In this document: piece by piece, positions 1 through 27,015 of the stretch | Numbering within the stretch: the stretch's first letter is position 1 | Layout of the letters: every line of letters begins with the position of its first letter | Source of the DNA: a virus | Strand: one strand, 5' to 3' | IMG/VR virus record: IMGVR_UViG_3300027833_001204 | Coordinates: 1-27,015 of that record | Length of the DNA stretch: 27,015 nt | Notes under the pieces: model-generated | The model's input: the letters and a program-made list of their open reading frames with translations, nothing else | What the model was told of the DNA's origin: nothing | The model's database searches: none | Program-made: the position numbers and the translations under genes

Positions 1-2
1 AC

Positions 3-407
3 GTCACTCTCAAGCCCCAGTCCGATCCAACCGCCTCCCACGTGGTACATGGATACACTGAAGACCAGATCACAACAATGCGACAAGGATTCCCTCAGCA
101 CTGGAACGGAGAGCAAATTGCACAAATTGAACTCAAAGATGCTCAAGGAGTAACTTACGAGTTAGATCAAGCAGAACGCTTCAATGCATTTGGCTTTAAC
201 AAGTTCAAAGGATGGACTTGCAACGCAGGATATCAAGGATGTGTTATACGTGAGAACGAAGTCAAGCGTAGCTACAGTTGCCACGATGAGCCCTTAGGCA
301 CGTTAGACGGCGGATTTGAGCTCTTTAAGGCACCACGCAAGTGTATTACTCCTAGTTGTGTAAGTAGTGCTGATAGCAAAATACCAAAGGTAAAATATGA
401 AAATTGA
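3..407 (+). CDS. Radical SAM protein, C-terminal part only (cut by left edge)
   Basis: The frame is open to the left edge, so the apparent GTG start at 42 is probably internal and only the C-terminal third is present. The visible part carries an FKGWTCNAG motif, then a Cys about 20 residues later (SYSC), a LGTL turn and a C-terminal CITPSC pair. The same ordered pattern ends the radical SAM proteins at 3485-4435 and 6572-7480, so I assign it to that family (GWxCNxG type). The radical SAM CX3CX2C motif itself would lie outside the window. In this family the C-terminal Cys residues probably bind an auxiliary Fe-S cluster (SPASM/twitch-like); that role is inferred. It overlaps the next gene by 11 bases, consistent with translational coupling. 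Substrate unknown. Confidence 0.75.
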   Translation, partial: VTLKPQSDPTASHVVHGYTEDQITTMRQGFPQHWNGEQIAQIELKDAQGVTYELDQAERFNAFGFNKFKGWTCNAGYQGCVIRENEVKRSYSCHDEPLGTLDGGFELFKAPRKCITPSCVSSADSKIPKVKYEN

Positions 408-1005
408 TATACAAGACGTATTATTTTGGATGGATGCTATTCGCAACAGCGATGATAGATATCGCACACTTGAAAGTTTTTGGAAAGGGCAAATAAACAG
501 TAAAGTATGGCTAGCAACCGAGTTATATAAAACAATATCCAAAACAAAGAAGAATAATATAGTTATATACGGTGGTTGGAACGGAGTGCTGGCAAGTATA
601 CTGTTTAACAGTCGCCTACCGTTAAACAGCATTACAAGCGTGGATATAGACCCTGTGTGCGAAGATATAGCAAACACAGTAAACAAGCGTTATGAAATGA
701 AAGGCAAGTTTAGTGCTGTAACAGCAGACATGTGTGAATATACAAAATCTGCAGATGTAGTTATAAACACTAGTTGTGAGCATATTTCACAAGAACAATA
801 CGAACAATGGTTAGACAATCAACCAGACGATGCACTATTTGTTGTACAGAGCAATAACTATTTTGCACACGATGAACATATACGTTGTGCAATAGATGCA
901 GATGACTTTATGCGTATGAGTAAACTTAAACCGTTTTGGCGCGGTGAATTTGAAACTCCTAAGTATACTCGTTATATGATAATAGGTAAAAAGAAAAATG
1001 TTTAG
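397..1005 (+). CDS. Class I SAM-dependent methyltransferase-like protein
   Basis: A protein of 202 residues with a Rossmann-type methyltransferase pattern. A beta strand ends in the glycine-rich loop GGWNG (about residues 59-63), an acidic end of strand 2 follows in SVDIDP (81-86), then TADM near 110 and a strand-4-like VVINTSCEH segment (about 121-129). The last 40 residues are basic and end in KKKNV. It sits inside a run of overlapping radical SAM genes, overlapping its neighbours by 11 bases upstream and 8 downstream, so it is very likely co-translated and may act in the same modification pathway. I see no motif that gives the acceptor (protein, sugar, nucleic acid or small molecule). The fold call is moderately sure, the substrate unknown. 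Confidence 0.65.
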   Translation: MKIDIQDVLFWMDAIRNSDDRYRTLESFWKGQINSKVWLATELYKTISKTKKNNIVIYGGWNGVLASILFNSRLPLNSITSVDIDPVCEDIANTVNKRYEMKGKFSAVTADMCEYTKSADVVINTSCEHISQEQYEQWLDNQPDDALFVVQSNNYFAHDEHIRCAIDADDFMRMSKLKPFWRGEFETPKYTRYMIIGKKKNV

Positions 1006-2077
1006 CTTTAGTGATTTAAAAGATATACACTTAGAAATTACAAATCGCTGCCAAGCAAGTTGTCCAATGTGTAGTAGAAACTATCACGGCGGTCTTGAAA
1101 ATCCTCTCATTAAAAACAATGACTGGACATTAGAAGATTTTAAAAAGATAATATCAATAGATGTACTTGAACAAATAAATGGTTTTTACTTTTGTGGAAA
1201 CTTTGGTGATCCTATTATCAATGACGAATTAATTGAGATGGTAGAATATGCCGCAACAATTAATCCTAAATTAAATATTAGAATACACACAAACGGAAGT
1301 GCAAGAAATATAGACTGGTGGACACGACTTGCAACAGTATTGCCGGATACACATAACGTTATTTTTGCCATTGACGGATTAGAAGATACACATAAGCTCT
1401 ATCGAATAGGAACAAGCTACAGAAAGATATTACAAAATGCAAAAGCATTTATTGATGCAGGTGGAACAGCAGAATGGTGTTTTATAAAATTTAAACACAA
1501 CGAGCATCAAGTAGAACAAGCACAGGACATTGCAAAACAACTAGGCTTTAGCTTATTTGTTGAAAAGAATAGCAGCAGATTTATCGGTACTCCTAAATTT
1601 CCTGTATACAACAAGACTGGAGAAACTACACATTACTTAGAAGCACCTAGTAATAGTGATGTTACATTTATTACAGAAGACACAGTTAAAAATTATAAAG
1701 ATATATTAAGTAATTCAAAAATAGACTGTTATGTATTACAAACTAAAGAAGTATATATTGATGCATATAAAAATATATTTCCCTGTTGCTTCTTAGCAAG
1801 CACACCATACAACTATGCAAAACCAAATGACATTACAACTACGGTAAGAACACACATGCACGAACAGTATTTAGACTTAATAGAAAAATTAGGAAATACT
1901 AATGCACTTGAAAATACGTTACAACAAGTAATTGATTCACTTCCTTGGCAAACTGTGTGGAAAAACTATTGGGGCGACGACATGTTAATTACATGCGCAA
2001 GAACTTGTGGTCGATCAAAAGAATTGCCTAAGCCCAAGGATCAATTTATTAAAGTAATAGGATTAAACAATGAGTGA
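998..2077 (+). CDS. Radical SAM protein with SPASM-like C-terminus
   Basis: A 359-residue protein with a radical SAM motif close to the N-terminus: C18-X3-C22-X2-C25, within NRCQASCPMC, which binds the 4Fe-4S cluster that cleaves S-adenosylmethionine. The usual GGEP motif after strand 2 is replaced by GNFGDP (about residue 67). The C-terminal part has further Cys residues (KIDCYV, FPCCF, CARTC), as in SPASM domains that carry auxiliary clusters. SPASM proteins commonly act on peptides or proteins, and some on sugars or other small molecules; which applies here cannot be read. It overlaps the methyltransferase-like gene by 8 bases and the next radical SAM gene by 8 (ATGAGTGA). It differs from the GWxC-type paralogues nearby and has no counterpart in the mirrored leftward operon within this window. 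Confidence 0.85.
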   Translation: MFSFSDLKDIHLEITNRCQASCPMCSRNYHGGLENPLIKNNDWTLEDFKKIISIDVLEQINGFYFCGNFGDPIINDELIEMVEYAATINPKLNIRIHTNGSARNIDWWTRLATVLPDTHNVIFAIDGLEDTHKLYRIGTSYRKILQNAKAFIDAGGTAEWCFIKFKHNEHQVEQAQDIAKQLGFSLFVEKNSSRFIGTPKFPVYNKTGETTHYLEAPSNSDVTFITEDTVKNYKDILSNSKIDCYVLQTKEVYIDAYKNIFPCCFLASTPYNYAKPNDITTTVRTHMHEQYLDLIEKLGNTNALENTLQQVIDSLPWQTVWKNYWGDDMLITCARTCGRSKELPKPKDQFIKVIGLNNE

Positions 2078-3488
2078 AAACTGGTGGTATAATAATAAAG
2101 ATAGTGAACTAGGTAAGTATCAGCGAAACATTGAAACTAGTTCAAATAGTCCTACATTCTGCGTTTTACCTTGGATACATTTTGCTACTAGGCCCAATGG
2201 TGATATGAGATTATGCTGTTCGTCAAATGCTAGTGGCGCAGGAGGAGACCATACTGTTGGTCTTGTCAAAATGGAAAACGGTAAAGCAGCTAACTTTGGC
2301 AAAGATACACCTATGGAAGCATGGAATAATGAATACATGAAAAGTGTAAGGACGACTATGCTTGATGGCAAAATACCTGCAAGTTGTGCAAAGTGTTTTC
2401 AAGAAGAAAAGGTGGGCGTAGTAAGTAAGCGTATATGGGAAACAGAAACTTGGCGTCGAGATGACGACGGCGTAGATATTCCATACTTAATTGAGCAAAC
2501 ACAAGCAGACGGAACAGTACCGGAAGAATTAGTTTACTTAGATCTGCGACTAGGCCATACGTGTAATATTAAATGCGTAATGTGTAGTCCACACGATAGT
2601 TCAAAGTGGGTAGCAGATCATAAAAAACTTATTCCTGTATTACAAGATCCGGAAGTTAAAAGGCAAATGCAATTTGACAGAAGTACATTTAACAATAAGT
2701 GGCATGAAAAAGATACATTCTGGGAAGAAATGTATGCACAAATACCTAATCTAAAACAAGTGTACTTTGCAGGCGGCGAGCCTTTAATGATTAAAGAACA
2801 CAAGATGTTTATTGAAGAAATATTACGTCAAGGATATCAAGATAAAATACTTCTACGTTATAACTCTAATGGATTATTAGTTGACGAAGATCTAATTGAA
2901 ATGTGGAGCAAGTTTAAAAAAGTAAAGTTTGCTATTAGTATGGATGCTAGTCACGGACGTGACGAATATATACGCTTTCCTACAGACTTTGAAACTGTAG
3001 AAAAAACTCTACATATGCTTGACAACACGCCTGATAACATACAAACAAGTTTAGCAACAGCAATACAAATATTCAATGTAAAGCACTTGCCTGACTTTAT
3101 GAAATGGAAACTTGAAAGTGGATTTAAAAAGCTAAATGTTGGTACAGTTCCGGGTGGTGTACAAATGGGCGGCGGCTTAGTTAATATGCACTTACTGTAC
3201 ATTCCAACGTTCCTTAGTATTCAAATACTACCAGAACACGACAAGCAAGAAGTTAAAGAACGCTTTATGGACTTCAAAGATTACTTGTGGAACAATTACA
3301 GACAAGACGATGATTTTTGGAAGCATAATCCGTATGGATGGAAACGTTGGGAAGCTGTAATGAATCATATGAATGCACAAGACAACAGTCATTTACTTCC
3401 GGGCTTTAAAGAATACACAAACAAACTTGATGCAATACGTAACCTAAATGCAGCAAAAGTATTTCCTGAACTTGCACACTTGTTATGA
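2070..3488 (+). CDS. N-twitch-domain radical SAM protein (rightward copy)
   Basis: A 472-residue protein. The N-terminal Cys-rich region (C31 in FCVLPW, C49-C50 after RPNGDMR, C106 and C109 in CAKC) matches the N-terminal twitch type of radical SAM protein, where an Fe-S domain precedes the core. The core has C165-X3-C169-X2-C172 (GHTCNIKCVMC) and GGEP at about 235-238. A second protein with the same Cys layout is at 7473-8795, on the other strand. It overlaps its upstream neighbour by 8 bases and its downstream one by 4 (ATGA). It is the first gene of a three-gene cassette that occurs again, inverted, on the minus strand. Function: SAM-dependent radical chemistry on an unknown substrate, probably together with its two downstream partners. 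Confidence 0.88.
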   Translation: MSENWWYNNKDSELGKYQRNIETSSNSPTFCVLPWIHFATRPNGDMRLCCSSNASGAGGDHTVGLVKMENGKAANFGKDTPMEAWNNEYMKSVRTTMLDGKIPASCAKCFQEEKVGVVSKRIWETETWRRDDDGVDIPYLIEQTQADGTVPEELVYLDLRLGHTCNIKCVMCSPHDSSKWVADHKKLIPVLQDPEVKRQMQFDRSTFNNKWHEKDTFWEEMYAQIPNLKQVYFAGGEPLMIKEHKMFIEEILRQGYQDKILLRYNSNGLLVDEDLIEMWSKFKKVKFAISMDASHGRDEYIRFPTDFETVEKTLHMLDNTPDNIQTSLATAIQIFNVKHLPDFMKWKLESGFKKLNVGTVPGGVQMGGGLVNMHLLYIPTFLSIQILPEHDKQEVKERFMDFKDYLWNNYRQDDDFWKHNPYGWKRWEAVMNHMNAQDNSHLLPGFKEYTNKLDAIRNLNAAKVFPELAHLL

Positions 3489-4435
3489 TCAACCGCATTG
3501 AAAACAATCAAGATCTAGATTTAGTTCGTATTGAATATATGCCAGGTAACGTCTGCAACCATAAGTGTCATTATTGTTTTCCAGGAAGTAATGAAGGTAA
3601 TTATATTTGGCCTGATGTTGAAGTAGTAAAAAGGAATTTGTCTCATTTACTTACACATTATGAAAATAATGGCAAACCTAAAAGTAACTTATATATTGTA
3701 GGAGGCGAACCTACACTGTGGAAAGGCTTAGAGGAATTATGCCAATACCTAAAAGCAAATCATAATATTATTATAGAAATGAGTACAAATGGTACACGTA
3801 AAAAAATCTGGTGGAAAAATAATGCAAAAAACTTTGATCATGTTGAAGTCAGTGTACACAGAGAGTTTGCTAACTTAGATCATCTTATTGAGGTATGCGA
3901 CACACTGTATGACTTAGGAGTGTTTGTTAATGCTGATGTTTTAATAGATCCAGATGCTTGGGATCAGTGTATAGATAATGTTGAATATTTGAAAACAAAT
4001 TCTAAAAATAAATGGCCGATTATTGCAAAAGTAGTTCACTTCAACGGTAAACATAGATATAACGATACACAACTAGAATATTTTAAAGAAGTAATTAAAC
4101 AATACCCTACACAAGAATGGTTTGAAACAACAACTAAAAAGCCTCTTAGAGAAGTTAAAATACACACCGACGATAATATTATTGTTGTAAACAATGACAA
4201 CTATCTAATAGCAAATGGATTAAATAATTTTCAAGGCTGGACTTGTAACTTAGGTGTAGATTTTATAAAAATATTTCCAGATGGAAGAATTACAGGAAAC
4301 TGTCAACAGAAGTTATTTGGTAATCTACACAATAATGATTTTACACAAACATATAGTCCTATAATTGAACCATTAATATGTAATAGACAACTATGTGTAT
4401 GTAGTGAAGAAACGGTAGTAGCAAAACATGCCTGA
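3485..4435 (+). CDS. Radical SAM protein, GWxCNxG type (rightward copy)
   Basis: A 316-residue protein with C24-X3-C28-X2-C31 (NVCNHKCHYC) and GGEP at 73-76, the two hallmarks of the radical SAM core. The C-terminal part has FQGWTCNLG, then a DGRITGNC strand about 20 residues on, an LFGNL turn and a terminal ICNRQLCVC cluster, an arrangement suited to one auxiliary Fe-S cluster. Its closest relative in the window is 6572-7480 (FEGWKCNAG, DGEVHRATC, ICTRKWCTC). The ATG overlaps the upstream stop as ATGA, and the stop overlaps the next start by 8 bases, so production is tightly coupled. Substrate unknown. Confidence 0.87.
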   Translation: MINRIENNQDLDLVRIEYMPGNVCNHKCHYCFPGSNEGNYIWPDVEVVKRNLSHLLTHYENNGKPKSNLYIVGGEPTLWKGLEELCQYLKANHNIIIEMSTNGTRKKIWWKNNAKNFDHVEVSVHREFANLDHLIEVCDTLYDLGVFVNADVLIDPDAWDQCIDNVEYLKTNSKNKWPIIAKVVHFNGKHRYNDTQLEYFKEVIKQYPTQEWFETTTKKPLREVKIHTDDNIIVVNNDNYLIANGLNNFQGWTCNLGVDFIKIFPDGRITGNCQQKLFGNLHNNDFTQTYSPIIEPLICNRQLCVCSEETVVAKHA

Positions 4436-5492
4436 CTTTGATATATTAGAACCTTTAGATAATCTATACTTTTCAGTAGAATGGGAAACTACTTTAAAAT
4501 GTAATCTAGACTGTAGTTACTGTGGTAAAGATGGACATGATAACACTAAACCTCATCCTAGTTTAGATGATAGTTTAAAAACACTAGACTTTATGTTTGA
4601 TTACTTAGACCTACAAATGAAAGATAAACCGCAATACTTTCAACAGCATGTTAATTTAAATATATTTGGCGGGGAAAGTTTATTTCACCCTAATATTATA
4701 GAAATATTAGATTATGCAAATAAAAAAAGAAATGCGGCATCTTGGCAAATGCATATAAGCACAATTACTAATGCAGCAGTTGGCCCAAATCTTTGGAAAA
4801 AGATAGTAGATAAAATAGATTATTTTACTGTTAGTTTCCATGTAGAAAGTTTAGATAAACAAAAAGATCAAATAAAACAAAATTTATTATATCTACAAAA
4901 TAAAGAAAAAAAGTTTCACGTTAGTGTTATGATGCACCCTAAGTATTGGGATGATTGTATTAACATTGTAGAATGGTGTAAAACTAATAATATGGCTTGT
5001 ACTCCGAGACAAATAGACCACCACTGGTTAGATCGAAGATTTATATATAATGACAAGCAATCATCTTTTTTAACCGGAGAAGAACCTATTAGAATAGTAG
5101 ATAAAATAGGAAAGGCATTAACTAGTGGTATAAAGTTAACACCACCTGGCCGATCTTGTTGTAGTAATCAAAATATGTGTACTAACAAATGTGATACAGT
5201 TAATTATGTGCAAAATAACTTTAAAGGATGGCATTGTAGTGTAGATAAATTCTTTTTATATATTAGACAGACAACCGGCGAAGTTTTTACAAACAAAGAT
5301 TGTAAAATGAATCATGAAGGGAAAGTTGGTCCTATTGGTTATTTAAACGACACTCAATCTATTATTAATAATCTAAAAAAAGGAACACCTACTATTATAT
5401 GTAAAAAGTCTGCGTGTTGGTGCGGGCTGTGTGCTCCTAAAGCAAGTAACAAAACGGATTATACCACAATAATGGAAAAATATAAGAGATAA
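4428..5492 (+). CDS. Radical SAM protein, GWHCxVD type (rightward copy)
   Basis: A 354-residue protein with C25-X3-C29-X2-C32 (LKCNLDCSYC). The GGEP motif reads GGES, a substitution in the SAM-binding loop. The C-terminal half has a paired Cys block (SCCSNQNMCTNKC), then FKGWHCSVD, a TGEVFTNKDC strand, a VGPIGYL turn and a terminal CKKSACWCGLC cluster. The gene at 5499-6575 has the same set of elements in the same order, so the two are clear paralogues. It is the last gene of the rightward run; its stop is six bases from the stop of that paralogue. The many C-terminal Cys residues suggest one or two auxiliary clusters. Substrate unknown. Confidence 0.87.
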   Translation: MPDFDILEPLDNLYFSVEWETTLKCNLDCSYCGKDGHDNTKPHPSLDDSLKTLDFMFDYLDLQMKDKPQYFQQHVNLNIFGGESLFHPNIIEILDYANKKRNAASWQMHISTITNAAVGPNLWKKIVDKIDYFTVSFHVESLDKQKDQIKQNLLYLQNKEKKFHVSVMMHPKYWDDCINIVEWCKTNNMACTPRQIDHHWLDRRFIYNDKQSSFLTGEEPIRIVDKIGKALTSGIKLTPPGRSCCSNQNMCTNKCDTVNYVQNNFKGWHCSVDKFFLYIRQTTGEVFTNKDCKMNHEGKVGPIGYLNDTQSIINNLKKGTPTIICKKSACWCGLCAPKASNKTDYTTIMEKYKR

Positions 5493-5498
5493 AAACTG

Positions 5499-6575
5499 TT
5501 AAACGTGTTCTTTAAATATAAGTTCCCATTCAGAAGCTTCTTTGGCCTTAGGTATACACATACCACATCCGCAACGTGCATTAGGGCAAATCATTGGAGT
5601 GTCTAATTGAATTTCGTCTAGCATTTGTTTAGTATTTGACAAGTTACCAATTGCACCTATAGTTCCGTCTTTACGTGCTTGACATGTTTGATGATGATAT
5701 ACTTCGCCAGTTTCTTGGTCAATGTGTAAAAAGAACCAGTCAACCATGCAGTGCCAACCTTTAAATTTATTTTCAACTAATTTAACTGGTTGCCAGTTAT
5801 CTTCAACTAGTCCTTCTAAGCATCTTCCGCCACAACACTTACGACCCATTTCTTCGCCTTCAGCAGGACGTTGGGCTTTTTCAGTTATACCAATGTCTTT
5901 CCAAAACCAGTCTACTTGATCAGCACTATATTCGTGACTTGTTCTTCGCATAATGCCGTCACTATCTTTAAACCATCCAGCTTGGGTTTCATTGCCGTCG
6001 CCTAATGGAACAGCATTATATTTAATATTATAGAGTTTACAAAATTCAACTATCTCTTTTGCTTCCTCAAAATAATCTACATGCATCATTACATTCATTT
6101 GTAGCCAGACATGTTTAAGTTCTTTTACTAGTAATATATTATCAAGCACTCTTTGTTTTAGCATAGGATCAGCTTCAGCATGCCAGCTAATAGTAATTCC
6201 GTCTATGTATTTTGCTATTCGATCTATATGCTTCTTTGGCCAAGTACCGTTAGTAGTTAAACCTACATTGTAACCTTCATAGGTTTTTATATGTTTTACA
6301 ATATCCCAAAACTGTGGATTAACTGTAGGTTCACCACCTGTAAAATCTATATTAACGTGTTGTTGATTTTTTTTATGTAAGTTGTACTTTGTAGTCCATT
6401 CCTGTATAAAGCTGAATGTATTTTTCATTGAATCTAACGATGCGTGTTTACTTGTATTATTATGTCTACTTGCTAGACAATATGTACAATCGTAGTTACA
6501 TCGTCTTCCTAAATCCCATGTAACCATCATTGGTTCTGGATTAATTAAATTAATTGCGGTTGTTGTCGTTATCAT
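5499..6575 (-). CDS. Radical SAM protein, GWHCxVD type (leftward copy)
   Basis: I place the start at the ATG at 6575, which overlaps the upstream stop as ATGA. The reading frame could extend to 6635, but that would overlap the upstream gene by 64 bases and add a segment (MYTQMVYLCC) unlike its paralogue. From 6575 the protein has 358 residues, with C26-X3-C30-X2-C33 (RRCNYDCTYC) and GGEP at 80-83. The C-terminal half has KCCGGRC, FKGWHCMVD, a TGEVYHHQTC strand, an IGAIGNL turn and a CPNARCGCGMC cluster, matching 4428-5492 element by element. It is the last gene of the leftward operon. Probable role: radical SAM enzyme with auxiliary Fe-S clusters, substrate unknown. Confidence 0.87.
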   Translation of the reverse strand: MITTTTAINLINPEPMMVTWDLGRRCNYDCTYCLASRHNNTSKHASLDSMKNTFSFIQEWTTKYNLHKKNQQHVNIDFTGGEPTVNPQFWDIVKHIKTYEGYNVGLTTNGTWPKKHIDRIAKYIDGITISWHAEADPMLKQRVLDNILLVKELKHVWLQMNVMMHVDYFEEAKEIVEFCKLYNIKYNAVPLGDGNETQAGWFKDSDGIMRRTSHEYSADQVDWFWKDIGITEKAQRPAEGEEMGRKCCGGRCLEGLVEDNWQPVKLVENKFKGWHCMVDWFFLHIDQETGEVYHHQTCQARKDGTIGAIGNLSNTKQMLDEIQLDTPMICPNARCGCGMCIPKAKEASEWELIFKEHV

Positions 6576-7480
6576 TCGTTTATAACCTTTGTAAGAGGAA
6601 TATCGGCAACACAAGTACACCATTTGCGTGTACATATAATTGGATCTAAAGGTTGTTCAAATGTGCCATTATAAATATTTCCTAAACTTCCGCCCACTCT
6701 ACATGTGGCGCGATGAACTTCTCCATCCCAGTTGATCATTAAACTTTCTAGACCAGCGTTACACTTCCATCCTTCGAACTGATTTAACTTGTGTTTGATA
6801 ATATCGTTAGCATGTATTTTAGTTTCTTCGTCTACTACACAGTTTGCTTTTACAGTTGCCGTTTTACTTAAGATCCATTCTAAGTCTTTTTCTTTATACC
6901 GCATATCGTCAAACCAATCGCGATCATCTGCTTCGGTCCATCGTATACGTCTGCACACATAAGGTATATTATGTCCTTCTAATAATATAGCAGCAGCTTT
7001 TACATCGTCCATATATTCATGATGACACATTAGATTAACTTGGAACAGCGTATCTTTACTTTCCATATCTAATAGCTGTGTATACCTTAGAACATTTTCT
7101 GATGCTCTCATAGAATGTTCGTTATCAAAATGTAAACTAAACACCCATTGATCAACAGGTTGTTTTACATACCATTCGGGATGTCTTAGTCCGTTGGTTG
7201 TAACACTCAGCCATTGTAGTCGCTTACTTGCACATTCTAATATATCATTAATCTTAGGATGTACAGTAGGTTCACCACCAGTTAAACTTAATCGAATAGG
7301 TTTGTTTATTTGCTCTAGTTCATAAATGGTGTTAACCATAACGTCTAAATCAGTGTGTGGCGAAAAGTTATCATGTATTTCTGCAGGACAGTATGCACAA
7401 TCTAAATTACAGCGTTTCCCAATGTTCCATTCAACATGGATACTATCTTGATGTCCCCAGCGACTTTCTACTTTAAACAT
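6572..7480 (-). CDS. Radical SAM protein, GWxCNxG type (leftward copy)
   Basis: A 302-residue protein with C24-X3-C28-X2-C31 (KRCNLDCAYC) and GGEP at 68-71. The C-terminal part has FEGWKCNAG, a DGEVHRATC strand, a GSLGN turn and a terminal ICTRKWCTC cluster. It pairs with 3485-4435 and also resembles the truncated gene at the left edge. The start overlaps the upstream stop by 8 bases and the stop overlaps the next start as ATGA. It holds the middle place of the leftward cassette, exactly as its paralogue does in the rightward one. Function: radical SAM chemistry, substrate unknown. Confidence 0.87.
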   Translation of the reverse strand: MFKVESRWGHQDSIHVEWNIGKRCNLDCAYCPAEIHDNFSPHTDLDVMVNTIYELEQINKPIRLSLTGGEPTVHPKINDILECASKRLQWLSVTTNGLRHPEWYVKQPVDQWVFSLHFDNEHSMRASENVLRYTQLLDMESKDTLFQVNLMCHHEYMDDVKAAAILLEGHNIPYVCRRIRWTEADDRDWFDDMRYKEKDLEWILSKTATVKANCVVDEETKIHANDIIKHKLNQFEGWKCNAGLESLMINWDGEVHRATCRVGGSLGNIYNGTFEQPLDPIICTRKWCTCVADIPLTKVINE

Positions 7481-8795
7481 ATTGTTTAAACTCTGGGTTA
7501 GCTAATAAAAAATCTTGTCCCCGGGTTTTATCTAAACGTTTGTTAAATTCAATACAGTCTTGCCAGTGTGTGGGGTGCATATCTTTTGCTTGTAAGAAAT
7601 TGATATTATCCTGTATTTGTTGTAGAGTAACCTGTTTGATAATGTCGTTTTCTTTTACTAGTTTATAGTCTAATACCTTAGTCTTCATTTGTTCTAAGCG
7701 GTTAACAACTTTTGTTTTGAGTAATTGTGGTATAACCTGCGCACTAAGAGCCATTGGATAGTTTACTCTATGCGAATAAAATATAATACCCATTTCTTCT
7801 AAAAAGTATTCAATAACTTCGTCAATTTGCATAATGTTATTTGCTTGTACAGTAAATGCACCTACAACCCTGCTTACATTAGGAAAGCTCTTAAATATTT
7901 TTACATTTTTTTCTATTTCACTAAACTTGCCGTTGCCTCTAATGTATTCATATGTGTCGTATATACCGTCTATGCTTACGTTTACAGCAATGCTTTTAAA
8001 CTTAGGCCAATAGTCGTGTATAGTTCGCCCGCCTTTAATACCTAGTGTAGTACCGTTTGTAGCGTATTTTAATTCTATATTCTCACCGTACTGTGCAAGT
8101 TTGTCTAGTATCTTATAGTGGTATGGATCCATTAACGGCTCACCGCCTGCAAACTCTACACGTCTAAAGAACGGTAGTAGTTTTTCAAAACTTGACCACC
8201 AGTTATCTGAGTTGTCAAATGGTCCAATATATTGTCCTGGCTTGTCTACTAGTGCATCGACTGTTGGTATTAGATAGTTGTTTTCTTTTTTGTAAAATTC
8301 AGTAACTTGATCCCAATCTTTCCAGCTTGTACTGTCCAAAGGATTGCACATACGACACTTTAAATTACACAAGTTATTGAGCTTAATTTCCATTGTAGGA
8401 AACTCAAAAGGCATGCTGTAATCGTCGTCTAAAGCGTCTAATGCATCAGGGTACAAGTTGACCCTAGCTTCCGGTATTACCCCCGCTGTATGACGCTGTC
8501 GTAAGCTCTGTACACCCTGATCTTCAAGGTCAAAGCACGGTTTACATACATCAGGACGTTCGTCATTTAGTACTTGTCTGCGTACTTCTTTCATAGCATT
8601 GTTATTCCATGCTTCTTCCAAAGTTTCTTTTTGTATCCATCCAATAGGCTGACTACGACAGCATACTTTGATAGCACCATCTTCTCTTGTAGCTAATCCT
8701 GTAAATGGATGCATACAAAATGTGCAACTATTTGACTTTGCCAAGAGCCCACTCCCTTTCTTTACACCAAAAGCAGTTTCCACACTCCGGAACAT
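7473..8795 (-). CDS. N-twitch-domain radical SAM protein (leftward copy)
   Basis: Numbered from a possible GTG at 8801, the Cys pattern is C29 (FCMHPF), C47-C48, C86 and C89 (CKPC), then the radical SAM motif C145-X3-C149-X2-C152 (NLCNLKCRMC) and GGEP at 219-222. This is the layout of 2070-3488. The start is uncertain: GTG 8801, ATG 8795 (behind an AGGTG ribosome-binding-like sequence; chosen here because it gives an N-terminal length like the paralogue) or TTG 8744 (behind AGGGAG). The first two overlap the upstream PP-loop gene by about 70 bases, the last by 17. All three keep every Cys. It overlaps the next gene by 8 bases and begins the leftward three-gene radical SAM cassette. Confidence 0.85.
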   Translation of the reverse strand: MFRSVETAFGVKKGSGLLAKSNSCTFCMHPFTGLATREDGAIKVCCRSQPIGWIQKETLEEAWNNNAMKEVRRQVLNDERPDVCKPCFDLEDQGVQSLRQRHTAGVIPEARVNLYPDALDALDDDYSMPFEFPTMEIKLNNLCNLKCRMCNPLDSTSWKDWDQVTEFYKKENNYLIPTVDALVDKPGQYIGPFDNSDNWWSSFEKLLPFFRRVEFAGGEPLMDPYHYKILDKLAQYGENIELKYATNGTTLGIKGGRTIHDYWPKFKSIAVNVSIDGIYDTYEYIRGNGKFSEIEKNVKIFKSFPNVSRVVGAFTVQANNIMQIDEVIEYFLEEMGIIFYSHRVNYPMALSAQVIPQLLKTKVVNRLEQMKTKVLDYKLVKENDIIKQVTLQQIQDNINFLQAKDMHPTHWQDCIEFNKRLDKTRGQDFLLANPEFKQYV

Positions 8796-9408
8796 TGTCA
8801 CCTGGTTTATATGTTTTATAATTCAATCCTTCAAACTCTCCTTCACAACTTCGAGTAGTATCTAATAAATCTGTAATGTTGTGATTATAATATTGTTGTA
8901 TGATCCAGTCTTTTTTAGTATACACGAAAGGATGACAAATGTCAATACCATTATGTACAAAATGTGGCTCAATGTGTCCATAGTCACGTTCTTCAACTTT
9001 GCCCGGAATATCAACATCTGGATTCATATTTACACCTGCATAAAGCGCATCTAAGTTGTACTTGTGTGCAATATACTCGTTGTGCGAGCGTAGTATAATT
9101 CTGTTGCCTGACTTCATTTTTCCATATTCGTCTTTGATAAGATATTCTGTAGGTTCCTCTAATTCAGGCGGAACTAAATTCTTATGTACATAAAACATAT
9201 GATCAAAGTTATTTTTAAACCATGCAATTACATTGTCGGCAACGTCTTCTTGCCAAGGTCTTGTTTTCCAGCAACGTATTTGTGTATTAAAATGTATTTC
9301 TATAGTTGTACTTACATTTTTACATATTAAGTAAGTGAGTAATGCACTGTCAGCACCACCACTTAAACTAATTCCAATACGTTTCCAATCTTTATTAATA
9401 TTTAACAA
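8728..9408 (-). CDS. QueC-like PP-loop ATPase with a Cys-rich C-terminus
   Basis: A 226-residue protein. SLSGGADSALL near residue 14 is the PP-loop of adenylating enzymes such as QueC, asparagine synthetase and GuaA. The C-terminus has a Cys set (RSCEGEF, then ECGNCFWCKER) laid out like the zinc site of QueC. QueC converts 7-carboxy-7-deazaguanine to preQ0, but this protein is divergent and lies among radical SAM genes rather than with QueE and FolE about 17 kb away, so another adenylation or amide/nitrile-forming role is as likely. The only start that fits is TTG at 9408: an in-frame stop lies four codons upstream and no ATG precedes the PP-loop. GAGG lies about 10 bases before it. It overlaps the upstream gene by 7 bases. 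Confidence 0.72.
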   Translation of the reverse strand: MLNINKDWKRIGISLSGGADSALLTYLICKNVSTTIEIHFNTQIRCWKTRPWQEDVADNVIAWFKNNFDHMFYVHKNLVPPELEEPTEYLIKDEYGKMKSGNRIILRSHNEYIAHKYNLDALYAGVNMNPDVDIPGKVEERDYGHIEPHFVHNGIDICHPFVYTKKDWIIQQYYNHNITDLLDTTRSCEGEFEGLNYKTYKPGDNVPECGNCFWCKEREWALGKVK

Positions 9409-10673
9409 TGTATTATATCCTCAAACCAATGACAGTTATTGTATTTAATTTTTGTATTTTCAATTTTTTGAATTGCTAGTTTAATATCTTGATTACTATA
9501 TTGTAAGTGTGTCATAGGATATTCTGATAGTATTGTACTAGTACATAATAATGTATCATCTTTCATAAACTTTGTTATTTTGTCAGTGTTTTTTATTAAA
9601 TCTATGTGTATAAATGATATGTTAGTATTTTCGCGCCAAGTGTTCCATAACGGAAAAAAATTCTGTACTGTATCAGTTTTAAGTGAATTAGAAAATATTA
9701 AGTCTGATTCTATAATAGGCTCGAGTAAAATATCTTTATCTTTACACCAATCCAAAACAAACGTCTCGTAATTGTTTCCGTCCCAATTTGCATACAGATG
9801 TTTTTTAAATTCAATATTATAAAAATTTGTATCATAGAATACTAATGTATTGCTACCTGCATTTAATGCTGTCATTTCTCCTAGAAATCCAGTTGCCGGA
9901 GATATCACAGTGTCTATATTTGAAAACATAGGAGAGTTTTCAAAGTGCCAAACGTTTAGAACTTTAAATTCCAATAAGTCATTGATTAATTCAATAAACA
10001 ATTCTTGTGCATTATCTAATCCTTCTATAATTTTTAGACTCTTAAGAGCATCTTCAAACCTATCAGTATTTTGAAGAGGATAACAATATCCTCGAGCTGG
10101 CAAATGCATACGTAGTCTGTTAGGAGGATATCGCCAATTTTCGTCCCAGTTACTAACACTAAAATTGTTTTCTAAACATTGTTCGATTATCTTAGTACCA
10201 AATTTGTCGTGTCTTGTTACAATATTATCTTCCATTGTAACGTATAAAGGAGCCCAGCCGCCGTGCATATCTTCAACACTCCGGCGTAAGTATTTGCCTT
10301 TAGCATATCCTTCATTAAAATTTAAATTTTTAAATGCAGATGTTCTTAATATAAAAAATTGTTCGTGAAAGTGTGGAGTTGTCTCATCGTCTTTTTGTAG
10401 TAAATGTGCCATTAGCCCTATATTAGACGGAATGTTATGTATGCTATTCCATATATGATCCGGCTCTAATATCACAGTGCCTGCAGTTGCTACTATGATT
10501 AACTCTGTTTTATCTAAATATTTTTCAATATCGTAATACGAATCTACAACTTCAATGGGGTAACCGTCATTATTGGTGATACTAATGAACGATTTAGTTA
10601 TCTGCATCATTTTATCATTTAACCAAGCACTATTAGAAAAGCTCGGTACTAAAACGAAAATCGCCTTGTGCAT
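9402..10673 (-). CDS. Two-part protein of unknown function, methyltransferase-like C-terminus
   Basis: A 423-residue protein I do not recognise. The first roughly 230 residues start with a hydrophobic strand (AIFVLVPSF), alternate strands and helices, and hold a HEQFFILRTSAF segment and a WAPLYVT segment, which recall GT-A-like glycosyltransferases without giving a clear DxD motif. The last roughly 190 residues have SPATGFLGEMTALNAG followed by LVFYDTN, which resembles a Rossmann nucleotide-binding loop and the end of strand 2 in methyltransferases. Both domain readings are tentative. It overlaps the upstream oxygenase gene by 41 bases, unusually much for this operon, and the PP-loop gene by 7. 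A role in the same pathway is inferred from position only. Confidence 0.6.
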   Translation of the reverse strand: MHKAIFVLVPSFSNSAWLNDKMMQITKSFISITNNDGYPIEVVDSYYDIEKYLDKTELIIVATAGTVILEPDHIWNSIHNIPSNIGLMAHLLQKDDETTPHFHEQFFILRTSAFKNLNFNEGYAKGKYLRRSVEDMHGGWAPLYVTMEDNIVTRHDKFGTKIIEQCLENNFSVSNWDENWRYPPNRLRMHLPARGYCYPLQNTDRFEDALKSLKIIEGLDNAQELFIELINDLLEFKVLNVWHFENSPMFSNIDTVISPATGFLGEMTALNAGSNTLVFYDTNFYNIEFKKHLYANWDGNNYETFVLDWCKDKDILLEPIIESDLIFSNSLKTDTVQNFFPLWNTWRENTNISFIHIDLIKNTDKITKFMKDDTLLCTSTILSEYPMTHLQYSNQDIKLAIQKIENTKIKYNNCHWFEDIIHC

Positions 10674-11280
10674 TTTGATCCTCCATTGCTTGATTCATTA
10701 TTGATTTCCATTCATCTGTTGAATCGTAGTGGTGTACTATTAGATGATATCGATCTTGATTACTATCATTCTTTACAGAGTGTGTATAACTAATATTTAC
10801 AGCATAAGCATCTCCAGGTAAAAAGTTTAAAGTACCTTCTTCCCAGTGCCATACACATTCTTTAGGATTTGATATTGCAAAGTTTACAGCACCTAGTACT
10901 TTATGATCAGTATCAGTATGTGGCTCAATATATCCTCCCGGCTCAAGCAACATAAAACGAACTCGAGCATAATGGTTACTAGGATACACTTGTTCTAACC
11001 ATTTTTTTGTAACAGGACAAGAATCAGCTATTTCTGTCCATTGCATATCACTTACAGCATCTTGGCAAGAATCGTAATATTCAGCCCATGCATACGGTTC
11101 TTTACTAGACTTGCCTATAATAGGAAGGCTATACCAACCTTTGGTTTTGTAAGTACTTCTGTATTCTATAAATTTATCTTTTAGTGCAGAAGCTTCTTTT
11201 AAAATTTCTTCATGTGGAAATGGAATATTTAATTTTAAACACTTAGCATTACTAAAAAAATATTCACGACCTATGTCCAT
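10633..11280 (-). CDS. Aspartyl/asparaginyl beta-hydroxylase-like Fe(II)/2-oxoglutarate oxygenase
   Basis: A 215-residue protein with the facial triad and 2-oxoglutarate arginine of the double-stranded beta-helix oxygenases: H121-T-D123 in IEPHTDTDH, H167 in YTHSV and R177 in DRYHLIVHH. GGYIEPHTD followed by NFAISNP, a VWHWEEG strand and LPGDAYAVN fits the Asp/Asn beta-hydroxylase family, whose members hydroxylate side chains of proteins or related small substrates using O2 and 2-oxoglutarate. It overlaps its neighbours by 10 (upstream) and 41 (downstream) bases in the leftward operon. Placement with radical SAM and PP-loop genes suggests a shared modification pathway; the actual substrate is unknown. 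Confidence 0.8.
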   Translation of the reverse strand: MDIGREYFFSNAKCLKLNIPFPHEEILKEASALKDKFIEYRSTYKTKGWYSLPIIGKSSKEPYAWAEYYDSCQDAVSDMQWTEIADSCPVTKKWLEQVYPSNHYARVRFMLLEPGGYIEPHTDTDHKVLGAVNFAISNPKECVWHWEEGTLNFLPGDAYAVNISYTHSVKNDSNQDRYHLIVHHYDSTDEWKSIMNQAMEDQNAQGDFRFSTELF

Positions 11281-11828
11281 CGTTCGTGCCTTTCTAAATT
11301 TTCAATGAATTTATCAGCGTGTATTTGCCATACTGTTTGATCAGTATGTCTATAATGTATGTCTTTGATTTTTTCAACAATGCCTAATTTAGCAAGTGTA
11401 GGAAAGTAATAGCTGTGTACTAATCTTTGGCTAGCAACAGTACTTGAATTACTTGTAGCATACATATTACCGTGTCCTGCCCATTTAATACATTGTGGAA
11501 GTAAAAATTGATCTGTTAAATTTTGATGTTCGGCAACTAACTTTTTAGGAGTAATAAGGCCTTTGTCCTTGCGGGACTCTGCAAATGTGCATACTCTAGT
11601 AAGTATTCTATAACTGTTTGGTCCCATAACATCGTCAAAACTGTGTGCTGCACAACTACCAACAGCACGATTGTTTTCGTATAATATCCAAACTTGCCAT
11701 TCACGTTCGTTATTAAAGCAATCAATCATTGCTTTTTGACTACTGTTATTAACAAATCCTCTACTAGTTGCTTCTGCATAAAACTCAGTTAGATCAAGTT
11801 GAGGGGTCCACTCTACTAGATTAAACAT
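11271..11828 (-). CDS. GNAT-like acyltransferase fold protein (tentative)
   Basis: A 185-residue protein. The segment REWQVWILYENNRAVGSCAA, followed by a strand-rich RILTRVCTF stretch, resembles the central strands of GNAT N-acyltransferases, where a residue's amine is acylated from acyl-CoA. The usual acetyl-CoA pyrophosphate loop (Q/RxxGxG/A) is not evident, so the call rests on the overall pattern. It overlaps the upstream kinase-like gene by 8 bases and the downstream oxygenase gene by 10. If the call is right it would be another group-transfer enzyme in the leftward operon. It could equally be a non-enzymatic relative. Confidence 0.5.
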   Translation of the reverse strand: MFNLVEWTPQLDLTEFYAEATSRGFVNNSSQKAMIDCFNNEREWQVWILYENNRAVGSCAAHSFDDVMGPNSYRILTRVCTFAESRKDKGLITPKKLVAEHQNLTDQFLLPQCIKWAGHGNMYATSNSSTVASQRLVHSYYFPTLAKLGIVEKIKDIHYRHTDQTVWQIHADKFIENLERHERWT

Positions 11829-12513
11829 AAATTTCTTTAGCCTTTTCCATTACATCATCTCTAAAGTTTGTTTTAAAACTATCAAATGCTAACAATTGTA
11901 TTTTTTGATGTTGAGTCGGCGCATCAACGTCAATGCCATTTGCTTGCATTTTAGGAAATAAGTCTGCTTGTCTATCTTCACTAATGTGGCTCATTACACT
12001 ACGTAAACTTATATCGTCATCACTTGAATCGTATGTAAAGAAATAATTCATACTTTTGAGTTTACCGTCTACAATAAAATAACTTGAAGGGTGCAAACTA
12101 TATTTGGTTAATCCTAAGTCTTTGTGTGCTTGTATAATTTCAAGCATCTGTGTATCCCAATCTGGTAAAACTTTCGAATAATCTGTACCAACACATCCAG
12201 CAAGTTCCCACATGTCAGGCCCGTCTATTTCTAAGTAGACTTTCCTAAACTCGTAGTCAATTTTAAATGCTGGTACGTGTTGCGGATACTCCTCACGCAT
12301 TAGTCTAAGATACTTTATTTCACGTTCAAACTTTTCATCCATTAAGTCTGCATCAACAACTTGATTATGTCCTCCGTGGTATCCTTCATCGTTGTAATAC
12401 CATTGACAAAACTTTCGTTTGTCGTCACTAATAAGGCTAGTGTAGATAAGATTGTTTCTACACAGTCCTTTTTCAGGTACATTGTTGTAATAATAGTCAT
12501 AATGATTCTGCAT
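11821..12513 (-). CDS. Kinase-like fold protein, probably degenerate
   Basis: A 230-residue protein and the first gene of the leftward operon. YLEIDGPDMWEL (about 93-104) resembles a kinase hinge, and KYSLHPSSYFIVDGKLKSMNYF (about 137-158, given here in short form: LHPSSYFIV, then DGKLKSMNYF) has the spacing of an aminoglycoside-kinase-type catalytic loop plus metal-binding strand. The expected catalytic Asp is a Ser or Pro and the metal Asp is replaced by Asn, so it may be a pseudokinase. The gene at 13893-14456 has a similar block. Its start lies 26 bases from the divergent start of 12540-13355 and no strong ribosome-binding sequence precedes it. Function unknown. Confidence 0.55.
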   Translation of the reverse strand: MQNHYDYYYNNVPEKGLCRNNLIYTSLISDDKRKFCQWYYNDEGYHGGHNQVVDADLMDEKFEREIKYLRLMREEYPQHVPAFKIDYEFRKVYLEIDGPDMWELAGCVGTDYSKVLPDWDTQMLEIIQAHKDLGLTKYSLHPSSYFIVDGKLKSMNYFFTYDSSDDDISLRSVMSHISEDRQADLFPKMQANGIDVDAPTQHQKIQLLAFDSFKTNFRDDVMEKAKEIYV

Positions 12514-12539
12514 ACTATTACTTACCGATAAGTATATAT

Positions 12540-13355
12540 ATGATTAAAGGAATTGGCGGGAAGCCCTATATAAACTTAGACCCTTACTTAGATATAGATG
12601 GATTTAAACAAATGCATCCTGAAATTTGTAAAGGATTTGCACTTGCACGTGACTATGCAAAAGAAGGCACCTGGATGGCCCCTGGATTTGATTGGAAAGA
12701 TGCTAGTTATATAATGAACTGGAAACCAATCTATAAAGCATGGGAAGAATATCAAGAACTAGATGATACTAATCCTATCAAGATTGAAGGTAATAAAATA
12801 TTACCTAAAGATTTTGGTGATTACAAACAGCGTAATATCTTTACACGCTATCTTAAAACTACATTGGGAGCAAACGATCCGTACATATATTACTTTTTAT
12901 GGAATGAAGGTGACTGGAATCAACGTAGTGCTGAACGTCAAAAAACAGAAGAAGCAATGTACTTTCCAGGAGTAGTTAATTGGGTTGAAAACTTACAAAC
13001 ACAAGGAATTATTGATCGTATTGGCAGAGTTATATTTTTTCACTGTGACCATAATGGTCGAGCATTTGAACATAGAGACTTAGACGCAGATAATGGAGTA
13101 CACGATGATAATCAATATAGTCCGCACAATGATGAATTTATACATATACGATATCGCACAAAGAGAGGATTCTATGTTTGGGATCCCGAGAGCGAAAATA
13201 AACACTACATAAACTGTAATGCAGCATTTTGGAATGACCAAGATTGGCACGGTGGTGAAAGTAGTGAAGAAGTAGAATATGGATTACGTATTGACTGTAA
13301 ATTTACATCTGAGTTTAGAAAAACACTTGGTATAGATTATTTAGATACGTACTAA
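12540..13355 (+). CDS. Fe(II)/2-oxoglutarate-oxygenase-like protein
   Basis: A 271-residue protein, the only rightward gene after 5492. It shows H178-R-D180 (FEHRDLD), H237 in DWHGGE and R250 in YGLRID, in the order and spacing of a double-stranded beta-helix oxygenase triad and its 2-oxoglutarate-binding arginine. The N-terminal 160 residues are helical and not recognised. It diverges from the kinase-like gene across a 26-base gap and its stop overlaps the convergent gene at 13352 by 4 bases. Hydroxylation of an unknown substrate is the likely role, inferred from motifs alone. Confidence 0.65.
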   Translation: MIKGIGGKPYINLDPYLDIDGFKQMHPEICKGFALARDYAKEGTWMAPGFDWKDASYIMNWKPIYKAWEEYQELDDTNPIKIEGNKILPKDFGDYKQRNIFTRYLKTTLGANDPYIYYFLWNEGDWNQRSAERQKTEEAMYFPGVVNWVENLQTQGIIDRIGRVIFFHCDHNGRAFEHRDLDADNGVHDDNQYSPHNDEFIHIRYRTKRGFYVWDPESENKHYINCNAAFWNDQDWHGGESSEEVEYGLRIDCKFTSEFRKTLGIDYLDTY

Positions 13356-13900
13356 CCCCAAATATTAAATAGATACTTAGGTTCTAATCCTGCGTTAGCT
13401 CCAGCATGCCAGCTCTTTCTATCTGGCCATTGATATACATTTCCTTGTGCTTCGTTATAAAAACACTTATCTTCTACAATAAATGTATGTCCAGGTTTAG
13501 GAATATCAATATGACAGTGATATCTTTTCATATCACCTGTAGAATTTAACGTAGCTTCGTCGTCTGTAATATCCCAATGCCATGGAGCAATATCACCAGG
13601 TTCTACTTTACTAATCCAGCAATTTATATAAGACGTCATTCCTGTAAATGCCATAAATTTATCAACTACTTCTTTTGAAAACTGTTGCCCTGGAAAAAAC
13701 ATACCCCAACTAGCATTGCCGCCTTCTGCTTTAAATTTATATCCTGCATCTCTAATAGGCTGAACAACCTCATCTACGCCTTCTACTTCATGTCCTACAT
13801 CATGTCTAGGCCCTATATAGGCAGGCGACACGTTATTAATTTCGAGTATAACAGTATTCCAGTCAATAACATCATTACAATTTCCTATAAATTTAATCAT
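13352..13900 (-). CDS. Fe(II)/2-oxoglutarate-oxygenase-like protein
   Basis: A 182-residue protein. The pattern is H108-W-D110 (APWHWD), a strand with YHCHIDIP, then H165 in SWHAGAN and a basic residue near 175 (EPKYLFNIWG), which fits the HxD...H...K/R layout of a short 2-oxoglutarate oxygenase. The ATG overlaps the upstream kinase-like stop by 8 bases (ATGATTAA), and the 3' end overlaps the end of the opposite-strand oxygenase gene by 4 bases, so transcripts from the two strands collide here. Substrate unknown. The motifs are convincing, but the subfamily is not one I can name. Confidence 0.65.
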   Translation of the reverse strand: MIKFIGNCNDVIDWNTVILEINNVSPAYIGPRHDVGHEVEGVDEVVQPIRDAGYKFKAEGGNASWGMFFPGQQFSKEVVDKFMAFTGMTSYINCWISKVEPGDIAPWHWDITDDEATLNSTGDMKRYHCHIDIPKPGHTFIVEDKCFYNEAQGNVYQWPDRKSWHAGANAGLEPKYLFNIWG

Positions 13901-14456
13901 TTAATGCTCCTCCGGGCCAGTCACCTATATTATTTTTTAATGTGTAATTATATGCATAGTCAACATCTAGATAACCGTTTTTAAATATAAATCTATCTTT
14001 GTTGTTTATAACACTTTTAAGAATCTTTTCTGATATCTTGTCTTCTTTTGGTATACATGCATGTAAATCCATGATGTGCATTTTATCTTCCTTTATGTAA
14101 AATGTATGCGGATAAGCATTAATTTTATAAACATCTATACTTTCTAAATCTTTTAATATATCTTTAATTTGCTGTCGCCAATCACTAGGTAATTCTTTGT
14201 TATAATGTAGCATATTATTAATATTCGTATTATACCATTTGAAAGTTATTTGCATTGTTTTAGCATCTACACTTATAATTTCAGGAGCATATGATTTATG
14301 ACTTACTAATCCTATTCCTCTTAGTTCCATATCAAACCAATATTTTTCATGAAAAGACATTACAAAGATATCATCATTATAATAACCATTATACATTGGA
14401 GTAGGTGTACACGCATATCCGTCTATATATTTTTTAAATTGTACTAGGTTATTCAT
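13893..14456 (-). CDS. Kinase-like fold protein
   Basis: Numbered from the ATG at 14456, a 187-residue protein. The frame can be opened from a TTG at 14468, but the ATG overlaps the upstream stop by 8 bases, as its neighbours do, so I prefer it. KINAYPHTFYIKEDKMHIMDL (middle of the protein; key residues K, N, H, then the D of IMDL) resembles the catalytic-loop Asn and metal-binding Asp region of small-molecule kinases, and it shares this block with 11821-12513. The N-terminal half has alternating strands that could be the N-lobe (FVMSFHEKYWFDMEL). Phosphotransfer to an unknown target is possible. It sits between two oxygenase-like genes. Confidence 0.5.
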   Translation of the reverse strand: MNNLVQFKKYIDGYACTPTPMYNGYYNDDIFVMSFHEKYWFDMELRGIGLVSHKSYAPEIISVDAKTMQITFKWYNTNINNMLHYNKELPSDWRQQIKDILKDLESIDVYKINAYPHTFYIKEDKMHIMDLHACIPKEDKISEKILKSVINNKDRFIFKNGYLDVDYAYNYTLKNNIGDWPGGALND

Positions 14457-15111
14457 ATGTAAGCTCAAAGTTTTCTGGCATTATTTTCTTAATATGGATT
14501 AATTCTTCATGAGTAGTATTAAAACTTACAATGTTATTATTTACACTGAACGAATTTATACAGTTGCGTTTGTTTGCTCGATTAAGCCATGGACTTAGTG
14601 TTTGATCAAATTGATATCTGCCGTCGACACCTTGCACACGTATTTTTATATTAATACTATTTTGTATATCGGCGTTTGTTAATAATTTTCTTACAACTAG
14701 TTGATATCTTGTGCTGTCACTAAAATTTACAGCACTGTGCAATATTCCAGCATCCATGCTATACCACAATCCTAATTGAGTTGTATGAAATGTTTTATTT
14801 TCTAAGTCAACTAGATAGTTTAAACCTTCTCCTAATGCTAGATGCCATCGGTCGTCAATATCTGCATGTGCGGTATAACACTTCTCTATATCTAATTTAA
14901 TGATGCGAGCTTCACCAATAACAGTTTGATTTAAACTATTAAGCAGTTGTTCCCAAGGGGTGTTTTTAAACTGTGGTTTAATAACCCATGGATCATAAAA
15001 AAATGATCCAGTGGGTTCGTTTAAACTAGTTTTGAAATCGTTTGTATCAAAGCTGTCAATAGCTGCTTTAATAAGAGAAATACTTACGGTACAATTAGTG
15101 TTTACGATCAT
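14449..15111 (-). CDS. Asp/Asn-hydroxylase-like Fe(II)/2-oxoglutarate oxygenase
   Basis: A 220-residue protein with H82-A-D84 (AHADIDDRWH), H125 in GILHSAVN and R135 in STRYQLVV, the ordered triad and arginine of the Asp/Asn beta-hydroxylase type. The spacing differs somewhat from 10633-11280, so they are distant relatives rather than recent copies. The last 75 residues are an unrecognised tail. A TATAAATA box on the same strand lies directly upstream (15117-15124), so close that a T4-type late start site would fall at about the A of the ATG. It is first in a three-gene leftward run that ends at 13352. Substrate unknown. Confidence 0.65.
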   Translation of the reverse strand: MIVNTNCTVSISLIKAAIDSFDTNDFKTSLNEPTGSFFYDPWVIKPQFKNTPWEQLLNSLNQTVIGEARIIKLDIEKCYTAHADIDDRWHLALGEGLNYLVDLENKTFHTTQLGLWYSMDAGILHSAVNFSDSTRYQLVVRKLLTNADIQNSINIKIRVQGVDGRYQFDQTLSPWLNRANKRNCINSFSVNNNIVSFNTTHEELIHIKKIMPENFELTYE

Positions 15112-15116
15112 AAAAG

Positions 15117-15124
15117 TATTTATA
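15117..15124 (-). promoter_or_regulatory. Exact T4 late-promoter box (TATAAATA) abutting an ATG
   Basis: TATAAATA on the minus strand lies five bases before the ATG of the 14449-15111 gene. With T4 geometry the transcript would begin at about 15111, the A of the ATG, which would make the message leaderless. The match is exact; function is inferred. Confidence 0.5.
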
Positions 15125-15154
15125 ATCGTGGTTTAGTAACTAATTATAAATTGA

Positions 15155-16270
15155 TTAGAATAAATCAGTCCAAGCTGTGCCGTTGTAGCATTGCAATTTA
15201 TTTGTTGCTGTAAGGTATATAATCATGCCTGCTGACGGTGTTGGTATTGCAGCATCTCTAGCGGCAATGTCAGCATAAGGTGTAGCTTTAAATGTAGGCA
15301 CTTCAAATGTGCCTCTAGAATCTAAACTACCGTATGTGCTATAGTTTCCGTCATGATCGTGTAACGTAAACAGCAATTTTCCTGGTAATGTATTAGTACC
15401 TGTAACTGTATCAATTTGTGTACTAATAAGTGTTTTTGTTTGTTCTACAGAACCATCCCATGCTACGCCGTTAAATGATCCAATTAAGTCGCCTACTACT
15501 ACTGTTAGCGGAGCACCTTTAACACCTTTTGCACCTACTACAGACATGAATGCCATATCTTCGTCACTACTTGATACACCATACTTATATTGTAAAAATT
15601 GATTACCTTCAAAAATTACAGTATTTTCAAGTGATGAAGTAATAGTATTACTTTCTAGTGTTAGTGTTCCGTTACCAATTTTAAACTGATCAGCATCAAC
15701 AAATATAGTAGTAGAATCATCACTAAGCACTGAACCAGTAAGATCGCCTTGTAAGTTAGTTGCTGTTAACGTATCTGTAGTTGAATTATAAATTGTACTA
15801 CTATTAGCTTCGTTAACAATATTTCCTTGTAGTGCAATTGACTCTACAGTAAGTTGTTGATCAATAGTTGCGCCACCTGTGTATACATGTTGCCATTGAC
15901 GGTTTTCAGTACCTAATGTATATGCTTGTGTTTGTGCTGGACGTAAACTAGAGTTAATAACTCCGCCTACTGTAATACTATCATCGTCTGCATCACCTAA
16001 ACCAATGTTACCAGTTGCTGTAATAGTGCCATCAATGTTAATATTGCCAGTGCCAGTAATATTATTGCTGTTAAGATCTAAATCACCACCTAGTTGTGGA
16101 GTAAGGTCGTTAACTAAGTTATTCTCTATTGGCCCAACTAATATGCCACCAACAGCGGCACCATCACCTACATAAAGTTTTTTGGTGTCTGTTGCATATA
16201 TTAATTCACCCTGTAATGGGGTTAAAAGCTGTCTTTCAGCTTCAGTGCCTCGTCTTAATCTTAAAGCCAT
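15155..16270 (-). CDS. Tail-fibre-like structural protein
   Basis: A 371-residue protein. The first 35 residues (MALRLRRGTEAERQLL, then GELIYATDTKKLYVGDG) are the typical opening of phage fibre proteins that attach to the tail through a small N-terminal domain. The middle is low in charged residues and rich in Gly, Asn, Thr and Ile in short repeating turns (DLDLNSNNITG, GNINIDGTITATGNIGLG), as in beta-helical or fibrous shafts. The end (IYLTATNKLQCYNGTAWTDLF) is a common fibre terminus. It would be made late and form part of the virion's host-contact apparatus. A CATAAATA late-promoter-like box and an AGGAG ribosome-binding sequence stand upstream. It lies between the accessory enzyme island and the backbone block. 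Confidence 0.8.
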   Translation of the reverse strand: MALRLRRGTEAERQLLTPLQGELIYATDTKKLYVGDGAAVGGILVGPIENNLVNDLTPQLGGDLDLNSNNITGTGNINIDGTITATGNIGLGDADDDSITVGGVINSSLRPAQTQAYTLGTENRQWQHVYTGGATIDQQLTVESIALQGNIVNEANSSTIYNSTTDTLTATNLQGDLTGSVLSDDSTTIFVDADQFKIGNGTLTLESNTITSSLENTVIFEGNQFLQYKYGVSSSDEDMAFMSVVGAKGVKGAPLTVVVGDLIGSFNGVAWDGSVEQTKTLISTQIDTVTGTNTLPGKLLFTLHDHDGNYSTYGSLDSRGTFEVPTFKATPYADIAARDAAIPTPSAGMIIYLTATNKLQCYNGTAWTDLF

Positions 16271-16300
16271 GTAAGTACTCCTGGTATCGTTCTTATAATG

Positions 16301-16308
16301 TATTTATG
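16301..16308 (-). promoter_or_regulatory. T4-type late-promoter-like box (CATAAATA) for the tail-fibre gene
   Basis: CATAAATA on the minus strand, about 30 bases before the fibre ATG. A T4-type start site six bases past the box would give a leader of about 25 bases carrying AGGAG eight bases before the ATG. The match to NATAAATA is exact; use as a late promoter is inferred. Confidence 0.55.
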
Positions 16309-16322
16309 CCAAACACAAAAAG

Positions 16323-16649
16323 TTACTTTCGTTTCTTCATAAATGTACGTGTACGAGCTTGTATATCTTTCTTTAATCGCACAGTATCTAGCCTAAAATC
16401 TACATTATCAATAGCATCATCATATTGCCGAAACAATTCTTCTAATGTAGATTCAACATTTTCGTCTGCTGTTTGCCGTTTAGATTTTGCAATATCTATC
16501 TCCCAAATTTTACCATCTTTAAAAGATACAAGAACTGAATGAAGATATTCTAATGGAACAACTTCAATGTCTATATCTCTAAAGACTTCGGGCCAATGGT
16601 CAATTACTTCAACTGGCAAGCGAGATTCGGGAGGCGCTTTTTTAGGCAC
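16323..16649 (-). CDS. Small conserved T4-like phage protein, function unknown
   Basis: A 108-residue protein starting at GTG (16649), whose first codons overlap the upstream stop by 8 bases (GTGCCTAA). It has a central strand pair (HSVLVSFKDGKIWEIDI), an acidic helix (VESTLEELFRQYDDAID) and a very basic end (RTRTFMKKRK). The end and the SFKDGKIWEIDI block are of a kind I associate with conserved small proteins of T4-like marine phages beside fibre genes. I do not know its function; a structural or assembly role is a guess from position. Confidence 0.6.
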   Translation of the reverse strand: MPKKAPPESRLPVEVIDHWPEVFRDIDIEVVPLEYLHSVLVSFKDGKIWEIDIAKSKRQTADENVESTLEELFRQYDDAIDNVDFRLDTVRLKKDIQARTRTFMKKRK

Positions 16650-17274
16650 CCGACTTGGAAGTCTTCTTCTTGGCTGTTGCTTTTTTAGTTGGCACTAGCT
16701 CTTCTGCTTGTCGACGTAGTGCAGCAGCCTCTTTACTAAGTCTGTCAGCTTGTGATCTATACTGTGCTGCAATCTGATCATCTGATAATACACCGTCTTG
16801 TGGTGCTTGTAGTGTTTCAACTTGTGCTTCTGACTTTGGCTCAGGAATTTCATTAACTGAAGCTACTGATTGTGTTTGTGATGTCTTATCTTTAACGGCC
16901 AGGTCGTCAACACTAACACCTTTTTGCTGTGCAATTATTACATTAAGTTCATTTAACATAATTTTTGTTTTATGATCTGGTGTCATTTCAACATCTTTAG
17001 TTAACACTTTAACCATCTTACCTGTTTTGTGCAAACGTGCAAGCATATTACTACCATCAGATAGTCTTGATCTTGCCATTACATCAGCAAGTTCTTCAGC
17101 TGTCTGGCCACTATTAGATTCTACTAATTTCATTAGCGAGTCGTGGTCTGCTGCTTCTAAATTTTCTGTTGTTACTACAATAGCACTGTCGCTATCGCCT
17201 GGAACAGTTCTGTATGCAACTATTACTTTTCTTTGATTGTTAGCCATTCGGCCTACGTGTTTAAGCATTGCCAT
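16642..17274 (-). CDS. Conserved T4-like phage protein with Ala/Lys-rich tail
   Basis: A 210-residue protein. The first 130 residues are compact (MLKHVGRMANNQRKVIVAYR, then DSLMKLVESN and LARLHKTGKMVKVL) and match the kind of conserved protein found with small proteins in cyanophage structural regions. After that come a low-complexity Ser/Glu/Gln linker and a coiled-coil-like, Lys-rich end (SKEAAALRRQAEEL, TKKATAKKKTSK). AGGAG stands about eight bases before the ATG. A structural or DNA/virion-packaging role is possible; the function is not known to me. Confidence 0.65.
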   Translation of the reverse strand: MAMLKHVGRMANNQRKVIVAYRTVPGDSDSAIVVTTENLEAADHDSLMKLVESNSGQTAEELADVMARSRLSDGSNMLARLHKTGKMVKVLTKDVEMTPDHKTKIMLNELNVIIAQQKGVSVDDLAVKDKTSQTQSVASVNEIPEPKSEAQVETLQAPQDGVLSDDQIAAQYRSQADRLSKEAAALRRQAEELVPTKKATAKKKTSKSGA

Positions 17275-17276
17275 TA

Positions 17277-17513
17277 TTATTCTCCTGCTGACTCTGCAGC
17301 TTCAGGTGCGCCTTCAGGCTGTGCTTGCTGTTGCGCTTGAACTGCATTAAGAAATGATTCTAATTTATTGTAAACTTGTCCAATAGTAACCATTTCGTTT
17401 GGTTTAAAAGCACCGCGTTGACTTGCAACATCGATGATACTCTTTAAAGCACCAAGGTCATTAATTGTTAATTCCTGTGCTGGCGCTTCTTGATTTGTAT
17501 TTTCTTCGCTCAT
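17277..17513 (-). CDS. Small acidic conserved phage protein
   Basis: A 78-residue acidic protein with a folded centre (LTINDLGALKSIIDVASQRG, then KLESFLNAVQ) between Gln/Glu/Ala-rich ends. Small proteins with this INDL...IIDVA.RGAF core occur beside the preceding gene type in T4-like cyanophages. AGGAG lies seven bases before the ATG, and AGTAAATA, a weak late-type box, lies at 17551-17558. It is separated from the next gene by two bases. Function unknown. Confidence 0.65.
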   Translation of the reverse strand: MSEENTNQEAPAQELTINDLGALKSIIDVASQRGAFKPNEMVTIGQVYNKLESFLNAVQAQQQAQPEGAPEAAESAGE

Positions 17514-17556
17514 TGTATACTCCTATAATTTTATATGATGTGCGTTACTATATTTA

Positions 17557-17841
17557 CTAGTATTTCAAATGTGGACACGCCAAAGTGAAATAAGATAGTT
17601 CTTTAGGATCTTCAAATCCTACTTTAATACAAGTAGTAATTTGATTACCGGTGTTTTGATTTTTGATAGACAATGCTTTACCTACATAGTATCGACCTTT
17701 TAAGTGTTCAACAATCCATTTTGATAAAGCGTCTTCAATGTTATATGTCATGGGTATAACAATAAACTCAAAGTGCGCTGCTGGCACTTTGAGCTTTCTT
17801 AAATTAAAAAAATTTAATGCGTTAGGTTCCTTTAGCTTCAA
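17557..17841 (-). CDS. Conserved phage protein, function unknown (TTG start)
   Basis: A 94-residue protein. The frame begins at TTG 17841, which overlaps the upstream peptidase stop as TTGA, with GAGGT about eight bases earlier. The next in-frame ATG (17751) would drop 30 residues and has no ribosome-binding sequence, so I keep the TTG. The end (GFEDPKELSYFTLACPHLKY) and the middle (MTYNIEDALSKWIVEHLKGR) are the kind of sequence conserved in T4-like cyanophages. It may depend on translation of the peptidase gene. Function unknown. Confidence 0.6.
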   Translation of the reverse strand: MKLKEPNALNFFNLRKLKVPAAHFEFIVIPMTYNIEDALSKWIVEHLKGRYYVGKALSIKNQNTGNQITTCIKVGFEDPKELSYFTLACPHLKY

Positions 17842-19199
17842 TGCATTACCTCATAATGTGCTGTTTGACCAAATGGTGCTTGTAAGCTCTTGTCATGATG
17901 TGAGTGAATAACAAATACTGTGTCACAGTAGTCTTCGTCACCCCAGCTATCCCATGCATAGCCATCTGTAAACATTAAGAACTTCTTAGGCTGTATATCA
18001 TGTTCTTTCATGTATTTCCAGTTAGCCATAAAGTCAGTACCGCCGCCACCAATGATTTCGTATTCGGTAATCTCACGACCATCTTCTGCTGAGAAGTCAT
18101 CTTCGCCATACACTTCTGTATCAAAGCACCAAATTTTAATATTGTAGTCTTTGTACTCATCCATAATGCCTTTGACTTCGCCTAAGAAATCTTCAGCTTG
18201 TGCATTGCCTATTGAACCACTCATGTCAATAGCAATACAAATATCAATTGTTTGATCAAAGTTCATACCAGGCAATATTGCTCCGCTCATTTGTCCTTTA
18301 CGTGATGGACGGCTAAACGTGTAATCACTTTTAATAGTTGATTGAATCTGTTGCTGTAACAGTTCACGCCAGTTCATTTTAGGCTCTGTTAACTGTTTAA
18401 TCATACGTTGCACACCTGCAGGAGTATTTCCTGCACCTGCACTTTGTGCGGCGTTAATAGTAGCTTCTTTAATTTCGTCTTTAATCTTTTTAATTTCGTC
18501 TTTAGAAAATTTAGGCTTAGTTTTACTAATGCCGTTTCCGTTTACGTCCTTGTCCTCGCCAGCATCTCCACCATTGCCGTCGGATTCATCTCCGTCCATG
18601 TCAAGATGTTCGTCTAGCATCTCGCCCATTTCTTCAAGTTGTTTCATAAACTCTTCGCCGTTCTTCTTTGCTTCTTCAAACAAATCATCGTATACAGCTT
18701 CTGAAGTCCATTCTTCATACTTAAAGTCTTGATAGCAATCTACAATGCTAGGAATATCACCAATACGATCACGTACTAGTGTATTGTTTACAATGTAATC
18801 AGCGGCAATATTGTAAAGTTTAGGATTACGATCACCTCTTCGACCTAAGTGATCAAATACCATATGTAAAATTTCGTGCGCAATAACAAACTCAATTTCT
18901 TTGTTAGTCATTGCATTAAAGAATTGTGTATTGTAATATAAGTTACGACCATCTACAGCGGCTGTGGGTAACCATTCATCTGCCGCTAGGATCTTTAAGC
19001 GTGTAGCCATGTTACCAAAGAAAGGATGTCGTAGTAGCAAACCTACTCGTGCAACAATGATACGATCGTATACTTCTACACGCATATCATCTAGTTGCTC
19101 AGGTGTAATAGTTGGATCAGGTTGCCAATTTTTTAATGTACTTGCTGTCTTTTCTGTAGACATTTGCATTGCTACATACTGTGGTAAAAAATCTAACAT
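17838..19199 (-). CDS. VWA-domain metallopeptidase-like protein
   Basis: A 453-residue protein. The N-terminal half has a zinc-metallopeptidase motif, H108-E-I-L-H112 in IAHEILHMVFDHLGRR, with the AADYIVN segment after it. An acidic linker runs from about 195 to 225. The C-terminal half begins with DMSGS (325-329), the MIDAS loop of a von Willebrand factor A domain, and ends TDFMANWKYM, then LMFTDGYAWDSWGD. The pair of a metallopeptidase-like and a VWA domain occurs with MoxR ATPases, and such an ATPase is the gene just upstream (19299-20387). Probable role: assisted remodelling or maturation of a target protein. A strong sigma-70 promoter (19233-19260) and a terminator lie between the two genes. 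Confidence 0.8.
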   Translation of the reverse strand: MLDFLPQYVAMQMSTEKTASTLKNWQPDPTITPEQLDDMRVEVYDRIIVARVGLLLRHPFFGNMATRLKILAADEWLPTAAVDGRNLYYNTQFFNAMTNKEIEFVIAHEILHMVFDHLGRRGDRNPKLYNIAADYIVNNTLVRDRIGDIPSIVDCYQDFKYEEWTSEAVYDDLFEEAKKNGEEFMKQLEEMGEMLDEHLDMDGDESDGNGGDAGEDKDVNGNGISKTKPKFSKDEIKKIKDEIKEATINAAQSAGAGNTPAGVQRMIKQLTEPKMNWRELLQQQIQSTIKSDYTFSRPSRKGQMSGAILPGMNFDQTIDICIAIDMSGSIGNAQAEDFLGEVKGIMDEYKDYNIKIWCFDTEVYGEDDFSAEDGREITEYEIIGGGGTDFMANWKYMKEHDIQPKKFLMFTDGYAWDSWGDEDYCDTVFVIHSHHDKSLQAPFGQTAHYEVMH

Positions 19200-19227
19200 A
19201 TTGCGCCTCTCATTGTTTTAACTTATG

Positions 19228-19235
19228 TATTTATT
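19228..19235 (-). promoter_or_regulatory. Late-promoter-like box (AATAAATA) overlapping the -10 box
   Basis: AATAAATA on the minus strand. It shares three bases with the -10 box of the sigma-70-type promoter, so the gene could be read both early and late. Chance matches are common in AT-rich DNA, so this is weaker than the sigma-70 call. Confidence 0.35.
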
Positions 19236-19260
19236 ATAACACATTTACACTAGATGTCAA
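19233..19260 (-). promoter_or_regulatory. Sigma-70-type promoter (TTGACA-N16-TATAAT) for the VWA peptidase gene
   Basis: Both boxes match the consensus exactly, with a 16-base spacer, on the minus strand (-35 at 19255-19260, -10 at 19233-19238), just past the terminator of the upstream gene and about 35 bases before the ATG at 19199. A late-type AATAAATA (19228-19235) overlaps the -10 box. Confidence 0.75.
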
Positions 19261-19263
19261 GAG

Positions 19264-19291
19264 AAAAGTGAGCTCCGAAGAGCCCACTTTT
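19264..19291 (-). terminator. Intrinsic terminator with TTCG loop after the MoxR gene
   Basis: On the minus strand AAAAGTGGGCTC and GAGCTCACTTTT pair over 12 bases with one G-T pair, closed by a TTCG tetraloop. It starts seven bases after the stop of the MoxR-type gene and is followed by CTCTT. A/T runs on both arms mean it could work in either direction. Confidence 0.8.
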
Positions 19292-19298
19292 TATACAT

Positions 19299-20387
19299 TT
19301 ATGCCTGTTGAGCAGCATTAATATACTTGCCATAACGTTCGTGGAATTCATCAAAGCACTCCACTTCGTCTGGGTCAATGGGTAATTGGTACTGTGTTAG
19401 TGCGAGCTTAATGCCCATAACAACTAATTCAGTATCAAAGTTATCCATTGAAAAGCGCAGGAAGTTGTTAACTTTGTCATCAAACTTCTTATCGTTAGCG
19501 TCTGATGCTTCTTTTAACTCGTAGCAAAGAGACACAGTCAAGGAATACATAGCACTGATTTCTTTTGTCTTCATCTCCTTTACTTTTCCTGCTAAGATTT
19601 CAGTTGGATTAGGCATGCTCGACGCAACCTTGCGATGAGCCATAAACTTGACAGCCAAGCCTTCACCAACTGCACCACTAACTAAGTCAGTAGTAGTGTT
19701 TTCATCCAATTCGTCTTCTAGCAATTCACTTACAAACGACCAGCTACGTGGTGTTGCAAATGAACGACTTGGTGACTTTGGATCGAAATCATATAAGTCT
19801 TTCTTACTAAAAGTAAGGAAGCCTACAACATCTTTGTGTATGTTGTTGTTTATGCTCCACTGGAACCAATCGTCAAAGTTAACGGCAAGTTCTAAGTGGA
19901 TGAAGCGATTAGCTAACGGAGCAGGCATACGATATGTAACACCCTTGTCAGCTTCGCGGTTACCAGCTGCAACAATCATTACGTTGTCTGGTAATTTGTA
20001 TTGTCCTACACGACGATTAAGAATAAGTTGGTATGCTGCGGCTTGTACACTTGGTGCCGCTGAGTTCATTTCGTCTAAGAACAATGTAATGTGATCGAAC
20101 TGTGCCGCAAACTCTTCGCTTGGAAGTTCGCTAGGCGCACCCCAAACCATTGTACCTGAGTTGCTGTCGAAGTACGGAATACCTTTAATATCTGTAGGTT
20201 CCCAAAGCGACAAGCGGATGTCGATTAAATGTGAATTAGAAAAGCTATCGCTAATCTGTCTTACGATGTCAGACTTACCAATACCCGGAGGTCCCCAAAG
20301 GAAGATCGGACGCTTCTTTTTAAGAGCGTGTTTAATCGAAGCCTTTGCTCCGTTTGGGCTAACCGTACGTGTTGCTGTATCCATCAT
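19299..20387 (-). CDS. MoxR-type AAA+ ATPase
   Basis: A 362-residue protein with a Walker A loop (GPPGIGKSD, residues 32-40), Walker B (LFLDEMNSA, 102-110) and a sensor-1-like Asn in VAAGNREAD (about 143). This is the MoxR branch of AAA+ proteins, which remodel or activate partner proteins, often with a VWA-domain protein from the adjacent gene, as here (17838-19199). The start has GAGG eight bases before the first ATG; a second ATG follows directly. A TTGACA-N16-TATACT promoter lies upstream and a hairpin terminator downstream, so it can be transcribed alone. Its target in the phage cycle is unknown. Confidence 0.85.
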   Translation of the reverse strand: MMDTATRTVSPNGAKASIKHALKKKRPIFLWGPPGIGKSDIVRQISDSFSNSHLIDIRLSLWEPTDIKGIPYFDSNSGTMVWGAPSELPSEEFAAQFDHITLFLDEMNSAAPSVQAAAYQLILNRRVGQYKLPDNVMIVAAGNREADKGVTYRMPAPLANRFIHLELAVNFDDWFQWSINNNIHKDVVGFLTFSKKDLYDFDPKSPSRSFATPRSWSFVSELLEDELDENTTTDLVSGAVGEGLAVKFMAHRKVASSMPNPTEILAGKVKEMKTKEISAMYSLTVSLCYELKEASDANDKKFDDKVNNFLRFSMDNFDTELVVMGIKLALTQYQLPIDPDEVECFDEFHERYGKYINAAQQA

Positions 20388-20438
20388 AGTGTATTCCTCT
20401 TATATGTTATCAGTGCTAATTTCTAACTTTATATATAC

Positions 20439-20466
20439 AGTATACACTAATTACAGCAGATGTCAA
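20439..20466 (-). promoter_or_regulatory. Sigma-70-type promoter (TTGACA-N16-TATACT) for the MoxR gene
   Basis: The -35 box at 20461-20466 is consensus and the -10 box at 20439-20444 has one mismatch, with a 16-base spacer. The start site would lie about 45 bases before the ATG at 20387. The spacer resembles that of the promoter at 19233-19260 (both begin TCT and end with a GTG-containing stretch). Confidence 0.7.
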
Positions 20467-20475
20467 CCACTATTT

Positions 20476-20859
20476 TTAATTATTTTGTCTTTTCATTGCC
20501 TTTGTTAATCCATATTTGCGTATATCACCTGAGAAAAGGTGTAGCTCTAATGCTTTCTTTTCTTCTGTTACAGTTATACTTCTCGAGCCCATATAGTACG
20601 GACAAGTAATAAATTTATCTAAGAAGATAATAGTTTGTGTGGTTATATGAAAGTCTTTTGGATACGGCACATCGTATGTAGATAGTTGTAAATCTTCTAC
20701 AATAACACGAAGTCCTTCATCAGTTAGGCGTAATCCGCCTTCGTCCTTTGCACGAGTATTTTGCCACCACTGAGGCATGTATTCCTTGAGAGTAGCTTGA
20801 GTGACAGCTATATTCAAATTCTTTAAGAAGATCTTTGTATACGTGTCTTTCCAGTTCAT
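20476..20859 (-). CDS. Conserved T4-like phage protein, function unknown
   Basis: A 127-residue protein with an N-terminal helical part (WKDTYTKIFLKNLNIAVTQA), a WWQNTR segment, a predicted strand-rich centre (HITTQTIIFLDKFITCPYYM) and a basic end. I do not recognise a function. The ATG overlaps the upstream stop as ATGA, so it is coupled to the 97-residue gene at 20856-21149. The pair seems to be of the type conserved in T4-like cyanophage genomes. Confidence 0.65.
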   Translation of the reverse strand: MNWKDTYTKIFLKNLNIAVTQATLKEYMPQWWQNTRAKDEGGLRLTDEGLRVIVEDLQLSTYDVPYPKDFHITTQTIIFLDKFITCPYYMGSRSITVTEEKKALELHLFSGDIRKYGLTKAMKRQNN

Positions 20860-21149
20860 TGTTCTTCAAGTACTAATTCGCCTTGAGTTAACTTCATAAC
20901 AGTAAACTCGTCGCAATTAAACATTTCATTTAGTTTTGATGCAAGATTGTGTGCATGTCCGGGATTGGAGAAACTTACTTTTTTATACTTTGGCCCAGGA
21001 TAGTTTGTGAGTGCATTTGCACTTTTTAGGTTAAAAGGTTTACCTTGATAGAACACCGCCCAAATTGCCTCAGCCAGGAGCACTTGCTCACTCTTATAGG
21101 TCTTCTTATCAATGTTTTCTAATAACACGGTTGGTTTAGGTCTGCTCAT
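20856..21149 (-). CDS. Conserved small T4-like phage protein, function unknown
   Basis: A 97-residue protein that begins MSRPKPTVLLENIDKKTYKS and carries an EAIWAVFYQGKPFNL segment and a GHAHNLASKLNE helix. I associate this pattern with small proteins of T4-like marine phages, without a known function. AAGGA lies seven bases before the ATG, and a GATAAATA late-type box lies about 30 bases upstream. It is coupled to the following gene by an ATGA overlap. Confidence 0.65.
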   Translation of the reverse strand: MSRPKPTVLLENIDKKTYKSEQVLLAEAIWAVFYQGKPFNLKSANALTNYPGPKYKKVSFSNPGHAHNLASKLNEMFNCDEFTVMKLTQGELVLEEQ

Positions 21150-21177
21150 ACGTAATTCCTTTAATTAACTACGTATA

Positions 21178-21185
21178 TATTTATC
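21178..21185 (-). promoter_or_regulatory. Late-promoter-like box (GATAAATA)
   Basis: An exact NATAAATA on the minus strand in the 61-base gap after 21211-21753. A T4-type start site would give a leader of about 23 bases containing AAGGA seven bases before the ATG at 21149. Confidence 0.5.
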
Positions 21186-21210
21186 TCTTTTTAGTTATAT
21201 ATGCACTTAA

Positions 21211-21753
21211 CTAATAGCAACACCAGCCGGTAATAATGTATTTTGTTTCTGTAGGAGCAGGTACTCCGTGATGATAGTGTGTCCAACCAGCAGGCCAAAT
21301 AACAGTAAGTCCGGCATTACTAGGCGTAACAACATCTTGTTGAGTAAACATAGTTCCACCACCGTCTTCAATAGTAGTAAGGTATGTCATATAAGATAAG
21401 TGTCGTTGTGCGTGTTCAGGATATCCGTCATTTTCACAGTGTGCTACACTGTACGCATCATTAGGTTTGTATACTTGAATTCTCGGCCTAGTAAATCCCC
21501 AGGGCTTGATATGTTGTACTGACTTAGGATATTTGTGTGTATAGTGCTGTATGGTATCAATAAGTTGTTCGCAATATTCTTCACATAAGTCATTGTCAAA
21601 CTCACCTAGGTCAGCCCATGAATATTGTCTAGGCTCGTCATGAGAAAAACTAGTCAAATCATGGTCGTATTTGTCAACTATACGCTGACAAAGGTTAGTA
21701 CTAGTATACCAACCTCCTATAAAATCATTAGTTAAAAGCTCATGTTCTACCAA
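21211..21753 (-). CDS. Prolyl-4-hydroxylase-like Fe(II)/2-oxoglutarate oxygenase (HxE variant)
   Basis: A 180-residue protein. The block PRIQVYKPNDAYSVAHCEND, the YLTTIEDGGGTMF strand and PAGWTHYHHG, then a Lys in TKYIITGW, match the order in P4H-like oxygenases. The metal motif is H105-C-E107 rather than HxD, with H159-H162 as the distal ligand. The start is TTG at 21753 (overlapping the upstream stop by 7 bases); the nearest ATG is out of frame. Proteins with this pattern are common in cyanophage genomes and are thought to hydroxylate proteins or other substrates. The target is unknown here. Confidence 0.75.
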   Translation of the reverse strand: MVEHELLTNDFIGGWYTSTNLCQRIVDKYDHDLTSFSHDEPRQYSWADLGEFDNDLCEEYCEQLIDTIQHYTHKYPKSVQHIKPWGFTRPRIQVYKPNDAYSVAHCENDGYPEHAQRHLSYMTYLTTIEDGGGTMFTQQDVVTPSNAGLTVIWPAGWTHYHHGVPAPTETKYIITGWCCY

Positions 21754-21983
21754 CTTTGGCCGCCATCTAGTTGTACTTGTACAACATTATCTTCTTCTGC
21801 TTTCTTTATTAGCAGGGCCTCTAAGTCGCCGTTTAAGCGTGTCATTACTTCGCCTAGTGTAAAAGCTAGTCTTTTAGCTGTTTGAATATCTATTTTAAGT
21901 TCTCTTGTATTAGAGGCATCAGCACCTTTTACAGCATTAATAAATTGTTGTATTGGTAATGTGTTTAATTGATTATCTTCCAT
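21747..21983 (-). CDS. Small conserved phage protein, function unknown
   Basis: A 78-residue, mainly helical protein (NTRELKIDIQTAKRLAFTLG, then EVMTRLNGDLEALLIKKAEE) with AAGGA six to seven bases before the ATG. It lies 10 bases after the upstream gene and overlaps the following TTG start by 7 bases. Function unknown to me; the type is common in T4-like marine phages. Confidence 0.6.
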   Translation of the reverse strand: MEDNQLNTLPIQQFINAVKGADASNTRELKIDIQTAKRLAFTLGEVMTRLNGDLEALLIKKAEEDNVVQVQLDGGQSW

Positions 21984-21993
21984 GGTGTTTCCT

Positions 21994-22704
21994 TTATTGT
22001 ATAAAAAACATTTGATTTAGTCTGTGTAAGTCGTCTACATATTTTCCCGGCTTCATGTAGGGATGATGATATAACCGTGAACTGTATAAAATAAATCTAT
22101 TGTATTTCATTTCTGCTAGATACTCTAATTTCCAGTCTCCGACACTATCTGTTACAAACTCGTTATGCGGCTCGGTATCAGTAACTGACTTACGTAGCTC
22201 GCTTCCGTTTCCTGTAAACTTGTTATTAAAAGAATAAAAGCCAGTACCGCCTTCGCACTCTTCCGGTGTGTTTAAAAATACAGTACCTGCAAATGCATTT
22301 GGATCAATATGATCAACATGTGGTACTCTTGCTTTGACCCATTGGTCCTGCATAACATTAACTATAAATGTTGCGTTTGCTAGTTTTTCATTAAGATATT
22401 GTTCGGGCATCTTACTCCAAGTACTAGGCCATACTTCTTTAATCAAATGATCAAACACTGGACCAAAGTGTGCTAGTGAGAATATTGAATCTATTCTACC
22501 ACCTGGAAAGTTATTCACTAATGATGCCGAATTAAAACATGGTGGTATATCTAATGCTAGTTGTCTAACAGCATCAGGGTTAGCATATAAGTCGTCTATT
22601 ATTACTATAGGCCATTCACCAACTGAGCCTAATCTAGTTACAGACATTTTTAGATCAGGATTAAGTTTAAATGTTTCTAACTCATCTATGATCTTTTTAT
22701 GCAT
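21994..22704 (-). CDS. 2-oxoglutarate-oxygenase-like protein (DUF6445 type)
   Basis: A 236-residue protein. VPHVDHIDPNAFAGTVFLNT is the first metal-binding strand pair (H-V-D), followed by EECEGGTGFYSF and, near the end, NRFILYSSRLYHHPYM and RLNQMFFIQ. This layout is that of DUF6445, a family with a double-stranded beta-helix oxygenase-like fold whose function is not established. It overlaps the SGNH hydrolase gene upstream by 8 bases. Together with 21211-21753 it forms a second cluster of oxygenase-like genes away from the radical SAM island. Activity is probable but unproven. Confidence 0.7.
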   Translation of the reverse strand: MHKKIIDELETFKLNPDLKMSVTRLGSVGEWPIVIIDDLYANPDAVRQLALDIPPCFNSASLVNNFPGGRIDSIFSLAHFGPVFDHLIKEVWPSTWSKMPEQYLNEKLANATFIVNVMQDQWVKARVPHVDHIDPNAFAGTVFLNTPEECEGGTGFYSFNNKFTGNGSELRKSVTDTEPHNEFVTDSVGDWKLEYLAEMKYNRFILYSSRLYHHPYMKPGKYVDDLHRLNQMFFIQ

Positions 22705-23506
22705 TTAGTACCTCTGGAATAAATTTAGTTGCTATAAGTTTGTGTGCTTCTACATTGTAATGCACTTCGTCTTGTAGCATAGTAGCTATATCTATATTTA
22801 AGTTATCTTTAATCCATGTTTCTGCTGATGTAGTAAACAACTTTGTTTGCGTTAATGGCACAAACGATTCTAATATATTAGGTAATTCTACATGGTCATT
22901 TATACGCCATATGTATACTGGAATGTCTAACGTTTTACACATACTATCAATAAGTGCAATATCCTTACAATATTGTTCGTATACTAAATGAGTTAATACT
23001 TGATGATGTACTACAGTATTATAATACTCTTGGGTATCTCCGGGCCAAACCTTTGGTATCCAGTGTTGTGGCCACTTTTGATTTCCACTAGCTAAGTTTG
23101 CGCCATTAAACTTAACTTTGTCACTCCATTCGACTATGCTATAATCTATAGTAGAAAAATCAGTGTGTAGTACAAAGTTTTCCTGTTCTTCGTGTGTCGC
23201 TAAAAAATAGTCATTAGGTAGTTGGGTAAATCCAAGTTCGTTTGAATGTCCCATTTTCCATCGATCCCAGTGTGTTGTTTGTATTACTACTTTGTCAATA
23301 TCTATATATTTTCTAAACATACTAGATATCCATCGAGGATATACTGAGTTAGGAGCGCCAGGATCAGCATAAACTACACAAGGTGCAATCTCTTGTGAAT
23401 AGATTCTTCCGTAACAGTTATCTGAACCAAAGTAAGGTTCGTCTATTTTATGTGCCCAGTAGCCAGCCGAATGGCTGTCGCCAACAAATAAAGTTCTACC
23501 TGGCAT
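22697..23506 (-). CDS. SGNH/GDSL-type hydrolase-like protein
   Basis: A 269-residue protein that opens with LFVGDSHSAGYW, where S11 in GDSHS is the expected nucleophile, and closes with a DEVHYN motif (about 246-249) of the DxxH type that supplies the catalytic Asp and His. A WRINDH segment lies between. Such hydrolases act on esters, often acetyl groups of glycans; the substrate here is unknown. The start overlaps the upstream stop by 11 bases and the end overlaps the DUF6445-type gene by 8. No signal peptide is seen, so it acts inside the infected cell or the virion. Confidence 0.75.
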   Translation of the reverse strand: MPGRTLFVGDSHSAGYWAHKIDEPYFGSDNCYGRIYSQEIAPCVVYADPGAPNSVYPRWISSMFRKYIDIDKVVIQTTHWDRWKMGHSNELGFTQLPNDYFLATHEEQENFVLHTDFSTIDYSIVEWSDKVKFNGANLASGNQKWPQHWIPKVWPGDTQEYYNTVVHHQVLTHLVYEQYCKDIALIDSMCKTLDIPVYIWRINDHVELPNILESFVPLTQTKLFTTSAETWIKDNLNIDIATMLQDEVHYNVEAHKLIATKFIPEVLNA

Positions 23507-23981
23507 TTGCGCGACTCAGCTGCTGACGCATTTCTAAATCGGTTTTGAACGGACCTTCAGTTTCATAACGTTCAACAGTAATAAGTTTAGGGCAAAAACT
23601 CTTTACCCAACCCTTGTCAAACCTAATGATAAAATAACCTGCACAGTACAAGCTCTTAGACTTTTTGCTTTTTGTAAATAATGCAAGACGTTGCTTAACA
23701 TCGAACATTGGATTATACGGAGCGCAACTAGTGCTAAATCCGTAAATTTCAAATTCTTTAGGCTTGCTGTCGACTGTCTCTATTGGAGACCAAGTAATGT
23801 CGGCATTTAAATTTTTAGTTAGTGCTTTGATATTTTTATAAAACCTAGTACCTGTATTATTTGAAGAATACATTAACTGACTGTCATCGCCGATACTTAG
23901 TGTAGCAACCTTTTCGCCCTCGCTTTCAACAATCCAAAACTTGTTCTTTAATATTTCTTTTGCACTTAATTTCTCTGTCAT
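23496..23981 (-). CDS. Conserved phage protein next to RNase H
   Basis: A 161-residue protein starting MTEKLSAKEILKNKFWIVES. The frame can be extended to 24065, but ATG 23981 follows a clear AAGGAG and lies one base after the RNase H stop, so the longer reading is rejected. Alternating strands dominate (ATLSIGDDSQLMYSS, YCAGYFIIRF), with a C-terminal PKLITVERYETEGPF segment. I associate it with T4-like cyanophages, beside RNase H, but I know no function. It probably forms an operon with RNase H. Confidence 0.7.
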   Translation of the reverse strand: MTEKLSAKEILKNKFWIVESEGEKVATLSIGDDSQLMYSSNNTGTRFYKNIKALTKNLNADITWSPIETVDSKPKEFEIYGFSTSCAPYNPMFDVKQRLALFTKSKKSKSLYCAGYFIIRFDKGWVKSFCPKLITVERYETEGPFKTDLEMRQQLSRANAR

Positions 23982-23982
23982 A

Positions 23983-24969
23983 TTATGCTCCTTGATATTT
24001 TGCTTGCAAAGGTGGCGCAAAGTATTGTGCCTGGTCAGCAACTCGTTGCATGTCCCACTTTGCACAGAACTTCATAAGACGCATGCCAACTTGTGTAATG
24101 TCTTTAGGTTCTACTTCTGCAATAGTTGTATTAATTATGTCTCTAATGTCTGCAGGTTGTGCTGACAAGTCACACAACACAACATTGCGATTATAGTCAT
24201 CTAGCACACGATGCTCTGTGCCATTATGATCAGTCCAACGCTGTAGCATCATGTTGTTCCAGTTGTAACCTTTTGTAGTCTTATCTTCGTATGCTTCAAT
24301 AAGACCTACTTTGTTCTTAGTACCTTTCTTACGTACACCAGGGTAAGCACTAAACACGTTATCACTAGTGTCACCACGCATACACTTCTCAAACAACATA
24401 AAGTCAGGTAGCGGTGCAGGCTTAGGCTCTTTAGTCTTCTTATCAATTACACGATCGCCTTTGTCTGTAAAGTAACCTTCGTGTGTAATTGTAGTGTTAC
24501 TAACACCATTGTACTGTTTACAGTTAGGTGCAATCAATTGTGCAAAGTCACCGTCAGTACTAATAACAACATGATTGTCATTAGGATGTGCTTGTACCCA
24601 CCCAGCAATAAGATCATCTGCTTCTAGTTGCGGATGACGCATCACTGTACAGTTAGTTTTTTCTGTAACAAAGTTTTTAAACTCGTCAAAGATCTCCCAA
24701 AACGCTGTATCTTCTTCTTGCTCACGTTGTGTAAGTGCATCACGAGCAACTTGCCTATTACGCTTGTAAGGCTCATAATAGTCCTTACGCCAGCTACGAC
24801 CTTCTAAGCAAAATACAACATGTGTACCGTCAAAGTCTTGCCAAGCCTTCTTAATACTGTTTAATGTAATGTGTAGTGCCATACCTACTTTAGTATCTAA
24901 GTCGCCACGTACAACGTGCCGAGCTCTAAAGAAAGTGTTTGCTGTGTCTACAAGAATGTAAGTTGCCAT
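23983..24969 (-). CDS. rnh: T4-type RNase H / 5'-3' flap exonuclease
   Basis: A 328-residue protein starting MATYILVDTANTFFRARH at 24969. The longer frame to 25029 overlaps a small upstream gene and is rejected. The N-terminal strand with its Asp (ILVDTAN), EADDLIAGW and STDGDFAQL are the metal-binding acidic motifs of the FEN/T4 RNase H nuclease family, and the later NVFSAYPGVRKKG looks like the helix-hairpin-helix segment. In T4 this enzyme removes RNA primers from lagging-strand fragments during replication. A consensus sigma-70 promoter upstream implies early expression. It is followed after one base by the 161-residue conserved gene. This is the most secure replication gene in the window. 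Confidence 0.85.
   Translation of the reverse strand: MATYILVDTANTFFRARHVVRGDLDTKVGMALHITLNSIKKAWQDFDGTHVVFCLEGRSWRKDYYEPYKRNRQVARDALTQREQEEDTAFWEIFDEFKNFVTEKTNCTVMRHPQLEADDLIAGWVQAHPNDNHVVISTDGDFAQLIAPNCKQYNGVSNTTITHEGYFTDKGDRVIDKKTKEPKPAPLPDFMLFEKCMRGDTSDNVFSAYPGVRKKGTKNKVGLIEAYEDKTTKGYNWNNMMLQRWTDHNGTEHRVLDDYNRNVVLCDLSAQPADIRDIINTTIAEVEPKDITQVGMRLMKFCAKWDMQRVADQAQYFAPPLQAKYQGA
23988..23993 (-). promoter_or_regulatory. Strong Shine-Dalgarno (AAGGAG) that fixes the 23981 start
   Basis: AAGGAG on the minus strand, six bases before the ATG and inside the last codons of the RNase H gene. It is the best ribosome-binding sequence noticed in the window. Confidence 0.8.
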
Positions 24970-24970
24970 A

Positions 24971-25057
24971 TTATGAACACCCCGATATACATAATGAGAA
25001 CAAGTCGCCATTCTGTACGAATGCAACAAGTAGTGTAATGCCTAAAATTTCTAACAT
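24971..25057 (-). CDS. Possible 28-residue hydrophobic peptide gene upstream of RNase H
   Basis: ATG at 25057, behind AAGG seven bases away, opens a 28-codon frame with a hydrophobic N-terminal stretch (MLEILGITLLVAFVQ) and an end CISGCS. Its stop is one base from the RNase H ATG, as expected for a coupled leader gene, and it lies just after the -10 box of the strong promoter. It could be a small membrane protein or a translated leader. No homology can be judged at this length. Confidence 0.5.
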   Translation of the reverse strand: MLEILGITLLVAFVQNGDLFSLCISGCS

Positions 25058-25086
25058 AGTTCTGCCTTTGTATAATTTATAGTACT

Positions 25087-25115
25087 ATTATAACACCAGA
25101 TCTGGCTTGTGTCAA
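25087..25115 (-). promoter_or_regulatory. Consensus sigma-70 promoter (TTGACA-N17-TATAAT) with internal palindrome
   Basis: Both boxes match the consensus exactly with the optimal 17-base spacer (-35 at 25110-25115, -10 at 25087-25092). The spacer holds a perfect palindrome, CCAGATCTGG (25096-25105), that could be an operator. It would read through the 28-residue frame and RNase H early in infection. Confidence 0.8.
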
Positions 25116-25118
25116 TCA

Positions 25119-25523
25119 TTAACTTACTTCACTTTTGCCCTTATCAATAGGCACAACATTAATATATCCTGCACCTCTTGATGTATCCATACCTTCTTCG
25201 TCTAACATATTATATACAATATCTCTAAACCAACGGTCTACAATTTCTTCTTCAGGATCGGCTTCTTCTCCGTATCCATTTCGAATTAGATCTTTGATAA
25301 AGTACTTGTTCCAATCGAGTTCAAAGAATCCATTTCGAATGTTATCTTTGTTTACTTGCATATCAAGTACATTAACCCAAGGTTGCTTCTTCTTAGTAGC
25401 ATAAGCCTTCGGGTCTTTTTTCTGCAAGACTTCTAAAGAATCTTGTTCGACACGTGCCTTTTCTTTAGCAATGCGTGCCTCCTCTTTATCAAGTCCTGTT
25501 AATTTTTTTAAAAAGTTTTTCAT
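25119..25523 (-). CDS. Conserved phage protein with coiled-coil-like N-terminus
   Basis: A 134-residue protein. The first 40 residues are charged and helical (MKNFLKKLTGLDKEEARIAK), then PWVNVLDMQVN and NGFFELDWNKYFIKDLIRNG, a block typical of conserved proteins in T4-like marine phages, then an acidic helix ending WFRDIVYNML. AAGGA lies five to six bases before the ATG, which overlaps the upstream small frame as ATGA. No enzymatic motif is visible and the function is unknown. Confidence 0.65.
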   Translation of the reverse strand: MKNFLKKLTGLDKEEARIAKEKARVEQDSLEVLQKKDPKAYATKKKQPWVNVLDMQVNKDNIRNGFFELDWNKYFIKDLIRNGYGEEADPEEEIVDRWFRDIVYNMLDEEGMDTSRGAGYINVVPIDKGKSEVS

Positions 25524-25636
25524 ATTAGTCCTTTTTCTCTTAACTTTTCATCAAGAGGTTTGTTAATAGTAGCTTTCATTGCTTTTTCGTGTTGTGCATT
25601 TTTATATTCTCTCAATTTATCAAGTTCCCCAGGCAT
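25520..25636 (-). CDS. Small charged protein overlapping the end of queE (start uncertain)
   Basis: A 38-residue highly charged frame starting MPGELDKLREYKNAQHEKAM and ending LDEKLREKGLI. Its stop overlaps the next ATG as ATGA, like other genes here, which supports translation. The start overlaps queE by 17 bases and has only a weak GGA before it. Further ATGs upstream would lie inside queE in another frame and are less likely. Confidence 0.45.
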   Translation of the reverse strand: MPGELDKLREYKNAQHEKAMKATINKPLDEKLREKGLI

Positions 25637-26513
25637 TTCCGAATAATGAGATGTGGAGTCTTGGAGTAAATCTCCATCCTCTTTCCATACACGCTTCTGC
25701 GACATCTTTAACATTGAGGGAATATTCTTCAGAGCGTCCGCCCATTGGCATAAGATATACCGGACATTCCACCCCGGCACTTCTGTAAGCGTCCACAGCT
25801 TTTGTAACTTCGTCAAAGTCGTCATTAGTAGCCACAACAAACTTAAGATAAAGTTCACTACCAGTAACACTGTTATACTCACTAGCAATATTAGGTTTAA
25901 TAGCAGTCTCCCAAGGTTCTCCTGAGACACTAAGTTTTGGGGAACAGCTCCAAGTGACCTCAAGTCTGTCGCTATTATTGAGATAGTCTCGGAGACCGTC
26001 GTGTAAGTGTTGTGTAGTATTTGTTTCAAATGTAACATTTTTTAAGTCCTGCATTCTTGGATGCTCGAATAGTTCAACGTACAATCGCTGCCACGCTAAC
26101 AAAGGTTCGCCACCTGTCATAATTAAATGGATATCCTGTCCGTTATCCATTGTCCACTTACCTTCTGGAGTAAGTGATAGCAAATGTTCGACTACTTCAT
26201 CAACTTCTGCTTGTTTGTTAAAGTCTTTAAACTCTGGATAGATACTTGCGTATGTATCACAGCCTGTATGTATAATAGGCAAGTCATTAAACTCTTTTGT
26301 AGTTTTATGCACATCATTTGCAATTAAGTCAGCAACTTCTTGATTGTGTATAATACCCTGTTTTTGTTTCTCGTCACGCATTGGCTCGTTCTTTAAGCCA
26401 AAGTTCATACAACGAAAGTTACAACCGAATGTACGTAAGAATACACTAGGTACTCCTACAAACTTGCCTTCGCCTTGTACGCTATAAAACGCTTCTGAAT
26501 ATCTAAGTTTCAT
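25620..26513 (-). CDS. queE: QueE-type 7-carboxy-7-deazaguanine synthase (radical SAM)
   Basis: A 297-residue radical SAM protein. EAFYSVQGEGKFVGVPSVFL is the N-terminal signature of QueE, which makes 7-carboxy-7-deazaguanine from 6-carboxytetrahydropterin. GGEP is at 134-137. The cluster motif is unusual: C31-X3-C35 is followed by Phe at the third-Cys position, and the next Cys is C85 in HTGCDTYAS, which may supply the missing ligand. It starts one base into the stop of the FolE gene (TAATG), so both are made together. With FolE it could feed preQ0-type DNA modification or queuosine; QueD is not in the window and the only QueC-like gene is in the radical SAM island. Confidence 0.8.
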   Translation of the reverse strand: MKLRYSEAFYSVQGEGKFVGVPSVFLRTFGCNFRCMNFGLKNEPMRDEKQKQGIIHNQEVADLIANDVHKTTKEFNDLPIIHTGCDTYASIYPEFKDFNKQAEVDEVVEHLLSLTPEGKWTMDNGQDIHLIMTGGEPLLAWQRLYVELFEHPRMQDLKNVTFETNTTQHLHDGLRDYLNNSDRLEVTWSCSPKLSVSGEPWETAIKPNIASEYNSVTGSELYLKFVVATNDDFDEVTKAVDAYRSAGVECPVYLMPMGGRSEEYSLNVKDVAEACMERGWRFTPRLHISLFGNAWGT

Positions 26514-27015
26514 TAGCAGCTAAACTCCTGTTGTAGTTTGATGTTGTCAAAGAACTCTTTCTTTGTACCTGCATCATGTTTAAATGCACCTTTAAGTACA
26601 GTTGTTTGTGTAAGACTACTGTGTGCCATAATGCCTCTGTTCTCACAACACCCGTGTGTTGCTTGAATATACACACCTAAGTGTTCTGCATCTGTTGCCG
26701 CTTGAATCTCACGTGCAATATCATTTGCAAGTTCTTCTTGTAGTGTTCCACGTCTAGCACACCATTGCGCAATACGTGTGTACTTGCTTAGACCAATTAA
26801 TTTGTCTGCGGCAATAATACCAATGTATGCAATACCTACTACTGGCTGGTGATGATGCGAACACATACTCTTTAGTTCCGAACGCACAACTAACATACCT
26901 TCATAACGATCATCGCTGTCGTTTGGAAATGCAGTTGCACTAGGTGCCGCATCATAACGTCCTGCCATAATCTCATTGTAGTACATTTTAGCAAGGCGAT
27001 GTGCTGTGCCTTTGC
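26513..27015 (-). CDS. folE: GTP cyclohydrolase I, 5' end beyond the right edge
   Basis: At least 157 residues, plus an in-frame extension to the window edge reading GTAHRLAKMYYNEI, which matches the usual TPxRVAKMY segment of this enzyme; the real N-terminus is therefore outside the window. MCSHHHQP and HGCCENRG hold the Cys/His residues of the zinc site, and the GLSKYTRIAQWCARRGTLQE segment is diagnostic. The enzyme converts GTP to dihydroneopterin triphosphate, the first step shared by folate and by the queuosine/7-deazaguanine pathway. It is directly followed by queE, which favours the deazaguanine route. The ATG visible at 26986 is internal. Confidence 0.88.
   Translation of the reverse strand, partial: KGTAHRLAKMYYNEIMAGRYDAAPSATAFPNDSDDRYEGMLVVRSELKSMCSHHHQPVVGIAYIGIIAADKLIGLSKYTRIAQWCARRGTLQEELANDIAREIQAATDAEHLGVYIQATHGCCENRGIMAHSSLTQTTVLKGAFKHDAGTKKEFFDNIKLQQEFSC

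Follow-up and report, generated by a model that had tools for sequence, protein, structure and literature searches.

Radical SAM enzymes carry out chemistry of which few other enzymes are capable. Phages encoding roughly twelve such enzymes have been noted since 2010, without explanation. Among the closest described systems are those of the Campylobacter phages CP220 and CPt10. They carry 11-12 radical SAM genes per genome, five of which lie together with a putative amidinotransferase in one module, and the radical SAM module is the largest region differing between both phages (PMC2853527). The T4-like ocean virus TARA_ERS488813_N000010 has 12 radical SAM genes, which were read as Fe-S metabolism (PMC5332604). 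In pelagimyophages a hypervariable tail-fibre region with glycosyltransferases was described as host recognition cluster (PMC7029224). A previous sequence-only reading of the locus analyzed here stated that no phage system of this form is described. Modules with several radical SAM genes are in print; however, they are presented without function, and we found no description of the inverted paired form in literature searches or in the relevant passages of PMC2853527, PMC5332604 and PMC7029224.

The locus is located within a stretch of 27,015 nt, here referred to as the window. As a likeness, the CP220 module follows baseplate genes, and amidinotransferase homologues as in CP220 and CPt10 were also present in the related contigs G002 and G012 (E 3.6e-15, 3.8e-13 and 9.6e-8). 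None was found in the window at E 1e-3. The radical SAM families of CP220 and CPt10, however, are not those of the window (local matches of 24-33%), and the CP220 module is one-stranded with none of its proteins matching best with N-twitch profiles. TARA_ERS488813_N000010 is likewise T4-like with many radical SAM genes, and the published passage gives no gene order; in the present analysis PF01521 (Fe-S carriers) matched none of 12 contigs. The pelagimyophages represent another lineage: the gp23 of relative G004 was 33% identical to that of HTVC008M, and this phage had one match to the radical SAM families of the window.

Sequence analysis confirmed six complete radical SAM ORFs without internal stops, arranged as two convergent triplets of overlapping genes (Table 1). 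All neighbours had been read as overlapping. This is true within each triplet (4 and 8 bases per side) but not for F3 and R3. All six ORFs passed the cut-off of the Pfam Radical_SAM model (PF04055, 29.5 bits) with 34.6-56.1 bits. The true start of R1 may lie inside position 8795; its first 68 bases are shared with the PP-loop gene f10, and the R1 of relative L020 begins nearer to the first Cys. R0 and Cfull were absent from the cassette as initially read. Cfull shared 35% identity over 71 columns with the C-terminus of R2 (blastp), and its counterpart in relative L008 is a complete ORF of 329 aa. The CX3CX2C motif was found in all seven complete radical SAM family ORFs of the window (QueE not counted), and all seven passed PF04055.

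Table 1. Radical SAM genes and accompanying features of the window. Family counts refer to 25 hand-picked loci, which include the window and near-duplicates.
Feature	Position	Strand	Length	Assignment	Basis or remark
Cfull	3-407	+		C-terminal part of another GWxCN-type radical SAM	cut by contig end
MT	397-1005	+		methyltransferase-like (read by eye)	family in 25/25 loci, window included
R0	998-2077	+		seventh complete radical SAM	PF04055 38.9 bits
F1	2070-3488	+	472 aa	N-twitch radical SAM	NF033640 388.1 bits
F2	3485-4435	+	316 aa	GWxCN-type radical SAM, conserved F1 partner	PF04055 51.7 bits
F3	4428-5492	+	354 aa	GWHC-type radical SAM, accessory third gene	PF04055 34.6 bits
F3/R3 junction	5493-5498		6 bases	convergent junction	
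R3	5499-6575	-	358 aa	GWHC-type radical SAM, accessory third gene	PF04055 56.1 bits
R2	6572-7480	-	302 aa	GWxCN-type radical SAM, conserved R1 partner	PF04055 42.7 bits
R1	7473-8795	-	440 aa	N-twitch radical SAM, start codon uncertain	NF033640 330.6 bits
f10	8728-9408	-		QueC-like PP-loop ATP pyrophosphatase	PF06508 23.1 bits, cut-off 22
f23	9402-10673	-		related to f13	25% identity to f13; no Pfam or PHROG match
f9	10633-11280	-		aspartyl/asparaginyl hydroxylase-like	PF05118 E 4.6e-15
f14	11271-11828	-		conserved	family in 9/25 loci
f5	11821-12513	-		conserved, kinase-like by eye	family in 19/25 loci; no Pfam match
f7	12540-13355	+		conserved	family in 18/25 loci
f12	13352-13900	-		conserved	family in 13/25 loci
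second f5-family gene	13893-14468	-			family comparison
f6	14449-15111	-		weakly aspartyl/asparaginyl hydroxylase-like	family in 19/25 loci
f20	15155-16270	-		tail-fibre-like (read by eye), island edge	family in 6/25 loci

The six genes belong to a larger island which additionally comprises R0, Cfull and the methyltransferase-, QueC- and hydroxylase-like genes. Its overlapping genes form two convergent runs, which we read as operons and which are built round the inverted radical SAM pair; f5 is the first of eight overlapping genes on the R side. The methyltransferase-like gene had no Pfam match. For f10 no QueC match was obtained in NCBIfam and one match of chance level in the PDB. The f6 product scored 16.5 bits with PF05118, below the cut-off of 22.6, and f20 had weak PHROG matches only, to which no function is assigned there. 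The partners differ by side, with the methyltransferase-like gene and R0 next to the F genes and the PP-loop ATPase next to the R genes, which suits two reactions.

To describe the conservation of the layout, all 34 R3 loci were collapsed at 90% identity into 19 clusters. The tandem R1-R2-R3 was found in 14 of these (14 of 17 with upstream room), so that homologues do form an ordered triplet as predicted. F1, F2 and F3 were located opposite in 12 of the 19 clusters and both triplets were complete in 10. Since the arrangement recurs in many contigs, it does not represent a chance finding. Two broader samples were dereplicated from IMG/VR. These were: the best 80 of at least 596 confirmed stretches for F1 (596 of 600 listed), collapsed to 55 loci, and the best 80 of at least 475 for R2 (475 of 600 listed), collapsed to 53 loci. 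The broader samples and the R3 clusters have contigs in common and favour close relatives, and the score thresholds were set by us. Among the best 80 for F1, 38 of 41 loci had R2 located opposite F1; F2 was the next gene downstream in 26 of 50 and R0 the next gene upstream in 22 of 51. Among the best 80 for R2, F1 was found on the opposite strand in 40 of 42 loci. R1 was the next gene upstream of R2 in 30 of 41, and in 29 of 39 loci f10 was located up to 4 kb upstream on the strand of R2; R3 followed directly in 15 of 53 loci and F3 was opposite in 7 of 42.

The triplet had been proposed as the basic working unit. Based on the broader samples, which keep F1-F2 facing R2-R1, the widely kept unit is rather this inverted pair, to which R3 and F3 are added at the junction in a minority of loci. 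As an ancestral unit the triplet was likewise rejected as the general state, although both triplets recur. R3 and F3 co-occurred with p 0.0004, a statistic that ignores kinship. Two loci (L010, L011) carried F3 without any other match to the radical SAM proteins of the window (E 1e-3). In relatives the convergent F3/R3 junction is often occupied by extra genes, and an additional N-twitch-like radical SAM gene was found there in five loci (L018, L019, L020, L021 and L045). The conserved layout, F1-F2 and R2-R1 together with the PP-loop gene, gives the puzzle of phages with many radical SAM genes a defined unit, and it raises the question why an N-twitch enzyme so often adjoins a GWxCN enzyme.

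Each gene had been paired with its opposite number. By blastp this agreed for F1 and R1 (28% over 393 columns, E 7e-41) and for F3 and R3 (30% over 351 columns, E 8e-49). The pair F2/R2 (24% over 321 columns, E 3e-14) is weaker than proposed, because the closest paralogue of R2 is R3 (29%, E 8e-25). Both trees were quick searches with many long branches. F3 and R3 were sister clades, as expected from an old duplication. F1 grouped with Bdellovibrionota sequences apart from R1, and a tree holding F1 and R1 together was not rejected by the AU test (p 0.10). Holding F2 and R2 together, or R2, R3 and F3, improved the quick free tree by about 5 log units each (p 0.63 and 0.64). Since both constrained trees score slightly better, the quick-tree placing of F2 and R2 is unreliable, and the two may or may not be sisters. 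An old duplication thus agrees with the third pair only, and for pairs 1 and 2 the trees do not support one duplication of an already complete triplet.

F1 and R1 passed the cut-off of the N-twitch family NF033640 (170 bits). F2, F3, R3 and R0, in contrast, reached 34-40 bits, and the family was absent among the matches listed for R2. To our knowledge no reaction has been assigned to this family. The SPASM model PF13186 scored above cut-off at the N-termini of both N-twitch proteins (residues 31-109 of F1 and 27-87 of R1), which places an auxiliary-cluster domain ahead of the radical SAM core, and the N-twitch profile showed weak BtrN matches at profile positions 12-87. The Cys layout was conserved within each radical SAM kind (24, 30 and 30 aligned relatives), with the catalytic and nearly all auxiliary Cys invariant. 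The N-twitch kind has four invariant N-terminal Cys (30 sequences), the alignment including R3 eight invariant non-core Cys (24 sequences) and the F2/R2 kind four invariant and one near-invariant non-core Cys (30 sequences). F2, F3, R2 and R3 therefore have the additional C-terminal Cys that SPASM/twitch enzymes use for auxiliary clusters. F2, F3, R2 and R3 had no PF13186 match at E 0.01; the R3 model matched SPASM/twitch enzymes with Z 15-18. AF2 models were obtained with a pLDDT of 88.1 for F1 and 86.1 for R3. The top PDB match of R3 was the cytosylglucuronate decarboxylase BlsE (7vob; Z 18.4, rmsd 4.0, 276 aligned residues), with which it shares 16% identity and from which its eight invariant non-core Cys set it apart. 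Because BlsE leads the peptide maturase SkfB (Z 17.5) by less than 1 Z, the fold of R3 does not choose between sugar and peptide.

The source of the window is a large virus of water bacteria, and the island lies beside tail genes. Relative G004 (353 kb) carries T4-type gp23 and TerL and exceeds 200 kb, which identifies it as a jumbo phage of the T4 superfamily; its gp23 is 68-71% identical to those of 121Q-like jumbo phages and Vibrio phage 2.275.O. A search of the 27-kb window for T4-type markers matched RNase H alone. Up to 22 Radical_SAM matches were found in related contigs (G002; ten records, most of them chosen for length). In relative G008 the genes ahead of the island encode a baseplate wedge protein (phrog_10646), a protein of 5230 aa and tail fibres; the scanned N-terminal part of the 5230-aa protein (1889 aa) gave a match to a virion protein (phrog_10938). 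Beyond the island lies a gene read by eye as fibre-like. The order of tail genes, two glycosyltransferase-like genes (by eye), f11 and an N-twitch gene is shared by G008 and the distant phage locus L014, where the tail genes were identified by eye. Reading f11 and both tail-side genes as glycosyltransferases was rejected because they had no Pfam match; a sugar role of these genes would stem from a motif recognized by eye. For f11 and the first gene of the pair, NCBIfam, PDB and the phage collection gave no match. In Vibrio phage K566, genes related to the N-twitch kind are interleaved with two GT8 glycosyltransferases (32.6 and 47.4 bits, Pfam cut-off 24.3) and are also convergent. The multi-gene puzzle thereby also gains a tail-side setting and, in K566, a named phage whose related genes are found between glycosyltransferases. 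Three loci filed as bacterial genome bins (L053, L054, L064) we infer to be phage DNA. The cell neighbourhoods, with an amidinotransferase-like cluster in four loci and two SGNH-like clusters (by eye) in five and four, are too mixed to name a substrate.

We tentatively assign the region to a radical SAM island for tailoring that is conserved in jumbo phages of the T4 superfamily and lies beside tail genes. Its likeliest product would be a surface or tail-fibre sugar or glycan. This reading is favoured because of the invariant Cys, the kept inverted pairs, the tail-gene setting, the gene order shared by G008 and L014 and the K566 GT8 genes. Furthermore, related islands contain sugar-type genes, namely a DegT aminotransferase (PF01041), an epimerase-like gene (by eye) and amidinotransferase homologues, BlsE is the top match of R3, there is no room for a precursor gene, and CP220 and CPt10 differ most in their radical SAM module. 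Against it, no glycosyltransferase model was passed by the 20 window genes scanned. Each N-twitch/GWxCN pair would act on one shared intermediate, with the SAM cluster of each enzyme abstracting hydrogen from an unreactive carbon atom, while the auxiliary cluster would transfer electrons or bind the substrate. A carboxylate would be activated and amidated by the PP-loop protein, and the methyltransferase and hydroxylases would finish a sugar or glycan decorating the tail fibres or the surface of the infected cell. Two operons would lead to two different decorations, altered by enzymes swapped in or out at the junction. If the enzymes tailor the virion or host surface, they would give phages a new means of varying recognition. 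A combinatorial radical-chemistry factory is possible though doubtful. In it, a fixed inverted-pair core would be joined by further radical SAM genes (up to 22 Radical_SAM matches per contig), inserted at the junction and in adjacent cassettes, to vary the decoration of tail fibres or host surface in the manner of bacterial O-antigen loci; if true, viruses would carry an exchangeable system of surface chemistry that relies on C-H activation.

Direct modification of a large, full-length virion protein, for instance a tail fibre, seems unlikely. It would proceed without leader peptide, by backbone epimerisation, cross-links or C-H functionalisation as known from peptide maturases. The tail-gene neighbourhood, the hydroxylase-like genes of the island and the fold matches to SkfB, 5why, SuiB, anSME and EpeE agree with such a role. 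The best Foldseek matches of F1 are peptide maturases (SkfB, 6efn; a sactipeptide enzyme, 5why), an observation against the glycan. However, only 32 bases are uncovered in 397-15111, which leaves no space for a precursor-peptide gene of its own; none was found adjacent there, although an ORF overlapping other genes may exist. Moreover, Pfam and NCBIfam scans revealed no N-terminal recognition domain, and RiPP-maturase models were far below their cut-offs among the matches listed (the first 25 for R3 and R2).

A diffusible specialised metabolite, or a cofactor for use by the infected cell, is quite improbable as the product of the island. The G002 contig would suit it; besides 22 Radical_SAM matches it encodes a tryptophan halogenase and a nitroreductase, together with genes resembling AMP-dependent ligases and amidinotransferases. 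Yet carrier-protein, NRPS or PKS genes were not noticed in the islands when inspected by eye, and the location at the tail region would be left unexplained. Against the glycan, the halogenase, nitroreductase and ligase-like genes fit other products equally well.

A role in nucleoside hypermodification of phage DNA or tRNA, shared with the QueC-like, QueE and FolE proteins, has little probability. QueE (phrog_2076, E 8.7e-51), a FolE-like gene (E 6e-33, below cut-off, cut by the contig end) and the QueC-like f10 are present in the window, but about 16 kb separate f10 from QueE and FolE, which belong to a different block, and f10 travels with R1-R2 and barely reaches the QueC cut-off. Viperin-like enzymes producing chain-terminating nucleotides against rival phages are extremely improbable: NF038283 was the top NCBIfam match of F2 (42.0 bits), R3 (61.6) and R2 (47.0), but its cut-off of 180 bits was far from reached (F3 40.5), the scan of 20 window genes gave no match to a nucleotide-kinase model, and viperin chains rank behind BlsE, SkfB and anSME for R3.

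A self-sufficient 5'-deoxyadenosine or Fe-S supply was rejected, with PF01048 and PF01521 matching none of the 12 contigs. In locus L064 a PF01048 gene adjoins the radical SAM array, and the deoxyadenosine idea holds at most there.

Analysis of the window confirmed both triplets of radical SAM (rSAM) genes that had been proposed in the sequence-only reading. Their coordinates were exact, and all six ORFs were open and passed the Radical_SAM model. The six genes represent three kinds: N-twitch (F1 and R1), GWxCN (F2 and R2) and GWHC (F3 and R3). The rSAM island exceeds the two triplets. Located 5' of F1 are, in overlapping succession, the truncated remainder of an eighth rSAM gene, a methyltransferase-like gene without a Pfam match and R0, the seventh complete rSAM gene. 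On the minus strand a run of eight overlapping genes from 12513 to 5499 (f5, f14, f9, f23, f10, R1, R2, R3) ends in the second triplet. Only 32 bases across 397-15111 were uncovered by accepted genes. The window, a virus record of 27,015 bases in IMG/VR, is evidently a fragment, since a gene runs off each end. The f5 family is present twice, in diverged forms that are kinase-like by eye; neither had a PHROG match or a Pfam match above the cut-off. Apart from the island, a QueE-like and a FolE-like gene are found, which are of the 7-deazaguanine type and separate from it.

Genes of the rSAM island and further genes of the window
Gene	Position	Strand	Kind	Placement
MT	397-1005	+	methyltransferase-like	between eighth rSAM and R0
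R0	998-2077	+	rSAM	upstream of F1, overlapping neighbours
F1	2070-3488	+	rSAM, N-twitch	plus-strand triplet
F2	3485-4435	+	rSAM, GWxCN	plus-strand triplet
F3	4428-5492	+	rSAM, GWHC	plus-strand triplet
R3	6575-5499	-	rSAM, GWHC	minus-strand triplet
R2	7480-6572	-	rSAM, GWxCN	minus-strand triplet
R1	8795-7473	-	rSAM, N-twitch	minus-strand triplet
f10		-	QueC-like PP-loop	directly upstream of R1
f23		-		minus-strand run
f9		-	aspartyl/asparaginyl hydroxylase-like	minus-strand run
f14		-		minus-strand run
f5	11821-12513	-	kinase-like by eye	first gene of minus-strand run
f5, second copy	13893-14468		kinase-like by eye
QueE-like	25620-26513		rSAM (phrog_2076, E 8.7e-51)	apart from island
FolE-like	26513-27013		GTP cyclohydrolase I	apart from island, leaving contig end

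The auxiliary-cluster domain precedes the core in the N-twitch kind, the corresponding region is C-terminal in the GWxCN kind, and C-terminal cysteines are more numerous in the GWHC kind. In alignments of 24, 30 and 30 relatives, one per kind, the catalytic cysteines were unvarying throughout. Outside the core the GWHC kind had eight invariant cysteines, and the N-twitch and GWxCN kinds had four each plus a near-invariant fifth. According to PMC10470005 a twitch domain holds one auxiliary cluster and a SPASM domain two; by this rule eight cysteines could serve a pair of clusters, and four or five a single one. GWHC and GWxCN proteins were related along the greater part of the sequence (hhalign probability 100, E 6.5e-48, 305 columns), whereas the alignment of GWHC with N-twitch proteins was limited to 160 core columns. 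Judged by motifs and predicted folds (pLDDT 86.1 for R3 and 88.1 for F1), it is well supported, although not proved, that the six are apparently active enzymes with auxiliary clusters.

A scan based on R3 yielded 34 loci, which collapsed at 90% identity into 19 clusters. The triplet order recurred: R1-R2-R3 stood in tandem in 14 of the 19 clusters (14/17 of those with upstream room), and both full triplets were found in 10/19. In two clusters (L036, L039) R1 and R2 flank an F2-like gene, an interval that the spacing rule still counted as tandem. Opposite R3, F1 was present in 16 and F1, F2 and F3 together in 12 of the 19 clusters. F3 faced R3 directly in only three of the 19, and in 10 of the remaining 16 another gene occupied the junction. 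Among the occupants were an extra N-twitch-like rSAM gene (L020, L021, L045), R0 (L033, L036, L039, L044, L046) and f9 (L037). R3 itself lay on the F strand in L026, L027 and L032, and the next gene after R3 was F2 or F1 in L029, L030 and L047. In a 96%-identical relative (L008, 7636-9061) a frameshift, or else misassembly, has left F1 as two ORFs; in L009 it was intact.

Wider scans with the N-twitch and GWxCN profiles covered the first 600 stretches each, of which at least 596 and at least 475 were confirmed; the best 80 loci of each collapsed to 55 (F1 sample) and 53 (R2 sample). Among the F1-sample loci with room, R2 was opposite in 38/41 and R1 in 37/41, F2 was found in 25/41, R3 in 7/41 and F3 in 4/41. 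In the R2 sample R1 was directly upstream in 30/41, a PP-loop gene was upstream in 29/39 and R3 was directly downstream in 15/53; the opposite strand carried F1 in 40/42, F2 in 29/42 and F3 in 7/42. Thus, even though triplets recur, the triplet is not supported as the basic unit: what is conserved at the core is two pairs in inverted arrangement, supplemented by third genes at the point of convergence. F2 was absent opposite R2 in 13/42, which makes F1 and the R side the more constant elements. The occurrence of F3 tended to follow that of R3 (both 7, R3 alone 6, F3 alone 1, neither 28; Fisher p 0.0004, relatedness uncontrolled). In L010 and L011 F3 was present without a match to any other rSAM protein of the window.

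The sequence-only reading had also suggested an old duplication of the cassette, or else two related cassettes acquired side by side. For the GWHC kind a duplication is in agreement with a tree of 91 sequences, where F3 and R3 formed sister clades (SH-aLRT 99) separate from all others. F2 and R2 were each coherent and may be sisters; trees that held F2 with R2, or R2 with R3 and F3, outscored the quick tree by about 5 log units (p 0.63 and 0.64, respectively). Among 88 N-twitch proteins R1 was a single clade in the tree (support 99), and F1 joined five phage-like sequences and two from Bdellovibrionota (support 98), not R1; constraining phage F1 and R1 together was not rejected (p 0.10). Taken together, these placements and test scores leave a single duplication of a finished triplet unsupported, and it does not appear to be what the data show.

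Multi-rSAM phage modules are already known. According to excerpts of the respective papers, two Campylobacter phages encode 11-12 rSAM proteins, with five-rSAM clusters differing between them (PMC2853527), a T4-like genome has 12 rSAM genes (PMC5332604), the host recognition cluster of pelagimyophages contains rSAM cassettes (PMC7029224), and rSAM and glycosyltransferase genes of Tasman Sea viruses are listed together (PMC7150976). No description of inverted rSAM pairs was recognised in the literature searched, a library without bioRxiv preprints and without the majority of subscription papers. As to the earlier statement that no phage system of this form is known, the excerpts describe multi-rSAM modules but not this layout.

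Among 50,697 annotated phage records only distant matches were found (22.8-32.8% identity; three records for F1, eight for R2, three for R3). The 353-kb contig G004 matched T4-type gp23, TerL, gp18, gp20, gp21, gp43 and others of HTVC008M; its gp23 shared 71% identity with Vibrio phage 2.275.O and 68% with 121Q-like phages of E. coli, and its TerL was 53% identical to that of PA5oct. PF04055 matches, counted per record in ten chosen records, numbered 12 in G001 (65.7 kb), 22 in G002 (117 kb), 11 in G004, 13 in G008 (79 kb), 14 in G009 (76 kb), 22 in G012 (71.7 kb), 21 in G013 (72.7 kb), 6 in G011 (63.9 kb), 2 in G010 (223 kb) and 38 in the bacterial bin G014; the window had 7.

In G008 the island is preceded, in this order, by genes for a baseplate wedge protein, a virion protein of 5230 aa and tail fibres, by two glycosyltransferase-like genes (by eye), and by f11 and N-twitch genes; beyond it come a fibre-like gene and RNase H. 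The 5230-aa ORF (L163 14332 to L164 10024) just precedes the tail fibres, and its first 1889 aa matched virion structural phrog_10938. Locus L014, from a different contig (85 kb), also carried two such by-eye glycosyltransferases, f11 and an N-twitch rSAM gene behind tail-like genes. In Vibrio phage K566 two gene runs converge tail to tail, and two GT8 genes and a GT4-like gene with a weak match are interspersed among four N-twitch-related genes; two of these four exceeded the cut-off of NF033640, a third scored 142 bits and the fourth was outside that scan. The rSAM module of CP220 lies after baseplate genes and by annotation includes two nucleotide-sugar transferase-domain genes and an amidinotransferase. 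Homologues of the amidinotransferase were found in G002, G012 and four loci of Bdellovibrionota or deltaproteobacteria. The single F2/R2-related rSAM gene of Pelagibacter phage HTVC008M (L168 26812-28182) is annotated as hypothetical; the genes around it carry glycosyltransferase, methyltransferase, carbamoyltransferase and UDP-glucose dehydrogenase annotations.

Because of the K566 glycosyltransferases, the sugar-type genes in related islands and the tail-fibre region, and because CP220/CPt10 exchange modules and no precursor peptide gene fits here, we tentatively favour, at somewhat short of an even chance, that the island tailors a glycan or a glycosylated fibre. The nearest solved structures were BlsE (Z 18.4) and SkfB (Z 17.5), tied, for R3 and SkfB, a sactipeptide enzyme and BlsE for F1; owing to the tie the fold cannot separate sugar from peptide chemistry. 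Direct modification of a protein, the next reading, is unlikely. A diffusible metabolite as the product is more doubtful still, action on nucleosides is improbable, and viperin-like nucleotides are hardly to be expected.

Besides the inverted island, G002 and G012 carried a second, one-strand cassette (f11, MT, R0, F1-like and more) like those in L053, L054 and L064. The 22 Radical_SAM matches of G002 (L152-L154) were accompanied by a tryptophan halogenase (PF04820, E 3.4e-67), a nitroreductase and an AMP-dependent ligase-like gene, resembling a phage-borne biosynthetic cluster. On a contig of a 'Rickettsiales' bin with 38 Radical_SAM matches (L054, 1-21368), 13 rSAM-family ORFs, one of them a fragment, lay on a single strand, many back to back. 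Within the rSAM array of L064 (15748-16305) lay a nucleosidase-like gene of the phosphorylase superfamily (PF01048, E 2.9e-15) that could clear 5'-deoxyadenosine; PF01048 matched none of the 12 phage contigs tested.
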